Below, in pieces: positions 1-64,000 of a DNA stretch of 64,000 nt (position 1 is its first letter; each line of letters begins with the position of its first letter). Origin of the DNA: Bacteroides sp. GTDB taxonomy: Bacteria > Bacillota > Clostridia > Oscillospirales > Acutalibacteraceae. The position numbers and the translations under genes are program-made. Location: contig JAMPEQ010000005.1 in the NCBI GenBank assembly GCA_023665085.1, positions 62,001-126,000 of the forward strand, read 5' to 3'. The notes under the pieces are model-generated. The model was not told the DNA's origin. It made no database searches and saw only the letters and a list, made by a program, of their open reading frames with translations.

Positions 1-17
1 AAAGAAAGGAAACAATC

Positions 18-1286
18 ATGAACTTATTTTTATCAAAAATACTTGCTGCTATTATGTCGCTTATTTGCGCAATCAATCTCGCTACCCCTGTAGGTTACAA
101 AGTACCCAAAGTTGTTCATAATGTAACACCGTATTCGTCTGAAGCAACAGAAGGAACAGGATACGATGATGAAACAGACTATGAACTTGATAATAAAAAC
201 GAAGAAAATCCTGAAACTCCGGATACTCCTGATACAGACGATCAGGATAAAAACACTAACGAAGAAACAAAAAATGATCAGGCTCCGGCAACTCCTGCTG
301 AGACTCCTGAAAACACAAACAATAACGAAAACGACACAATGTCAGATCGCGCAGAGAATGTATTGGGCGATTTAGGCAATACAAATGACACAGCCAATCC
401 GGCTGATGAAGACGAAATTAACGTCGAGGATCTTGAAATACTTGACACAATTGATATTTCAGCAACAGAAAATGATAATGTTACATTAACATTATATGCT
501 GATGCTAAGCAGAGCAATGATGATTCAACAATATCAGCTTCTAAAAAAGCAGCTGCTACAGTAGACTTTAACAAGTCAGAAATCAGCAGCCAAGGCGATG
601 ACGGTACTCCGACAGTAACTGCTACAGCAGTTGTAAGCGGTGACGGCAATATGGAAGATAATGTTTACAGACATTTTGTTGATATTGATAAATTTATTGA
701 CAGCACTGAAGCTGCAATTGCTGAGTGTTATGGTCTTGAAAGAGAAATGGTTACACATTATACTCCTGAAGGTTTAACAGATCTTTTTGAAGTTGATGAA
801 CACACCTCATATTTTACCACTTGTGACACTCCGATTGGACCAGAGGGTATTACCCTTGCTATCACTGATGAAGTAAGAGAAGCAATTATCCCTGCAACAA
901 TGCTCAAATTTGCTATTAACGAAATCTCTTTTAAAGGTAATATTACAAACATTTCTGATGGTGCATTCCTTTTATGTGATGCCTTAACAGATATTACAAT
1001 TCCTGAAACAGTTAAAACAATCGGTGAAAACGCATTTTCATACTGCTCAAATCTTAAAAATGTTGTTATACCTGAAGGCGTTGAGTGCATCAAAGCTTCT
1101 GCATTTATGCACTGCGACAACTTAGAAACAGTTACTCTTCCATCAACAATTAATTATATCGGTGACGAAGCGTTCTCATTTATGATGGCAGGTTCTAAGA
1201 TTACCTGTGCAACTCAGGAAGTAAGAGGTCTTTTTAATTATTACAATGTAACTGCTGAAAGAACAACTGTTACTGTAGCAGAATAA
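18..1286 (+). CDS. Secreted BspA-like leucine-rich-repeat protein
   Basis: Extracellular protein of 422 aa. An N-terminal hydrophobic segment (about residues 5-24) looks like a signal peptide or anchor. It is followed by a long acidic, low-complexity linker rich in Asp, Glu, Asn, Pro and Thr (about 40-140). The C-terminal part (about 300-400) has LRR_5/BspA-type repeats, seen as repeated phrases such as ITIPETVKTIGENAFSYCSN and VTLPSTINYIGDEAF. The start follows a good AAAGAAAGGA ribosome site. Families of this type are usually surface adhesins or host/matrix-binding proteins; the ligand here is unknown. A strong terminator lies about 110 bp downstream. Confidence 0.8.
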   Translation: MNLFLSKILAAIMSLICAINLATPVGYKVPKVVHNVTPYSSEATEGTGYDDETDYELDNKNEENPETPDTPDTDDQDKNTNEETKNDQAPATPAETPENTNNNENDTMSDRAENVLGDLGNTNDTANPADEDEINVEDLEILDTIDISATENDNVTLTLYADAKQSNDDSTISASKKAAATVDFNKSEISSQGDDGTPTVTATAVVSGDGNMEDNVYRHFVDIDKFIDSTEAAIAECYGLEREMVTHYTPEGLTDLFEVDEHTSYFTTCDTPIGPEGITLAITDEVREAIIPATMLKFAINEISFKGNITNISDGAFLLCDALTDITIPETVKTIGENAFSYCSNLKNVVIPEGVECIKASAFMHCDNLETVTLPSTINYIGDEAFSFMMAGSKITCATQEVRGLFNYYNVTAERTTVTVAE

Positions 1287-1392
1287 CGAAGAAAATTACT
1301 AACGCAAGATAACTTCTTGCAGTATAAATATAAATATTTGTATAATAATGGCTGTTATGGCTGTAATTAATATATGAATGTTCGCATTTGTG

Positions 1393-1433
1393 AAAAAGCG
1401 GTTCTACGGAGTAATTCGTAGAACCGCTTTTTT
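1393..1433 (+). terminator. Rho-independent terminator after the LRR gene
   Basis: Perfect 16-bp stem (1393-1408 with 1417-1432), 8-nt loop and a T-run. The A-run on the other side makes it potentially bidirectional, so it may also serve the convergent yoaK-like gene. Confidence 0.9.
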
Positions 1434-1490
1434 ATTTAGCCAAACGAGAGTCGAATCTTATTTTGTTCAACTCTTGTTTAGCTAACTTAA

Positions 1491-2207
1491 TCAATGTCCG
1501 TGTGGCTTTGCAGAAAATCTGGATCTTTCCTTTTTCAAATCTGCATAAAGAAAATCAAAAAACAATACCGCAAGAGGAATAAGAACAAACCAGATTGCCT
1601 TGCCTTCAACAAGACTGCAGAGCACTGTAGAAATAATTGCACCGATAATAAAGCACACAATCATTGTAATATGATGAAAAAGCATTTTTAAATATGTTTT
1701 ATCATTTTTATTTTTAAATGCCTTAACAGTCCATACGCCTATCTGCCTCACATGATTTGTGCAGAATGTAGTTGCACTGGGAATTCCCTGTGCCTGCCGA
1801 AATGTATTATACTGCATGGAGCATATAAAGTTAATTGCTACTTGAGATATCTGAAAAGGTGCACTTTCAGGAATAAATCCCAGCAGTATTACAACAATAA
1901 TTTCAAGGGCAATGAGCAGCGTATCCCACCTCACAGCCCTCATCTTTTTTACAGGATTAGGCAGGGCTTCACTGAATACAGCACCCAAAAGGTATGCTCC
2001 CATCGGTATCAAATAGTAGAAGGCTTCTGAAAAATTCTTTTTACCCAGCTCCATAGCAAACAAAACAAAGTTAGCAGTCTGTGCATTGCAGAACACACCG
2101 CCGCGTATAGAATAGGTAAACGCACCATAAAAGCCTGCAATAAAAATCAGCACACCGAATACCCACCGCTTTTCACATTCCAAATATTCTTCTTTATCCT
2201 TGTCCAT
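1491..2207 (-). CDS. YoaK/DUF1275 family membrane protein
   Basis: Integral membrane protein of 238 aa with about six hydrophobic segments. The N-terminal GVLIFIAGFYGAFTY, followed by GGVFCNAQTANFVLFAMELG, matches the conserved start of the YoaK/DUF1275 family (usually 220-240 aa). The middle segment QYNTFRQAQGIPSATTFCTN is also typical. The start is the ATG behind an AAGGAGAG ribosome site. The family is often called a transporter-like protein, but no substrate is established. It is a single gene, convergent with the LRR gene. Confidence 0.8.
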   Translation of the reverse strand: MDKDKEEYLECEKRWVFGVLIFIAGFYGAFTYSIRGGVFCNAQTANFVLFAMELGKKNFSEAFYYLIPMGAYLLGAVFSEALPNPVKKMRAVRWDTLLIALEIIVVILLGFIPESAPFQISQVAINFICSMQYNTFRQAQGIPSATTFCTNHVRQIGVWTVKAFKNKNDKTYLKMLFHHITMIVCFIIGAIISTVLCSLVEGKAIWFVLIPLAVLFFDFLYADLKKERSRFSAKPHGH

Positions 2208-2365
2208 AATCTCTCCTTATGAAAAAAGCCATATTATAACCTGTCAGCCAAACAAAGTAAGGCTAAACTCAAGCTATTATACGGCTGTAATAAAAATTTT
2301 TCAAGTGAGAAAAGGATATTCAATTAAAGCTGAAGTGCTGTTAAATAAAAAATATCATATTATTT

Positions 2366-3133
2366 TTAATTACCTTTAATCCGCTTAAGTGCATTTTTTT
2401 CAAGTCTGCTTACCTGTGCCTGAGATATGCCGACCTCTTTAGCAACCTCCATTTGCGTTTTGCCCTGCATAAAGCGCAGATACATAATATTGCGTTCGCG
2501 GTCATCAAGATTTTTTATTTCATCCTTAATCATCATTTCATCTATCCAGTCAGTGTCGGTGTTACTGTCACCCACCTGATCCATTACATAGATAGTATCA
2601 CCGCCGTCGGAATAAACAGGCTCATAAAGTGAAACCGGATCAACTATAGCCTCAAGGGCAAGCACTACATCAGACTTTTTCATATCAAGCTCCTTTGCTA
2701 TTTCATCAACTGTAGGCTCTTTGCCGTATTTATTAGTAAGCTGTTCCTTCACCTGCATGGCTTTATAAGCAGTATCACGCATTGAACGAGAAACTCTAAT
2801 GGGGTTATCGTCACGCAAAAATCTGCGTATCTCTCCGATACACATAGGAACTGCATAAGTGGAAAATTTTACCTCTAATTCCAAATTAAAGTTATCAATT
2901 GCTTTTATCAATCCGATAACACCTACCTGAAAGAGATCGTCCATATCTTCACTGCGGTTTGAAAAACGCTGCACCACAGATAAGACAAGACGCAAATTGC
3001 CGTTAATAAGTTCTTCTCTTGCTTTTTTATCACCATTATGAGCCTTGTGAAGTAATTCCATTTTCTCTTTTTCTTTAAGCACCTTTATACTGTTCGTATT
3101 AATTCCGCATATTTCTACTTTATTAAACTGCAC
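2366..3133 (-). CDS. sigG: RNA polymerase sporulation sigma factor SigG
   Basis: Forespore-specific sigma-70-family factor that directs late forespore transcription. The NKVEICG start region, region 2 (NGNLRLVLSVVQRF, DDLFQVGVIGLIKAIDNF, KFSTYAVPMCIGEIRR), VSLYEPVYSDGGDTIYVMDQ and the region 4 HTH KTQMEVAKEVGISQAQVSRL closely follow B. subtilis SigG. I place the start at the GTG at 3133 (255 aa) because AAGGAAG lies at the right spacing before it and the N-terminus then aligns with SigG; the upstream in-frame ATG gives 19 extra hydrophobic residues without family support. No sigE or spoIIG neighbour is seen, so the gene stands alone. It implies descent from an endospore former. Confidence 0.93.
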   Translation of the reverse strand: MQFNKVEICGINTNSIKVLKEKEKMELLHKAHNGDKKAREELINGNLRLVLSVVQRFSNRSEDMDDLFQVGVIGLIKAIDNFNLELEVKFSTYAVPMCIGEIRRFLRDDNPIRVSRSMRDTAYKAMQVKEQLTNKYGKEPTVDEIAKELDMKKSDVVLALEAIVDPVSLYEPVYSDGGDTIYVMDQVGDSNTDTDWIDEMMIKDEIKNLDDRERNIMYLRFMQGKTQMEVAKEVGISQAQVSRLEKNALKRIKGN

Positions 3134-3281
3134 AAAATCTTCCTTTACAAATTTATGTAAAAGGCTCAAATATATTATTAACATCAACATGTGAATTTAT
3201 AATAACAATTATGTATTTTCAGATTTATTATGCAAACCGGCATTTATAACAGCGCTTAAAATTTAGAAATTAAAATAAAGT

Positions 3282-3310
3282 TTGACAAAGGGTTTTTCTT
3301 TTACTATAAT
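3282..3310 (+). promoter_or_regulatory. Consensus sigma-A promoter for tRNA-Arg
   Basis: TTGACA (3282-3287), 17-bp spacer, TATAAT (3305-3310). This is an exact consensus promoter about 45 bp before the tRNA. Confidence 0.9.
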
Positions 3311-3354
3311 TGTTAGCGGAGTAATAATGACAATGCTCCTGTAATTCAATAAAT

Positions 3355-3431
3355 GTCCCGTTAGCTCAGCAGGATAGAGCAACTGCCTCCTAAGCAGTAG
3401 GTCGGAGGTTCGAATCCCCTACGGGACGCCA
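3355..3431 (+). tRNA. tRNA-Arg (anticodon CCT)
   Basis: Cloverleaf with acceptor GTCCCGT/ACGGGAC, D-arm GCTC/GAGC, and anticodon stem ACTGC/GCAGT around the loop CTCCTAA, giving anticodon CCT (reads AGG). Discriminator G and encoded CCA (3429-3431) are present. The T stem GGAGG/CCCCT contains an A-C mismatch at the middle pair and a G-T pair at its base, which is unusual. Confidence 0.93.
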
Positions 3432-3432
3432 C

Positions 3433-3463
3433 AACGGAGCAGTATCAAACTGTTCCGTTTTTA
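3433..3463 (+). terminator. Terminator after tRNA-Arg
   Basis: 11-bp stem (3433-3443 with 3449-3459, one G-T pair), 5-nt loop, then a T-rich tail. Confidence 0.85.
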
Positions 3464-3514
3464 TTGCTTAAAAATGGATTATTGACAACATCGTTTCATA
3501 GTTGTATAATATTT

Positions 3515-3735
3515 TTGAACATAAAATGATGACAAGGACATGATTTATTCTGCAGGCTTTCAGAGAGTGCGTGGGCGGTGAAAACGCATAAGACAAGGAA
3601 TAAATTACCACCTTTGAGTGCCGTTAATACCGGTCGGGTACTCCCGTTACAGAGCAATGAGAGGCGAATTTTTCGCAATTCAGGTGGAACCGTGCAATTA
3701 TGCACCCTGATTTTATATCAGGGTGCTTTTTTAAT
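3515..3735 (+). promoter_or_regulatory. T-box riboswitch (threonine, specifier ACC) controlling thrS
   Basis: The leader contains the stem I elements AGAGAGTGCGTGGGCGGTGA, GAATAAATTACCACCTTTGA and GAGTGCC. The T-box bulge AGGTGGAACCG lies at 3682-3692, followed directly by a terminator hairpin (3702-3710 with 3718-3726) and a T-run. The codon in the specifier position is ACC (3607-3609), which matches the downstream threonyl-tRNA synthetase. Uncharged tRNA-Thr should stabilise the antiterminator and allow thrS expression. The 5' boundary is approximate. Confidence 0.93.
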
Positions 3736-3754
3736 TATTATGGAGGATTTATTT

Positions 3755-5692
3755 ATGAAAATCACATTAAAAGATGGCTCAGTAAAAGAATTCAGCTCAG
3801 CTGTTTCTGCTGCTGACATTACAAAAGAAATTTCTATGGGACTTTACAGAAACGCTTGTTCCTGCAAAATCAACGGTGAGGTCTGCGACCTGAGAACAGT
3901 TGTTGACACCGACTGCGAATTTGAAGTACTTACCTTTGATAATGCAGACGGCAGAAAGACCTTTAATCATACCGCATCTCATATTATGGCTCAGGCTGTT
4001 AAAAGACTTTATCCCGAAGCAAAACTGACTATAGGTCCTGCTATTGACAACGGATTTTACTATGACTTTGACGTTGAAACTCCTTTCTCTCCGGACGATT
4101 TGGAAAAAATCGAAAAGGAAATGAAAGCAATTGTTAAAGAGAATCCGCAAATTGAGCGTTTTGAACTTTCTCCCGCTGACGCAGTTAAGCTTATGGAGGA
4201 GAAAAACGAGCCTTATAAAATTGAACTTATTAATGAACACGCAGAAAAAGGCGAGCCTATCAGCTTTTACAAACAGGGTGAATTCACTGAACTTTGTGCA
4301 GGTCCTCACCTTATGGACATGAAGGTTGTTAAGGCATTCAAACTCACAAACTGCACAGGTGCTTACTGGCGCGGTGATGCAAAAAATAAGATGCTCTGCC
4401 GTGTTTACGGTACTGCTTTTCCAAAGGCTGCAATGCTTGAAGAGCATTTAACAATGCTTGAAGAGGCTAAAAAGCGTGACCACAACAAGCTTGGACGTGA
4501 GCTTGAGCTGTTTACAACAGTTGACTATATTGGTCAAGGCTTACCTATCCTTTTACCAAAGGGAACAAAAATTATTCAGATTTTACAGCGTTTTGTTGAG
4601 GACGAAGAGGCAAAGAGGGGCTGGCAGCTTACAAAAACTCCTCTTATGGCAAAGAGTGATTTATACAAAATTTCAGGTCACTGGGATCATTATCAGGACG
4701 GTATGTTTGTGCTCGGTAATCCCGAAACAGACAAGGAAGTATTTGCACTGCGTCCTATGACATGTCCGTTCCAGTATCAAGCTTATCTCAACAAGCCTCG
4801 TTCATACAGAGATTTACCTCTTCGTTATGATGAAACATCAACCCTTTTCAGAAACGAAGCAAGCGGTGAAATGCATGGCTTAATCCGTGTAAGACAGTTT
4901 ACAATTTCAGAAGGTCACCTTATGTGTACTCCTGATCAGCTTGAGGATGAATTCCGCGGATGCTTTGAGTTATGCGAATATATGCTCAAAACTCTCGGTC
5001 TTTATGAGGATGCAAGCTTCAGATTCTCTCAGTGGGATCCTAACGACAGAGAAAAATATATCGGTACAGAAGAGCAGTGGAACGAGGCTCAGGGCAAGAT
5101 GAAGAATATTCTCGATGATCTGGGTGTTGACTATGAAATCGGTATTGGCGAGGCTGCTTTCTATGGTCCTAAGCTCGATATTCAGATTAAAAACGTATTC
5201 GGCAAGGAAGATACACTCATCACAATTCAAATTGACCAGATGCTTGCTGAAAAATTCGGAATGGAATATGTTGACAAAGACGGTGTTAAGAAAAATCCAT
5301 ATATTATTCACAGAACTTCAATTGGTTGTTATGAGCGTACTCTTGCTTATCTTATCGAAAAATATGCAGGTGCATTTCCGACATGGCTTGCTCCTGTTCA
5401 GGTTAAGCTTCTGCCTATTGCAGACAGACATCTTGACTATTTATATGATGTTAAAAAAGCTCTTGAGGCAAAAGGTATCCGCTGTGAAATAGATGACAGA
5501 TCAGAAAAAATCGGATTTAAAATTCGTTCTGCTCAGCTTGAAAAAGTGCCATATATGCTTCTTGCAGGTGATAAGGATATTGAAAACAACACTATCTCCG
5601 TACGTTCAAGAAAGAATGGTGACGAGGGTGCTTCTACTCTTGATGAATTCCTTGAAAGAATTCTCAATGAGGTAGAAACAAAAGCATTATAA
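3755..5692 (+). CDS. thrS: Threonine--tRNA ligase
   Basis: Charges tRNA-Thr with threonine in the cytoplasm. At 645 aa it is full length. Domains in order: TGS (1-60), editing domain with HTASH (His72/His76) and CAGPH (Cys181/His185), class II catalytic core with RPMTCPFQ, TSTLFRNEASGEMHGLIRVR and the HLMC zinc region, and the C-terminal anticodon-binding domain (LLPIADRHLDY onward). I chose the ATG behind TGGAGGATTT; the longer in-frame extension would translate through the T-box terminator and is not credible. Expression is controlled by the T-box upstream. Confidence 0.97.
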   Translation: MKITLKDGSVKEFSSAVSAADITKEISMGLYRNACSCKINGEVCDLRTVVDTDCEFEVLTFDNADGRKTFNHTASHIMAQAVKRLYPEAKLTIGPAIDNGFYYDFDVETPFSPDDLEKIEKEMKAIVKENPQIERFELSPADAVKLMEEKNEPYKIELINEHAEKGEPISFYKQGEFTELCAGPHLMDMKVVKAFKLTNCTGAYWRGDAKNKMLCRVYGTAFPKAAMLEEHLTMLEEAKKRDHNKLGRELELFTTVDYIGQGLPILLPKGTKIIQILQRFVEDEEAKRGWQLTKTPLMAKSDLYKISGHWDHYQDGMFVLGNPETDKEVFALRPMTCPFQYQAYLNKPRSYRDLPLRYDETSTLFRNEASGEMHGLIRVRQFTISEGHLMCTPDQLEDEFRGCFELCEYMLKTLGLYEDASFRFSQWDPNDREKYIGTEEQWNEAQGKMKNILDDLGVDYEIGIGEAAFYGPKLDIQIKNVFGKEDTLITIQIDQMLAEKFGMEYVDKDGVKKNPYIIHRTSIGCYERTLAYLIEKYAGAFPTWLAPVQVKLLPIADRHLDYLYDVKKALEAKGIRCEIDDRSEKIGFKIRSAQLEKVPYMLLAGDKDIENNTISVRSRKNGDEGASTLDEFLERILNEVETKAL

Positions 5693-5701
5693 ATTTATAA
5701 A

Positions 5702-5737
5702 AAAATCTGCAATCGTTTTAACGCGGTTGCAGATTTT
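5702..5737 (+). terminator. Terminator after thrS
   Basis: 12-14 bp stem (about 5702-5714 with 5723-5736) around TTTTAACG, then TTTTATTTT. Confidence 0.85.
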
Positions 5738-5835
5738 ATTTTAATCGAAATTCAAATCCACTATTCGCAGACTTATTCCACTATGCATTCATTGATATCT
5801 TTTCTCATATGTCTTATGATAAATACAGGAGAAAT

Positions 5836-5946
5836 AGTGTGAAAAATCACACTGTTCCGATTATATCACCCTCAAAATTTGCCTATGGCATAATTTTGAG
5901 ATGGTTAAATTTCCATTATACGCCTTATCCGGCTACAATAAGGCGT
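5836..5946 (+). repeat. Three successive inverted repeats in the gap before the 5999 gene
   Basis: The roughly 300-bp gap after thrS holds AGTGTGA/TCACACT (5836-5853), a 13-bp arm pair CTCAAAATTTGCC/GGCATAATTTTGAG with one bulged base (5871-5900), and ACGCCTTAT/ATAAGGCGT (5920-5946). None has a clear T-run, so they are not ordinary terminators. I recognise no riboswitch class. They could be leader structure or decayed repeat DNA. Confidence 0.5.
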
Positions 5947-5998
5947 GCAGATGATATTTAATGAACTATTTGTTGCCGGAAAGGCTACGGAAATTATT

Positions 5999-6550
5999 AT
6001 GAGTAAAAATAAAAAAAGAAAATATTCCATTACTGCGATAATTTTAATAATTTTGGTAATATCATCTATTGTTTATATTCGCGCAGACAGATGGTTATAC
6101 TACAGAGTGTATACAGGTAATAGAATTACTGTAAATCTTCATGCAGCTATTGACAACGAAAAAGTTTTTGCTGATGATATTTCTGCTCAGAATTTGTATG
6201 TTCAGTATATTGACAATAAAGAAATATTAAAAAATGAATATGATTTATCGGTAAAAAGCAAAGATGATTTTGTAAAATTTTCAATAAAGGCTGACTCGTA
6301 CGGAGAACATTATATGGGTGTATCAATAAACTCATATAATTTTGTTCTGCGTGCTTATCAATGGAACTGGTGGGATGTGCAGAATATTACACTTTATATT
6401 GACATAAACAGCAAAAATAATACATTCACATTTCATCAGGAAAACAGCCATATTTCAGAAAACATGGGATATATTCCTGATTATGAAAGTACAAAACCTG
6501 AAACCCATTCTATCGATGATGTTAATAATATTTTCATCGGAACAGATTAA
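5999..6550 (+). CDS. Hypothetical single-pass membrane protein
   Basis: 183 aa from the ATG at 5999. A basic N-terminus (SKNKKRKYS) precedes one strong transmembrane segment (ITAIILIILVISSIVYI, about residues 11-28), then an extracytoplasmic domain of about 150 aa rich in aromatic residues and predicted strands. I do not recognise the family. The upstream in-frame ATG at 5945 would add 18 residues but lies on the arm of an inverted repeat. No clear Shine-Dalgarno is seen for either start, so the start is uncertain. Confidence 0.6.
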   Translation: MSKNKKRKYSITAIILIILVISSIVYIRADRWLYYRVYTGNRITVNLHAAIDNEKVFADDISAQNLYVQYIDNKEILKNEYDLSVKSKDDFVKFSIKADSYGEHYMGVSINSYNFVLRAYQWNWWDVQNITLYIDINSKNNTFTFHQENSHISENMGYIPDYESTKPETHSIDDVNNIFIGTD

Positions 6551-6659
6551 GCTGGAAAAATGATTTTAAAATAACAAATTTTCTATCTGTTATTATATGC
6601 AGTTATGCAGATAATATTAATGCACTAAGGTGCATGGAAACATGGAGAGGAGAATTGTT

Positions 6660-6833
6660 ATGAAAAAAACATCGGCAAACATTATGAAGGTTATGGGTGC
6701 AACCATTGCAGTTTGCTCTGCGGCAGCTTTAATGACATCGACAAAATCAAATTCGCAGACAGCAAAAAAAGCAATGCAGAAAACTGTGGACAAGGTTGCA
6801 GGTTTTGTAGATACAATGACTTCAATGATGTAG
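6660..6833 (+). CDS. Small hypothetical membrane-associated peptide (57 aa)
   Basis: The ATG at 6660 sits behind a strong GGAGAGGA ribosome site. The peptide starts MKKTSANIMK, has a short hydrophobic stretch VMGATIAVCSAAALMTS (about residues 11-27), and ends in an amphipathic, Lys/Gln/Thr-rich tail. A perfect terminator follows within 10 bp, which supports a real one-gene transcript. Function unknown; it resembles small envelope-associated proteins of gut Clostridia only in general layout. Confidence 0.6.
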   Translation: MKKTSANIMKVMGATIAVCSAAALMTSTKSNSQTAKKAMQKTVDKVAGFVDTMTSMM

Positions 6834-6840
6834 GCAAAGT

Positions 6841-6870
6841 AAAAGACTTCTCATGAGAGAAGTCTTTTTT
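6841..6870 (+). terminator. Terminator after the 57-aa peptide
   Basis: Perfect 12-bp stem (6841-6852 with 6857-6868), ATGA loop and T-run. Confidence 0.92.
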
Positions 6871-6924
6871 CATTATTAATATAAATTAATGTTTCTTATT
6901 TATTGGATTGTTGGTATTTAATAT

Positions 6925-7036
6925 AAACCGTGCGTCAGCACAAATATATTTAATTTAAAATATATTCTATAAATTTATATACAGAATAACAATTTGACAA
7001 ACCACGTGTGTTAGGTGTTCCAAGGACGCCTAACCC
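6925..7036. repeat. Non-coding gap with a dispersed-repeat fragment and a hairpin
   Basis: The 350-bp gap 6834-7183 holds ACCGTGCGTCAGCACAAATA (about 6928-6947), a string found again near 51565. It also holds an inverted repeat GTTAGGTG/CGCCTAAC around TTCCAAGGA (about 7010-7034, one wobble pair), preceded by TTGACA at 6994. No convincing gene is present. Confidence 0.55.
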
Positions 7037-7183
7037 TATGATAATACTTAAACTTTTGGCGACAGTTGAAGCAATGTGTTCTAATCAAATAATACTACAC
7101 TTCAGTAGCAATTGCAACACTTTTATGGCATTTAATGATAAAATAATAAAAATTTGTTTTTGCAGAAAGGATATTGCATTATT

Positions 7184-7408
7184 ATGAAATATACAGAAAG
7201 ACTTGAAGATTTAAGAAAAGACCATGATCTGACACAAGAACAAGTAGCGAAATCATTAGGATTAAAAAGAGAACAATATCGAAGATATGAAACAGGAATA
7301 AATGAAATTAAAGCTGGATTTATTGAAAAAATATGTCTTTTTTATAATGTATCAGCTGATTACTTACTCGGATTTACCAATGAATATAAACAGCTTCCTA
7401 AAAAATAA
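7184..7408 (+). CDS. Xre-family helix-turn-helix regulator
   Basis: 74-aa protein that is essentially one HTH_3 DNA-binding domain: LTQEQVAKSLGLKREQYRRYETG, then IKAGFIEKICLFYNVSADYLLG, the usual Cro/C1 helix pattern. The ATG at 7184 starts KYTERLEDLRKDHDLT; an upstream TTG at 7154 is in frame but less likely. It is probably a small autoregulator, target unknown. It stands alone between a repeat-rich gap and the convergent fol operon. Confidence 0.8.
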   Translation: MKYTERLEDLRKDHDLTQEQVAKSLGLKREQYRRYETGINEIKAGFIEKICLFYNVSADYLLGFTNEYKQLPKK

Positions 7409-7452
7409 GAAATGGCTTCCCATTATAAAAGTCGTTTCTGTTCGTTAACATC

Positions 7453-7506
7453 GTTTAGTATCCTGTGTCTCAGTGCACATTGTGCGCGCGGCACAGGATG
7501 CTAAAC
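7453..7506. repeat. Long hairpin between xre and folK
   Basis: 15-bp arms GTTTAGTATCCTGTG and CACAGGATGCTAAAC (one G-T pair) enclose a GTGCACATTGTGCGCGCGGC core. The same kind of core recurs at about 51440-51470. It lies between convergent genes and may act as a bidirectional terminator, but it lacks T-runs. Confidence 0.65.
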
Positions 7507-7523
7507 TATAATTTATACAACTT

Positions 7524-8003
7524 TTACTGCTCTTTGGCGAGCTTGATTTCCTGCCCTTCAATTTCATCAATAAACGGATTGATGTCAGTGCCGAAAACAA
7601 TTCCGTCGGGATAAAGCTCTTTGAGAGGTTCGAGCACAAATCTGCGCTGATGATAGCGTGGATGAGGAACAATAAGATTTCTGCTGTTTACAGTCATATC
7701 CTCTGCAAAAATAATATCTATATCCAAAATGCGCGGTCCGTTTTTTACAGTCCTAAGTCTGCCGAAGCCTGCTTCAATACCAAGACACGCACCAAGCATT
7801 TCACCAGGCTCAAAAAGTGATTTTACCACCAGCATAATATTGTAAAAATTCTGCTGATTTGCATAGCCCACAGGCTCTGTTTCATAAATTGATGACTGTT
7901 TTTTAACATCTGTATAGGGCAGAAGATTGATTGAATCAATGCATTTGTCAATATTTTCTTTTCTATTACCTATATTTGTTCCCACACACAAAATATAAAT
8001 CAT
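7524..8003 (-). CDS. folK: 2-amino-4-hydroxy-6-hydroxymethyldihydropteridine diphosphokinase
   Basis: Transfers pyrophosphate from ATP to 6-hydroxymethyl-dihydropterin in folate synthesis. 159 aa, normal length. HPPK motifs: SIYETEPVGYANQQNFYN (substrate loop), GPRILDIDIIF (metal-binding Asp pair) and VPHPRYHQRRFVLEPL. It starts 2 bp after folB ends, as the last gene of folE-folP-folB-folK, so it is presumably co-transcribed with them. Confidence 0.95.
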   Translation of the reverse strand: MIYILCVGTNIGNRKENIDKCIDSINLLPYTDVKKQSSIYETEPVGYANQQNFYNIMLVVKSLFEPGEMLGACLGIEAGFGRLRTVKNGPRILDIDIIFAEDMTVNSRNLIVPHPRYHQRRFVLEPLKELYPDGIVFGTDINPFIDEIEGQEIKLAKEQ

Positions 8004-8005
8004 AA

Positions 8006-8365
8006 TTATCTTGCTCTTTCTATATGTACTCCAACCCAGCCGAAATCGGCTTTCATAGGTGCTTCAGGCTTTTTGAGTGTAATATCAACTCTTGAAACGT
8101 CGTTATATTCATCAAGAATAGCATCGGCTGTAACCTGTGCTGCCTTTTCTATCAAATCGTATTTTTCAGCAGTAAAAACTCTTCTGACTGTTTTTATAAC
8201 CTTGGCGTAGCTTACAGTATCGTCAACATTATCACTGTGACATGCTTTTGTAATATTTACATATAAATCAATGTCAAAATAAAAATTCTGACCATCCTCT
8301 TTTTCTTCCGGATTTACGCCATGATAAGCAAAAAGCTTTAAATCTCTTATCAAAATTTTATCCAT
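8006..8365 (-). CDS. folB: Dihydroneopterin aldolase
   Basis: Converts 7,8-dihydroneopterin to 6-hydroxymethyl-dihydropterin and glycolaldehyde. 119 aa. Seen: LKLFAYHGVNPEEKEDGQNF (active-site Glu region), YAKVIKTVRR, and the C-terminal LKKPEAPMKADFGWVGVHIER with the catalytic Lys. It begins at the base after the folP stop, so coupling is tight. Confidence 0.95.
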   Translation of the reverse strand: MDKILIRDLKLFAYHGVNPEEKEDGQNFYFDIDLYVNITKACHSDNVDDTVSYAKVIKTVRRVFTAEKYDLIEKAAQVTADAILDEYNDVSRVDITLKKPEAPMKADFGWVGVHIERAR

Positions 8366-9175
8366 TTACTGTCTGCTCCTGTATTTTTTTAATTCCTGAG
8401 CCATTAAAATGCCCTGTTTTTCATTTTTTACATCATGAAGGCGAATAATATCAACTCCGTCAATAATTGCAACTGTGTCAGCAGCAATGTTGCCGTATAT
8501 CCTTTCCTTAGGATTATCCTGATGACTGCCTGCACCTATAACACGCTTGCGTGATGTGCCGAGCAGAAGAGGAAAATCAGCAAGCTTATAATCGGCAACG
8601 GAAGTAAGAAGCATCATGTTTTCATCATAATTCTTACCAAAACCGATACCCATATCAAGACAAAGCTGTGACCTTTTAACACCAAATGAAATACAGTCAT
8701 TTACTGATTTTTCAAAAAAATTCTTAACATCAGCAGGTGAACCGCTGCCATTATGCATTAAAATCCAGCCACAACGGCTTTTTTTGACGATTTTCGCCAT
8801 TTTTTCGGTAATTACTCCGCTTACATCGTTAATTATATCTGCACCCTTTTCAAGAGCTTTCTCGGCAACCATGGGATAATATGTATCTACAGACAAAGGC
8901 ACGGATAATTTACCATTCAATTTTTTAAGAACAGGCTCTAGTCTTTTCCATTCCTCTTCATCACTGACAGGAATATGGTCAGGTCTGGTAGACTGTGCAC
9001 CGATATCAATTATATCTGCTCCCTGTGCTTCAAGCTCAAGGGCACAATCTACAGCCTTGTCAGCATCAAAATGATCTCCGCCGTCACTGAACGAATCAGG
9101 TGTAACATTGACAATGCCCATTATAAGCACCTTTTTACCGTATTCAATTTGCCTATCTCTGCAATTCCAAATCAT
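8366..9175 (-). CDS. folP: Dihydropteroate synthase
   Basis: Condenses 6-hydroxymethyl-dihydropterin pyrophosphate with p-aminobenzoate; target of sulfonamides. 269 aa TIM barrel. Motifs IMGIVNVTPDSFSDGG, DIIDIGAQSTRPDH, PLSVDTY, DIINDVSG, DMGIGFGK and LLGTSRKRVIG are all intact. The ATG follows an AAGG site 11 bp after folE. No separate pabAB genes are in the window. Confidence 0.97.
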   Translation of the reverse strand: MIWNCRDRQIEYGKKVLIMGIVNVTPDSFSDGGDHFDADKAVDCALELEAQGADIIDIGAQSTRPDHIPVSDEEEWKRLEPVLKKLNGKLSVPLSVDTYYPMVAEKALEKGADIINDVSGVITEKMAKIVKKSRCGWILMHNGSGSPADVKNFFEKSVNDCISFGVKRSQLCLDMGIGFGKNYDENMMLLTSVADYKLADFPLLLGTSRKRVIGAGSHQDNPKERIYGNIAADTVAIIDGVDIIRLHDVKNEKQGILMAQELKKYRSRQ

Positions 9176-9186
9176 ATAAATTAACC

Positions 9187-9744
9187 TTATTTATCAAGAA
9201 GAGCAAGAACTTCAGCTCTTGATCTGGCATCTGTACGCATTATTCCTCGAAGAGCAGAGGTCTGTGTTTTTGCGCCTGATGCTTTTGCACCACGGATTGA
9301 CATGCACATATGCTCTGCCTCAATAATAACCGCAACACCCTTAGGACTCAAATTATCATTAAGAAAATCAGCAATATCGTGAGTAAGTCTTTCCTGCACC
9401 TGCGGTTTTTTTGCAAAATTATCAACAATTCTGGCAAGCTTTGAAAGACCGATTATTTTTTTGTTGCTTGGTATATACGCAATATGAGCCTTGCCCACGA
9501 AGGGAAGAAGATGATGTTCACACATAGATGAAAACGGAATATCACGTACTATTACCATTTCATCTGTTGATTCTTCATCAAAAAATTTTAAATGCTTTTT
9601 AGGATCTTCCTGCAGTCCTGCAAAAATTTCCTCATACATATTTGCAACACGTTTAGGTGTTTCAACAAGTCCCGATCTGTCAGGATCTTCACCCACTGCA
9701 ATCAGAATTTCCCTTACAGCAGACATAATTCTTTCTTTATCCAT
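9187..9744 (-). CDS. folE: GTP cyclohydrolase I
   Basis: Forms 7,8-dihydroneopterin triphosphate from GTP, the first step of folate synthesis. 185 aa from the ATG at 9744, which lies 8 nt after GAGGG; a GTG at 9753 and an ATG at 9750 are in frame but too close to that site. Zinc and catalytic motifs [30 protein letters not shown] and [11 protein letters not shown] are present. First fol gene, directly after the LCP-like gene. No tetrahydrofolate riboswitch was recognised before the operon. Confidence 0.95.
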
Positions 9745-9756
9745 TTTCATCACCCT

Positions 9757-10674
9757 CTACTTTACAAAGTAGCCTTTTATATTTTTTATTCCTTTGCCTG
9801 TCAGTTCATTCTCGCTGTATTCAGGATCTGCACTGTATATTTTTATTTCTGTTTTTTCATTTGACATCACCATGAGAGCATCATCTGCCATTGAAAAGGT
9901 TCTGACAGATATATTTGTATCAGCGTTAGTTACAAATTTTGTAAACAGCTTTTCACCGTTAAGATAATTTTCTTCATTATTATGTTGGAGCATGGAATTT
10001 AGTATTAAATCATTTGCACGTGAAAAATTATTTGTATCAAGATAATATCTTATCATATTAATAAAAATATTGCCTTTAATATTTTGCTGACCTGCCTTAA
10101 CTCTGACGGAATAAGACACCTTATCATCATTATTTCTGTACTTAATATCATCAAGCACAAGATAACTTACATCACCCATTTCGTCATATAATTCTGCAAA
10201 AGCAGAGGAGGTCATATCAATATAATAATCAAATGATACATTAAAAAGTGTTTCAACTGCAATCTTTACATTTTCCGCACCTGCTTTTGAATATATATCA
10301 GCAAGCGTATTTCCGTCATAAACAGTATTGGACTTAAGTATTGAGCATTTATATGCAGTGTTGTCAAGGTCAGCCTGAATAAGAGCAGTAAAAAGAAGAT
10401 TATCTTCATTATTTAACATGACAACATAATTTTTCTTTCCTGCAATCTCGGGAAGCTGAACTTCTTTTTCATTATATTCCTGAGATATTTCCAAATTTTC
10501 AGGCTTAAAAAATTTTTTAACACTGAAATCATTTTTTACACCGAGAAAAATCATAAATACTATGGTAAAAACAACTATAAATACAAGAGCAAAAATGAGT
10601 ATTTTTTGTTCCTTTGATTTTTTCTTGTTATTTTTTGAAAAATATATATCTCCTCGGTTTTTGAAAAGTCTCAT
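9757..10674 (-). CDS. LCP-like membrane protein, probably catalytically degenerate
   Basis: 305 aa. Basic cytoplasmic N-terminus, one transmembrane segment (IFALVFIVVFTIVFMIFLG, about 27-45), then an extracellular domain. The stretch LADIYSKAGAENVKIAVETL followed by FNVSFDYYIDMTSSAFAELY matches the middle of LytR-CpsA-Psr domains. However, the usual N-terminal DSRGD/RSD motif and the later arginine motif (RxxxxxR) are absent, so it may bind rather than transfer polyprenyl-linked polymers. It lies 12 bp ahead of folE in the same direction, an odd partner for folate genes. ATG behind AGAGGTG. Confidence 0.6.
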   Translation of the reverse strand: MRLFKNRGDIYFSKNNKKKSKEQKILIFALVFIVVFTIVFMIFLGVKNDFSVKKFFKPENLEISQEYNEKEVQLPEIAGKKNYVVMLNNEDNLLFTALIQADLDNTAYKCSILKSNTVYDGNTLADIYSKAGAENVKIAVETLFNVSFDYYIDMTSSAFAELYDEMGDVSYLVLDDIKYRNNDDKVSYSVRVKAGQQNIKGNIFINMIRYYLDTNNFSRANDLILNSMLQHNNEENYLNGEKLFTKFVTNADTNISVRTFSMADDALMVMSNEKTEIKIYSADPEYSENELTGKGIKNIKGYFVK

Positions 10675-11030
10675 ACTTCACCTCTGTGCATTTAGATATA
10701 TGTTAAATTATACAGTATAATATTTTTTTTTCAATATTTTATTTGTTAAAAAATATATAAATATGTTTTTGCCTTATCCCTTATAGTATATATACACTAT
10801 ATTTATTATAATATATATAAATATTTAAAATTATTATTTTTTTAATCATTTATATTGACAAATTTGACAATCTCTGTTACTCTTTATTTTGGGTGTAAGT
10901 GACCTATTTTGTTTTTCAACATCAACATTAAAAATTGTTGATAGTTAAAAAAGTTTAGTGATGAATTTATTTTATTAAAAATTGAATACAACTGATTAAT
11001 ATAAAAGATGATAAAATGAAGGAGGAAAAG
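10675..11030 (+). promoter_or_regulatory. AT-rich dnaA upstream region with candidate promoter
   Basis: The 356-bp gap between the divergent LCP-like gene and dnaA is extremely AT-rich (long TATATA runs at 10780-10850). TTGACA occurs at 10855-10860 with TACTCT 17 bp later (10878-10883), a plausible dnaA promoter. I found no perfect TTATCCACA DnaA boxes here; the unwinding element appears to lie downstream of dnaA instead. Confidence 0.45.
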
Positions 11031-12404
11031 ATGGAAACATATAATGAAATATGGCTTGCGGTGCTTGAATATTTTAAACCGCCTCACATTACAGAAACAG
11101 CGTATAATCTTTGGATAAAAAATATTGAATTTGTTGGCTTTGATGGAAAAACTGTTACTGTTAATTTTGAAAGAAAACTTAATCACGATATTTTTATTAC
11201 ACAATATAAGGATGCATTTTGCAGAACCTTTAAAGAGGTTATAGGCTTTGATGTAGAAATTTCTTGTCTTTGTGACGAACCTCTTGATGAAAAAGAAAGC
11301 AGTAAGGGTGACAGCCAGCTTAAACTTCCTTATCAGGAAAAGCATTTAGAAGATTATAAAAACGAACAGTTTACATTTGAAAACTTTATTGTAGGGCCAA
11401 GCAACAGATTTGCATATGCTGCAGCAAAGGCAGTAGCATCAGATCCTGCGGGAATGAAAAAGGAATCTACATTCAGCAACTACAATCCATTATTTATTTA
11501 TGGTAATTCGGGACTTGGTAAAACACACATACTTAACGCAATCTGCAATGAAATAAAGAACAAATTTCCCGAAATGAACATTTTATATGTTAAGGCAGAG
11601 CAGTTTACAAACGAATTTTTACAATCTCTTCAATACAAAACGACTGATGAATTTCATAACAAATACAGAGATAAAAATATTGATGTATTTTTGGTTGACG
11701 ATATTCAGTTTATTGCAGGCAAGGATTCAACAGTTGAGGAATTTTTCCACACATTTGATAATTTTGTTTATTCAGGCAAGCAGGTGGTGCTTACATCAGA
11801 CCGTCCGCCGAGAGATATTCAGTCTATTACAGACAGGCTTCGTTCAAGATTTGAAGACGGACTTATTGCAGACGTACAGGAACCTGAGCTTGAAACAAAA
11901 TGTGAAATTATAAAGCGCAAGGCAATGCTTCTTAACTTTAAAATTGAAGATGATGTTGTAGAATTTATTGCAAAAAATATAAAAACAAACATAAGACAGC
12001 TTGAAGGTGTAACCAAAAAACTTTATGCACTTTGTGATATAAATAATCACAAGCCTACAATAGCACTGGCAAAAAGCGTAATTAAAATCGTTGTAGATGA
12101 TACACAGCAGCCTCTTCCCATCACTATTCAAAAAATAGTTGAAGAGGTAAGCAGAACAACGGGCGTCACTACAGAAGATATTTACAGTAAAAGACAAAAA
12201 TCAAATATTTCTCACGCAAGGCAGATTACTTTTTATGTAATAAGAAAAGTAACAAACATGAGCCTTGAAGAAATAGGCGAGGAATTTAACAAGCACCATT
12301 CAACTGTTATGTACAGCATCAGCCAGATAGAAGAAGAAATCAAGCAGAATTCAAAGCTTTCACGTCAGATTAATGACATGATAAACAACATAAAAAACAA
12401 TTGA
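11031..12404 (+). CDS. dnaA: Chromosomal replication initiator DnaA
   Basis: AAA+ ATPase that binds DnaA boxes and opens oriC. 457 aa from the ATG at 11031; AAGGAGG lies 6 nt before it, whereas the ATG at 11016 precedes that site. Domain I is at about 1-80; Walker A GNSGLGKTH at about 158-166; Walker B VFLVDDIQF; sensor region TSDRPPRDI; and domain IV DnaA signature HARQITFYVIRKV with NKHHSTVMYS. It starts the plus-strand origin block. Confidence 0.98.
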   Translation: METYNEIWLAVLEYFKPPHITETAYNLWIKNIEFVGFDGKTVTVNFERKLNHDIFITQYKDAFCRTFKEVIGFDVEISCLCDEPLDEKESSKGDSQLKLPYQEKHLEDYKNEQFTFENFIVGPSNRFAYAAAKAVASDPAGMKKESTFSNYNPLFIYGNSGLGKTHILNAICNEIKNKFPEMNILYVKAEQFTNEFLQSLQYKTTDEFHNKYRDKNIDVFLVDDIQFIAGKDSTVEEFFHTFDNFVYSGKQVVLTSDRPPRDIQSITDRLRSRFEDGLIADVQEPELETKCEIIKRKAMLLNFKIEDDVVEFIAKNIKTNIRQLEGVTKKLYALCDINNHKPTIALAKSVIKIVVDDTQQPLPITIQKIVEEVSRTTGVTTEDIYSKRQKSNISHARQITFYVIRKVTNMSLEEIGEEFNKHHSTVMYSISQIEEEIKQNSKLSRQINDMINNIKNN

Positions 12405-12627
12405 TTTTTTCCACACTTTTTTAGTTTTCAACAGTTAAAGAATTATTAAGCTTGTTAAAAGAAAAAAATCTTTAACATTGTGCACATTTTTTTAACAATT
12501 AAAAAATAAAAACTTAGTTATCAAATTTGGCTTAATTTGGTAGGTTTTGAGAGTTTTTAACAATTTTAACACCCTCTACTACTAATACTATAAGCTGATA
12601 TATATGATAGACGGAGGATAGAAAAAA
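12405..12627. other. oriC: oriC unwinding region with DnaA-trio element
   Basis: Gap between dnaA and dnaN. Seen: weak DnaA-box-like 9-mers TTTTCCACA (12407-12415), TTTTCAACA (12425-12433) and TTGTGCACA (12478-12486), many TTTTTAAC runs, then ACCCTC (12571-12576) followed by CTACTACTAATACTA (12576-12590) and an AT-rich tract. The bottom strand of the last part reads 3'-GAT-GAT-GAT-TAT-GAT, the DnaA-trio pattern described for B. subtilis, where a GC-rich CCCTC patch also separates boxes and trios. DnaA should load onto one strand here and melt it. The call is inference from this resemblance. Confidence 0.75.
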
Positions 12628-13740
12628 ATGAAATTTACTTGCAATACCAGAGAATTAAGCGAAGCATGCTCAAATGTAATGAGAGCAGTAAGCACTAAGG
12701 TAACAATTCCTACTATCGAAGGTATTTTGATTGAATGCGGATCAAATACACTCAGCCTTACAGGATATGATTTTGAATTCGGTATCAATACAACTCTTGA
12801 AGCAAATGTAACAGAGCCGGGTGCTATTGTTATTAAAGCAAAGGTAATAAGTGATATTATAAGAAAACTTCCTGACGGAAACGTAACCTTTGATATAAGC
12901 GGAACATCTGTTTCAATTATCAGTGGTGCTGCACAGTATAATATTATGGGTATTGATGCAGACGATTATCCTGAACTTCCGTCTGTTGCAGGAGGATATC
13001 CTCTGTTTCTAAATCAAAGTGTACTTGCAAATATGATAAGCCAGACAATATTTGCCGTTGCAGATAATGAATCATCAAAGCCTGTTCACACAGGACTTAA
13101 ATTTGAGCTTACATTAAATCAGCTGAGATTAATAGGTGTTGACGGTTTCAGACTTGCAGTAAGAACAGAGACAGTAAAATATGACGGTGAGGATATAAGC
13201 TTTATTGTACCTAAAAAAACAATAAGAGAGCTTATAAAATTCTTATCACCTGATACTGAAAGCAATGTATCTGTAAGTGTAGGAAAAAGACATATTGTTT
13301 TTGAAGTAGATAATTACAGTATTATAAGCCGTCTTCTTGAGGGTGAATTTCTTGATTATAACGCTTCAATTCCAAAGAATGCGTCTACAACAGTTTTGAT
13401 AAATACAAATGATGCAATAAGCTGTATAGAAAGAACACTTCCTGTAATTGAAAATGACAAAAAGAATCCTATACGCTGTCTTTTTGATGGTGATGAAATG
13501 AGAATATCAACAGTTTCAAGCCTTGGAAGAGTAGTGGATTATACACATGCAAACACAAGCGGTGACAGAGTTGAAATAGGATTTAACTCAAAATTCCTGC
13601 TTGATGCATTGAAGAGTGCAGATACAGACCAAATAAGAATTGAGCTTAACAGTGCAATATCACCTGCAAAGGTTATGCCTGTTAATGATGAATCATTTTT
13701 ATTTTTAGTATTACCAATGAGGCTTAAAAATGAGAATTAA
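12628..13740 (+). CDS. dnaN: DNA polymerase III subunit beta (sliding clamp)
   Basis: Ring-shaped processivity clamp of the replicase. 370 aa, three clamp domains, starting MKFTCNTRELSEACSNVMRAVS with typical segments GTSVSIISGAAQYNIMGIDA, VDGFRLAVRT and the C-terminal FLVLPMRL. Start behind ACGGAGGATAG. It overlaps the yaaA start by 11 bp, so the genes are translationally coupled. Confidence 0.97.
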   Translation: MKFTCNTRELSEACSNVMRAVSTKVTIPTIEGILIECGSNTLSLTGYDFEFGINTTLEANVTEPGAIVIKAKVISDIIRKLPDGNVTFDISGTSVSIISGAAQYNIMGIDADDYPELPSVAGGYPLFLNQSVLANMISQTIFAVADNESSKPVHTGLKFELTLNQLRLIGVDGFRLAVRTETVKYDGEDISFIVPKKTIRELIKFLSPDTESNVSVSVGKRHIVFEVDNYSIISRLLEGEFLDYNASIPKNASTTVLINTNDAISCIERTLPVIENDKKNPIRCLFDGDEMRISTVSSLGRVVDYTHANTSGDRVEIGFNSKFLLDALKSADTDQIRIELNSAISPAKVMPVNDESFLFLVLPMRLKNEN

Positions 13741-13978
13741 AGTTACAAAGGCAGAAAGAAAAAGTGAAGATGTAATTATCACCACTGATTTTATAAGACT
13801 TGATTCTCTTCTTAAATTTAAAGGTATTGCTATGACCGGCGGTGAAGCAAAATCATTTATACAGGATGGGATTGTTAAGGTTGACGGTGAAGTGTGCACT
13901 GCAAGGGGAAAAAAAATAAGAAAAGGAAATACAGTTTCTGTTTTCAGTGTAGATTATCATATAAAAAATGAAGATTAA
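13730..13978 (+). CDS. yaaA: S4-domain RNA-binding protein YaaA
   Basis: 82 aa. A single S4-like RNA-binding fold: FIRLDSLLKFKGIAMTGGEA, then KSFIQDGIVKVDGEVCTARG and KKIRKGNTVSVF. Genes of this type lie between dnaN and recF in many Firmicutes (B. subtilis yaaA) and are linked to ribosome assembly. It overlaps dnaN at its start and recF at its end. Confidence 0.92.
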   Translation: MRIKVTKAERKSEDVIITTDFIRLDSLLKFKGIAMTGGEAKSFIQDGIVKVDGEVCTARGKKIRKGNTVSVFSVDYHIKNED

Positions 13979-15056
13979 TTCAATAGAAATAGAAAATTTC
14001 AGAAATATTGAAAAGCTCAGCCTTGATTTTAGTGATGTAAATATAATATATGGTGAAAATGCACAAGGTAAAACAAATCTTGTTGAGGCAATATATTTAT
14101 TTACAGGAAGCAAAAGTTTCAGAGGAGTTAAGGACAAAGAGCTTATTCAGTTCGGCAAAGATTATTCAAGACTTAAAATAGATTTTGAAAATAAAAACAG
14201 AGAGCAGAATGCAGAATTAATTATAAAAAACAGAAGGGCTGCAAAGCTAAATGAAATTGCAAAAAAATCAGCATCTTCACTTGGTGAAGAGTTAAAAGCA
14301 GTTATTTTTTCTCCTGTTCATTTGTCAATGGTTAAGGATGGTCCTCTCGAAAGACGTAAATTTATTGACAATGCTCTTTGTCAGCTTAAGTCGAATTACA
14401 GAAATGTATTAAAAGAATATAACCGCTGTCTTGCCCAAAGAAATATGCTGTTAAAGGATATTTCAAAATGTGCTGATTTATCGAATATGCTTTATATATG
14501 GGATAAAAATCTTGCAGTAAGCGGTGCAAAAATAATTTATCAAAGGCAAAAGTATATTGAATATCTTTTACCATATGCAAGAGATGTGTTTGACGGTCTT
14601 TCACGGGGAAGAGAACAAATTGATTTGTGTATGAAGGGTGCTTTTGAATATAAAGATATGGAAATTGCAGATATACAAAAGCATTTGATATTTGCCCTTG
14701 ATAATAACCGAGGAAATGATATATTAAATCACATTACAACTATAGGTCCGCACAGGGATGACATGGAAATTCTTATAAACGGAAGAAGTGCAAGAAATTT
14801 TGGCTCACAAGGTCAGCAGCGTTCATGTGTTTTGGCGCTTAAACTTGCAGAGGCAAGTCTTTTAAGAGAGATGACAGAAGATGAACCTCTTGCTCTGCTG
14901 GATGATGTAATGAGTGAGCTTGATATATCAAGGCAGGATTATATATTAAATCACATAAAAAACTGGCAGGTATTTATAACTTGCTGTGATGCAAATACTG
15001 TGCTGAGATTAAAAAAAGGAAAAACCTTTCATATAGAAAACGGAGGGTTGATATAA
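13968..15056 (+). CDS. recF: DNA replication and repair protein RecF
   Basis: ABC-type ATPase that helps load RecA at gaps. 362 aa. Walker A GENAQGKTNLVEAIY near the N-terminus, signature motif FGSQGQQRSCVLALKLAEA, and Walker B PLALLDDVMSELD. It overlaps yaaA by 11 bp and its TAA shares bases with the next ATG (TAATG). Confidence 0.97.
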   Translation: MKINSIEIENFRNIEKLSLDFSDVNIIYGENAQGKTNLVEAIYLFTGSKSFRGVKDKELIQFGKDYSRLKIDFENKNREQNAELIIKNRRAAKLNEIAKKSASSLGEELKAVIFSPVHLSMVKDGPLERRKFIDNALCQLKSNYRNVLKEYNRCLAQRNMLLKDISKCADLSNMLYIWDKNLAVSGAKIIYQRQKYIEYLLPYARDVFDGLSRGREQIDLCMKGAFEYKDMEIADIQKHLIFALDNNRGNDILNHITTIGPHRDDMEILINGRSARNFGSQGQQRSCVLALKLAEASLLREMTEDEPLALLDDVMSELDISRQDYILNHIKNWQVFITCCDANTVLRLKKGKTFHIENGGLI

Positions 15057-15298
15057 TGTATCTTTATCTCGGCGGTGACACAGTTATAAAAACAAAAGAT
15101 ATTTTGGGCATTTTTGATATGGATACATCAACTGTAAACAAAGCTACAAGAGATTATCTTTCAAATGCCGAAAAAAACAAAAAAGTTATTTATGTCAACT
15201 ACGAGCTGCCAAAAAGTTTTGTAGTGTGCAGGGATAAAATTTATGTCTGCCCTTTTAATACAATAACACTGTTAAAAAGGTGCAGGCAAGCAGAATAA
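15056..15298 (+). CDS. remB: Extracellular matrix regulator RemB
   Basis: 80 aa. Starts MYLYLGGDTVIKTKDILGIF, then VIYVNYELPKSFVVCRDKIY, the RemB/YaaB (DUF370) pattern. B. subtilis remB also lies between recF and gyrB and affects biofilm matrix gene expression. It is translationally coupled to recF. Confidence 0.93.
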   Translation: MYLYLGGDTVIKTKDILGIFDMDTSTVNKATRDYLSNAEKNKKVIYVNYELPKSFVVCRDKIYVCPFNTITLLKRCRQAE

Positions 15299-15326
15299 AA
15301 AGAAAGATTTTCACATTTCTTATTAA

Positions 15327-17330
<2,004 letters not shown>

Positions 17331-17339
17331 GGTTTAAGT

Positions 17340-18434
17340 ATGGGTAAAATTAAATTTTCAATGTCCGCACAGGACTACTATTACGGATATAAATTTAAGC
17401 TTAAAGCAACTAAATTTAAAAGCAATATATGGTGGATCGTTTTGCTGGCGGATATTATTCTGGCAGTGTCAGTAATTGTCTTCAAGCTGTGGTCAATATC
17501 TTTTTTGGCAGGAATGTTGCTGATTTTTTCAATTTTTATGATTGCTATGCCTACAAAAAAGATGTGCATGAGCGAATATAATGCCTCACCTTTTAATAAC
17601 AAGTGCAAAAGCATTATGTTTGATGAAAGCTTTATCAGTTTTATTTCAGCTTTTGAAAAAATTACAATGAGCTGGCAGGATATATGTGCTTACAGCATAA
17701 ATGACAGATACATAATAATTCTTCCCCTTGCAAGCAGTGAGCTTTATGTAATCAACAAAGAAGAAATTACTGAATGTAAGCATGAGATTGAAACTATTGC
17801 GGATTTGCTAAATACAAAAAGCAGAAAAATTAACATATCAAACAGTATTCCCAAAAGTGAAAAGGCTTTGGTTCAGAATGAAGAGGCTGAAGAAAAGGCA
17901 GATGTATTTCCTTTCAGCATTAACAGTGCAGTTGATTTTGATGACAGTGTTAAAAATCAGAAGCTCAGCTTTAAACGAAACAGAACAATGCCTTTGTTCT
18001 ATATTTTAATACTTGTTCAGCTTGCTTTCGGTGTATACGATTATATTACACATAAAGATGCACAGCTGCTTATAATTACAGCAGCATTTACAGCTTTTAC
18101 TTTAGTGACTATGCTTTTTTTCTATTTTGTACTGACACGAAGAAATGCAAAAAAGGTTGCTAAGGCAGACAAATTCAGCTTTTTGCAAAGAAAAATATGC
18201 TTTGAAAAGAATTTTATTGAAATAATAACCGATTCTGATGAAAAAAATATAAAAATCAACAAGATTATTCCTTATGACTACATACAGAGTGTTATTGAGA
18301 GTGAAGAATATTTTTCAATTTTTGCAAGCTCTGAAAAACAGCTTCTTGTGCCGAAAAGATATCTTAACGGCAGTCAGATTTCGGAAATAACACAGAAATT
18401 AAAAGATAAATGTTTTTACAGCAAGATAAAATAA
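17340..18434 (+). CDS. Hypothetical membrane protein with two YcxB-like halves
   Basis: 364 aa. Two transmembrane pairs (about 28-70 and 220-262) are each followed by a soluble segment of the YcxB-like type: ISFISAFEKITMSWQDICAY with IIILPLASSELYVI, and again NKIIPYDYIQSVIESEEYFS with IFASSEKQLLVPKRYL. A charged linker joins the halves, so it looks like an internal duplication. Function unknown. It lies between gyrB (9 bp) and gyrA (42 bp) in the same direction, where gyrB and gyrA are usually neighbours. Confidence 0.7.
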   Translation: MGKIKFSMSAQDYYYGYKFKLKATKFKSNIWWIVLLADIILAVSVIVFKLWSISFLAGMLLIFSIFMIAMPTKKMCMSEYNASPFNNKCKSIMFDESFISFISAFEKITMSWQDICAYSINDRYIIILPLASSELYVINKEEITECKHEIETIADLLNTKSRKINISNSIPKSEKALVQNEEAEEKADVFPFSINSAVDFDDSVKNQKLSFKRNRTMPLFYILILVQLAFGVYDYITHKDAQLLIITAAFTAFTLVTMLFFYFVLTRRNAKKVAKADKFSFLQRKICFEKNFIEIITDSDEKNIKINKIIPYDYIQSVIESEEYFSIFASSEKQLLVPKRYLNGSQISEITQKLKDKCFYSKIK

Positions 18435-18476
18435 ATCGCAGAAAACCAAAATTTCAAGAGAGGTTGAGAAAAAATA

Positions 18477-20984
18477 ATGGATAACAATGAAATTCGTTAT
18501 GACAATCAAAAAATTGTTGATGTAGAAATCAGCAGTGAAATAAGAAAAGCGTTCCTTGATTATTCAATGAGCGTTATAGTTTCCCGTGCTCTGCCTGATG
18601 TAAGAGACGGACTTAAGCCTGTTCACAGAAGAATTTTATATGCAATGTATAAAAATTCTCTTTATCCTGATAAGCCTTACCGTAAGTGTGCTACCACTGT
18701 CGGCGATGTGCTTGGTCATTATCATCCCCACGGTGACGCATCTGTTTATGATGCAATGGTAAGACTTGCTCAGCCTTTCTCTATGCGCCACACACTTGTT
18801 GACGGTCATGGTAACTTTGGTTCTGTAGACGGTGATCCGCCTGCTGCTTACCGTTACACTGAGTCAAGAATGAGCAAAACCTCTATGAAAATGCTGGAGG
18901 ATATAAAGAAAGATACAGTTGACTGGGCACCAAACTTTGATGACACGGAATATGAACCAACTGTTCTTCCTGCTCGTTTTCCTAATCTTTTGGTAAACGG
19001 CTCATCAGGTATTGCTGTTGGTATGGCAACAAATATTCCTCCTCACAATATGAGTGAGGTTGTTGAGGGTATGTGCTGTCTTATTGATAATCCAGATGCA
19101 GAGCTTGAAGAACTTATGCAGCATATTAAAGGACCTGATTTCCCAACTGCCGGAATTATTATGGGTGCAAGAGGAATAAGAGAAGCATATGCAACAGGCA
19201 GAGGCAAGATTTATGTTCGTGCAAGAGCAGAAATCATTGAAACCAGAGGTGACAGATTTAAAATTGTTGTAACTGAAATTCCTTATGGTGTAAACAAAGC
19301 AAGACTTATTGCAAGAATTGCAGAGCTTGTTAAGGATAAGAGACTTGAGGGCGTTGCTGATGTGCAGGATTATTCTGACAGACGCGGTATGCATATTGAG
19401 GTTACTGTAAAGAGAGATGCAAATGCACAGGTTGTTCTCAATAATCTTTATAAAATGACTGACATGCAGGTAACCTTCGGTGCAATTTTACTTGCACTTG
19501 ATGACGGTGTACCAAAGGTTCTTAACCTAAAGCAGATTCTTGAAAAATATATTGAATTCCAAAAGGATATTATCAGAAGAAGAACTGCTTTTGATTTGAG
19601 AAAAGCTCAGGAAAGAGCTCATATTTTGGAAGGACTTGCAAAAGCTATTGATATCGTTGATGATGTTATTGCAACAATTCGTGCCTGCAAAGGCGGACAG
19701 AGTGAAGCAAAGCAGGCAATTATGGACAAATTCGGCTTTGATGATCCGCAGGCAAGTGCAATTGTAGCATACCGTCTCGGTCAGCTTGCAGGACTTGAAA
19801 TTGAAAAAATACTCAACGAATTAAATGAACTGCATGAAAGAATTAAGGATTTAACAGATATTCTTCAGAATGAGGCAAGAATTCTTGATATAATCAAGGA
19901 AGAGGCAAGAGCAATTGCAGAAAAATTCGGTGATGAAAGAAGAACAGAAATTTCTGCCTTCAGCGGTGATGTTGATGATGAAGATTTAATTCCTGTTGAG
20001 GACTGCATACTGACTCTTACAGAAAAGGGATATATGAAGCGTCAGACTGTTGACACATACAAGGCACAGAACAGAGGCGGAAGAGGTATATCAGGTATGA
20101 GCAGAAGAGAAGAAGACGTTGCAAAGACAATGTTCACCTGCTCAACCCACGATTATGTAATGATATTTACCAACAAAGGTAAAGTATTTAAAATTAAGGG
20201 ATATGAAATTCCTGAAAGCAGCCGTACAAGCAAGGGAATGAATGTTGTTAATATTCTTCAGCTTGAAAACGGAGAGCAGGTAAGTGCAATGGTGCCTGTT
20301 CCAAAGGATGAAAGCAGAGCATACCTTTGCATGATGACCAGAAACGGTGTTATAAAAAGAACTGCTCTTAATCAGTATGACCATATAAGAAAATCAGGTA
20401 TTATTGCAATTAATCTTGACGAGGGTGATGAGCTTTCATGGGTAGAAATTACAGATGGTGAGCGAGAGCTTATTGTTGCAACTCATGACGGAATGAGCAT
20501 CTGCTTTAAGGAGTCTGATGCAAGACTTATCGGAAGAACTGCAAGAGGTGTTCGTGCAATTGAGCTTAAAGAGGATGACTATGTTGTCGGCTTTGCTGTT
20601 AAGCTTGACGGCTTTAAGCTTTTGACTGTAAGCGAAACAGGTTACGGAAGAAGAAGTGAGTTCAGTGACTACCGCGTTCAGAACAGAGCCGGTAAGGGAC
20701 TTATCAACTACCGTACAGAGCAGTTTGGCAAGGTTGCAATGATTGCACCTGTTAGTGATGACAATGATGTAATTATGATTTCCTCTGACGGAATTATTAT
20801 TCGTACTCATGCAGAACAGATTTCTACCTTCCAGAGACCTTCAAAGGGCGTTAAGGTAATGAGGGTAAATGAGGGCGAAAAGATAGCAACAATTTCAATT
20901 GTTGACAAGGCAGAAGATGCTGACGAAGCAGAAGAAAGTGACCAAACAGCTGAGTCTGAAAATACTGACACTGAAAACAAGTAA
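18477..20984 (+). CDS. gyrA: DNA gyrase subunit A
   Basis: DNA-cleaving subunit of gyrase. 835 aa. Catalytic Tyr lies in [10 protein letters not shown]; the GyrA box [10 protein letters not shown] and the repeated C-terminal beta-pinwheel blades follow, then an acidic tail. The quinolone region reads [17 protein letters not shown]: the position equivalent to E. coli Ser83 is Ala88, while Asp87 is kept as Asp92. GAGAGGTTGAG precedes the ATG. It ends the origin block. Confidence 0.98.
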
Positions 20985-21152
20985 TAGCTTTCGGAATATT
21001 GGCTTAATAGATTATTAATAATAATGGTTTGCAATTTTAACATAAATAGTGTATAGTTATTTTTGTTATAAATCTATATTATCAAAAAATCCGAAAATAA
21101 TCAGACAGTAAAGTGATGTCTGCTGTCTACCCCAAGAGGAGAGTATATACCT

Positions 21153-22871
21153 ATGGAAAAAGAAACATATGATATAGACGAAATACTGTCTGAGGTCAGA
21201 AAAAGACGTGAAGAGCAGGAGAAAAAATCAAATCCTGACATTGAAGAGGTAAAGCAATCTGCGCCTGAGGCAGAAAAAAAGCAGGAGGTTGAGCCTGGGC
21301 CGCCTAAGCAGGATGTCATGGCAGAAGAGCCTTCTGTTAAAGAACAGACTGCAGATATTCCTTTTACTCAGAATATTATAGATTCAAAAAAAGCTGAACA
21401 GATGATTAATTCTGTCAAACAAGAAAATGTAATATTTGAAAATCTTGAGGAAGTTAAGCCTGAAGCAGAAAAGCAGGAAATGGCGGAAAAAATTTCTGAC
21501 AATGACGTAAATGAAGAAGGTATGGTGGACCTGTTTTCTATTTCTGACGATTATTTTGCTGAGAAAGAGCTTGACGAGCCTAAGGAAAAAACTAAATTCT
21601 TCAAAACAAAAAAAGGAAAAATTATAAAGGCTGTTATAATAATTCTTTTAGTTCTTATACTGGCGGTCGGCGCTTTTGCGGGAGTATATATTTACAACAA
21701 AATCAATAATATGACTGAAAATGACGACAGTAAAAGACCTGAAACTGTTCAGAAATGGTCGGGTATGGATAAGCTTGAAGAAGAGTTTCCTGCAATTCAG
21801 GAAACTGATGCAAGCGAAATCGCATCCTTGCAGGATATGGTAAAAACATGGTACTACAACGGAGAACCTTGTCATTCTACTCATGTGCTTAATGTACTGC
21901 TTCTGGGTGAAGACACCAGAGGTGATGATATTCTTGAAGAAGGCACAAGAGCTGACTCGGCAATTATCGTAAGTATTAATATTGACACAGGTAAAATTAC
22001 ACTGACCTCGGTGCTGCGTGATGCGTATGCTTACTGGGAAACCACTAAGGGTGACGAGTCAACGGGCATGCTTGGCAAGATTAATGGTGCAATGTCGCGT
22101 GAAAACTGCAATATCAACACTTATATCAACTGTATTGAAAGACTTTACAAGGTTGATATTGATAACTATGTTATAGTCAACTTTGATTCCTTCAAAAAAA
22201 TTATTGATGCTATCGGTGGTGTAAACTTAGAGCTTACCTCTGCAGAGATTAATGAAATCAATAATCATCAGAAGAGATACGGCGGAGTTCATATTGACAA
22301 AACCTTTGACGGCAGCAGCGGTGAAATGCTTCTTGACGGCAGTCAGGCTCTTGCTTACTGCAGAATAAGATATATTGATTCAGATAATATGCGTGCTGAC
22401 AGACAAAAGACCTGCCTGATGGCAATTTATGATAAGGCTAAGAATGAGTCAAAAGCAACTCTTCTTAAGATGATTGATGCACTTTTGCCTTATGTAAGAA
22501 CAGGCTTCAGCACAAAAGAGGTTGTAAACCTTGCAAAATATGCGTTCACAGAAAATTGGCTCGGATATGATATCAATATGACAAGCATTCCCTATGCAAG
22601 AATTAAAGAAAAGGGCATGGGCGGCAGCAATTACGGAGAATGGATGTGGAGGCCTGACTATCCTCAGGATGCACATTATCTGCAGACCTTGCTTTACGGT
22701 CAGACAAATATTACCCTTGCACAGACAAGAGTTGATGTAGTTAAATGTGAAAACTATGGATTTTACAGTGAGGGCAGTGCACCTGTAACAGCAACAATTT
22801 ATAATGATGCGTATCAGATGCCGACAACATATGAAGAATTAGCAGAAGAAGAATCAACCACATCAAATTAA
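21153..22871 (+). CDS. LytR-CpsA-Psr (LCP) family cell-wall polymer ligase
   Basis: Probably transfers glycopolymers such as teichoic acid or capsule from polyprenyl carriers to peptidoglycan, outside the membrane. 572 aa. Long charged cytoplasmic N-terminus (1-155) rich in Glu, Lys and Gln; one transmembrane segment (about 159-180); LCP domain with LNVLLLGEDTRGDDILEEGT, RADSAIIVSINIDTGKITLT, SVLRDAYAYW, VNFDSFKKIIDAIGGVNLEL and CRIRYIDSDNMRADRQKTCL, so the catalytic Arg/Asp residues are present. Single gene with its own terminator. Confidence 0.88.
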   Translation: MEKETYDIDEILSEVRKRREEQEKKSNPDIEEVKQSAPEAEKKQEVEPGPPKQDVMAEEPSVKEQTADIPFTQNIIDSKKAEQMINSVKQENVIFENLEEVKPEAEKQEMAEKISDNDVNEEGMVDLFSISDDYFAEKELDEPKEKTKFFKTKKGKIIKAVIIILLVLILAVGAFAGVYIYNKINNMTENDDSKRPETVQKWSGMDKLEEEFPAIQETDASEIASLQDMVKTWYYNGEPCHSTHVLNVLLLGEDTRGDDILEEGTRADSAIIVSINIDTGKITLTSVLRDAYAYWETTKGDESTGMLGKINGAMSRENCNINTYINCIERLYKVDIDNYVIVNFDSFKKIIDAIGGVNLELTSAEINEINNHQKRYGGVHIDKTFDGSSGEMLLDGSQALAYCRIRYIDSDNMRADRQKTCLMAIYDKAKNESKATLLKMIDALLPYVRTGFSTKEVVNLAKYAFTENWLGYDINMTSIPYARIKEKGMGGSNYGEWMWRPDYPQDAHYLQTLLYGQTNITLAQTRVDVVKCENYGFYSEGSAPVTATIYNDAYQMPTTYEELAEEESTTSN

Positions 22872-22880
22872 ATAATAAAG

Positions 22881-22910
22881 AAAATGACTTCCCGCGGCGG
22901 AAGTCATTTT
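22881..22910 (+). terminator. Terminator after the LCP gene
   Basis: 12-bp stem (22881-22892 with 22899-22910) followed by T-rich sequence. Confidence 0.88.
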
Positions 22911-22922
22911 TGTGTTAAAATA

Positions 22923-22967
22923 AAAACAATCAGCCCGGATGAAATTATCTCAAGCTGATTGTTTTTT
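22923..22967 (+). terminator. Second terminator-like hairpin
   Basis: AAAACAATCAGC pairs with GCTGATTGTTTT, followed by a T-run. It lies just after the first LCP terminator. Confidence 0.7.
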
Positions 22968-23127
22968 GCACTAAAGTATCAATCACAAGTACAAATATAA
23001 AAATAAAAAATTGATGAAATACTGAATGGCCGAAGAACATACTAAAGAATTGTCGAAAAGCCTGAGTACATTGCGGTGACGACCATCCAGCAACTATAGT
23101 ATAACATAATAATTTTAAAAAATCAAT
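22968..23127. other. Unassigned non-coding stretch, possibly structured
   Basis: The gap before the next regulator contains a more GC-rich block of about 70 nt (about 23024-23093) whose ends ATGGCCG and CGACCAT can pair with one mismatch. The interior includes GTCGAAAAGCCTGAG and TTGCGGTGACGACC. I could not match it to a known riboswitch or sRNA, and see no ORF in it. Confidence 0.3.
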
Positions 23128-23190
23128 AGTTATTACTATATATATAGTAATAACTTGTGTATTTATATAGCTATTACTATCAAAATAGTA
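23128..23190 (+). promoter_or_regulatory. Palindromic operator upstream of xre
   Basis: A perfect 28-bp palindrome spans 23128-23155 (half-site AGTTATTACTATAT). A second, spaced inverted repeat TACTAT-CAAA-ATAGTA lies at 23175-23190, just before the Shine-Dalgarno. The shared TACTAT/ATAGTA half-sites suggest binding by the Xre protein encoded next, i.e. autoregulation. Confidence 0.65.
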
Positions 23191-23204
23191 TTGGGGTGAT
23201 AGTT

Positions 23205-23528
23205 ATGAGTATAGATTCTGCGCTGATAGGATCAAGAATAAGAAAATTTAGAAAGAAAGCAAAGCTGACACAGGAAAAGCTTGCTGAGCTTATGGAAGTA
23301 ACTCCCGGCTATATAAGTCAGATAGAGTTAGCCAAGTCCGCTCCAAATCTGGAAACTCTTGCAAAGCTCTGCGCAATTCTTGATTGTGACCTTTATTATG
23401 TTATTTCAGGTGCGATAATCAGCGAAAACAATTATCTTATGAGTGAGTTTGATGAAAAATTTCTGCTTCTTAGTGATGACCACAGACAGATTGTTATCGA
23501 TTTGATTGATGTTTTATTAAAACATTAA
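23205..23528 (+). CDS. Xre-family helix-turn-helix regulator
   Basis: 107 aa from the ATG at 23205, behind GGGGTGAT; the upstream in-frame start would run through the operator. N-terminal HTH_3 domain (IGSRIRKFRKKAKLTQEKLA, ELMEVTPGYISQIELAKSAP, NLETLAKLCAILDCDLYYVI), then a helical tail with LLSDDHRQIVIDLIDVLL. Probably represses its own promoter through the palindromes. Single gene. Confidence 0.85.
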   Translation: MSIDSALIGSRIRKFRKKAKLTQEKLAELMEVTPGYISQIELAKSAPNLETLAKLCAILDCDLYYVISGAIISENNYLMSEFDEKFLLLSDDHRQIVIDLIDVLLKH

Positions 23529-23530
23529 AG

Positions 23531-23571
23531 CATATGAAGGGAACGCTGTTTTTTAGCGTTCCCTTCATATG
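23531..23571. terminator. 17-bp hairpin between convergent genes
   Basis: CATATGAAGGGAACGCT (23531-23547) pairs perfectly with 23555-23571 around a T-rich loop. There is no T-run outside the stem. It lies between xre and the convergent phosphatase, probably a bidirectional terminator. Confidence 0.7.
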
Positions 23572-23610
23572 TTACAGATTGTGCAATATCAAATTGATGA
23601 GTAATACTCA

Positions 23611-24252
23611 TTATTCACTTTCTTTTTTCAAATCCTCAAGGCTGATAGGAGCAGTGTCAATTACTTCAAGCTTATTTGCCTGCATCCAAAGTGACGGTGT
23701 AATTCTCAGCTTATATCCATATCCTGCGTCCATCTGCCAATGCGCCATAGGTGCTTCGGGAACACCATAGCATGAAAGAATTGTCATAAGCACACCGGCA
23801 TGTCCGACTATGGCAATATTTGTTGTGCCTGTTTTTATACAGCCTTCCACAACCTTTTCAAATGCAGCGCAAATTCGGTTTATAAATTGGCCATTGCTTT
23901 CGCCGTAAGGGGTTGAGGTGTTCATATCTCCTCTCAGCCAGATTTTGAAATCCTCGTTATTTTCAAGATCCTTGGCAGTCAGACCTTCAAATTCTCCGAA
24001 ATTATATTCAATAAAATCATCAATTACGATAATATTATTCTGCGGAAACATTATTGAAGCCGAATCTTTGCACCTTTTAAGCGGAGATGAAAATACTGCA
24101 TCAACCTTTGGATAATGATGATGCGCCTTGATGCTGCGAAGGCTCTCTATACTATCTGTAGTAAGAGGCAAATCAGTATGCCCAATATACTGTGCGTTTA
24201 AGTTTCCTTTGGTAAGACCATGACGAAACAGGTAAATTGTGTATGTTTTCAT
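23611..24252 (-). CDS. Histidine phosphatase family protein
   Basis: 213 aa, phosphoglycerate-mutase-like fold. Phosphohistidine motif LFRHGLTKGN near the N-terminus, SSPLKRCKDSA, catalytic EYNFGEFEGLT and the second His in IVGHAGVLM. Members include alpha-ribazole phosphatase (CobC) and broad-specificity phosphatases; there are no cobalamin genes nearby, so the substrate is open. ATG behind AAGGAG. Divergent from the next Xre gene. Confidence 0.85.
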   Translation of the reverse strand: MKTYTIYLFRHGLTKGNLNAQYIGHTDLPLTTDSIESLRSIKAHHHYPKVDAVFSSPLKRCKDSASIMFPQNNIIVIDDFIEYNFGEFEGLTAKDLENNEDFKIWLRGDMNTSTPYGESNGQFINRICAAFEKVVEGCIKTGTTNIAIVGHAGVLMTILSCYGVPEAPMAHWQMDAGYGYKLRITPSLWMQANKLEVIDTAPISLEDLKKESE

Positions 24253-24366
24253 GTAAAAAGCTCCTTATATGTCGAATTATTACAAATAAATAACAAAGTT
24301 AAATTCTCACTTTACAAAAAGTAATACAGTGATATAATACTATTTGTAATAAGTGAGGGAATATTA

Positions 24367-25083
24367 ATGGAAAGTATAAAAGACGAAAAATTTGCAGAAA
24401 AATTAGAAAAACTCGAGAACAAAGCAGTAAATGCAAAAGAAAAGATTGAAGAAATAAAAAATGCAAAAGCAGAAAAATCAGAAAAAATATCGAGATTTGC
24501 TGCAATACTTTCAGAGCTGCGCAAGGAAAGAGGTATAAGCCAGAAGAAAGCAGCCTCACATCTTGGTATCAGTCAGGCTCTTTTAAGTCACTACGAAAAG
24601 GGTATAAGAGAGTGTGGTCTTGATTTTCTTATCAAGTGCAGTGAATACTACGGCGTTACCACCGATTATCTTTTGGGAATAAGCAAAAGCAGAAACGGTA
24701 TTGATGCGATGAGCCTTTTAAATACTGATGAAAGCTGCGAAAGCGAAATCAGCACACTTGCAGGTGCAACAGAGTTTTTGCTTAACATAATATCAACTGC
24801 CAGAGATGAGACGGCAACTAAGTATATTTATGATTACTATATGCTTTGCGTATACCGCGGTGCTCTTACAATGGCAAAGGCAGGACTTCTTCCTAAAGAA
24901 ATGTTCAAGCTGGATTTCAATCTTGGACGAGAGCTTGCAACAGCATCAATTGCAGTTGAGGATGCACGCTTCGGATTTATCGAGGACAAATCAAGAAACG
25001 GCTCTGATTTAGGTGCAAAGTCTGCACTTCACAATCTTATAGAAAATGCAGAAGAGCATATTCTTGCTAATTTTCTTCTGTAA
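24367..25083 (+). CDS. Xre-family regulator with N-terminal coiled coil
   Basis: 238 aa. A Lys/Glu/Ala-rich coiled coil (residues 1-45) precedes an HTH_3 domain (about 48-105: LSELRKERGISQKKAASHLG, ISQALLSHYEKGIRECGLDF). The C-terminal part is an uncharacterised helical domain that starts after YYGVTTDYLLGI. ATG behind GTGAGGGA. The coiled coil suggests stable dimerisation. Targets unknown; convergent with mtnN. Confidence 0.8.
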   Translation: MESIKDEKFAEKLEKLENKAVNAKEKIEEIKNAKAEKSEKISRFAAILSELRKERGISQKKAASHLGISQALLSHYEKGIRECGLDFLIKCSEYYGVTTDYLLGISKSRNGIDAMSLLNTDESCESEISTLAGATEFLLNIISTARDETATKYIYDYYMLCVYRGALTMAKAGLLPKEMFKLDFNLGRELATASIAVEDARFGFIEDKSRNGSDLGAKSALHNLIENAEEHILANFLL

Positions 25084-25109
25084 TATTGTGTTTTGTCAGG
25101 TTCGCATGC

Positions 25110-25820
25110 CTAACGGTAGAGGGATAACTGCTCCTGCTCTGTTTTAATAAAATTAATGATAATCGCTGTGGAAATATCTGCAGCGATTTTTTTGAATGTA
25201 GGATAATCAAGCTGAGAGCTTTCATCACCGCCGTCGCTGATACAGCGGATTACAGCGAACGGAATATTGTTTGCTGCACATGTATGACCTATTGCTCCGC
25301 CCTCCATTTCACCGCAAATGGCATTGAATTCCTGTTGAATATCTTTTTTCAGCTTACTGTCGGCAATGAAGGTATCACCGCTGGCGATTGTGCCGAGATG
25401 AATTTTTTCACCTGAATTGATTGCACATTGCGCAAGTCTTTCGCAAAGCTTGCTGTCAGTTTTAATTTTTATTACATTAAGACCGTTGATAAAGCCTTTG
25501 GGTTCACCGAGAGCAGTAATATCAATATCATACTGGCACACATCTGTTGCAATGACAATATTTTTGATAACAACATCGTCAGACAGTGAACAGCCGACAC
25601 CGACATTGATGATTTTATCGGCATCAAAGCAGTCTATCATAATCTGGGTGCAGAGAGAGGCATTTACCTTTCCGGGTGAGCACTGAGCAACGCACACCAT
25701 AACCTCTTCAATAAATCCGCACACAAATTCAATTCCTGCAACAGTGGTTGAAGTTTTGCCTGTTACCTTTGATTTAAGAGTATCAACCTCAACATCCATA
25801 GCACCGATAATTCCCAGCAT
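25110..25820 (-). CDS. mtnN: 5'-methylthioadenosine/S-adenosylhomocysteine nucleosidase
   Basis: Hydrolyses MTA and SAH to adenine and the thioribosyl sugar, in methionine salvage and SAM recycling. 236 aa. Seen: MLGIIGAMDVEVDTLKS, the GEMEGGAIGHTC ribose-binding Glu region, and CISDGGD with the catalytic Asp. ATG behind GAGGTG. The start region of purine nucleoside phosphorylases is similar, but the GAM-EV start and EMEG favour MTAN. Confidence 0.9.
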   Translation of the reverse strand: MLGIIGAMDVEVDTLKSKVTGKTSTTVAGIEFVCGFIEEVMVCVAQCSPGKVNASLCTQIMIDCFDADKIINVGVGCSLSDDVVIKNIVIATDVCQYDIDITALGEPKGFINGLNVIKIKTDSKLCERLAQCAINSGEKIHLGTIASGDTFIADSKLKKDIQQEFNAICGEMEGGAIGHTCAANNIPFAVIRCISDGGDESSQLDYPTFKKIAADISTAIIINFIKTEQEQLSLYR

Positions 25821-25936
25821 ATTGTTACACCTCTGTTTTAAATTATAAAAATTGGGGTGGAGTTTAATATTTTACCCAACATATAGTGCTATTATAATAT
25901 ATAAAAAAGATAATTACAAGATTATTAATTTTTTTG

Positions 25937-25966
25937 TTGACAAGGCTTGCTTTATTAATATATAAT
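25937..25966 (+). promoter_or_regulatory. Promoter for the rpmH-rnpA operon
   Basis: TTGACA (25937-25942), 18-bp spacer, TATAAT (25961-25966). The roughly 155-nt leader that follows contains a CTGCAT/ATGCAG hairpin (26053-26072 area) and an AAGAC/GTCTT hairpin just before the rpmH ribosome site. Confidence 0.8.
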
Positions 25967-26122
25967 AATGAACGATATTGTGGAATTGTATCTCTATATA
26001 CAAACTTTATTTTGTTTGACTAAGTATGCGATACAGCACCAAATAGCATTTGCCTGCATTATACCCATGCAGAGATTATAAAAGATTAAGACGAGTTTAG
26101 TCTTTTGATTGGAGTGAAAAAA

Positions 26123-26257
26123 ATGAAGAGAACTTATCAGCCTAAGAAGAGACATGCTAAGAAGGAGCACGGCTTCAGAAAGAGAATGTCAACAAAGAAT
26201 GGTAGAAAGGTACTTGCTCGCCGTCGTGCAAAGGGCAGAAAGAAGCTTTCTTACTAA
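26123..26257 (+). CDS. rpmH: 50S ribosomal protein L34
   Basis: 44-aa, strongly basic protein starting [20 protein letters not shown] and ending KGRKKLSY, the full L34 pattern ([15 protein letters not shown]). ATG behind TTGGAGTG. First gene of the rpmH-rnpA-yidD-yidC-jag set. Confidence 0.97.
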
Positions 26258-26278
26258 TTACCGATTGGGAGTGATTAG

Positions 26279-26611
26279 GTGAAAAGCACCACCTTAAAGG
26301 AAAATAAGGATTTTCGCCGTCTGTATTACAGAGGCAAAAGTGAAGCTTCCTCATGCATAGTAACTTACGTAATGAAAAATAATTTCGGCTCGACTCGTGT
26401 GGGCATTACCAGCGGAAAGAAAATCGGCAATGCCGTTAAGCGCAACCGGGCTAGAAGAATTATTCGTGCGGCATTCAGCAGCTATGAAGGCAGTCTCAAC
26501 GGCAGCTATGACATAGTGTTTGTTGCCAGAACACGAACAACTCAGGTAAAAATGCAGGAAGTTGAACAGCAGATGGGTGAACAGCTTAAGAGGTTGGGAG
26601 TGATAGTTTGA
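26279..26611 (+). CDS. rnpA: Ribonuclease P protein component
   Basis: Protein subunit of RNase P, which helps the catalytic RNA mature tRNA 5' ends. 110 aa with a GTG start after GGGAGTGATTAG. The RNR motif is seen as KKIGNAVKRNRARRIIRAAF. The stop overlaps the yidD start (TTGA). Confidence 0.95.
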   Translation: MKSTTLKENKDFRRLYYRGKSEASSCIVTYVMKNNFGSTRVGITSGKKIGNAVKRNRARRIIRAAFSSYEGSLNGSYDIVFVARTRTTQVKMQEVEQQMGEQLKRLGVIV

Positions 26612-26856
26612 AAAAGCTTATCAAAAAAGTAATGATTTTTTTAATCAGAACTTATCAGCTTACTATCAGTCCGCGGTTTTCTCACGGAAGCTGCAGATAT
26701 AACCCTACCTGCTCCCAGTACGCCATTGAGGCTATAGAAATTCACGGAATTTTTAAGGGTACTCTTTTGGCAGTACGGCGGATTATGAGATGTAATCCCT
26801 TTTTTAAAGGTGGATGGGATCCTGTTCCCCCAAAGAAAACTAATGAGGATAACTAA
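26608..26856 (+). CDS. yidD: Membrane protein insertion efficiency factor YidD
   Basis: 82 aa, TTG start overlapping the rnpA stop. HGSCRYNPTCSQYAIEAIEI and RRIMRCNPFFKGGWDPVP are the diagnostic YidD segments. An amphipathic N-terminal helix likely attaches it to the membrane, where it aids YidC. Its TAA shares bases with the yidC ATG. Confidence 0.95.
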   Translation: MKKLIKKVMIFLIRTYQLTISPRFSHGSCRYNPTCSQYAIEAIEIHGIFKGTLLAVRRIMRCNPFFKGGWDPVPPKKTNEDN

Positions 26857-27896
26857 TGAACAGTATATTACTTGCGACTGCATCTAATGGTATTGCTTTT
26901 TTGAAGCCGCTTTACTGGTTGTTTGGTAAATGCATGATGTTTCTCATGGAGCTTATCGGTAATCAGTACTTTTTAGCCATTGTCATTTTTACTATTGTGA
27001 CAAGACTTTTGCTTTTACCGCTTAATATTAAGCAGCAGGGCACTATGGCTAAAACCTCAAGACTTCAGCCTAAAATTCAAAAAATTCAGGCAAAATATCA
27101 GTATAACGGAAATGATCCGAAAGAACGTCAGAGAATGCAGCAAAAAATGAATGAGGAAATGCAGAACCTCTATTCACGTGAAGGACACAATCCTATGCAG
27201 ATGGGCTGCGGACCTATGGCGTTTCAGATGATATTTCTCATGGGAATTATCGGTATTATCTATTATCCTATCTCTTATGTGCTCGGTGCAGGTGAATTTG
27301 TTGACTATTCACAGCAGATTCTTGATAAAATACTGCCGATATATCAAGAGATGATTGGCGATCCTAAAGCGAATATCACCTATCTTCAGCTCAATATTCT
27401 TGAGAATTTTGACGCATACAAGCAGGTGCTTCAGGAAAGCTTTCCAAAGGTATTTACCGATTCAATGTGTGCAGATATTTCTGCATACCGTGACGGCATG
27501 AATTTATTTGGGCTTGATATGACAGCTGTTCCACACTGGAAAACAGAAAGCGGAGCGTTTAACACACTTGTTATAATTCCGATTCTTTGTCTTTTAACAT
27601 CACTGGCTTCAAGCGTTGTATCCACTAGAATTCAAAAGAAAAATAATCCGGCAGCAGCAAATCAGATGGGCTCAATGATGATGATGATGCTAATGATGCC
27701 ATTCTTCTCATTCTACATCTCATTTAAAGTTACTGCAGCAGTAGGCTTTTATTGGATTATTTCTAATATTGTTGCAATTTTGCAGCAAATCTTTATTTTC
27801 AAACAGTATCCTCCGCGCAAAACACAGGCAAAGCTTATGGTGCAGAATACTATTGAGCGTCGTTCGCGTGAGGAAAACATTAAGAAAATTAAATAA
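26856..27896 (+). CDS. yidC: YidC/SpoIIIJ-type membrane protein insertase
   Basis: Inserts membrane proteins with or without Sec. 346 aa. Seen: IVIFTIVTRLLLLPLNIKQQ with the conserved groove Arg, a basic coiled-coil hairpin (LQPKIQKIQAKY), QMGCGPMAFQMIFLMG, a Met-rich segment (MGSMMMMMLMMPFFSFYISF) and GFYWIISNIVAILQQ. No lipobox Cys at the N-terminus. About 100 aa longer than usual in the region after the second transmembrane segment. It may also serve sporulation, as SpoIIIJ does. Confidence 0.95.
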   Translation: MNSILLATASNGIAFLKPLYWLFGKCMMFLMELIGNQYFLAIVIFTIVTRLLLLPLNIKQQGTMAKTSRLQPKIQKIQAKYQYNGNDPKERQRMQQKMNEEMQNLYSREGHNPMQMGCGPMAFQMIFLMGIIGIIYYPISYVLGAGEFVDYSQQILDKILPIYQEMIGDPKANITYLQLNILENFDAYKQVLQESFPKVFTDSMCADISAYRDGMNLFGLDMTAVPHWKTESGAFNTLVIIPILCLLTSLASSVVSTRIQKKNNPAAANQMGSMMMMMLMMPFFSFYISFKVTAAVGFYWIISNIVAILQQIFIFKQYPPRKTQAKLMVQNTIERRSREENIKKIK

Positions 27897-27911
27897 TTAT
27901 CGGAGGATTAT

Positions 27912-28856
27912 ATGATAAAGGAATTTATCGGTACCGGTAAAACTATAGAGGAAGCTACTGCTTCTGCCAGATCCGGTCTTAATGCACCGGAGTCAGCATA
28001 TGTAAACATCGAAGTAATTCAGATGCCAAAGAAAAAACTGCTTGGCTTATTCGGTGGCTGCGATGCACAGGTTAAGGCAAGCTATGATGACGGCAGAAAA
28101 GAAAAAAAGCAGAGTACTCCAAAGCCTAAAAAGCAGGCAGAGCCAAAGAAAAAGGCAGAAAAAAAGCCTGCAGCTAAAAATCCTGCTCCTGTAAAGAAAG
28201 CAGAGCCGAAGTCAGAAAAGACCGAAAGCACAAAGGCAGAGGAAAAGCTTACCGATAGTGATATCGATTTAGACTACGCCTGCACCTATTTAAAGACTAT
28301 CATTGACAGCTTTAAGGTTGAGGATGCAAAGGTAACAGCTAAGGTTGTTGACGGTGTTGTTGAAATGGAGGTAATCTGCGAGGACTATGGAATTATCATT
28401 GGCCGACGCGGTGAAACACTCGATTCTCTTCAGTATCTTGTAGGTCTTGCTCTTAAAAATTCTACATCAAAGTATGTAAGAGTTACTATTAATGTTGGTG
28501 ATTACAGAGCAAAGAGAGAGGCAACACTCAAGGCACTTGCCATTAAGAATGCAAACTTTGTTGTAAAAACAGGCAGAAGATACACCTTTGAACCTATGAA
28601 CCCATATGAAAGAAGAATTATCCACACAGCCGTTCAAGAGGTTGAGGGAGCAGTTTCTCGTTCAGTGGGAAGCGGAATGGAAAGAAAGGTTGTTGTTGAG
28701 CCTGAAGGCGGTGTAAGAAGACAGAATAATAATAACCGCAGAAGAAACGGCGGTTCTTCATATTCAAAGACATCTGCACCGGATCCAAACAGAGAGAAGA
28801 GAGTTGACAGAGCTGATATTCCAAAGTTTGGAAAGATTGAAATCAACAAGGATTAA
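27912..28856 (+). CDS. jag: RNA-binding protein Jag/KhpB
   Basis: 314 aa. Jag_N domain (MIKEFIGTGKTIEEATASAR), a Lys/Pro/Ala-rich linker (about 60-115), a KH domain with GIIIGRRGETLDSLQYLVGL, and an R3H domain with REATLKALAIKNANFVVKTG and MNPYERRIIHTAVQ, then a disordered Arg/Asn tail. It lies directly after yidC as in most Firmicutes. The family binds RNA and influences cell-wall synthesis and division. Confidence 0.95.
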   Translation: MIKEFIGTGKTIEEATASARSGLNAPESAYVNIEVIQMPKKKLLGLFGGCDAQVKASYDDGRKEKKQSTPKPKKQAEPKKKAEKKPAAKNPAPVKKAEPKSEKTESTKAEEKLTDSDIDLDYACTYLKTIIDSFKVEDAKVTAKVVDGVVEMEVICEDYGIIIGRRGETLDSLQYLVGLALKNSTSKYVRVTINVGDYRAKREATLKALAIKNANFVVKTGRRYTFEPMNPYERRIIHTAVQEVEGAVSRSVGSGMERKVVVEPEGGVRRQNNNNRRRNGGSSYSKTSAPDPNREKRVDRADIPKFGKIEINKD

Positions 28857-28880
28857 TATTGGGGATGTCCCCGATTGATG

Positions 28881-28910
28881 CAAGGCGGACTGACTGTCCG
28901 CCTTGTTTTT
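28881..28910 (+). terminator. Terminator after jag
   Basis: CAAGGCGGAC pairs with GTCCGCCTTG around TGACT, followed by a T-run. Confidence 0.9.
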
Positions 28911-28935
28911 ATAAATATTTGAAAGGAAGAGTCAT

Positions 28936-30300
28936 ATGTCAAAAACTATTGCAGCCGTTGCAACGGGAAACAGTGCAGCCGGCATCAGTGTAATACGCAT
29001 AAGCGGTGATGATGCTATTAAAATAGCAGACAGGGTTTTTTCTGCAATGGACGGCACTCCCCTTTCAAATCTTAAAGGATACACAGCAAAATTCGGCAAT
29101 GTAAAATCACATGGTGAAAACTTTGATACTGCTGTTGCTCTTGTGTTTCGTGCACCTAAAAGCTATACAGGTGAAAATGTTGTTGAGCTGTCAGTACACG
29201 GCGGACTTTTTATTGTTGAAAAAACTCTGGAGGCTGTTTTTTCCGCAGGAGCAGTTCCTGCACAGGCAGGAGAATTTACAAAAAGAGCTTTCCTGAACGG
29301 AAAAATGGACTTAACTCAGGCAGAGAGCGTTGCCTCTTTAATTTCTGCACAGGGACAAGAGGCTGCAAAGGCTTCATTTAACTTACTGCAGGGTTCTTTG
29401 AGCAATAAAATAAACATCATACTCAATTCTTTGATTGACTGCAGTGCCACAATGGCAGCATGGGTGGACTATCCTGATGAGGAAATCCCTGAGCTTAGTG
29501 ACGATGCACTTCGTGAAACTCTTGAAACTGCCAAAAGCTCTCTTGCTGATTTGATAAATAATTATGAAAGTGGTATAGTAATGACACAGGGTGTTGACAC
29601 TGCAATTGTCGGAAAGCCGAACGCAGGCAAGTCAACGCTGATGAATATGCTTTCAGGTGAGGAAAAGAGTATAGTTACCCATATTAAAGGCACTACCAGA
29701 GATATTGTTGAAGGCTCTGTAAGACTTGGCAGTATTGTTCTTCACCTCTCTGACACGGCAGGTATTCGTGAAAGTGATGATTTGGTTGAGTCTATCGGCA
29801 TTCAAAAAGCAATGGATAAAATTGACACAGCCTCATTGGTTTTAGCAGTTTTCGACAGCTCCTCCCTTGTTTCTGACGAGGACAAACAGATTATTTCTGC
29901 CTGCAAAGACAAGACTGCTGTTGCCGTTATAAACAAAACCGATCTCGGTAAAAGTTTTGATGCGGAAGAAATTACATCTGCTTTTAACAAAGTTGTGTAT
30001 ATCTCAGCAAAGAACGGTGATGGTGCAGAATCACTTGAAAAAGCAATAAAAGCTTTGTTAGGTGTTCAGGAATTTGATTCATCACAGCCCATGCTTGCCA
30101 ACCGCAGACAAAAGCTATGCGTTGAAAATGCACTTGCTCATATCGAAACAGCCATTGACGGTGCTGCTTCAGGCATCACTTTTGATGCAATCAATGTTAT
30201 GATTGACAGTGCTGTTGACGAGCTTCTTTCGCTGACCGGCAAAAAAGCAACAGAAGAGGTTGTTAATAATATATTCTCGCGCTTTTGCGTAGGCAAATAG
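28936..30300 (+). CDS. mnmE: tRNA modification GTPase MnmE
   Basis: With MnmG, installs carboxymethylaminomethyl groups on wobble U34 of tRNAs. 454 aa. N-terminal folate-binding domain (IAAVATGNSAAGISVIRISG), inserted G domain with GKPNAGKSTLMNML, GTTRDIVEG, DTAGIRES and NKTD, and the C-terminal CVGK with catalytic Cys. ATG behind GAAAGGAAG. Confidence 0.97.
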   Translation: MSKTIAAVATGNSAAGISVIRISGDDAIKIADRVFSAMDGTPLSNLKGYTAKFGNVKSHGENFDTAVALVFRAPKSYTGENVVELSVHGGLFIVEKTLEAVFSAGAVPAQAGEFTKRAFLNGKMDLTQAESVASLISAQGQEAAKASFNLLQGSLSNKINIILNSLIDCSATMAAWVDYPDEEIPELSDDALRETLETAKSSLADLINNYESGIVMTQGVDTAIVGKPNAGKSTLMNMLSGEEKSIVTHIKGTTRDIVEGSVRLGSIVLHLSDTAGIRESDDLVESIGIQKAMDKIDTASLVLAVFDSSSLVSDEDKQIISACKDKTAVAVINKTDLGKSFDAEEITSAFNKVVYISAKNGDGAESLEKAIKALLGVQEFDSSQPMLANRRQKLCVENALAHIETAIDGAASGITFDAINVMIDSAVDELLSLTGKKATEEVVNNIFSRFCVGK

Positions 30301-30308
30301 TCTGATTG

Positions 30309-30417
30309 TGTCTTTTACTTTTATGCGTCGTTATTTGTTTAATTTCGCTCGGTCACATACATTAGTATGCTCCCGTCGGCAAAATTAAACGAAAGCCTAG
30401 CCTAAAAGCAAAATCCA
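30309..30417. repeat. Dispersed imperfect palindromic repeat, copy 1
   Basis: About 109 bp starting TGTCTTTTAC and ending AGCAAAATCC. Key shared phrases are TATGCGTCGTTAT, CGCTCGGTCACATA, TATGCTCCCGTCG and AAAGCCTAGCCTAA. Copy 2 at 51280-51388 has the same order and orientation. The two halves are roughly complementary, so it can fold into a long hairpin. Partial repeats of its first part follow at about 30430-30490. Confidence 0.8.
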
Positions 30418-30489
30418 CTAATCATCTAAACTTACTTTTATTTTTATGTGTCGTTACTCGTTTAATTTCGTTACTTTTATGCGTTGTTA

Positions 30490-30660
30490 ATTTGTATATT
30501 TACCTTAACACTATTTGTGCTAACGCACGATTGTATCATTCCTTTGTGTCTCAAAAGAACGATACCAAGAAAACGAATCAGGTGGATAGCTTACGCTAAT
30601 TCCCCCTGATAACCACCTTTGTTATTGTGCCGTGCGCATTTGCACGCACTACACACAGGG
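30490..30660. repeat. Second repeat module in the mnmE-mnmG gap (inverted relative to 51.47-51.59 kb)
   Basis: Contains TTTGTGCTAACGCACG, TGTATCATTCCTTTGTGTC, AAAGAACGATACCAAGAAAA and TAATTCCCCCTGAT. The reverse complement of these phrases occurs at about 51490-51590. The mnmE-mnmG gap is therefore made almost wholly of repeat DNA and carries no gene. GC-rich GTGCGCATTTGCACGCAC lies at its end. Confidence 0.75.
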
Positions 30661-30694
30661 TGCATTATTATTTACTTATAGAAAGGTTTTGCAG

Positions 30695-32560
30695 ATGGAA
30701 TATTTTTCCCAACATTATGATGTAATAGTTATCGGTGCAGGTCACGCAGGCATTGAAGCGTGTCTGGCTTCGGCTCGCCTTGGCTGCAAAACTGCTGTAT
30801 TTACAATAAATCTTGACTGGGTTGGCAACATGCCCTGCAATCCGTCAATCGGAGGAACGTCAAAAGGACATCTTGTTCGTGAAATTGATGCACTTGGCGG
30901 TGAAATGGGTAAGGCAGCCGACAGGTTTTCTTTGCAGTCACGCATGCTCAACCTCGGCAAAGGACCTGCAGTTCATTCTCTTCGTGCTCAGATTGACAGG
31001 CGTGAATATTCCGCAGGAATGAAACATACCCTTGAGCTACAGGAAAATCTGGACATCCGTCAGGGTGAAATCATAGATTTGAAAAGGCTTGACAATGGTT
31101 TGTGGCAGGTTAAGACAAAGCTCGAGGCACTTTTTACAGCAAAGGCAGTTATAATTGCAACAGGAACTTTCCTTGGCGGAAGAGTTTACATAGGTGATGT
31201 TTCATACGAGAGCGGACCTGACGGTATGTTTCCGTCAACAGAGCTTTCGCTGGCTTTGAAAAAGCTGAACATTCCTTTGCGAAGATTTAAAACAGGAACT
31301 CCGTCAAGAGTTAACAGGCAGTCCGTTGATTTTTCAAAGCTTGAAGAGCAGAAGGGTGACGAAGAAACTGTTGCGTTCAGCTTTGATACTGACACTCCGC
31401 CGCAAAATAAGGTATCCTGCCATATTACATATACAAACGAAGAAACAAAAAAAATAATTTTGGATAATTTACACCGAAGTCCTATGTATTCAGGCAAGAT
31501 TGAGGGAAAAGGTCCGAGATACTGTCCGTCTTTTGAGGATAAAATCGTTCGCTTTGCTGACAAGGAAAGGCATCAGCTCTTCATTGAGCCCTGCGGACTT
31601 AACACGGAGGAAATGTATTTGCAGGGACTATCCTCTTCCCTGCCGGAAGATGTACAGCTTGCATTTATTCATACTATTCCCGGTCTTGAAAATGCACAGG
31701 TTATGCGAACTGCCTATGCGATTGAATATGACTGTGTTGATCCGACGGCACTGAAGGCTACTTTGGAATTTAATGATATTGACGGACTTTACGGAGCCGG
31801 TCAATTTAATGGTTCAAGCGGATATGAAGAGGCTGCCGCACAAGGACTTGTTGCAGGAATCAACGCTGCCTTAAAAATTAAAGGCGAAGAGGAATTGATA
31901 CTTGACCGAGGCGGATCGTATATAGGAACATTGATTGATGACCTTGTAACAAAGGGATGCACAGATCCATACCGTATGATGACAAGCCGAAGTGAGTATC
32001 GTTTGGTACTCCGTCAGGACAATGCGGATGTAAGATTAACACCGATAGGTTACAAAATAGGCTTGATTTCCCAAGAAAGATATGATAAATTTTTAATTAA
32101 GGAGCAATGTGTTAAAGCTGAGCTAAAAAGGATTAGTGAAAAATCAATTCCGCTTACAGACCAGCTTCAGCAGATTTTAACTGATTGCAATACTGCTCCT
32201 CTTCAGCGTGGATGCAAGATGCTGGAGCTTATAAAGAGACCGCAGATTACTTATAAGGATTTGACACCTGTCGATAACACACGGCCTGATTTGCCGAAAG
32301 AGGTTTTTGAACAGGTTGAAATTGCTGTTAAATATGAGGGCTATATAGCGAGACAGGAACAGCAGATTAAGGAAATGCGCAGAATTGAGTGTAAAAAAAT
32401 ACCTGCAGACATTGATTATACATCTCTTAAGGGTTTACGTCTGGAGGCAGTTGAAAAATTATCTAAAATCAGACCGGAAAATTTGGGACAGGCAAGCAGA
32501 ATCAGTGGTGTAAACCCTGCTGACGTTGCCGCATTGAATATTATTTTGGAGTCATTATGA
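30695..32560 (+). CDS. mnmG: tRNA uridine 5-carboxymethylaminomethyl modification enzyme MnmG
   Basis: FAD-dependent partner of MnmE in U34 modification. 621 aa from the ATG at 30695, behind GAAAGG; the 21-residue upstream extension is not conserved-looking. FAD site [55 protein letters not shown] and [17 protein letters not shown] are intact. It overlaps rsmG by 4 bp (ATGA). Confidence 0.97.
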
Positions 32561-33267
32561 TTAATTATGATTTATTAAAGAGCGAAACAGAAAAACTTGG
32601 AGTTACATTGGACAGCTATGGTCTTGACAGATTTGATGCCTATGCAGAGCGTCTTGTCAGATGGAACAAGCATATAAATCTTACGGCTATTACTGAGCCT
32701 GATGATATTGTTATAAAACACTTTGTTGACTGCCTTAACATATTAAAGTATGTCGAGTTTAACGATGGTGACAAGGTTATTGATGTTGGAACAGGTGCCG
32801 GATTTCCGGGTATGCCTCTTCTTATTGCCAATCCAAAGATTGATGTGAATTTTGTTGACAGCATCGGCAAAAAGCTCGGTTTCATAAAAGATGTACTGAG
32901 AAATAACGGAATGGTGGGAAGTGTTACACATAAACGCGCCGAGGAGCTCGGAAAAGATTCTGTGTACAGAGAACAGTATGATTATGCCGTTTCAAGAGCT
33001 GTTGCACCGCTCAACATTCTTTGCGAATATTGCCTTCCCCTTGTAAAAGTCGGCGGATACTTTATTGCAATGAAGGGTGCAGGCACAAGGCAGGAGACAG
33101 ATGCTGCTGCCAATGCTATTCTTACTTTGGGAGGAGCACTTGAAAAGGTTGCAGAATTCAATCTCAGCAATGGTGACAGCAGAGGTTTGGTTATTATTAA
33201 AAAGATTTCGCAGACTCCGACAAAATATCCCAGAAAGTCAAAGAAAATTGATACCAGACCGCTCTGA
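32557..33267 (+). CDS. rsmG: 16S rRNA (guanine527-N7) methyltransferase
   Basis: 236 aa, SAM-dependent. Seen: [11 protein letters not shown], the SAM-binding [15 protein letters not shown], and [20 protein letters not shown] with GGYFIAMKG. Loss of RsmG gives low-level streptomycin resistance in other bacteria. Translationally coupled to mnmG; a terminator follows. Confidence 0.96.
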
Positions 33268-33292
33268 TTATAAAAGAATATGTCGAGTATGG

Positions 33293-33328
33293 AGAGTTTC
33301 TCACTATGAGAAACTCTTTATTTTTATG
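33293..33328 (+). terminator. Terminator after rsmG
   Basis: Perfect 11-bp stem AGAGTTTCTCA/TGAGAAACTCT with a 3-nt loop, then TTTATTTTTA. Confidence 0.88.
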
Positions 33329-33427
33329 AATTCATATGATATAGTTATATCAAGAGATAAGACAAGCTATCTTGAATATAGATTTGCAAGCTTGTTTTAT
33401 TATACATAATTTATGGAGTGACAGGAA

Positions 33428-34243
33428 TTGCAGGAAATTATTGAGATAGCAACCGAAAAACTGCTGCCCAATCCCTATCAACCGAGAAAGAAGTTTAAAA
33501 GTGAAGAGATGATTTCTCTGGCCAGCTCTATTAAAGAGAACGGAATACTTCAGCCGCTTCTGTGCAGACAGATTAATTGTACTGACTATTATGAGGTCAT
33601 AGCGGGAGAACGCAGACTGAGAGCATCTATTCTTGCAAATTTGCCTACAGTTCCCTGTGTTATCATTGACTGTGATTATGAGAGCAGCGCAATGTATTCT
33701 ATAATTGAAAATATCCAAAGAAGTAATTTGGACTTTTTTGAAGAAGCGCAGGCCATCAGCCAGTTAATTAACCATTTTGGAATGACGCAGGAACAAATAG
33801 GTCAAAAGCTTGGAAAAAGTCAGTCAACACTGTCTAATAAGCTGAGACTTTTGAAATTGCCTGTTGATGTCAGATACTTTATTGAAAAGGAAGGACTGAC
33901 AGAAAGACATTCAAGAGCCTTGCTGAAGCTGGAAAATGAACAGCAAATCTGGACGACCTTACGTCTTATTGCCGAAAAGCACATGAATGTTGAGCAGACA
34001 GAGGCATATATAGAGTCACTTATAAATAAAAAACCACCTCAGAAACGCAATAAAGTCTCTCCTATATTCAGAGATGTACGAATTTTTGTGAATACTGTGG
34101 ATAAGGCAATAAAAACCATGAAGGATTCCGGCATTTATGCGGAGTCAGACAAAACTGAGACAGATGAATATATTGAATACAGGGTAAGAATACCAAAGCA
34201 GGATGCAGTCAAAACGAGTAGGATGAAAAAATCAGTTTCATAA
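33428..34243 (+). CDS. noc: ParB/Noc-family CTP-dependent DNA clamp protein
   Basis: 271 aa with a TTG start behind GGAGTG. N-terminal ParB/CTPase domain: LPNPYQPRKKF, IAGERRLRAS and the ENIQRSNLDFFEEAQAI motif; then the HTH MTQEQIGQKLGKSQSTLSNK. Its place between rsmG and parA matches B. subtilis noc, so a nucleoid-occlusion role is the best guess. It lacks the amphipathic N-terminal membrane-targeting helix of B. subtilis Noc, and no Noc-type site (ATTTCCCGGGAAAT) was seen here, so a second chromosomal ParB is possible. Confidence 0.75.
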   Translation: MQEIIEIATEKLLPNPYQPRKKFKSEEMISLASSIKENGILQPLLCRQINCTDYYEVIAGERRLRASILANLPTVPCVIIDCDYESSAMYSIIENIQRSNLDFFEEAQAISQLINHFGMTQEQIGQKLGKSQSTLSNKLRLLKLPVDVRYFIEKEGLTERHSRALLKLENEQQIWTTLRLIAEKHMNVEQTEAYIESLINKKPPQKRNKVSPIFRDVRIFVNTVDKAIKTMKDSGIYAESDKTETDEYIEYRVRIPKQDAVKTSRMKKSVS

Positions 34244-34331
34244 AGCATTTCCTGCAAAACACGCACCAGTGTACTAACTTTGCTTAAAACGGGAAACCGT
34301 TTTAACATATTCTCCTCTTTTCATCACGCGG

Positions 34332-34357
34332 AAAAAACGGGCTTAAGCTCGTTTTTT
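34332..34357 (+). terminator. Terminator after the noc-like gene
   Basis: AAAAAACGGGC pairs with GCTCGTTTTTT (one G-T pair) around TTAA. Confidence 0.85.
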
Positions 34358-34369
34358 CTGTTTTACAGA

Positions 34370-34385
34370 TGTTTCACGTGAAACT
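34370..34385. promoter_or_regulatory. parS: parS site 1
   Basis: TGTTTCACGTGAAACT: 15 of 16 bases match the parS consensus TGTTTCACGTGAAACA. Confidence 0.95.
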
Positions 34386-34415
34386 ATTTAAACTTTTTAT
34401 GTTTAGACATCTATA

Positions 34416-34431
34416 TGTTTCATGTGAAACA
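34416..34431. promoter_or_regulatory. parS: parS site 2 (variant centre)
   Basis: TGTTTCATGTGAAACA: one central change from consensus (C to T), so the palindrome is imperfect. Confidence 0.88.
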
Positions 34432-34487
34432 TTCTATATATTGTATATCTCTGTTTGTCAACACAATTGAAAAAATATTTTATTTTT

Positions 34488-34503
34488 TGTTTCACGTGAA
34501 ACT
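34488..34503. promoter_or_regulatory. parS: parS site 3
   Basis: TGTTTCACGTGAAACT: 15 of 16 match to the parS consensus. It lies about 50 bp before the parA ATG and may also allow ParB to affect parA transcription. Confidence 0.95.
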
Positions 34504-34553
34504 ATTGCACCTGCATTATCTATGATGTATAATTGTAGCAATGGAGGTGCATT

Positions 34554-35315
34554 ATGGGTAAAACTGTATCTATATTTAATCAAAAAGGCGGAGTTGGCAA
34601 AACTACCACCTGTGTAAACTTTGCAGCCTCATTGGGAGCTAAAGGAAAAAGCGTTCTTCTTGTTGATTTAGATCCGCAGGGAAATTCTACAAGCGGTGTC
34701 GGCTTTGATAAAAAGGAAATCCAGGTTTCCAGCTATGATGTATTGATAAATGATGTACCTGTTAAGGATGCCATAATCGTTACAGCATACAAAAATCTAT
34801 CATTACTTCCTGCAAATATGAATTTGGCGGGTGCAGAGCTGGAATTAGCAGATGATGAGGAAAGAGTTAGGGTTTTAAAAAAGGCTTTAGCGCCTGTTGT
34901 GATGAATTATAACTATATTATAATTGATTGTCCGCCAAGCTTAGGACTGCTCAGTCTTAATGCCTTAGTAGCTGCGGACACATTAATAGTACCTTTACAG
35001 TGCGAATACTATGCACTTGAGGGCTTGAGCCAGCTTTTAGGCACTGTAAGAACTGTAAAACAGCATTACAATCAGCATTTAGAGCTTGAAGGTGTGCTTT
35101 TTACTATGTATGACAGCAGATTAAAGCTTAATCAGCAGGTTATGGCTGAGGTTGATAAGTATTTTCCGAATAAAGCATATAAGACACTTATTCCGAGAAG
35201 TGTAAAGCTTGCAGAAGCACCAAGCTTTGGCATGCCTGTTATTTATTATGAAAAATACTCAAAACCAAGCTTTGCATATAAAAAATTTGCAGATGAATTT
35301 TTGAAAAATCAATAA
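34554..35315 (+). CDS. parA: Chromosome partitioning ATPase ParA (Soj)
   Basis: 253 aa. Deviant Walker A FNQKGGVGKTTTCVNFA, LVDLDPQGNSTSGVG, and IIDCPPSLGLLSLNALVAAD. Dimerises with ATP on the nucleoid, and with ParB segregates origins and controls DnaA. ATG behind ATGGAGGTG. Followed by parB after 10 bp. Confidence 0.97.
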   Translation: MGKTVSIFNQKGGVGKTTTCVNFAASLGAKGKSVLLVDLDPQGNSTSGVGFDKKEIQVSSYDVLINDVPVKDAIIVTAYKNLSLLPANMNLAGAELELADDEERVRVLKKALAPVVMNYNYIIIDCPPSLGLLSLNALVAADTLIVPLQCEYYALEGLSQLLGTVRTVKQHYNQHLELEGVLFTMYDSRLKLNQQVMAEVDKYFPNKAYKTLIPRSVKLAEAPSFGMPVIYYEKYSKPSFAYKKFADEFLKNQ

Positions 35316-35325
35316 GAGGTGAATT

Positions 35326-36174
35326 ATGGCTAGAAAACAAAGCGGATTAGGTAAGGGACTTAATGCTCTGATCATGGAAAATTCCGTTGATGATATGGTA
35401 GCGACAAACACTTTGCCTATAAATGAGATAGTTCCTAACAAAGATCAGCCGAGAAAAACCTTTGATGAAGGTGCTTTGCAGGAGCTTTCCGACAGTATTG
35501 TTCAGCATGGTGTATTACAGCCGTTGCTTGTAAGACCTATTGCATCCGGCGGTTATCAGCTTGTTGCCGGTGAAAGACGCTGGAGAGCATCAAGAATGGC
35601 AGGTTTAAAGGAAGTCCCCGTAGTTATCAAGGAACTGACTGACATTGAAACAATGGAAATTGCCATTATTGAGAATCTACAGCGTGAAGACCTTAATCCT
35701 ATCGAAGAAGCAGAGGGGTTGCAGGCATTAATTGACAAATGTGGTTTCACACAAGAGCAAATTGCTGTTTCAGTTGGTAAGTCAAGACCTGCAATTGCAA
35801 ATGCACTGCGTTTATTAAGATTACCTCAAAGTACAAGACAGCTTACCCGTGACGGCGTTATTTCTGCCGGTCATGCCAGAGCACTGCTTGCTTTTGACAA
35901 TGAGCTGATTATTGAAGAGGTTGCCAGAAATATTGTAGAAAAAGGCATGACAGTTCGTGATGTTGAACGTTTAGCTAAAACTGCAAACAGAGATGTTAAG
36001 CCTAATAAGCCTGCTAAACGCAGAGATTCCTTCTATGATGAGGTGGAGCTTAGTCTTTCAGAAATTCTTGGCAGACGCGTTAAGGTTTATAACGGCAGAG
36101 GTAAGGGTACACTTGAAATAGAGTTCTATTCTGCCGAAGATTTAAAGGATATTGCAAATAAGTTAGGAGAATAA
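35326..36174 (+). CDS. parB: Chromosome partitioning protein ParB (Spo0J)
   Basis: 282 aa. The N-terminal GLGKGLNALI is the typical ParA-stimulating peptide. Then IVPNKDQPRKTFDE, the CTP-binding VAGERRWRASRMAG, ENLQREDLNPIEEAEGLQAL, HTH FTQEQIAVSVGKSRPAIANA and a C-terminal dimerisation domain. It binds the three parS sites upstream of parA and spreads as a CTP clamp. Confidence 0.97.
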   Translation: MARKQSGLGKGLNALIMENSVDDMVATNTLPINEIVPNKDQPRKTFDEGALQELSDSIVQHGVLQPLLVRPIASGGYQLVAGERRWRASRMAGLKEVPVVIKELTDIETMEIAIIENLQREDLNPIEEAEGLQALIDKCGFTQEQIAVSVGKSRPAIANALRLLRLPQSTRQLTRDGVISAGHARALLAFDNELIIEEVARNIVEKGMTVRDVERLAKTANRDVKPNKPAKRRDSFYDEVELSLSEILGRRVKVYNGRGKGTLEIEFYSAEDLKDIANKLGE

Positions 36175-36176
36175 AG

Positions 36177-37463
36177 ATGTTAGATATTAAATTTGTAAGA
36201 GAAAATCCTGAATTGGTAAAGGAAAACATAAAAAAGAAGTTTCAGGATAAAAAACTGCCTATGGTCGATGAGGTTATAAAGCTTGATGAACAACGCCGAG
36301 CTGCCATGACAAAGGCTGATGAGCTTCGTGCAAACAGAAACAAGCTTTCTAAGCAAATTGGTGCACTTATGGCGCAGGGCAAAAAGGAAGAGGGCATGGC
36401 AATTCGTGAGCAGGTAAACGCTCAGGCAAAGGAGCTTGAAGAGCTTGCAGCCCTGGAAAAAGAGCTTAACCAAAAGGTTACATCTATCATGATGATGATA
36501 CCAAATATCATTGATGAGTCAGTTCCGATCGGTAAGGATGACAGCGAAAATGTTGAAATTCAGCGCTATGGCGAGCCTGTTGTGCCTGATTTTGACGTTC
36601 CATATCATACTGATATTATGGAAACCTTTGATGGCATTGATCTTGAGGCTGCAGGACGAGTTGCAGGCAACGGATTTTACTATCTTATGGGTGATATTGC
36701 ACGTCTTCACAGTGCAGTAATCAGCTACGCAAGAGATTTTATGATTGACAGAGGCTTCACTTATGTAGTACCGCCTTTTATGATCAGATCAAATGTCGTT
36801 ACCGGTGTTATGAGCTTTGAAGAAATGGATGCTATGATGTATAAGATAGAGGGTGAAGATTTGTATCTTATCGGTACTTCCGAGCATTCAATGATTGGTA
36901 AATTTATTGACACAATCACTCCTGAAGACGCTCTTCCTAAGACTCTCACTTCATATTCACCATGTTTCAGAAAAGAAAAGGGTGCACATGGTATTGAGGA
37001 ACGCGGGGTTTATCGTATTCATCAGTTTGAAAAGCAGGAAATGGTTGTTGTATGCAAGCCTGAAGAGTCAAAAATGTGGTTTGATAAGCTTTGGCAGAAT
37101 ACTGTTGACCTGTTCAGAAGTCTTGATATTCCTGTTCGCACACTTGAGTGCTGTTCGGGTGATCTTGCTGACCTTAAGGTTAAGAGCATTGATGTTGAGG
37201 CTTGGTCACCAAGACAGAAAAAATATTTTGAGGTTGGCTCTTGCTCAAATCTTACTGACGCTCAGGCAAGACGACTTAAAATCAGAGTAAAGGGTGAAAA
37301 CGGCAACTATTTTGCACACACACTCAACAACACCGTAGTTGCTCCTCCAAGAATGCTTATTGCTTTTCTTGAGAATAATCTTCAGGCAGACGGATCTGTT
37401 CTTATTCCTGAAGCACTGCGTATGTATATGGGCGGTAAGGACAAAATTGTTCCGACAAAATAA
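36177..37463 (+). CDS. serS: Serine--tRNA ligase
   Basis: 428 aa. N-terminal coiled-coil arm (about 30-110), then the class II core. Motif 2 region CFRKEKGAHGIEERGVYRIH, the SIDVEAWSPRQKKYFEVGSC stretch and SNLTDAQARRLKIR are clear. Motif 3 reads TLNNTVVAPPRMLIAFLENN instead of the usual bacterial LNGSGLAVGRTLVAILEN form, and GTSEHSMIG replaces the common TEEVPLTN; this is a variant I associate with many gut Clostridia and with archaeal-type enzymes. It starts 2 bp after parB. No T-box is seen. Confidence 0.95.
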   Translation: MLDIKFVRENPELVKENIKKKFQDKKLPMVDEVIKLDEQRRAAMTKADELRANRNKLSKQIGALMAQGKKEEGMAIREQVNAQAKELEELAALEKELNQKVTSIMMMIPNIIDESVPIGKDDSENVEIQRYGEPVVPDFDVPYHTDIMETFDGIDLEAAGRVAGNGFYYLMGDIARLHSAVISYARDFMIDRGFTYVVPPFMIRSNVVTGVMSFEEMDAMMYKIEGEDLYLIGTSEHSMIGKFIDTITPEDALPKTLTSYSPCFRKEKGAHGIEERGVYRIHQFEKQEMVVVCKPEESKMWFDKLWQNTVDLFRSLDIPVRTLECCSGDLADLKVKSIDVEAWSPRQKKYFEVGSCSNLTDAQARRLKIRVKGENGNYFAHTLNNTVVAPPRMLIAFLENNLQADGSVLIPEALRMYMGGKDKIVPTK

Positions 37464-38182
37464 TGAAAATTGGATTTATTATAATTGGTATAGTTATTTT
37501 TATTGCTTATCTTCTTCCTGTATTTGAAAAAATATTGAATTTCGGCAACCTTGCAGGCATGCTTTTGGGAATTGCGACCTTTGCAGTTGGCATGACAATT
37601 GATAAGATGAGCTTTGAGCTGACAAAATGGTCGGTTTTCACAGTGACGATAGGAATATTTATTGTTGTCGCTGTCAGCAATATGATATATCGTGAGGGAA
37701 AAACAAGGGCGAATAATGAAAAGGTTGTAATCGTTCTTGGCTGTAAAGTTAAGGGTGACAGACCATGTCTTGCACTGGAAAAAAGGATAGACAGTGCATA
37801 TGATTTTTTGCTCTGCAACAAAGACAGCGTAGCAATTTTAAGCGGAGGTCAGGGCAGAGGTGAGTTAATCAGCGAGGCAGTTTGTATGAAACAGATACTC
37901 GTGCAAAGAGGTATAGACAAAAAAAGACTGTTCCTTGAAGAACAATCTGTAAATACCGATGAAAATATACGCTTTTCACTGGATATTATTGAAAAATACG
38001 GATTGCCTAAGCAGGTTGCAGTCGCTACCTCCGAATATCATCAATACAGAGCCGGTTTAATCTGCAGTCGCTATGGCTTGGAGGCAAGAGCACTGAGCTC
38101 TGCTACGAGAATTGATTTGCTTCCGACATTTCTTTTAAGAGAGAGTATGGGAATTATCAAAGAAAAGCTGTTTAAAAGGTAA
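37463..38182 (+). CDS. DUF218 (SanA/YdcF-like) membrane protein
   Basis: 239 aa. Three hydrophobic segments at the N-terminus (about 3-20, 26-45 and 54-74), then the DUF218 domain: VIVLGCKVKGDRPCLALEKR, ILSGGQGRGELISEAVCMKQ, LEEQSVNTDENIRFS and VATSEYHQYRAGLICSRYG. Related proteins (SanA, ElyC) affect envelope integrity; the reaction is not known. It shares TAATG with serS and is followed by a terminator. Confidence 0.85.
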   Translation: MKIGFIIIGIVIFIAYLLPVFEKILNFGNLAGMLLGIATFAVGMTIDKMSFELTKWSVFTVTIGIFIVVAVSNMIYREGKTRANNEKVVIVLGCKVKGDRPCLALEKRIDSAYDFLLCNKDSVAILSGGQGRGELISEAVCMKQILVQRGIDKKRLFLEEQSVNTDENIRFSLDIIEKYGLPKQVAVATSEYHQYRAGLICSRYGLEARALSSATRIDLLPTFLLRESMGIIKEKLFKR

Positions 38183-38194
38183 TATATTAAGTAT

Positions 38195-38231
38195 AAATGC
38201 CCGAAGGCTGTTGACACCTTCGGGCATTTCT
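38195..38231. terminator. Terminator after the DUF218 gene
   Basis: Perfect 13-bp stem AAATGCCCGAAGG/CCTTCGGGCATTT with a 9-nt loop. Probably bidirectional with the convergent response regulator gene. Confidence 0.88.
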
Positions 38232-38312
38232 TTGACTTGTTCATGGGATAGCTGTATTAACATTTACTGATGAACAGAGTGTTTTATACAAGTACATTTC
38301 TGCAATATTATA

Positions 38313-39005
38313 TTATTTAAATTTGTATCCTCTGCCCCATACGGTTTTTATATAATCCGATTGTGGATCAGCCTCCTTTAGCTTATCTCTGATGCGATTG
38401 ATGTGAACAGTCAGCGTTGATGTGTCACCCAATGAGTCGTATCCCCACACTATTTCAAAAAGCTGATTTTTTGTAAAAATCTGTTCAGGCTTTTCTGCAA
38501 GAAGGCAGAGAACTTCAAATTCTTTTCTCGTCAGCTGAATTTCTTTACCGCAGGAAAAGGCTTCACCGGTCTCTTTGTTAAGCCTAAGAGTGTCGATTTC
38601 GATAATATTGCTGTCGGAATTGCTGTCGGTGACCTTTGTCAGTCTTTCGTATCGGCTTATATGTGCCTTAACTCTTGCCACCAGCTCACCCGGTGAAAAA
38701 GGCTTGACAATATAATCGTCTGCGCCAAAACCGAGTCCGCTGATTTTATCATTTTCTTCTTTTTTAGCACTTATAAGCAGAATCGGAATATCCTTTTTCT
38801 CTCTGATTTTTTTGCAGATTTCAAAGCCGTCCATTGAGGGAAGCATTATGTCAAGCAGAATTATATCAAATTCTTTTGACAAGGCTTTTTCAAGTCCCTC
38901 TCTGCCGTCAGTTGAATAATCGACCGAGAATCCGTCTGCCTCGAGATAATCTTTTTCAAGATGTAAAATGTTTTCATCATCTTCAATAATCAGTATTTTC
39001 TTCAT
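38313..39005 (-). CDS. OmpR/PhoB-family response regulator
   Basis: 230 aa. Receiver domain with acidic pocket IEDDEN, phosphoacceptor Asp in IILLDIMLPSMDG, and Lys in DYIVKPFSPGEL. C-terminal winged helix with QLTRKEFEVLCLLAEKPEQI and LTVHINRIRDKLKEAD. It overlaps the sensor kinase gene by 23 bp. Targets unknown; the divergent VTC-CotH cluster is the nearest candidate. Confidence 0.93.
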   Translation of the reverse strand: MKKILIIEDDENILHLEKDYLEADGFSVDYSTDGREGLEKALSKEFDIILLDIMLPSMDGFEICKKIREKKDIPILLISAKKEENDKISGLGFGADDYIVKPFSPGELVARVKAHISRYERLTKVTDSNSDSNIIEIDTLRLNKETGEAFSCGKEIQLTRKEFEVLCLLAEKPEQIFTKNQLFEIVWGYDSLGDTSTLTVHINRIRDKLKEADPQSDYIKTVWGRGYKFK

Positions 39006-40527
39006 TTTCTACCATCCTTTTCGGCATTGAAATAAATATTGAAAGTCCGCTTCCGCTTCTGCTGGTTGCCCAGATTGTACCGCCGTGCAGTTCTATAATC
39101 TGACGGCATACTGCAAGTCCTATGCCTGAGCCGTTTGCTACTTTTGTTCTTGCGGGATCTGTGCGGTACATTACATCAAAAATTTTAGGCAGGCTCTGCT
39201 TATCAACGCCTATGCCGTTATCGGTAATTTCAATAATTACCGAACGCTCATATTCGTTCAGTGCCATATAAATACTTCCTTTAATTCCGTCCCTTGCATA
39301 TTTAATTGAGTTGGAAATAATGTTGCTTATTACTCTTTCAAATCTGTCAGTGTCAACATCAATAGCAGTATTATCACTGCAGTGGCAGGCATAGGTAAAA
39401 TCAAAATCTGCTGCATCAAGCATACTTTTTATTTCCATTGCGCCGTCTTCAAAAAATTCCTTGGCATTGACTGTATTCTTTTCGAGCGCAAGCCCGTTTA
39501 ATTCAAGCTTTGAAATCATCAGCAAATCGTCAAGTATCTTTTCTGTGCTGTTAATTGATTCGCAGATAGTGTTAATATATTTCTGCTGCTTTTCAGGAGT
39601 GTTAGCAATGCCGTCACGCAGTCCTTCTGCATAGCCTTTTACTGAAGTCAGCGGAGTTCTGAGATCATGGGCAATTCCTGCAACAACAACCTGCCTTGCC
39701 TCCTGTGCCTGCTGTTGATTTTCTATAGAGGTTTTAAGTCTTAACCTCATATTGTTAAAGCTGTCAACAGTTTGACCAAGCTCGTTGGTTGAGTCATAAT
39801 CTATCTCATAATCTAAATTGCCCCGCGCAATTTCCTCTGCTCCGCGTGAAATCTTCTTTATCGGCTTAACAATTGTCTGAGATGTGATAAAGGATATTGC
39901 ACCAATAGTTATAATAAACAGCAGTGCAATTACCAGAGCAACAAGACCTGTTCTGCCAGCAAGAACAGAGGTAAGGTTTTGTGGTGAGGTCCTTTTGTCA
40001 GCATCATTTACCACATAATCATCATTAACAATAATTATCATATATTTTGTACTTCCTGATGATGCGTTGCTGACTATTACAAGTCCGTCATCGCCGAAAT
40101 AGTTAAGATTTTTTCCGCATTCGATTGTCACAAGCTCGTTTGCCTTTTTTATAATATCAACATTGCTGTCGGTAGAATAAAAGGGCTGTGAGTTTTGCTC
40201 AATGTAAATGAAGCTGTTGAATTTTTCAAGGGGTGAAACGAAATCCTTGATTTTTTCAAGTTTTTTTTCATTTTTCTCTTTTCCTGTAAGCTCTGATGTA
40301 ATGCTCTGTAAGGTCTGACTCCACTGAATTTGATTTACAGTAGAATAATTGTTGGTTGTTACAGACGAAAAGTTAAAATATGATGATACAGTTTGCACAA
40401 ATACAGTAGAAAAGCTTGCTATTATTATAATAGGTATAAATATTCCAAGAAGAGATGTTATAACAATTCGTGTATTAATTTTTAAATTTTTTGAGCTTCG
40501 CCTTTTACTTTCGTTTTTCTTACACAT
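38983..40527 (-). CDS. Membrane sensor histidine kinase
   Basis: 514 aa. Two transmembrane segments (about 22-45 and about 195-220) flank an extracytoplasmic sensor domain. Then HAMP (IVKPIKKISRGAEEIARGNL), HisKA with the phospho-His in VAGIAHDLRTPLTSVKGYAE, and HATPase with N box ISNIISNSIKYA, ITDNGIGVDKQ and NGSGIGLAVCRQIIELHGG. Overlaps the TetR stop by 8 bp (ATGTGTAA). Signal unknown. Confidence 0.93.
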   Translation of the reverse strand: MCKKNESKRRSSKNLKINTRIVITSLLGIFIPIIIIASFSTVFVQTVSSYFNFSSVTTNNYSTVNQIQWSQTLQSITSELTGKEKNEKKLEKIKDFVSPLEKFNSFIYIEQNSQPFYSTDSNVDIIKKANELVTIECGKNLNYFGDDGLVIVSNASSGSTKYMIIIVNDDYVVNDADKRTSPQNLTSVLAGRTGLVALVIALLFIITIGAISFITSQTIVKPIKKISRGAEEIARGNLDYEIDYDSTNELGQTVDSFNNMRLRLKTSIENQQQAQEARQVVVAGIAHDLRTPLTSVKGYAEGLRDGIANTPEKQQKYINTICESINSTEKILDDLLMISKLELNGLALEKNTVNAKEFFEDGAMEIKSMLDAADFDFTYACHCSDNTAIDVDTDRFERVISNIISNSIKYARDGIKGSIYMALNEYERSVIIEITDNGIGVDKQSLPKIFDVMYRTDPARTKVANGSGIGLAVCRQIIELHGGTIWATSRSGSGLSIFISMPKRMVENEENTDY

Positions 40528-41137
40528 TAGCTTTATCTCTTTTTTCCTTTATAAACTGTTCGCCAAGCTCCATAAGCTTTGTCATATGAAGGGTGGTAAA
40601 GGTTTTGCATTTTTCATCAATATCATCAACATTGTGCATAACATAGTATTTTATAAGACCTGTCATTCCGCAGATAATGTATTCCATCTGAAAATCATCA
40701 AGCTGGGCAATGCTGTCTCTGATATAATCAATTGAACGCTTTACTACGTTTGTTATCTTTGATGTGAGAATATCGGCACTGGTGTCGTTAAGCAAAATGT
40801 AATAATGCTCTTTTTCGCTGTCAACTGCCTTAATGCCCTGAGAAATAATAGATGCAACTCCGTCCATGGTAAAATCATTTCTTGTTACCATTCGAAGCTG
40901 TCTGCCGACATTAAAAAACAGGGTGCGCATTAAATCATCACATTGCTTGTTGAGAAGATCATACTTGTCTGTATAATGCAGATAAAATGTGTTTCTGCTG
41001 ATTACAGCCCTGTCTGTGATATCCTTAACGGTAATATTTTCAAAGCCTTTTTCACGTACCAGCGAGTAAAATGCATTTTTTATGGCATTTTGTGTTCTGA
41101 TAATTCGCAAATCCTGAGTGCCGTCTTTTTTAGTCAT
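40520..41137 (-). CDS. TetR/AcrR-family regulator
   Basis: 205 aa from the ATG at 41137, behind GAGGGGGG; the longer frame adds 19 residues upstream of that site. HTH: AIKNAFYSLVREKGFENITV and DITDRAVISRNTFYLHYTDK. The C-terminal domain looks like the TetR_C_7/8 type. First gene of TetR-kinase-regulator, divergent from the VTC-CotH cluster, so it may control both. A TetR gene co-transcribed with a two-component system is uncommon. Confidence 0.88.
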   Translation of the reverse strand: MTKKDGTQDLRIIRTQNAIKNAFYSLVREKGFENITVKDITDRAVISRNTFYLHYTDKYDLLNKQCDDLMRTLFFNVGRQLRMVTRNDFTMDGVASIISQGIKAVDSEKEHYYILLNDTSADILTSKITNVVKRSIDYIRDSIAQLDDFQMEYIICGMTGLIKYYVMHNVDDIDEKCKTFTTLHMTKLMELGEQFIKEKRDKANV

Positions 41138-41480
41138 ATTTTTACCCCCCTCAGTAAAGCATGAACGCTTATTGCTAAAATTTATTTTATTCAACTAACT
41201 TAGCACCTGTTCATTAAATTACTTTTGTTAATTATAGCACTAAAATTTTGTATTTTCAATAATATAAAAGCATATAAAAATAATAGACTGTTTTTGTATA
41301 CTAGTACATTATTTATTAAAAATAAATATAAATTGTGATATATTTGAATATCTGTAAATTAAATACAATCAGTTAATCAATTTTATACAAAATTTATAAT
41401 TTATAGTCAAAATTTGATTGACTTGTCGATTATTTTTAAGTATACTTAACTTGATATAATATTTTTTTGGAGGTACAGCT
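41138..41480. promoter_or_regulatory. Divergent regulatory region with palindrome over the VTC promoter
   Basis: 343-bp AT-rich gap. For the plus strand: TTGACT (41418-41423), 17-bp spacer, TATACT (41441-41446). A perfect 14-bp palindrome TTAAGTATACTTAA (41436-41449) covers the -10 box, a likely operator for the TetR protein or the response regulator. I see no gene in the gap. Confidence 0.55.
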
Positions 41481-42263
41481 TTGGCTATAGCTACATTTAA
41501 GCGTTATGAGAAAAAATATCTCATAACCAAAGAAAAGCTAGACCAAATACTGCCCTCTCTGCTGGAGTATATGGAGCTTGATCCGTTTTGTCTTAACGGC
41601 AATGAATACAGGATTTACAGCATTTATTATGACACAGATAACCATGATGTTATCAGGCAGAATTCATCAGGTCCTGTGTATAAGGAAAAAATGCGAATAC
41701 GCTCCTATTATGACCGAAAAGATCCTGACGATAAAATCTTTATGGAAATAAAGAAAAAAAGTGAAGGTCAGGGAAATAAACGCAGAATTAAGCTGAAGAT
41801 AAAGGAAATAGAGCCTTTTGTTAATGAAGGCATACTTCCCGAAACAAAGGATTATCTGTCAGCTCAGGTTGCGAAGGAGCTTGCCTATTATCTGTCAAAA
41901 AACAAGGTGCACCCCGCACTTTATGTTCAGTATGACAGGCTTGCACTTTTCGGCAAAGAGGACAAAAATTTCAGAATGACCTTTGACAGAAATGTCAGAA
42001 CGCGAAGGTCAAATTTTGTATTTGGCGAAAGCGATGAGGATGAATTACTTCTGCCCGGAGGCGAATATATTATGGAAATTAAAATTCTCGGTGCAATGCC
42101 TCTATGGCTTACAAGAATTTTAAGTGAAAATGATTTGTTCAGCCACGGATTTTCAAAATACGGCGTTAAGTATAAACGTGATGCGGCAGAGCATAAGCTT
42201 GATTATTATATGTATGATAATCAGGGAAACCGTGTTGATTTTGATTATTTTAAACAATTTTAA
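41481..42263 (+). CDS. VTC-domain (polyphosphate polymerase-like) protein
   Basis: 260 aa, TTG start behind GGAGGTACAG. The VTC triphosphate-tunnel pattern is clear: FKRYEKKYLI, YSIYYDTDN, KEKMRIRSYY, FMEIKKKSEGQGNKRRIKLK, LYVQYDRLAL, MTFDRNVRTR and YIMEIKILGAMPLW. The basic and acidic residues that line the tunnel in yeast Vtc4 have counterparts here. Unlike Vtc proteins it has no SPX or membrane domain; the next gene may supply the membrane part. Polyphosphate synthesis is the family expectation, not proven for such bacterial proteins. Confidence 0.85.
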   Translation: MAIATFKRYEKKYLITKEKLDQILPSLLEYMELDPFCLNGNEYRIYSIYYDTDNHDVIRQNSSGPVYKEKMRIRSYYDRKDPDDKIFMEIKKKSEGQGNKRRIKLKIKEIEPFVNEGILPETKDYLSAQVAKELAYYLSKNKVHPALYVQYDRLALFGKEDKNFRMTFDRNVRTRRSNFVFGESDEDELLLPGGEYIMEIKILGAMPLWLTRILSENDLFSHGFSKYGVKYKRDAAEHKLDYYMYDNQGNRVDFDYFKQF

Positions 42264-42275
42264 GGAGAGTACATA

Positions 42276-42977
42276 ATGCAAGATTTTTTATACATGCTCA
42301 CATCAGGTGAGTCTGCAACATTAGATGTTAGAGGCGTGCTTACAACACTTTTGTCAGCCGCTGTAATTGGACTGGTTATCAGTCTTGTTTATTTGTTCAC
42401 CCACAAAAAAGAGGGCTACAGCCAGGCTTTCTGCGTAGCACTTATTCTGCTTGCACCAATCGTTGGTATGGTTATTCTTGTAATCGGTAACAACGTTGCA
42501 ACCGCATTCAGCCTTGCAGGTGCATTTGCGCTTGTTCGTTTCCGTAGTGCGCCCGGCGATCCAAAGGATATTGCCTTTGTATTTCTCAGCGTAACAATGG
42601 GACTTACATGCGGTCTCGGTTACTGGATATGGGCAGCTCTCGCAACCGTTGTACTTTGTGTAATCATTCTTGTTCTGCATTTTGTAAATTTCGGCGAAAA
42701 AAAGGGCGACAACTATGTACTTAAGATAACTGTACCTGAAACACTTAATTATGTAGGTGCATTTGACGAATGCCTTAATAAATACTGCAACAGATTTAAG
42801 CTTTCAAGAGTAAAGAGTGTTGACTTTGGTGCTCTTTTTGAGCTTAGTTTTGATATCAGCATGAAGGATTCTAAGCAGATGAGAGAAATGCTTGATGATG
42901 TGAGAGCAATGAACGGAAATCTCAAAATAATGCTTTCAACGCCTGAAAATGCTGTTAAAAGCTTCCATTTCCAATAA
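42276..42977 (+). CDS. DUF4956 membrane protein
   Basis: 233 aa. About four transmembrane segments (25-42, 50-70, 72-92 and 110-140) with the conserved phrase VATAFSLAGAFALVRFRSAP followed by GDPKDIAFVFLSVTMGLTCG, then a soluble ferredoxin-like C-terminal domain (about 148-233). ATG behind AAGGAGAG, 12 bp after the VTC gene. DUF4956 and VTC genes occur together in many bacteria, so it is probably the membrane partner of the VTC protein. Confidence 0.85.
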   Translation: MQDFLYMLTSGESATLDVRGVLTTLLSAAVIGLVISLVYLFTHKKEGYSQAFCVALILLAPIVGMVILVIGNNVATAFSLAGAFALVRFRSAPGDPKDIAFVFLSVTMGLTCGLGYWIWAALATVVLCVIILVLHFVNFGEKKGDNYVLKITVPETLNYVGAFDECLNKYCNRFKLSRVKSVDFGALFELSFDISMKDSKQMREMLDDVRAMNGNLKIMLSTPENAVKSFHFQ

Positions 42978-42984
42978 AAAGAAT

Positions 42985-43009
42985 GAGGGAACGCTGTGTG
43001 CGTTCCCTC
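42985..43009 (+). terminator. Hairpin after DUF4956 gene
   Basis: Perfect 10-bp stem GAGGGAACGC/GCGTTCCCTC with a 5-nt loop and only a weak T-run. A second inverted repeat, TTTTAAAACAC/GTGTTTTAAAA, follows at 43030-43063. These may partly separate expression of the two halves of the cluster. Confidence 0.6.
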
Positions 43010-43152
43010 GACGTGCCTTTTAGAAGAATTTTTAAAACACAATATGTCGAGTGTGTTTTAAAATATTTTCTATATCTAGTATTATAATTTATATATTAAG
43101 GCATAATTTTGAATATTACTAATTTATACAATTTAGCACAGGAGTTTTGAAC

Positions 43153-44775
43153 ATGAAACTGAAAAAGGCAATATGCGTTATGCTTGCGGCAGCAATGATA
43201 ACAACAAGCATGGCAGCCTGCAGCAAGGAAAAGCCACAGGAGGCTGAGGCAACCGTAGTGGTAACAGACAAAAGCGGTGATGCTGTTACTACCGATAACG
43301 GAAAGGTTGTGGTGGCTGATAAAAAAACAAGCACCACAAAGGCCGTAGATGCGAAGGAAGTATCATCAACCACGAAAAATGGTGAAACAACTGCTGCAAA
43401 AACAACAGCGAAAACTACAACCCAAAAAGGTGCAAAAACAACTACTAAAAAAGGAAGTGCCACAACTAAAAAGACAGCTGCTAAAACTACTGCCAAGGCA
43501 ACAACAAAAAAACCTGCAGGCAAGCCTGCCTCAACAACAGCACAGGTAGACAGAAATATTTATATCACACTTCAAAAGAATATGTCTGCAACTGTTTCAT
43601 CAAAGATTGATGCCAGCGGTGTTACCGTAACAAACAAATCGGCACAGAACACAATCAGAATTACTAAGCCCGGTGATTACGTTATAAATCAGAATACAGG
43701 CAACGAAGCATGGCACGGACAGATTGTTGTAATGCTGAAGAATACGGAAGAAGCTACATTGAGATTTGAGAATGTAAACATTACCACACAGCAGGCAAGT
43801 GCAATAAAAATCCTTGATGCAAGCATAAACAAGGAAAGAAACTTTATGGAAACTGAGACTGCAACGGGTACTGATGCTGACAACGCATTGAAAAAAGAAA
43901 TTAAGGAAATTTCAAAGCAGAATAAAGCACCGAATGTTTCAATTTCTTTCCCTACAGGCACAACAAGCAGTATTAATTCAGGTGCAAACAGCTATTCGGG
44001 TGTAGTATATAACGAATCAAAGCTTACTTTAAAGGGTAATGGCAAGATAAATGTATCAGCAACAAGAAATGCAAATAATGCAATTTGTTCAACAAAGAGC
44101 ATTACAATAAAAAATGTGGCTGTTTCTCTTTCAACAGCATCAGCAGGCACAGGTGCAGGCAGAGGCATCTTTTCTTTCTCAAAGGTAAATCTTGAAAGCG
44201 GAAGTCTTACTATAGATACAGATGGTGACGGAATCCGCTGTGAATCCTTTAATGTAACAGGCGGTACGGCGGATATTAATTCGCGTTCGTCTGATGGTGT
44301 GGATGCCGATGATGCGATTGTTATTTCAGGCGGAACAGTAACATCAGTTGCAGTGAAGAAGTCAAGCTATAAGGTAAGACGTGTTAATAATACCGAAAAC
44401 GGACTTACTGTTGACGGCATCAGAAAAGAGAAGGGCGATACCTTTGCAATAAACGGAGGAACAGTCAGAGGCGAAAGCAAGAATATCACTACTGTTCAGC
44501 CGGCATCAAAGCAAGCCAATATTATCTGCCGTTCGGTAAAGGCGTCAAACACAACTGAGTCAAAAAGAGCTTTGCAGTTTACAATTAAAAGCTCCGGCAG
44601 TACAGTTGCTAAATCAACAACAGAATGCATTAAATTTCTGTATTCTTCATCAGGTCTCAGCTCTTCAAAGAAATACAGTGTAACAGGGCATTCAAAGAAT
44701 GTAAGTCAAAATTTCAGCGCAGATGTAAAATTCACAAACAAAGTTGGCGATGCAAGAGTCGTTGCTAACAGATAA
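43153..44775 (+). CDS. Cthe_2159-like carbohydrate-binding lipoprotein
   Basis: 540 aa from the ATG at 43153, 8 nt after AGGAG. Lipoprotein signal MKLKKAICVMLAAAMITTSM with the Cys in MAACS; then a long Thr/Lys linker (about 60-130: repeated TTKK, AKTT); then a beta-solenoid-like domain with DGDGIRCESFNVTGGTADIN and SDGVDADDAIVISGGTV, the pattern of the Cthe_2159/DUF4353 family, whose founder binds cellulose and acid sugars. Likely attached to the membrane and reaching through the wall. It lies 15 bp before the CotH gene. Confidence 0.8.
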   Translation: MKLKKAICVMLAAAMITTSMAACSKEKPQEAEATVVVTDKSGDAVTTDNGKVVVADKKTSTTKAVDAKEVSSTTKNGETTAAKTTAKTTTQKGAKTTTKKGSATTKKTAAKTTAKATTKKPAGKPASTTAQVDRNIYITLQKNMSATVSSKIDASGVTVTNKSAQNTIRITKPGDYVINQNTGNEAWHGQIVVMLKNTEEATLRFENVNITTQQASAIKILDASINKERNFMETETATGTDADNALKKEIKEISKQNKAPNVSISFPTGTTSSINSGANSYSGVVYNESKLTLKGNGKINVSATRNANNAICSTKSITIKNVAVSLSTASAGTGAGRGIFSFSKVNLESGSLTIDTDGDGIRCESFNVTGGTADINSRSSDGVDADDAIVISGGTVTSVAVKKSSYKVRRVNNTENGLTVDGIRKEKGDTFAINGGTVRGESKNITTVQPASKQANIICRSVKASNTTESKRALQFTIKSSGSTVAKSTTECIKFLYSSSGLSSSKKYSVTGHSKNVSQNFSADVKFTNKVGDARVVANR

Positions 44776-44789
44776 GCGAGGATAAACAA

Positions 44790-47700
44790 ATGAAAAAAAG
44801 CATGAAAAAATCCATAGCACTTCTGCTGGCATTGTTGATGCTGGTTTCGACCTTTGCAATAGGCTCATTTACAGCATCAGCTGCATCTGCACCTGTTGAC
44901 GTTGAAAGTGCCAAAGTTGCTGTATGGGCAGATCCTGAAAATGTTTTAAATCAGGCTAAGGTTGAGGCATTTTCTCTTACCGGTACTGCCCAGGACACTC
45001 TGGCAGTTCTCGGCTCAGTTCAGCCGTTTAAGAGAAGCTCCAGCAGCGGTTCATCACTAGGCGGATGGGGCAGCGTAGGCGGCTCTTCCTCTGACAGCGG
45101 TAACTATTACTGGTTCTTTCCTTCAAATGCAGATTTAACAAGCCTTAAAATCTGGTTTAAAGAAACTGACACACTAACTATTGATTCAACATCAATTACA
45201 AGTGGTGTTGCTACAGATGTGTTCAAAGAGCTGAACGAGGGCGGTGTTTCAAAAACATACACTGTTAAGCTCAATAATACCAGTTATACTGTAACTGCTA
45301 TGAAGAGCGGTGACGTTGGTACAGTTTATATTGACACTAAATCAGGCTCACTGAAAACAATTACCAGCAGCAGTGACCATTCAGCATGGGAAGCAGGCAC
45401 AATAATGGTAGTTCAGCCTGACGGTACTGTTGATTATATGGGCGTTATGAGCAAAATGAGCGGACGAGGTAATGGTACATGGGACACAAGCGGTAAGAAA
45501 AATCCGTATAATGTTAAGCTTGAAAAGTCCACTTCACTTCTCGGTATGGGAAAGGCAAAGAAATGGTGTCTGCTGGCAAATGATGTTGACAAATCACTTG
45601 TTAAAAACCAGCTTACATATGATTTTGCAGATTATATCGGCATTAAATACCAGCCACACTGCAAGCCTGTTGATTTGTATGTAAACCAGCAGTATCTCGG
45701 TTCTTATCAGCTGTCAGAAAAGGTTGAAATTAAATCAAACAGAGTAAATATAAGCGATGCTTACGAAAATCTTGAAATTGCAAACGGAACTGTTGATTCT
45801 GCAACAGGTGCAATTGTTCCTGCTGATTTTGCTGCAGCGAAAACGGCAGTTGAAACTGTAAACAAAACTACTATAGGTTCAATTACAAAAAGAGATGTTA
45901 CAGGTCATACAGTAGGTGCATATAAATATTCTAAGATTGATGATTCAGCCATTGATACTACAGGCGGATATCTGTATGAGCTTGAAATAAGCAACCGCTG
46001 GGTAAATGAAAATGCAGGTTTCTGTGCATATAACCGACAGGGCTGGGTGCTTAAGAGTGCTGATTATGCATCTGAAAATATGGTAAAATACAGCTATAAT
46101 CTTCTTTATGCCCTTGGTGCTTCTGTATACAATAGCGGTGTAGTTCCAAGTACAACTACCACAACCTCATGTCCTAAAACAGCTACAAAATATTCGACAA
46201 CTTTATATGGAACAAACAGTATAACAAACCCTGCTCCTGCAGCAGAATATCAGGGCAAAAAATGGAGTGATCTTCTTGATGCCGATTCAGCAGTAAGATA
46301 TTACTGGACACAGGAGTTCTTCAAGAATATGGACTCCTCAACCTCATCAACATATTTCTACAAAGATTCAGATTCTGTTGACAGCAAGCTTTATGCCGGA
46401 CCTATGTGGGATATGGATAACTCTATGGGAACTATTGACAGCAAAGATACAGAACGCTGGGGATACAGCTATGATACTTCAACCGGATGGTATACAAAGA
46501 ACGCACGTATCTACCGTTGGAGATGTGATGATTCAACTATGTCATATTCAACTGACGATCAGTCACCTTTGAACTTCTATGCGGCACTTGCCACAAACTG
46601 CACAGATTTCTGGCAGATGGCAGAAAAGTATTATTATGCATATATTTCTCCTGCTGCAGATATTCTTCTCGGCAAGGCAGAGGATACTACAGGCAAGCTT
46701 CACAGCATTGCATACTATGTAAATACAATAAACAAAAGTGCACAGATGGATGCACTCCGTCATGATACAACCTACAGCGCAGAGGGATATATAGATAAGC
46801 TCAGCACATGGACTTCTGAACGTCAGACATGGATAAACGGCCAGATTAAGCCGGTTGATTTTAAAGACCTGGGTTTGTTTGTTGATACTATTCCTGCTCA
46901 GACATATACAGGAAAAGCGCTTACTCCGGCTGTTACAGTAAATATTTATGAAAATGGTGCTGACGTTGCTTTAATTCCTAATGTGGATTATACCTTAAGC
47001 TACAGCAACAATATAGATGCAGGTACAGCAAGTGTAACAATTAACGGTGCAGGTTTGTACACAGGCTCAGTTACCAAGACTTTCCGTATAAATCCTGCAG
47101 ATCTCGGCACAAATCACACTGCAGAGATAGAAGCTCTTTCATATATCGATACGGAGCTTAATCCTATACTTACCAATAATACAACAGGCACAGGCTACAG
47201 CTCCGGTGTTTCTTATCAGTGGTATAGAAACGGTGAGCCGATAGCTGATGCAGTTAATGAAAAATATTTGACAACATCAGAGGACGTTGGTGCAAAGCTT
47301 ACATGTGTTATTACAGGTGACGGCACAAATATTACAGGCTCTGTAACATCAAATGAATGTGAAGTTCTCACAGGTGAAAAGCCAACAGGCTATTCAAGAA
47401 CTATTGCATCATGGAATTATAACTACACTGCTGATAATACATTGCTTGTAAATGGTGACACAAGTGGAAATGGTTTCTATTATGTTGCTACAGGCGGTGA
47501 GAATCAGGCGACATCGAATCTTTATGCAAGTGTAAATGCAACAGATCAGGCAAAACTTAAATGGTCAGGCACGGCAGATTTGTTTACTAACAATGCGATA
47601 GCAGACCAAGCTCCAGTAATGGGAACATCAAAGACCGACATGCTTGCATGGGGCACATACCCGTATTTTGAAACAGTAGTTTCAACAGCAGGCTATGAAA

Positions 47701-50069
47701 ACATTAAATTCAGTGCTAAACTGGGCGGAACAAAGAAGGGACCGAGAGACTGGAAGCTTCAGTACAGCCTTGACGGTGTAAATTATACTGATGTTGACGG
47801 CACTGTTTATTCAATCAAAGCAAATAAGTCAATGGAGCTTGCATTTGACAATGTTATGCTTCCTGATGAATGTAAGAATCAGAAAGAAGTACACATTAGA
47901 ATGGTTGTTGCAAATGATGTAGCAATTAATAATGTAAACACAATTGTTAATCAGCTCAGCGGTGACGCTGCTGTAAACGATATTGCAGTAACAGGAACAT
48001 CTCTCAGCGTTGTTACAGCTCTTTATGAGCCGACAATCGTTGCCGAAATCGGTGAAACTGTATTCAGTGACAGCAGCATTGAAATTGTTGATAACAACGG
48101 CGGTGCAGATCTTTACTACAGTGTAAACGGAAGTGAGCCTGTTCTTTATACAGGCAAGATAAATCCGTTCAATGCAAAAACCTCTAAGGTTGGTGACACT
48201 GCAGAAATTACTGCATATGCTTCATTTAACGATATCAAGAGTGCTGAGACTACTGTTACAGTGACTTTCGGCGGTGTAGATATCAACAGCTTTGTTTATA
48301 CAGATTATTCAACAAATGTAACATCAGGTGCAGTACAGTCAACAGGCGGAACATATGGTGAAAGCGGCAAGATGACTGCATACACTGACGGTGTTTCACA
48401 GTACGTTCCTTTGTGGAGAGATGATCATTCTTCTTTCTGCGTTGCTCCGGATGATGGTGCAAAGTGGTCTGAAAATTCAGGCTTTACATACAAGGTTAGC
48501 ACAGCAGGCTATGAAAATGTAAACTTCAGCTGCATGGCTTATACTACTGCACAAGGTCCGAAGAGTATTACCCTTCAGTACAGTCTTGACGGCAAGGAGT
48601 TTACAAATATTCAGTCAGATATTCCTCTTACTGCAAACGGTGCACTTGAACAGCTCTTACTTACAGCAGAGCTTCCTGCAGCCTGCGATAATCAGTCTGT
48701 ACTTTATCTCAGACTTGCAACAACAGAAAATTTATCTTTCAGCGGAAATCTTCTTCACAATGTTGACGCTAAAGGTAATCTCTATGTAAACAATGTTATC
48801 GTTGCAGGTGATGATAACGGCTCATTTAAGATGCCGTATACAAATAAGTCTACAAATTACTTTGGTGCAACAGGAACAGTTAAATATATCAGCCCGGACA
48901 ATCTTCCTATGCAGTATATTGTAACTGACAGCAAGGGACAGATTGTGCTTTCAGGTGCATATGCTGAAACAGGTATTCAGCTCTCTTCAGCAAAATATTT
49001 TGACAAAACTGCTCAGGAGGCTTATACTGTTCTTATAGAGGCTGTTGATGATGAAGAGACAAGTGTTCCTAATACTGCAACCTATTACTATAAGGGTGAC
49101 AGCGTAGTTAAATTTAACTACAACGACAAATTAAATCTCTTTGCAAATTATGTTTCATCAGACAGTCTTTCAGTTAAGAATACAAGCGGTGCAAACAGCG
49201 GAACTCTTTCAATGTATCCTAACGGTGAAATTGCTACAGAGCTCAGCTATACAGAAAAATATGGCGTAAGAGTGTCAAAAACGCTGTTCAATAGCTTTGC
49301 TGCCAGCAAGGATCTTGATAATCCTGAGGGCAACGGATTCTGGCTTATTGAAACAAGCACTCTAGGCTATAGCAACCTTACTCTTAACCTTGAACAGCTC
49401 AGCTCAAACCAAGGTCCTAGAGACTGGGGTATTGCTTACAGCACAGACGGCAAGAATTATACTTATGTTGAAAACTCAAATGCAAGAGCAATCAGCAATG
49501 ATGCTGCCTCATCAACAGTTGAAACATATGGAAATCTTCCTCTTCCGAGTGAATGCGATAATCAGGAAAAGCTTTATGTAAAAGTATTTATCAACGGCGG
49601 CGAGAGTGTTGACCGTACAGAGCTTGAGCTTACAACAAAGGGTAACACAGGTATAAATTCTATTGAAATCAGCGGTACTCCTGCTGCAAGAGCAGTTAAC
49701 TTTAATATTGTTCTTCCAAAGGCAAGCAACGGAGAGCTTCCTTTAACAGCAGTAAGCAATGCGGATATTTATGTTGACGGCAGACTTGCAGGCACAGCTG
49801 ATGAGAACGGAAATGTAAGTGTAAGACTTGTTCTTGGAGCACCTTCAAAGATTGATATTAAATATCAGAATGCTGTAAGAACAGTAAATATCACTGCTGA
49901 TGAAAATACAACATCACAGGAGCTTGCACTTCAGATATTTGATGCAAACAACGACGGCTATGTAAATGCCAAAGACTTTGCAATAATTAAAAACGACAGT
50001 AAGTATGACAGCTACAGATCATATTTCCAGAATTATATTAACCAGACTGCTGAAGAAGCATACAAATAA
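44790..50069 (+). CDS. Giant secreted CotH-kinase surface protein with half-dockerin tail
   Basis: 1759 aa. Signal peptide (1-32). CotH kinase domain (about 200-640): SGRGNGTW, KNPYNVKLEKSTSLLGMGKA, KKWCLLANDVDKSLVKNQL, KPVDLYVNQQYLGSYQLSEK, and MWDMDNS with Asp541/Asp543 as the expected metal-binding pair. Then an MBG-like repeat (about 690-770), an Ig-like domain with SYQWYRNGEPI, and three related beta-sandwich repeats marked by GPRDWKLQYSLDGVNY, GPKSITLQYSLDGKEF and GPRDWGIAYSTDGKNY. It ends in a single EF-hand/dockerin-like loop DANNDGYVNAKDFAIIKN (from Asp1718). CotH kinases phosphorylate secreted proteins, known for spore coat proteins; the target here is unknown. Confidence 0.85.
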   Translation: MKKSMKKSIALLLALLMLVSTFAIGSFTASAASAPVDVESAKVAVWADPENVLNQAKVEAFSLTGTAQDTLAVLGSVQPFKRSSSSGSSLGGWGSVGGSSSDSGNYYWFFPSNADLTSLKIWFKETDTLTIDSTSITSGVATDVFKELNEGGVSKTYTVKLNNTSYTVTAMKSGDVGTVYIDTKSGSLKTITSSSDHSAWEAGTIMVVQPDGTVDYMGVMSKMSGRGNGTWDTSGKKNPYNVKLEKSTSLLGMGKAKKWCLLANDVDKSLVKNQLTYDFADYIGIKYQPHCKPVDLYVNQQYLGSYQLSEKVEIKSNRVNISDAYENLEIANGTVDSATGAIVPADFAAAKTAVETVNKTTIGSITKRDVTGHTVGAYKYSKIDDSAIDTTGGYLYELEISNRWVNENAGFCAYNRQGWVLKSADYASENMVKYSYNLLYALGASVYNSGVVPSTTTTTSCPKTATKYSTTLYGTNSITNPAPAAEYQGKKWSDLLDADSAVRYYWTQEFFKNMDSSTSSTYFYKDSDSVDSKLYAGPMWDMDNSMGTIDSKDTERWGYSYDTSTGWYTKNARIYRWRCDDSTMSYSTDDQSPLNFYAALATNCTDFWQMAEKYYYAYISPAADILLGKAEDTTGKLHSIAYYVNTINKSAQMDALRHDTTYSAEGYIDKLSTWTSERQTWINGQIKPVDFKDLGLFVDTIPAQTYTGKALTPAVTVNIYENGADVALIPNVDYTLSYSNNIDAGTASVTINGAGLYTGSVTKTFRINPADLGTNHTAEIEALSYIDTELNPILTNNTTGTGYSSGVSYQWYRNGEPIADAVNEKYLTTSEDVGAKLTCVITGDGTNITGSVTSNECEVLTGEKPTGYSRTIASWNYNYTADNTLLVNGDTSGNGFYYVATGGENQATSNLYASVNATDQAKLKWSGTADLFTNNAIADQAPVMGTSKTDMLAWGTYPYFETVVSTAGYENIKFSAKLGGTKKGPRDWKLQYSLDGVNYTDVDGTVYSIKANKSMELAFDNVMLPDECKNQKEVHIRMVVANDVAINNVNTIVNQLSGDAAVNDIAVTGTSLSVVTALYEPTIVAEIGETVFSDSSIEIVDNNGGADLYYSVNGSEPVLYTGKINPFNAKTSKVGDTAEITAYASFNDIKSAETTVTVTFGGVDINSFVYTDYSTNVTSGAVQSTGGTYGESGKMTAYTDGVSQYVPLWRDDHSSFCVAPDDGAKWSENSGFTYKVSTAGYENVNFSCMAYTTAQGPKSITLQYSLDGKEFTNIQSDIPLTANGALEQLLLTAELPAACDNQSVLYLRLATTENLSFSGNLLHNVDAKGNLYVNNVIVAGDDNGSFKMPYTNKSTNYFGATGTVKYISPDNLPMQYIVTDSKGQIVLSGAYAETGIQLSSAKYFDKTAQEAYTVLIEAVDDEETSVPNTATYYYKGDSVVKFNYNDKLNLFANYVSSDSLSVKNTSGANSGTLSMYPNGEIATELSYTEKYGVRVSKTLFNSFAASKDLDNPEGNGFWLIETSTLGYSNLTLNLEQLSSNQGPRDWGIAYSTDGKNYTYVENSNARAISNDAASSTVETYGNLPLPSECDNQEKLYVKVFINGGESVDRTELELTTKGNTGINSIEISGTPAARAVNFNIVLPKASNGELPLTAVSNADIYVDGRLAGTADENGNVSVRLVLGAPSKIDIKYQNAVRTVNITADENTTSQELALQIFDANNDGYVNAKDFAIIKNDSKYDSYRSYFQNYINQTAEEAYK

Positions 50070-50098
50070 GCGATAAAGCTTAGGATAGAGAGGGCAAA

Positions 50099-51262
50099 AT
50101 GAAAAAGCGTATAATTTCGCTAATAATTGTTATTGCATTGATTATATCTTCATTAGCCCTCTCTATTACTGCGTTTGCAAGCTCCAAAGAGCTTAAGCTG
50201 AACATTATGGCATCAACTATAATGAATGGTATGGATGATTTGGAGTGGTTTTATTTCACGCCTGAAGAGTCGGGAGAATATTCGCTTCTTTCCTATAATG
50301 ATTATCCAAGCCATGCATATCTGTACACACGTGAAAAGCAGGCTAACGGTGAGATTGACCTTGTTAAGCATGCTTATTCAAATAAGGATGAAAATTATGC
50401 AGATAACGGACACAATTCACGTCAGTTCTGCTTGACGCATCATCTTGACGCAGGCGTAACTTATTATTATGCTGTCGGATGGTATTTATCTGATACCAGC
50501 ACATCTTCGATGCAGGTTATGCTGAGAAATGATTATTATGATATAGACAGAATAGAAAGTATCGAGCTGGGCAAGCCGGTTGCGCTGGAAATTTACAATG
50601 ACGGCATATGGGCAAGAGATGCTGATAATCAAAGGTATTACAGATACTCTGTGTCAAAGGTGCTTGCAAATCTCAGTGTTACAATTAATTTTACCGACGG
50701 AACATCTATCACAGCTCCTTATGCTGAAAGAATAGGTGATTTTTCGGTGTCATATATTGATAATCAGTATGATAAGCACTGGTATCCTGATTATGATGAT
50801 AATTATAACGGCAATATACTCACCATAAAAATTCTTGATAAGACAGCCAGTGTAAGTGTGCCTATTATTGCCGGCACAAGATATTATACAAAGGGCACAG
50901 CAGTTGATCTGTCAGGCAATCCGATTAAAAATGCAAATGTTGCAGTGAACAGAATAAATACAACGGTTACAGATGAAAACGGAAATTTCAGCCTTTATCT
51001 TCCTTCAGGTATCAATAATATCGAAATCAGCACAGATCATTCAATTACGCGAAAAATTCAGCTTACAGTGTCTTTAAATAAGGATAATAATGATTTTACT
51101 GATACTCCTTTTGAAGTATGCAATTGTGATTATGTTGATGATGATGTAATAAATGCCAAGGATTTTGCATTTATTAAAAAATCTGTTTCTAATGCCGAAA
51201 AGGACAGAGCCTTGTCTGAATTCGCGAATGCAATAAATTTTACCGAGAGTGATTATAAATAA
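50099..51262 (+). CDS. Secreted protein with carboxypeptidase-regulatory-like domain and dockerin-like tail
   Basis: 387 aa. Signal peptide (SLIIVIALIISSLALSITAF, about 6-25). The middle resembles bacterial extracellular beta domains (WFYFTPEESGEYSLLSYNDY). About 275-345 is a CarboxypepD_reg-like fold: AVDLSGNPIKNANVAV, then TVTDENGNFSLYLPSGINNI. The C-terminal NAKDFAFIKKSVSNAEKDRA matches the tail of the preceding CotH protein. It starts 29 bp after it, behind GAGAGGG, and is probably the last gene of the cluster. Function unknown. Confidence 0.75.
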   Translation: MKKRIISLIIVIALIISSLALSITAFASSKELKLNIMASTIMNGMDDLEWFYFTPEESGEYSLLSYNDYPSHAYLYTREKQANGEIDLVKHAYSNKDENYADNGHNSRQFCLTHHLDAGVTYYYAVGWYLSDTSTSSMQVMLRNDYYDIDRIESIELGKPVALEIYNDGIWARDADNQRYYRYSVSKVLANLSVTINFTDGTSITAPYAERIGDFSVSYIDNQYDKHWYPDYDDNYNGNILTIKILDKTASVSVPIIAGTRYYTKGTAVDLSGNPIKNANVAVNRINTTVTDENGNFSLYLPSGINNIEISTDHSITRKIQLTVSLNKDNNDFTDTPFEVCNCDYVDDDVINAKDFAFIKKSVSNAEKDRALSEFANAINFTESDYK

Positions 51263-51279
51263 ATAGTTTATTTAAATTA

Positions 51280-51388
51280 TGTCTTTTTCCGTTATGCGTC
51301 GTTATCGGCAAAATTCCGCTCGGTCACATATCCACATATGCTCCCGTCGACGAAATTTTACCAAAGCCTAGCCTAACGAAAAAATCCA
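51280..51388. repeat. Dispersed imperfect palindromic repeat, copy 2
   Basis: Same order of phrases as 30309-30417: TATGCGTCGTTAT, CGCTCGGTCACATA, TATGCTCCCGTCG, AAAGCCTAGCCTAA. Part of a 419-bp gap without genes. Confidence 0.8.
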
Positions 51389-51429
51389 AAAATTTAAAGG
51401 CATTCTGGATATTTGCAACATATAAGAAA

Positions 51430-51595
51430 AAGTTCCCTGTGCCGCAGTGCGCATTGTGTGCGCGGCACACGCTTAAAGGGGGTTATAAGGGGGAATTAGC
51501 GCAGGCTATCCCCCTGATTCGTTTTCTTGGTATCGTTCTTTGGCGACACAAAAGAATGATACGACCGTGCGTCAGCACAAATATATTTATAAAAA
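51430..51595. repeat. Second repeat module and GTGCGC-core hairpin
   Basis: Contains CCTGTGCCGCAGTGCGCATT and GTGTGCGCGGCACAC (a hairpin like that at 7453-7506), then GGGGGAATTAGCGCAGGCTA, TTTTCTTGGTATCGTTCTTT and ACCGTGCGTCAGCACAAATA. The latter parts are the reverse complement of the module at 30490-30660, and the last phrase also occurs at 6928. Confidence 0.75.
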
Positions 51596-51639
51596 TAACA
51601 ATAATCCAATAAGCAAGGCTTATGCAGATAAACAATTTT

Positions 51640-51674
51640 TTATAAAAAATAGGAGCTGTGAAAACAGCTCCTTG
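51640..51674 (-). terminator. Terminator after pyrG
   Basis: On the minus strand AGGAGCTG pairs with CAGCTCCT around TTTTCA, then ATTTTTTAT. Confidence 0.88.
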
Positions 51675-51681
51675 TTTCTTT

Positions 51682-53292
51682 TTATTTTGCTTGTTTGTTT
51701 TTTAATGCGGCAGTTACAAAACCTCGGAAAAGAGGATGCGGTTTATTTGGTCTGGACTTAAATTCAGGATGAAACTGACCTGCCACAAACCATGGATGCG
51801 ACGGAATTTCCACCATTTCAACAATATGATTATCAGGTGATGTGCCTGCAAAAATCATTCCGCCTGCCAGCAGCTCGTTTCTGTAGTCGTTGTTAACCTC
51901 ATATCTGTGTCTGTGACGCTCATAAATCATTGATGCACCATAAAGTTCAAATGCCTTTGATTCAGGATTTACAGTACACGGATATTTACCCAGTCGCATA
52001 GTTCCGCCCATGTCTTCAACATTTTTCTGTTCGGGAAGAATGTCAATAACCGGATATGGAGTTTCAGGATTAATTTCAGCTGAGTTCGCATCCTTTAATC
52101 CAAGAACATTTCTGGCAAATTCGATAATTGCTATCTGCATGCCGAGGCAAATACCAAGATAGGGGATATTATTTTCTCTTGCGTACTGACAGGCTCTTAT
52201 TTTGCCTTCTATACCGCGTGAACCAAAGCCTCCCGGCACAAGTATACCATCCATATCACCAAGAATTTCAGCAACGTCTGCATCACCCTCAAGACTTTCG
52301 CTGTCAATCCATTTGATGTCAACTGCACTTTGTGTTGATATTCCGCCATGCTTCAGTGCCTCGTTGACAGAAATGTAAGAATCGTGCAGTTCAACGTATT
52401 TTCCAACCATAGCAATTTTAACCGTTTGTTTAGGATTGCGAAGAGCGTGAAGCATATTTTCCCAGTCCTCTAAATCAGGCTCTTTGCATTCAAGACCAAG
52501 CTTTTTAATAACAATTTCGTCCATTTTCTGCTCCTTGAGCATCATGGGAACAGCGTAGAGAATATCGCAGTTGTTATTTTCTATAACGCATTCGGGTTCA
52601 ACATTGCAGAAAAGTGAAATTTTATTTTTTATATCATCTGTAAGGGGATGTTCTGTTCGGCATACAATAATGTCAGGTCTGATACCTATAGAAAGCATTT
52701 CCTTAACAGAGTGTTGTGTCGGCTTTGATTTAAGCTCGTCAGATGCAGCCAAATACGGAACAAGTGTTACATGGATAAACAAACAGTTTTCTCGGCCCAC
52801 ATCAAGTGCAAACTGGCGAATTGCCTCTAAAAACGGCTGCGATTCAATATCACCTACCGTTCCGCCGATTTCTACAAAGCACACCTCTGCACCCGTATCT
52901 GCATTTTTTGCAATAGAACGCTTAATTTCGTTTGTAACATGAGGAATAATTTGAACTGTCTGACCGCCGTATATGCCCTTTCGCTCGTCACCGATAACCT
53001 TCCAAAAAACTCTTCCGCTGGTGAGATTAGAGTTTTGTGACAGACTTTCGTCAATAAATCTTTCGTAGTGGCCAAGATCCAAATCAGTTTCAGCACCGTC
53101 ATCAGTAACAAATACCTCTCCATGCTGTACAGGGTTCATTGTACCGGGATCAACATTAAGATACGGATCAAGTTTTTGTACCGTAACCTTGATGCCCCTT
53201 GCCTTAAGCAGTCTGCCAAGAGAAGCTGCTGTTATACCCTTGCCAAGACCTGAAACAACTCCGCCCGTGATAAAAATATACTTTGTGTTCAT
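51682..53292 (-). CDS. pyrG: CTP synthase
   Basis: Aminates UTP to CTP with glutamine. 536 aa. Synthase domain with [20 protein letters not shown] and [20 protein letters not shown]; glutaminase domain with [12 protein letters not shown], the catalytic Cys in [16 protein letters not shown], and the His/Glu in [12 protein letters not shown] behind AAAGGAGGAT. The 100-bp leader carries a hairpin. Confidence 0.97.
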
Positions 53293-53322
53293 AATGATCC
53301 TCCTTTAAGCTTTAAATAGTAT

Positions 53323-53347
53323 AGGGTGTGCTCTAACGGCACACCCT
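53323..53347 (-). promoter_or_regulatory. Hairpin in the pyrG leader
   Basis: AGGGTGTGC and GCACACCCT form a perfect 9-bp stem with a 7-nt loop, 30 bp before the pyrG start. It lacks a T-run on the minus strand, so it is a weak terminator of the DUF1846 gene or a pyrG control element. Reiterative CTP-sensing attenuation is known for pyrG in Firmicutes, but its initiation sequence cannot be confirmed here. Confidence 0.45.
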
Positions 53348-53392
53348 GCATTTTTGTACATGTTGCATTCGCAGTGCCCGGCAAAACAAGAA

Positions 53393-54868
53393 TCAAATTC
53401 TTTTTTTATCAGTTATTGCGGTACAGCTCACTCTGATACCAAGCTTTTTCAGCACGTTTTCATCAACGTGTGACAGCAGGGTGGTTGAATGCATCTCACA
53501 TTTATTGAGTTTTGAAAGCTGTTCGAGTGCCAGCCTTGCGTTTTCATCGTTAACTGCAGAAACAGAGAGGGCAATTAAAACCTCATCAGTATGCAGTCTG
53601 GGGTTTTTGCTGTTAAGATGATTTGTTTTAAGCTCTTGTATAGGCTTAATTACCTCAGGAGATATAAGAAGTATCTCCTTGTCAATTCCGCCAAGATATT
53701 TGAGTGCATTGAGCAGTGTAGCTGATGCACAGCCGAGTAAATCAGATGTTTTGCCTGTAATTATTGTTCCGTCATTCAGTTCAATTGCAGCGGCAGGCTT
53801 TTCAGTTCTTTCAGCCAGCTCAACTGCTGTTTTTGTGCATATTCTGTCGTCAACATCAAGTCCTGCATTATTCATAAGCAGTTCAAGCTTGAATATTTCA
53901 TCTTTGTTGTTCTTGCCTCTGAGATTTTCACAGCAGGCAGAGAAATATCTTCTTATAATTTCCTGATTTGATGCATCGCATACTGCATCATTGTCAACAA
54001 TACAGTTGCCCGCCATATTGACACCCATGTCAGTAGGTGATTTATAAGGGCATGTGCCGTAAATTTTGTCAAAGGTAGCTTTCAAGACAGGGAATATTTC
54101 AACATCTCTGTTGTAGTTTACAGTGGTTTTTCCGTATGCTTCAAGATGCCATGGATCAATCATGTTTACGTCGTTGAGATCAGCAGTTGCAGCCTCGTAA
54201 GCAATGTTTACAGGGTGCTTGAGTGCAATATTCCAGATAGGGAATGTTTCAAACTTAGCATAACCGGCTTTAATTCCTCTTTTGTTTTCGTGATAAAGCT
54301 GGGAAAGGCAGGTTGCCATTTTTCCGCTTCCGGGACCAGGTGCAGTGATAACTACAAGCTCCCTTGTAGTTTCAATATAATCGTTTTTGCCGTAGCCCTC
54401 ATCACTGACAATGTGGCTTATGCTGGCAGGATAACCGTCAATTACATAGTGACGGTAGCAGGGAATTTCTGCTTTTTTCAATCTTTGCTCAAAGGCAACT
54501 ACTTTTGGTGCAGACACATATTTTGTGAGCACAACACTGCCAACCATCAGCCCCTTGCTTCTGAAAGCGTCAATAAGTCTAAATACATCAACGTCATATG
54601 TAATGCCAAGGTCACCGCGGACCTTGTTTTTTTCAATATCTTCTGCACTGATAACTATTACTATTTCTGCCTGATCCTTTAACTGCATAAGCATCTGGAG
54701 CTTGCTGTCAGGCTGAAAACCCGGCAGAACTCTTGATGCGTGGTAGTCATCAAACAGCTTTCCTCCAAATTCAAGGTACAGCTTTCCTCCGAATTCATTA
54801 ATTCTTTCTTTAATTCTGCTTGACTGCATCTGCAGATATTTGTCATTGTCAAAACCGATTTTAAACAT
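53393..54868 (-). CDS. DUF1846 family protein
   Basis: 491 aa. Starts FKIGFDNDKYLQMQSSRIKE; further on YLEFGGKLFDDYHASRVLPG, ITAPGPGSGKMATCLSQLYH, and NAGLDVDDRICTKTAVELAE, all characteristic of DUF1846. Length is typical. The APGPGSGK phrase looks like a nucleotide-binding loop. Structures of the family exist, but I know of no established reaction. Single gene behind GGGAGAAAT. Confidence 0.88.
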   Translation of the reverse strand: MFKIGFDNDKYLQMQSSRIKERINEFGGKLYLEFGGKLFDDYHASRVLPGFQPDSKLQMLMQLKDQAEIVIVISAEDIEKNKVRGDLGITYDVDVFRLIDAFRSKGLMVGSVVLTKYVSAPKVVAFEQRLKKAEIPCYRHYVIDGYPASISHIVSDEGYGKNDYIETTRELVVITAPGPGSGKMATCLSQLYHENKRGIKAGYAKFETFPIWNIALKHPVNIAYEAATADLNDVNMIDPWHLEAYGKTTVNYNRDVEIFPVLKATFDKIYGTCPYKSPTDMGVNMAGNCIVDNDAVCDASNQEIIRRYFSACCENLRGKNNKDEIFKLELLMNNAGLDVDDRICTKTAVELAERTEKPAAAIELNDGTIITGKTSDLLGCASATLLNALKYLGGIDKEILLISPEVIKPIQELKTNHLNSKNPRLHTDEVLIALSVSAVNDENARLALEQLSKLNKCEMHSTTLLSHVDENVLKKLGIRVSCTAITDKKRI

Positions 54869-54920
54869 ATTTCTCCCGAATTAGCATGAACTCATGTGGT
54901 TCTTTGCGTGTTCCTTTCTC

Positions 54921-54962
54921 AAAAAAATGAAAAAACGGCTGTACGCAATTGTACAACCGTTT
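54921..54962 (-). terminator. Terminator after the GH27 operon
   Basis: 12-bp stem (54933-54944 with 54951-54962, one wobble pair), then a T-run on the minus strand (54921-54935). Ends the four-gene operon. Confidence 0.88.
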
Positions 54963-55026
54963 GTACTTACATATTATACAGTAATTCTTTTTGTAAATCA
55001 ATAGTATAAATGCAATTTATTAAATT

Positions 55027-56769
55027 TTAATGCTGAGCTTTAATTCTATACACCTTTACACCATGCTTTGCAATAGATGCGGAAATTGATGTACCGCTGC
55101 TTCTGCTGTCCTCCCACAAATCATGAATTTCAAAGCTGCTTGCATTGCTGAAATCAAGATAATCATATTTTGTCAGATTGCTCAAATCATAATTAACTGT
55201 TTTCATTGAGCTTGATTTATTCAGGAAGCAAATTGCCGCATCGCCGTTTGCAAGAGGTCTTGCAAGTATATCAAGAGAAATACTCTTTTTAATTCTCATT
55301 GCAGATTTGCCAAGAGGATCTTGGTCAATTGCAATAAGCTGACGGTTTGTTACAATCTTAAGAGTTGGGATGCCTTCAACTGCATTATTACTGCCGTCAA
55401 CAAATTTTCGTATGTCGTTGCCCAGCATAAGAGGAGCTGCCATCATGCACCACAGTGAAAAATGAGCTTTGTTTTCTTCTTCGGTAAGCTTTCCGTTGCC
55501 AACCTCAAGCATATCAGGATCATTCCATCCGCCTGCAACCGAATACTTGTATTTGTCAACAGTTATATTATAAAGAGCCATGATGCTTACCCAGTTTGGC
55601 AGAATATCATGTGTTGTTCGCCACATGTTGCCGGCTTTTCTGCCCCATTCCCAAGGCTTTGCAGTGCCCCATTCGCAGATTGAGAATACAATAGGCTTTT
55701 CTTCGGTATGTGTGCATTCAGCCCACTGCTTTGATGCAGATTTCAGAGCATCACCCATTCTCTTATACTGAATGTATGATGAATCTGCAACAGTTACAAC
55801 CGGATTCTGAATGGTAATTGTGTTGTTACCCTCAGTAAGAGTAACCTTAACTTGAGTTCTTCCGTTGTCACTGAAGCCTTTTCCTCTCGGAATAAATACT
55901 TCATATACCGTGCCGTTTACTATAACCTGAATATAGCTGTCACGTCTTCTGAAAACCTTTTGATGTACGATAGTTATTGAGTATTCTCCGCCTTTAATAT
56001 TGTTGATTTTAAATGTAGCAGTACCTGCTCCATGATTTAAAAATCCGATAGCTTTACCTGTTGGCAGTGACGGAATTTTTACAATCTTTGCTCTGCCTGT
56101 AAATTCGGCATCTTCAGGTGAAAGAACTGTGTATTCCTCATCACCGACACGATTTAATTCAAGGCATTCAACAGCAGGGCAGTCACCGCTTATAATTTGA
56201 GAATGGCAGAAATCGTATTTGAAAAATTCACAACCCCATGAGGCAATTGTTTTTGCATCAAGCACCTCGTTGCCCAGTGATGCAGGCATATCCTCGCAGG
56301 TGAGAGAGCCGTTTGAAGAATAAAGTCCTACCTTAAGACCAAGCTCGTTGATATCCTTTATAAGAGCGGGAATACCACGGCTGAAGGTCCTCATATCACC
56401 CTGAAGCATTCCGTTTTCATCACGCTGAGAGCTTTGCCAGCAGTCGTCAAGATTGATGTATTGATATCCTGCGTCAGCAAGACCACTGTTTTTCATTGCC
56501 TGTGCAGTTTCGTAAATTAAGTCCTGATCAATATGATTTCTGAAGGTATTCCAGCTTGACCAGCCCATAGGCGGAGTCATTGCTACACCGCTGTTGTAAT
56601 CCTCTTCATTGGTAACATCTATGGTAATGCTTCTTGGCTTTGCTATTTTTTTCAGTGCACAGAGGGGGCATTTGCCGTTTACCTTAAGAGTAAGACACCA
56701 TGAGGCAAAGCAAACAAAAAGTATTGCGATAACAGCAGCAAAAACAATTAGTGCGATAATCCAGTTCAT
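55027..56769 (-). CDS. Membrane-anchored GH27 alpha-galactosidase with inserted domain
   Basis: 580 aa. N-terminal transmembrane anchor (about 3-27). GH27 barrel begins at TPPMGWSSWNTFRNHID (65-81), with NLDDCWQ, the nucleophile Asp186 in FFKYDFCHS, SICEWGTAKPWEWG, and the acid/base region GGWNDPDMLEVG (Asp417/419). Between the nucleophile strand and the ICEWG strand sits an insert of about 130 aa (205-335) that reads like a CBM35-type beta-sandwich (EDAEFTGRAKI, YSITIVHQ, GNNTITIQNP). C-terminal beta domain follows. Cleaves terminal alpha-galactosyl or related sugars outside the cell. Starts with ATGA overlap on the previous gene. Confidence 0.88.
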   Translation of the reverse strand: MNWIIALIVFAAVIAILFVCFASWCLTLKVNGKCPLCALKKIAKPRSITIDVTNEEDYNSGVAMTPPMGWSSWNTFRNHIDQDLIYETAQAMKNSGLADAGYQYINLDDCWQSSQRDENGMLQGDMRTFSRGIPALIKDINELGLKVGLYSSNGSLTCEDMPASLGNEVLDAKTIASWGCEFFKYDFCHSQIISGDCPAVECLELNRVGDEEYTVLSPEDAEFTGRAKIVKIPSLPTGKAIGFLNHGAGTATFKINNIKGGEYSITIVHQKVFRRRDSYIQVIVNGTVYEVFIPRGKGFSDNGRTQVKVTLTEGNNTITIQNPVVTVADSSYIQYKRMGDALKSASKQWAECTHTEEKPIVFSICEWGTAKPWEWGRKAGNMWRTTHDILPNWVSIMALYNITVDKYKYSVAGGWNDPDMLEVGNGKLTEEENKAHFSLWCMMAAPLMLGNDIRKFVDGSNNAVEGIPTLKIVTNRQLIAIDQDPLGKSAMRIKKSISLDILARPLANGDAAICFLNKSSSMKTVNYDLSNLTKYDYLDFSNASSFEIHDLWEDSRSSGTSISASIAKHGVKVYRIKAQH

Positions 56770-57947
56770 TTTAATCCAATCTCCTCAAAAAATTTCAGCT
56801 CTTCCTTTGCAAGAGCTATGGTTTTTTCATCATCAATATTTTTTACAGTCTGCAGCATATGCCCACGGTTGTTTTTTACATTATAAAAAAATCTGTATGC
56901 CCACGCAGCAGGCAATAGCCATGGTCTGCCGTCGATAAAATTAATATAAGAGGCTTTCCTCAAAGTTTCATAGGGCGGAAAAGCCAGCCTAAGCTTTAGA
57001 AGGATAGGTGATTTGCTCTTTTCTTTGCCGTTTTCCTCAAGTGCCCTGCATTGTCTGAGTCGTGAAACGGTTGAGCGTACACTGTCTTTCATTGAGCCGA
57101 ATACTCCGTCTTCAACAAGATATTCCTGCACCCTGTCAGTATTGGCACTGTAGCTTTTACCGATGCCAAACCATTCACAGCATACTGAAAGCAATACTTG
57201 TCCAAATTCAGTAAGGTTGATTTTATCTAAAATTTCAAAAGTCTTTTCAATGTTTGCATTTCTGTTTTTCAGCATTACAGCTATGTCCATAATAAATCTT
57301 ATGCCTGCACCTGTGTACTTTAGATGATTTGCAGTGTGAGCAATCATATAGGCAAGGTTATAGCTGTCGTAAAGAGCACCTGTATATCCGTCAAATTCAG
57401 CATTATTAAATGCATCATCAAATACATTTTCACCGAACTCGCTGATGATTTTTGTGTGCACCTCAAGCAGTACATTGTTTTTTACATAATCCAGCACATT
57501 TCCGTTTTCAGCAGCACATCTGTAGCCGTTTGCAGTTAACAGCAAACGAACCTTTTCACTATCTGCTGTTTTAATAAGCAGGTCGATATCTCCCATAGCA
57601 CGTGCCTCAGGCACTGAGTAAAGCTCTCTGAGGCAAGCTCCTTTAAAAAGCACGTACTTTATCTCTGCAGAGCTAAAAAGCCGTCTGAGCTCCTCCAGTG
57701 CGTTGCTTTGGCACTGAAAATTAAAGATGTAGTCAAAAAAGCTGTTTTCCAGAGATTTCAAAAATTCCTTGGGTACATTTTCTCTGCCGTCTGCACCGTT
57801 TAAGGCACAGTGGCATACACCAAGAAGATTGTGGTGCTCTGCCAGCCTGAACAGCATATCATATTCAATATCTTTTGGTATAACAACTTTACCGCCGTTT
57901 ATAAAATTTCGGCAAAGCTCAATCAAAAATACTTCTTCTTTTTTCAT
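56766..57947 (-). CDS. NTP_transf_5 nucleotidyltransferase family protein
   Basis: 393 aa. The motif FKGACLRELYSVPEARAMGD followed by IDLLIKTADSEKVRLLL is the diagnostic core of the PF14907-type uncharacterised nucleotidyltransferases; EVHTKI and YDSYNLAYMIAHTANHLKYT follow. Members often sit in capsule or peptide-modification loci. Overlaps both neighbours by a few bases, so it belongs to the GH27 operon. Substrate unknown. Confidence 0.82.
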   Translation of the reverse strand: MKKEEVFLIELCRNFINGGKVVIPKDIEYDMLFRLAEHHNLLGVCHCALNGADGRENVPKEFLKSLENSFFDYIFNFQCQSNALEELRRLFSSAEIKYVLFKGACLRELYSVPEARAMGDIDLLIKTADSEKVRLLLTANGYRCAAENGNVLDYVKNNVLLEVHTKIISEFGENVFDDAFNNAEFDGYTGALYDSYNLAYMIAHTANHLKYTGAGIRFIMDIAVMLKNRNANIEKTFEILDKINLTEFGQVLLSVCCEWFGIGKSYSANTDRVQEYLVEDGVFGSMKDSVRSTVSRLRQCRALEENGKEKSKSPILLKLRLAFPPYETLRKASYINFIDGRPWLLPAAWAYRFFYNVKNNRGHMLQTVKNIDDEKTIALAKEELKFFEEIGLK

Positions 57948-58450
57948 TAGAATATAACCGCGCCGAAAATAAGGCTTAAAACAGTGATAATAAGTCCTGC
58001 AATGAATACACCCAGTGTGATTACAAGAAAGCTCTTCTTCTTGTCAAGATTAAGCAGAGATGCAAGCAGAGCACCTGTCCACCCGCCTGTACCCGGAAGA
58101 GGTATTGCAACAAAAAAAAGTAATCCCCATATTCCGTATTTATCTATTTTATCTTTCTTCTTAAGCGTTTTGTCCTCAAGCCAGAATACAATGTTTCTCA
58201 GTCCGGGGATTTTTTTCATTATCTTAAATATCCAGTTAATAAGCAAAAGAATAAAGGGGACAGGTAATATGTTACCTAAAAAGCTTATAGCAAAGCCGGC
58301 AAAAGCATTCATTTCCAGCAGAACAATTGCTGTGAACATGCCCAGTCTGCATTCAAGAACAGGGCATAAGGATATGATGAATACTACAAGCCAGTCAGGT
58401 ATTCCATGGCTTGTTAAGAGCTCTTGTAAATTTCTGCAAAGTTCCTGCAT
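57947..58450 (-). CDS. Small multidrug-export-family membrane protein
   Basis: 167 aa from the ATG at 58450, 8 nt after AAGGAG; the GTG at 58459 overlaps that site. About four transmembrane segments. SLCPVLECRLGMFTAIVLLE and AIPLPGTGGWTGALLASLLN are diagnostic for PF06695 (COG2426). The 'drug export' name has little experimental basis. TAATG overlap with the next gene. Confidence 0.85.
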   Translation of the reverse strand: MQELCRNLQELLTSHGIPDWLVVFIISLCPVLECRLGMFTAIVLLEMNAFAGFAISFLGNILPVPFILLLINWIFKIMKKIPGLRNIVFWLEDKTLKKKDKIDKYGIWGLLFFVAIPLPGTGGWTGALLASLLNLDKKKSFLVITLGVFIAGLIITVLSLIFGAVIF

Positions 58451-58462
58451 TAACGGCACTCC

Positions 58463-59470
58463 TTAATTGTTGTTATCAGCATTATTTTTATTACTGCTTC
58501 TGTTTATAGCTTCCATCAGCGCATCAATATTGAAAGCGTTAGGATTTTCTTCTTTTTCAGTTGTTTCATCCGGCTTTTTTTCAGCTCTCATATAATTAGG
58601 AATTTTCCTTTTTTTTGGCTTTCTCCTTGGTTTGTCCATAGGAATTCCTTTTGCTTCACATTCAAGACGATGCTGTTTAATCATTTCTTGTATTCTTTGA
58701 CTTCTTTTAATATACTCTTCCTCAGTATGCACCAGAACACCTATTTTATATAGATATTCATGAGCCTGTGCAAGTATACGTCTGTCATTTTTAAATGACA
58801 GAGCTTTCATTGCCTCAGTATATGTAAACCAGCCGAATTTTTGAATTTCTTTATACTGCGGGGTAATCCATATTTCATCTGTTCTGCCTACAAATATGGA
58901 AACCTTTTTTTGACAGCATTCACGTATTGTGTATTTTGATACACCTTCATATCCGATATGAAGCTTTACGGTAATTCCTGTTTCTTCAAATACTTCTCTG
59001 CGGGCGGCATCAGCTCTTGTTTCGCCTTTTTCAAGATGCCCTTTAGGGAAGCCCCAGTTATTTGAGCCTCTGTTTTTTATTAACAGATATACAGGAAAAT
59101 TATCAACCATTCTGTAAGTAAGTGCTCCTGCACTTTGTTCATAATAGCAAATTAACTCATAATTTTTCTTTGGGATAAGTTCTTCGAGATTAAGAGCTTC
59201 GATAATATCAATGTTTATAATGTATTTCTGGCTTTTTGGGGCCATAACCCACACGTGCATGGGTTTTCCGTCTCTTTTACGTTTATAGTTCAAGCGAGCA
59301 ACTATTCTTCCGTCAAAATTACTTACAGGATGAGTTACTCCCATAATAAAAGTATATTCATCTTCAGGAGTGTCATAAATCTTTGCATAATTCAAAGAAA
59401 AGACATAACCATCATCGCTTGATTCACCAATTGTTTTAACAACTTTAGCTCTTACGCAAGTGCCAAGCAT
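58463..59470 (-). CDS. Pyrophosphatase-like / Nudix hydrolase fusion
   Basis: 335 aa. Residues 105-240 are a Nudix domain with the full box GHLEKGETRADAARREVFEE plus TGI (144-166) and FPKG before it. Residues 1-95 resemble a family I inorganic pyrophosphatase: VRAKVVKTIG, EYTFIMGVTHPVSNFDGRIV and HVWVMAPKSQKYI match its DAYILG-V---V--F-GKVIA and W-VAP patterns. Some acidic metal ligands appear shifted or replaced, so activity of that half is uncertain. A basic then acidic tail follows. First gene of the operon. Substrate unknown; an Ap4A or NDP-sugar type hydrolase is possible. Confidence 0.8.
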   Translation of the reverse strand: MLGTCVRAKVVKTIGESSDDGYVFSLNYAKIYDTPEDEYTFIMGVTHPVSNFDGRIVARLNYKRKRDGKPMHVWVMAPKSQKYIINIDIIEALNLEELIPKKNYELICYYEQSAGALTYRMVDNFPVYLLIKNRGSNNWGFPKGHLEKGETRADAARREVFEETGITVKLHIGYEGVSKYTIRECCQKKVSIFVGRTDEIWITPQYKEIQKFGWFTYTEAMKALSFKNDRRILAQAHEYLYKIGVLVHTEEEYIKRSQRIQEMIKQHRLECEAKGIPMDKPRRKPKKRKIPNYMRAEKKPDETTEKEENPNAFNIDALMEAINRSSNKNNADNNN

Positions 59471-59668
59471 TTTATCACCACCATATTCGCATATATATAA
59501 ATTATTATATATAATTTAAAGCAATAATACAAGGCATAATAAAAATAAATATTTTATTTTAGACAAGTCTTTTTTTGCGAAAACAAATTACGGAGTATTT
59601 TTGTACTAATTCTTGGCATTAAATTTTTTAGTGTTTATTTCAGTGATGAAATAATAAGATAAAAAAGA

Positions 59669-59694
59669 ACAACCGGCAATTGCTTGCCGGTTGT
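59669..59694 (-). terminator. Terminator after the giant repeat protein
   Basis: Perfect 11-bp stem ACAACCGGCAA/TTGCCGGTTGT with loop TTGC; a T-rich tail follows on the minus strand (59656-59668). Confidence 0.9.
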
Positions 59695-59726
59695 CGTTTT
59701 ATAAAGCTATTTAGTTTAATTGACTA

Positions 59727-62700
59727 TTAACCTGCAATACTTTCAAGGAGATCTAAGAGACCTTCAATAACTGTATCAGGTTCGCCCTTGATAATATCAA
59801 GAACACTATTGATTGTGTTCATCATGCCTTCGTCAGCATTACCAAGTAATCCGCCGATAAGATTCATGATTACATCAAGGTTTTCACCGCTGTTAATTGT
59901 TGCAATTAAGTATCTGAGAATTGCGATAAGGGTTTCAGATGCATCACCCTCAACGTAAATTCTTGCACCGTATGTTGCAGCCTGTGAAGCAGAAACGATT
60001 GTCTTGCCGTGGCTTGCAAGCTGGAGCCAATCAACATCATTGAGCTTAAGGTTGAGCTTAGCACCCTTAATGTCGATCATACCAAGTACATTGTTTACAA
60101 GAGGAATAATTGCGTCACCGCCGAGAACAGGTTTCAAAGTTTCATTGATATCATAAATATCAAGGTTGAAGTTTGTGATACCAATTTTACCAAGGAGACC
60201 GTTCAGATCTACATTAAGTGCAGGAAGAAGTGCGCCGAGTAATTCATTTACATCAACGATAGGTCTTACTGCATCAAGAAGAGCAGAAACAGGTGTCAGC
60301 ATGTTATCAAGAATCTGGCAAAGTCCGTCATTACCGATGAACAGTGCAAGGTTTGGAAGTGTTGCTGTTACTGTTTGAAGAGGAGCTGCAAGAATATCCT
60401 CAACCTTATCCCAGATAGGATTGATTATGTCAAGAAGGATTGAATCGTATTCTTTGTTAATATCCTGTCTGTACTGATACTGTGTCTTTACATTGTAGCA
60501 ATTGAATGCCTCAAGAAGAGGAACGATTGCTGCTGTGTAGCCGTTTGAGCCAGGGATTCTTACGATGTCAAAGATACCAAGTGAAGCATCATTAAGAAGA
60601 ACATCAAGAACACCATATACAGGACGAAGTACAGCAGCGAGTGCATGGAAGAAGCTGTCTCTGTCTGTTACGCCCCACTTAAGTGACTCAGCCTTTACAT
60701 TTGCCCATGAGCCTGCAGATTTGATAACAGATGCAGGGCCTTCATAGCTCTTTCCGTAAGATGCGTCTGTAAGAAGCTTAGCAACATTTTCAGTTGAGAA
60801 GTCAATACCTGTCTGAGCAAGAAGAGCTGTTAATGAGCCGTCTCCAACTTTAACGCCTTCAACTGCACCGTAAAGACCTGTTGCAAGTTTGCCGATAAGA
60901 TCATCCTTGAACAATGCTTTGCTGATTGTCTCATTAAGATCAAGAAGAGAACCGATAAGACCATCAAGCATTGGTGGAAGTGATTTTACGAAATCAACGT
61001 TAAGATTTTGTGGATATGAGAAGCTGTAGCTTCCTGTCTTATATGCTGAGTAATCCCAGAATGCGTTTGTAGGCTCGCCTGCGATTAAGTAGAACAGAGC
61101 TGCTACAATCTGATCTCCGGAAGCAGTGCTGAGTGTAGCGAATACACTCTTAACAATTGAAGAAATCATGTCATTCTTCTTAATTGCATCAATGTTGCAA
61201 ACAAGATTCTTGATAGCCTTTGAGTTATCTACAAGAACATTTGCTACATAGCGAAGAACTGCTATAAGCACCTTGCCCTGATCAACATCAGCAACTCTCT
61301 TACCCTTTAAGAACTTGCCGTTTTCGCCGATAGCCTTACTCTGATAAGTTGTCTTTGTGCCGAGGCTGATAAGTGCATTCCAGTCAATGTCTGCAATTTC
61401 AAGAGCATTTACATACTTGTTGTTTACACTCTTAAGAACCATGTTTACAATTGGGATAATTAAATCCTCAATGTTAAGTACTGTTAAATCTGACAGCTTA
61501 AGGTTGATTTTGCCTTCGCCTAAGCCAAGAAGAGAACCGATTAAATCGCCAATCGGCATACCGAGTACATCTTCAAGAATCTTATCAAGCTTAAGTGTAT
61601 CTGCTGCTGCGTAAACAAGTTCTGTTACAGGTGCAAGCAGGTTGCTGAGCATCTGCATTAAGCCGTGTGCATCAAGATACATTGCAATGTTTGGAAGAAG
61701 CTTTGTAAGCTCGCTGATTGGGTTAGCACAAAGCTTGTTAAGGAATGACTTGCTGCTGTCACCAATCAAAGGATTGAGAATGTTGAGAAGCATGTTATCC
61801 TTAGCCTTATCAGCATCCTTCTGATACTGCTTGTAGGTCTTGAGATTTGTGCATCCAAGTGCCTCAAGAAGAGGAATAATTGCACTGTTGTAGCCGTTTG
61901 TACCCTCAATCTTAAGATCGCTTAAAGTATCCTTAAGTGAAGTTAAGTCAAGTACAACCTTTGAAGGTCTTGAAAGTTCACGGTTATCCTTGCTTTCTCT
62001 TACTGAGAGTGTGAATACGCCGTTACTCATTGAGTAGGTGATTTTCGCTGCAATCGGAACATCACCGTCAGAAATATTTAATGTTGTGGTTGTCTTCTTA
62101 ACCTCAATTGTTGTAATAAGGTTATAAAGAACATCGTTGAGTTCAAGAGTTCCTTCGTTGAGGAAGATTTCAAGAACGTTATCAAGCGGACGAAGAATTG
62201 CTGCAAGTGCATTTACAAAGCCCTGCTGAGCCTTTGCTGAACCGTCTTTGAAGCCCCAGTTTACATTCTTAACCTTCTTCCAGCTTGACTGAGCCTTAAT
62301 TATCTTAGCAGCTGAGCTGAAGGTCTGTCCGTAGCTCTTATCGGTAAGTATCTTTGCAATGTCCTTAGTTGATGATACAATGCCAAGGCTTGAAAGAACT
62401 TCCTTGATTGTTGGATCAAGTCCGTCAAGTGCACCGTAGAGTGCAGTTGCGATTGTTGTTAATAATTTGTTTGTGAATAAGTTTTTGCTGATGATGCCCT
62501 GAAGATTATCTGCACCAAGGTCAACACCAAGTGAGCCGAGAAGCTGAAGAATTGAGCTGATTGCTGAATCAAGCTGTGTTACACCGCTGTCAGCCATCTG
62601 CTTTGTAACTCCCTTAGGATAAACAAACTTCTCTGTAGCTTCCTGTAAGTACTGAGCAAATGTCCAGTAAACAAGTGTTGGGCTGTCTGTAACCTCAAGC

Positions 62701-64000
62701 ACCTTGTTAAGAAGAGCAAGTAAATCAGTTGACTTAATCTTTCCTGACTTAAGTGCATCAAGGAGAAGAGTAGCAACGTCATTATTAATCAATTTAGCAA
62801 GTGCTGTAAGATTTGAATTGCTTAGAATATTCTCAAGGAGATAATCAAGTACATATACCAAAGCTGCTGCAGGAGTTTTTGCATTTGCAAGCTTGCTCCA
62901 GCTGATCTGCTTTAATGAAATGCCTGTGTCTTTAAGAAGTACATTTATAATAGGTATAATATTATTACCGCTTAAAGAAATATTTTTAATCTTAATATTA
63001 TTTACATCTGAATACTTGTTGATATCTGAAGCAAGATCATTAACAGTTTTCTTAAGTGTAGGTGATGTAGCAAGAAGCTTATCACTTGTTATACCAAAGA
63101 TGTTTGCCAGACCGTTTACTTCATTTACCAGAGGAGTGATTGCACCTTTAACGATAGAAGCAATTGTTGGATTTGTTTTATCATCAAGTAAGCCTGCAAT
63201 ACCCTGAACTGATTTGATAAGTGTTGAAGCAGGCTTGTTAAGAAGTGAATTCAGCCAGCTTGCGATTGGTGCCATGAGACCGAGAAGAGCCTCGTCATGA
63301 TAGCCGTTTGTAAGCTTGCCGTATTCTGCTGCAGTGTCAACCTTAATTCCGTTTGGTTTGCAAAGTGCATTAAGAACAGGATTAACAACTGTGCCGTACC
63401 AGCCTGTGTCTACAAGAACAACACCAAGAATTGATGTTACAAGGCGGAGTGATGAAGCAAATGCTGCAAAGAATGCATCCTTGTCACCTGCCTTAATACC
63501 CCAGTCGAGACTGATCTTGTAGTTGCCTCTTGAAGTCTTAGCTGCTGCATTGTGCCAGCAGTTGTACTTTGTAAGCTGCTTAGCAACCTTGTCGTAGCCG
63601 TCAAGTCTTACGCAGATTGCATCCGGTGAAATAAGACCTTCGATAGCCTCAACAATTAAGTTGTAGTTAGCCTGCTTACCATTATCTAATGTATATGTGC
63701 CATTGAAATCACCGAAGAGATTTTCAACAACTTTTTCAATAAGCAGGAAGGTTTCAACCATAAGACCTGTCATTGAATCGTTTGTATAAACTTTCTTAGC
63801 ATCAACGTTGTTGCTGCCGTTAGCTTTGTGTGTCTCTTTGCCTGTGATGTAGAAAGTGTAATCATTTACTAATCTTGCTAAATCAGAGTAGCAGTCGCTT
63901 CCGAGATAGTTTGAGAAGAATGTAACTACACCTGCAAGAATGTTGTCAGTTGAATCTAATTTAAATCCGTTAAGAGTGCTGTCTGAAAGGAGAGAAGAAA
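59727..64000 (-). CDS. Giant repetitive extracellular-type protein (3' part, runs off the window)
   Basis: At least 1424 aa are visible. The frame stays open from the stop at 59727 to the window edge, so the ATG at 63773 is internal and the real start lies outside. The protein has three diverged units of about 400-500 aa, seen as SWKKVKNVNWGF / SWANVKAESLKWGV, ALAAILRPLDNVLEIFL / ALAAVLRPVYGVLDVLL, GTNGYNSAIIPLLEALGC / GSNGYTAAIVPLLEAFNC and KYVNALEIADIDWNALI / KLNLKLNDVDWLQL. It is Leu/Asn/Ile-rich, predicted mainly helical, with almost no Cys. No anchor or sortase motif is at the C-terminus. I do not recognise the family; secretion is inferred from composition. Confidence 0.8.
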   Translation of the reverse strand, partial: SSLLSDSTLNGFKLDSTDNILAGVVTFFSNYLGSDCYSDLARLVNDYTFYITGKETHKANGSNNVDAKKVYTNDSMTGLMVETFLLIEKVVENLFGDFNGTYTLDNGKQANYNLIVEAIEGLISPDAICVRLDGYDKVAKQLTKYNCWHNAAAKTSRGNYKISLDWGIKAGDKDAFFAAFASSLRLVTSILGVVLVDTGWYGTVVNPVLNALCKPNGIKVDTAAEYGKLTNGYHDEALLGLMAPIASWLNSLLNKPASTLIKSVQGIAGLLDDKTNPTIASIVKGAITPLVNEVNGLANIFGITSDKLLATSPTLKKTVNDLASDINKYSDVNNIKIKNISLSGNNIIPIINVLLKDTGISLKQISWSKLANAKTPAAALVYVLDYLLENILSNSNLTALAKLINNDVATLLLDALKSGKIKSTDLLALLNKVLEVTDSPTLVYWTFAQYLQEATEKFVYPKGVTKQMADSGVTQLDSAISSILQLLGSLGVDLGADNLQGIISKNLFTNKLLTTIATALYGALDGLDPTIKEVLSSLGIVSSTKDIAKILTDKSYGQTFSSAAKIIKAQSSWKKVKNVNWGFKDGSAKAQQGFVNALAAILRPLDNVLEIFLNEGTLELNDVLYNLITTIEVKKTTTTLNISDGDVPIAAKITYSMSNGVFTLSVRESKDNRELSRPSKVVLDLTSLKDTLSDLKIEGTNGYNSAIIPLLEALGCTNLKTYKQYQKDADKAKDNMLLNILNPLIGDSSKSFLNKLCANPISELTKLLPNIAMYLDAHGLMQMLSNLLAPVTELVYAAADTLKLDKILEDVLGMPIGDLIGSLLGLGEGKINLKLSDLTVLNIEDLIIPIVNMVLKSVNNKYVNALEIADIDWNALISLGTKTTYQSKAIGENGKFLKGKRVADVDQGKVLIAVLRYVANVLVDNSKAIKNLVCNIDAIKKNDMISSIVKSVFATLSTASGDQIVAALFYLIAGEPTNAFWDYSAYKTGSYSFSYPQNLNVDFVKSLPPMLDGLIGSLLDLNETISKALFKDDLIGKLATGLYGAVEGVKVGDGSLTALLAQTGIDFSTENVAKLLTDASYGKSYEGPASVIKSAGSWANVKAESLKWGVTDRDSFFHALAAVLRPVYGVLDVLLNDASLGIFDIVRIPGSNGYTAAIVPLLEAFNCYNVKTQYQYRQDINKEYDSILLDIINPIWDKVEDILAAPLQTVTATLPNLALFIGNDGLCQILDNMLTPVSALLDAVRPIVDVNELLGALLPALNVDLNGLLGKIGITNFNLDIYDINETLKPVLGGDAIIPLVNNVLGMIDIKGAKLNLKLNDVDWLQLASHGKTIVSASQAATYGARIYVEGDASETLIAILRYLIATINSGENLDVIMNLIGGLLGNADEGMMNTINSVLDIIKGEPDTVIEGLLDLLESIAG

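Follow-up and report, generated by a model that had tools for sequence, protein, structure and literature searches.

Synthesis by the yeast VTC complex (Vtc4; 3g3q, 8i6v, 7ytj) is described as coupled with membrane transit, and R264, R266 and E426 of Vtc4 were the residues mutated to inactivate it (available text of PMC9911596). According to the available text of PMC7112168, the Pel loci of streptococci, clostridia and bifidobacteria carry CotH, a polyphosphate polymerase and DUF4956 as accessory genes. The part of PMC2879425 devoted to the C. perfringens locus NELoc-2 reports VTC, CotH and a chitin-synthase-like gene, and the VTC genes are each followed there by a gene for a 222-226-aa membrane protein (tubulin/FtsZ there; candidate DUF4956). 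Cthe_2159, the namesake of a further family, binds polygalacturonic acid, a linear polyanion (available text of PMC6712302). Other papers naming DUF4956 give expression results only, as far as their available text goes.

A 64,000-nucleotide stretch of DNA from a gut-type bacterium, hereafter the window, carries a widespread five-gene arrangement of this kind, which may send phosphate chains to the cell surface (Table 1). A preliminary description had placed five head-to-tail genes at 41481..51262, and a check of open reading frames and coordinates agreed with it: genes encoding VTC, DUF4956, a lipoprotein, CotH and a last secreted protein are real, consecutive and on the + strand, separated by gaps of 12, 169, 14 and 29 bases. 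The cluster is flanked at 32.6-54.9 kb by rsmG, parB, parA, parB and serS and by pyrG and DUF1846 (Pfam for 38.3-54.9 kb, reading for the rest). No pel genes are contiguous with the cluster in these flanks, and an Rfam scan of 38000-52000 gave no match.

Table 1. Features of the cluster and its surroundings (positions in the window).
Feature	Position	Strand	Evidence or remark
OmpR-type response regulator	38313..39005	-	PF00072, PF00486
Sensor histidine kinase	38983..40527	-	PF02518, PF00512, PF00672
TetR-type regulator	40520..41194	-	PF00440 E 2.2e-08; divergent
Promoter-like site TTGACT-17-TATACT	41418..41446	+	Consensus match only; 34 bases upstream of VTC start
VTC-domain (triphosphate tunnel) polyphosphate-polymerase-like protein, 260 aa	41481..42263	+	PF09359 E 3e-47
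DUF4956 membrane protein, 233 aa	42276..42977	+	PF16316 E 2.5e-17
GC-rich hairpin, 10 pairs	42985..43009		Between DUF4956 and lipoprotein genes
Cthe_2159 lipoprotein gene	43153..44775	+	PF14262 E 1.1e-19; listed ORF start 43147
CotH-like protein, 1759 aa, secreted-type	44790..50069	+	PF08757 E 2e-22
CotH kinase-like domain with long insert	45465..46826	+	Motifs NMDSSTSSTYF, WDMD
Single dockerin-like repeat of CotH protein	49902..49994	+	DANNDGYVNAKDFAIIK
Last protein, 387 aa, secreted-type, CarboxypepD_reg and one dockerin-like repeat	50099..51262	+	PF13620 E 2.4e-08
Terminator-like hairpin	51651..51672	both	Consensus match; before convergent CTP synthase gene

The same three families as in the Gram-positive Pel accessory group are adjacent in the window, which in comparison with the available description (PMC7112168) adds a Cthe_2159 lipoprotein, a CotH of 1759 aa with a dockerin-like end and a VTC of a Cthe_2159-linked branch. 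NELoc-2 belongs to another species and context, and Cthe_2159 is absent from its described part (PMC2879425). The joint function of the genes had been called undescribed. Indeed, no function was found in the literature, but the grouping of VTC, DUF4956 and CotH is itself published in the parts of these papers available (PMC7112168; VTC and CotH, PMC2879425). A literature search on the Cthe_2159 form of the VTC-DUF4956 cluster returned no paper.

The window VTC domain (PF09359) scored 161.6 bits against a curated Pfam cut-off of 23, and the protein matched yeast Vtc4 by tunnel-family profile with an E of 3.6e-20. Counterparts of Vtc4 K200, R264, R266, K281, K294, R361 and R373 are conserved in window-type VTC; K200, K281, K294, R361 and R373 are presumably tunnel residues. 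Across 40 aligned proteins, selected from the 54 VTC proteins found, the tunnel residues vary little or not at all. E199 is also invariant, but lies outside the stretch aligned with Vtc4, which bears on its comparison with E426. The VTC tunnel proposed earlier is supported, with the residues of Vtc4 kept. Tunnel family, seven basic residues and a membrane partner are common to the yeast complex and the window locus; in the latter, Pfam matched no SPX domain, polymerase and membrane part are encoded by separate genes, with no VTC-DUF4956 fusion among the ORFs scanned, and secreted partners are added. The VTC polymerase belongs to a different fold family from PPK. A search of the host genome for PPK1 and PPK2 matched neither, and VTC is, as judged from sequence, the sole candidate polyphosphate polymerase there among the families searched. 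A role of VTC as a PPK1 replacement was considered and rejected: PPK1 was found in 12 of the 46 genomes with VTC and in 30 of the 253 without it (Fisher p 0.019), and therefore the two are not mutually exclusive.

The DUF4956 protein consists of five N-terminal helices followed by a C-terminal ACT/PII-like domain (structure model pLDDT 86). Its profile matched that of MgtC at 97.9% (E 6e-13) over 201 columns, covering both the membrane part and the ACT-like domain; the membrane part taken separately gave 81.1% and the C-terminal part 94.3%, against at most 9.3% for eight reversed or shuffled controls. Pfam found no match of MgtC/SapB (PF02308) to the window protein at E 0.01, and the MgtC model, run on 119 genomes, found only two other DUF4956 genes at E<0.001, both under the cut-off of the model. 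Foldseek matched the structure model to ACT/PII-like domains, with no hit below E 0.001. DUF4956 is a distant MgtC relative carrying an ACT/PII-like domain; it differs from MgtC/SapB proteins in an invariant RFR motif of its own and in occurring, within the sample, only with VTC. It is dedicated to VTC, as expected of the membrane partner that had been claimed. A literature search on the DUF4956-MgtC relation found no paper. Descent of DUF4956 from a split-off VTC channel was also considered; among the matches listed there was none in sequence or fold to the yeast channel (7ytj/8i6v), which sets the membrane part apart from that of yeast, and the MgtC relation was preferred. To our knowledge, MgtC is not known as a polymer channel, and the ACT/PII-like domain suggests that sensing is at least as likely as transport.

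VTC adjoins DUF4956 in 78 of 80 named DUF4956 loci, and VTC, DUF4956, Cthe_2159 and CotH are all present in 29 of 37 close relatives. In a phylum sample of 299 genomes, counted from Pfam coordinates, the genomes with VTC and those with DUF4956 are one identical set of 46 (25 family codes), every one of which also has CotH and/or Cthe_2159. Further, DUF4956 lies on the same strand within 700 bases of 51 of the 54 VTC genes, and CotH and/or Cthe_2159 within 6 kb of 45; nine have no such partner within 6 kb. Our own models, which labelled the named loci and the tree and had a few wrong-strand ORFs among their seeds, found neither partner in 8 of 43 distant named loci. The VTC-DUF4956 pair was likewise present in the Bacteroides, Corynebacterium and Methanosarcina genomes used as controls. 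The conserved unit claimed earlier is thus found in relatives, and the neighbourhood is far beyond chance. That unrelated genes became adjacent by chance or recent shuffling is hardly credible: some members do vary, namely TetR, the two-component genes and the last protein, but the same neighbourhood recurs across many families and Fisher tests, which ignore relatedness, gave p values of 3e-55 for VTC with DUF4956, 3e-34 with CotH and 1e-21 with Cthe_2159. The VTC tree contradicts this reading as well.

In that tree, a quick one with long branches and SH-aLRT support only, the branches follow partner type, and the window lies within the Cthe_2159-linked branch. In three exceptions the neighbour sits in the opposite branch, CotH in two cases and Cthe_2159 in one. 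More than one VTC match was found in seven genomes, and four of these (G022, G105, G106 and G189) carry copies of both branches, each beside its own partner type. CotH had been presented as central, and here the tree points the other way. Because of this VTC ancestry, and because the window CotH has a Thr for the catalytic-loop Asn, the core of the locus is VTC-DUF4956 with the Cthe_2159 lipoprotein, and CotH, which ends in one dockerin-like repeat, seems to have been added within the lineage.

The CotH domain (PF08757) scored 80.5 bits against a cut-off of 23.8. The protein has an N-terminal hydrophobic segment, a kinase-like domain at aa 226-679 and a dockerin-like repeat at aa 1705-1735. 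Pfam family, catalytic Asp (NMD...) and WD.D motif (WDMD) are shared with the Bacillus spore-coat CotH kinase (5jd9/5jda), from which the window CotH differs in its large size, its insert, its export-type N-terminus and the Thr at the position of the loop Asn in NFDGFVHNY of 5jd9. We take the Asp, the WD.D motif and this Asn to have catalytic roles. Among 33 CotH proteins of the lineage, the residue preceding the conserved Tyr is Thr in 27 (window included) and Asn in five, and the motif is absent from one. The domain model is poor (pLDDT 60.8), and a direct match to 5jd9 was obtained with the CotH of a relative (L047), not that of the window. Phosphorylation of secreted proteins or glycans is not supported as worded in the preliminary description; the window CotH lacks the catalytic-loop Asn of the structurally known one, and its kinase activity is a putative one.

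Surface or secreted partners beside VTC-DUF4956, by contrast with that claim, are supported by sequence. VTC-adjacent CotH copies have N-terminal hydrophobic segments, four spore-type copies without the segment are not adjacent to VTC, and VTC-DUF4956 occurs in 36 of 37 genomes having a copy with it. Such an association would fit exported polyphosphate serving as the phosphoryl donor of secreted CotH, without ATP outside the cell. We consider this very unlikely, as Cthe_2159 replaces CotH across most of one branch, and therefore the polymer needs a kinase-independent use; the Thr of the window CotH speaks against it too. We know of no donor preference for CotH. A broader version, in which VTC-DUF4956 would be a polyphosphate export machine with an MgtC-like gate that drives extracellular chemistry, its polymer being donor or scaffold for secreted CotH and held by Cthe_2159 lipoproteins, is quite unlikely. 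If true, it would explain bacterial protein phosphorylation where ATP is absent and would offer a mechanism for DUF4956 and perhaps MgtC.

The lipoprotein has a lipobox Cys and a Thr/Lys-rich linker preceding its Cthe_2159 domain (PF14262, named DUF4353 in the preliminary description; 71.2 bits against a cut-off of 25.8); ATG 43153 is a more likely start than TTG 43147. The linker was rejected as a polymer binder, its Lys-richness not being conserved and many linkers being net acidic over basic residues. For Cthe_2159 proteins, we know of binding to carbohydrate only.

The CotH and last proteins each end in one dockerin-like repeat. Dockerin matches had E 0.002 (PF00404 Dockerin_1, on CotH) and 2.9e-4, both below the cut-off; the repeat of the last protein was spotted by eye and in an alignment of the ends. 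Neither these repeats nor the hairpin at 42985-43009 figured in the preliminary description. Type I dockerins have two duplicated calcium-binding repeats, and the window repeats, single and below the cut-off, fall outside that definition. The last protein was matched in 10 of 37 close-relative loci, once as a 75-aa piece, and many loci end before its position.

These ends are among the features consistent with a unit that decorates or controls exopolysaccharide or plant-glycan contact, a phosphate polymer or CotH phosphorylation modifying matrix glycans, an idea already raised for loci linked with Pel. The Pel loci, the chitin-synthase-like gene of NELoc-2 and the binding of acidic glycans by Cthe_2159 (available texts of PMC7112168, PMC2879425 and PMC6712302, respectively) agree with it. 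Recurrent neighbours in the phylum sample include a family 2 glycosyltransferase (three loci: L040, L071, L103), an MBOAT/DHHW protein (three: L045, L071, L103) and, in three closely related loci, a PGA_cap protein; the neighbour scan covered 10 representatives from the 24 recurrent groups listed, the remainder having been scanned earlier or bearing core genes. However, exopolysaccharide-type genes occur in a minority of loci, all of the CotH branch apart from L045, and of 10 proteins scanned across 38.3-54.9 kb of the window, none is a glycosyltransferase. We consider this explanation unlikely.

The divergent genes for TetR, histidine kinase and OmpR-type response regulator, earlier put forward as candidate control, are real, and a two-component system recurs divergently near the loci: 18 of the 37 close and 34 of the 43 distant named loci have such genes no more than 5.5 kb away. 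TetR, whose likely start is ATG 41137, was matched in 10 of 37 close-relative loci. At the position of the hairpin at 42985-43009, part of the relatives have stable folds of different sequence. The recurrent two-component genes, the MgtC relationship and the ACT/PII-like fold would also suit an intracellular VTC-DUF4956. In that case DUF4956, as an MgtC-like regulator, would monitor nucleotide or phosphate status through its ACT/PII-like domain and regulate VTC; no polymer would be exported, and the surface proteins would be co-regulated clients. This is possible, if unlikely; it accounts neither for the presence of CotH and/or Cthe_2159, nearly always with export-type N-termini, in all VTC genomes nor for the way VTC branches track partner type.

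The best explanation, held tentatively and at somewhat less than even chances, is that a phosphate polymer is synthesized in the cytosol and supplied, at the envelope, to one dedicated partner on the surface. VTC and DUF4956 would use nucleotide at the cytosolic face to build a phosphate chain, either inorganic polyphosphate or something very like it, and pass it to or through the membrane, serving a Cthe_2159 lipoprotein in one branch or a secreted CotH in the other. The ancestral partner in the window would be the lipoprotein, expected to bind the exported polyanion because its namesake binds polygalacturonic acid. The large CotH, which its dockerin-like end would perhaps anchor to a surface that bears cohesins, would act on or with the polymer. 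In favour of this explanation are the kept tunnel residues, the constant VTC-DUF4956 pairing, the association with one or other surface partner, the export-type N-termini, the missing PPK matches in the host genome, the coupling of synthesis with membrane transit in yeast and the binding of polygalacturonic acid by Cthe_2159. We counted against it the likeness of DUF4956 to MgtC rather than, among the matches listed, to the yeast channel, the hint of sensing from its ACT/PII-like domain, the purely carbohydrate ligands known to us for Cthe_2159 proteins, the VTC genes and distant named loci with no partner, the neighbours in the opposite branch and the exopolysaccharide-type genes that adjoin some CotH-branch loci.

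If true, delivery of a phosphate polymer to surface partners would define a widespread envelope system in the phylum and a function for DUF4956. It would also suggest Cthe_2159 domains as polyphosphate binders, beyond plant-wall binding, and would make the phosphate source of secreted bacterial kinases a testable question.

A gene and Pfam search bore out the preliminary description of five genes lying head to tail and the families it had named, among them a polyphosphate-polymerase-like VTC and a Cthe_2159 (PF14262) lipoprotein. Genes for TetR, a histidine kinase and an OmpR-type regulator lie divergently upstream. One dockerin-like repeat ends both the CotH protein and the product of the fifth gene, and an alignment of ends finds it kept in the CotH proteins of the lineage; a single repeat of this kind falls short of a genuine type I dockerin. 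Six cohesin and three dockerin matches in the host genome, all above cut-off, make a cohesin-dockerin surface likely in this organism. The genes just upstream (named by reading, without family search) place the cluster probably near the replication origin.

Features of the cluster and its flanks (window coordinates)
Feature	Position	Length	Remarks
Genes reading as rsmG, parB-like, parA, parB and serS	32557-37463		just upstream of cluster
Five-gene cluster	41481-51262
VTC		260 aa	first gene
DUF4956		233 aa	second gene
Lipoprotein with Cthe_2159 domain			third gene
CotH-domain protein		1759 aa	fourth gene; export-type N-terminus
Protein of fifth gene		387 aa	export-type N-terminus
Hairpin	42985-43009		after DUF4956
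CTP synthase and DUF1846 genes, convergent	51682-54868		downstream of cluster

The co-occurrence of VTC, DUF4956, Cthe_2159 and CotH, proposed earlier as a check, was confirmed in an even phylum sample of 299 genomes (the window's own included), in which each family was searched separately. VTC and DUF4956 were found in the identical 46 genomes, from 25 family codes, while CotH was found in 41 and Cthe_2159 in 34. CotH occurs in 37 of the 46 VTC genomes versus 4 of the 253 others, and Cthe_2159 in 28 versus 6 (four of these six being weak or partial matches); every VTC genome has one or both. Fisher values are very small, with relatedness left uncorrected. Of 54 VTC matches, 51 have DUF4956 on the same strand no more than 700 bases away, the exceptions being an intervening CotH gene, a start at a contig end and a short VTC. 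The partner found on the same strand at up to 6 kb is CotH for 30 matches, Cthe_2159 for 13, both for two and neither for nine, one of which has Cthe_2159 nearby on the opposite strand. Fourteen control genomes, compared at the genome level, agree: Bacteroides ihuae, Corynebacterium glutamicum and Methanosarcina acetivorans each have VTC and DUF4956, the latter two and B. subtilis have CotH, and B. ihuae has Cthe_2159.

In named relatives (the best 80 of 88 found by one DUF4956 scan), VTC adjoins DUF4956 in 78 loci; the remaining two, L137 and L157, start at a contig end exactly there. Titles of the 37 close relatives (L121-L157) read Eubacterium sp., Ruminococcaceae, Oscillospiraceae, Clostridium, Clostridiales or uncultured Clostridia, and several refer to rumen, rabbit or deer. 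All four families are present in 29; a contig end truncates seven of the remaining eight loci, and the last one, L130, lacks only a Cthe_2159 ORF. Within 5 kb, 31 close relatives have CotH and Cthe_2159, one CotH only, three Cthe_2159 only and two neither. The 43 distant loci (mostly Paenibacillus, also Cohnella and Clostridium) have Cthe_2159 in 35, neither in eight and CotH in none. The fifth gene's protein and TetR are each matched in 10 of 37 close relatives, and the window's TetR has a relative in three further loci of the phylum sample. A histidine kinase and regulator are found no farther than 5.5 kb away in 18 of 37 close and 34 of 43 distant loci. Since the gene order differs (TetR-kinase-regulator in the window, regulator-kinase in Paenibacillus), the control genes may have been acquired on more than one occasion.

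In the window and the 35 relatives that have both genes, the spacing of VTC and DUF4956 ranges from a 4-base overlap to a gap of 44 bases, in favour of their co-transcription. The gap from DUF4956 to the lipoprotein ORF is at most 43 bases in 24 of 38 loci, larger in 11 and unmeasurable in three. In 17 of 38 loci, including the window, the 70 bases that follow DUF4956 have a folding energy of -15 kcal/mol or below, with differing sequences. This could set unequal expression. The hairpins may be an RNA processing or attenuation element. Promoter- and terminator-like sites of the cluster are consensus matches only.

A quick tree built from 64 VTC proteins, those of the phylum sample together with 11 from the 80 named loci, has a branch of 28 (Cthe_2159 20, both partners six, CotH two) and one of 36 (CotH 28, Cthe_2159 one, neither seven), with at least three partner changes. 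The Cthe_2159 branch takes in the window's VTC and its relatives. More than one VTC match occurs in seven genomes, and four of these carry both branches, each copy beside its own partner type. From this pattern, we conclude that the core of the window locus is VTC-DUF4956-Cthe_2159, with CotH an addition of this lineage. In L066, a Cthe_2159 protein (6879-8399) has, by eye, an N-terminal anchor much like those of CotH proteins in the same VTC branch, e.g. L061, as though one surface domain had been exchanged for another. Another sub-branch (L069, L072, L099, L101 and L106) has secreted-type neighbours with lamin-tail or leucine-rich-repeat domains (two proteins scanned, the rest assigned by similarity).

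As a single sequence, the window's VTC had no match among solved structures; a 40-sequence profile matched the VTC complexes 8i6v and 7ytj as well as yeast Vtc4 (3g3q, E 3.6e-20). A tunnel without catalytic residues, named earlier as evidence against the cluster's proposed role, was not seen: equivalents of seven Vtc4 residues (K200, R264, R266, K281, K294, R361 and R373) are conserved. A Vtc4 R264A/R266A/E426N mutant served as the impaired enzyme in PMC9911596. Neither PPK1 nor PPK2 was matched in the host genome (99.94% complete); in the phylum sample, PPK1 occurs in 12 of 46 VTC genomes versus 30 of 253 others.

Profile-profile comparison of DUF4956 with MgtC, the MgtC/SapB membrane protein family (29 of 30 fetched proteins), gave 97.9% probability over 201 columns, with 81.1% for the membrane part and 94.3% for the C-terminal part alone, against at most 9.3% for three reversed and five shuffled controls. 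Judged from these profiles, DUF4956 is a distant MgtC relative. The MgtC Pfam model matches two DUF4956 genes (E 5e-4 and 8e-4), under its cut-off. A DUF4956 model (39 of 53 sequences found, pLDDT 86) has five helices at the N-terminus and a ferredoxin-like domain at the C-terminus. Among the 50 Foldseek matches listed, none was full-length or below E 0.001; many were ACT and PII-like domains some 80 residues long, and others included elongation factors. An intracellular regulatory role for VTC-DUF4956 is one of the two main rivals to a surface-directed reading of the cluster, and we consider it rather unlikely. The RFR motif (R88, F89, R90) is invariant and ends a short helix; as a guess, its arginines may line a polyanion path.

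By a simple N-terminal hydrophobicity measure, 48 of 54 CotH ORFs have a strong hydrophobic segment. The six others are four full-length proteins of 352-364 aa (spore type), none adjoining VTC, a gene piece with an inner stop (G061) and a 186-aa fragment (G245). The other 51 CotH matches, which include these two pieces and a weak match in G176, comprise 33 with a VTC gene at most 6 kb away, 16 at other places in a VTC genome and two in VTC-less genomes; VTC is present in 36 of 37 genomes counted as having secreted-type CotH. The GRGN loop, catalytic Asp and WDMD are retained in the window's CotH, which also carries a long insert. Before the conserved Tyr, spore-type CotH has Asn (NFDGFVHNY), which, as in kinases generally, would bind metal; 33 CotH proteins of the lineage have Thr in 27 (the window's included) and Asn in five, one lacking the motif. 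On this sequence, kinase activity of the window's CotH is not to be assumed. A second, solitary CotH gene of the host genome (L108:8480-10474, C26:215001; 664 aa) likewise has Thr, and no VTC was found in its surroundings (17.7 kb read). The host genome has two further Cthe_2159 matches on other contigs (C29:121133 and C30:78018).

Recurrent neighbours in the phylum sample include a family 2 glycosyltransferase and an MBOAT/DHHW protein (three loci each) and a PGA_cap protein (three near-identical loci). Genomic context speaks for a link between part of the CotH branch and surface polymers. These neighbours also count in favour of the other main rival, in which the module acts on a glycan matrix, a reading that we regard as unlikely.

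CotH, a polyphosphate polymerase and DUF4956 have been described together beside Pel exopolysaccharide genes, with the suggestion that phosphorylation by CotH may regulate Pel synthesis (PMC7112168), and VTC and CotH are listed for NELoc-2 of C. perfringens (PMC2879425), the same genes recurring under newer names (PMC11677781). In the open-access journal papers covered, nothing was found on the Cthe_2159 form, the DUF4956-MgtC relation or a tested function. The module is real and conserved, and its grouping is partly known already. Tentatively, we read the cluster as a surface-directed phosphate-polymer module, a role that it may well have, though we would not yet call it probable.
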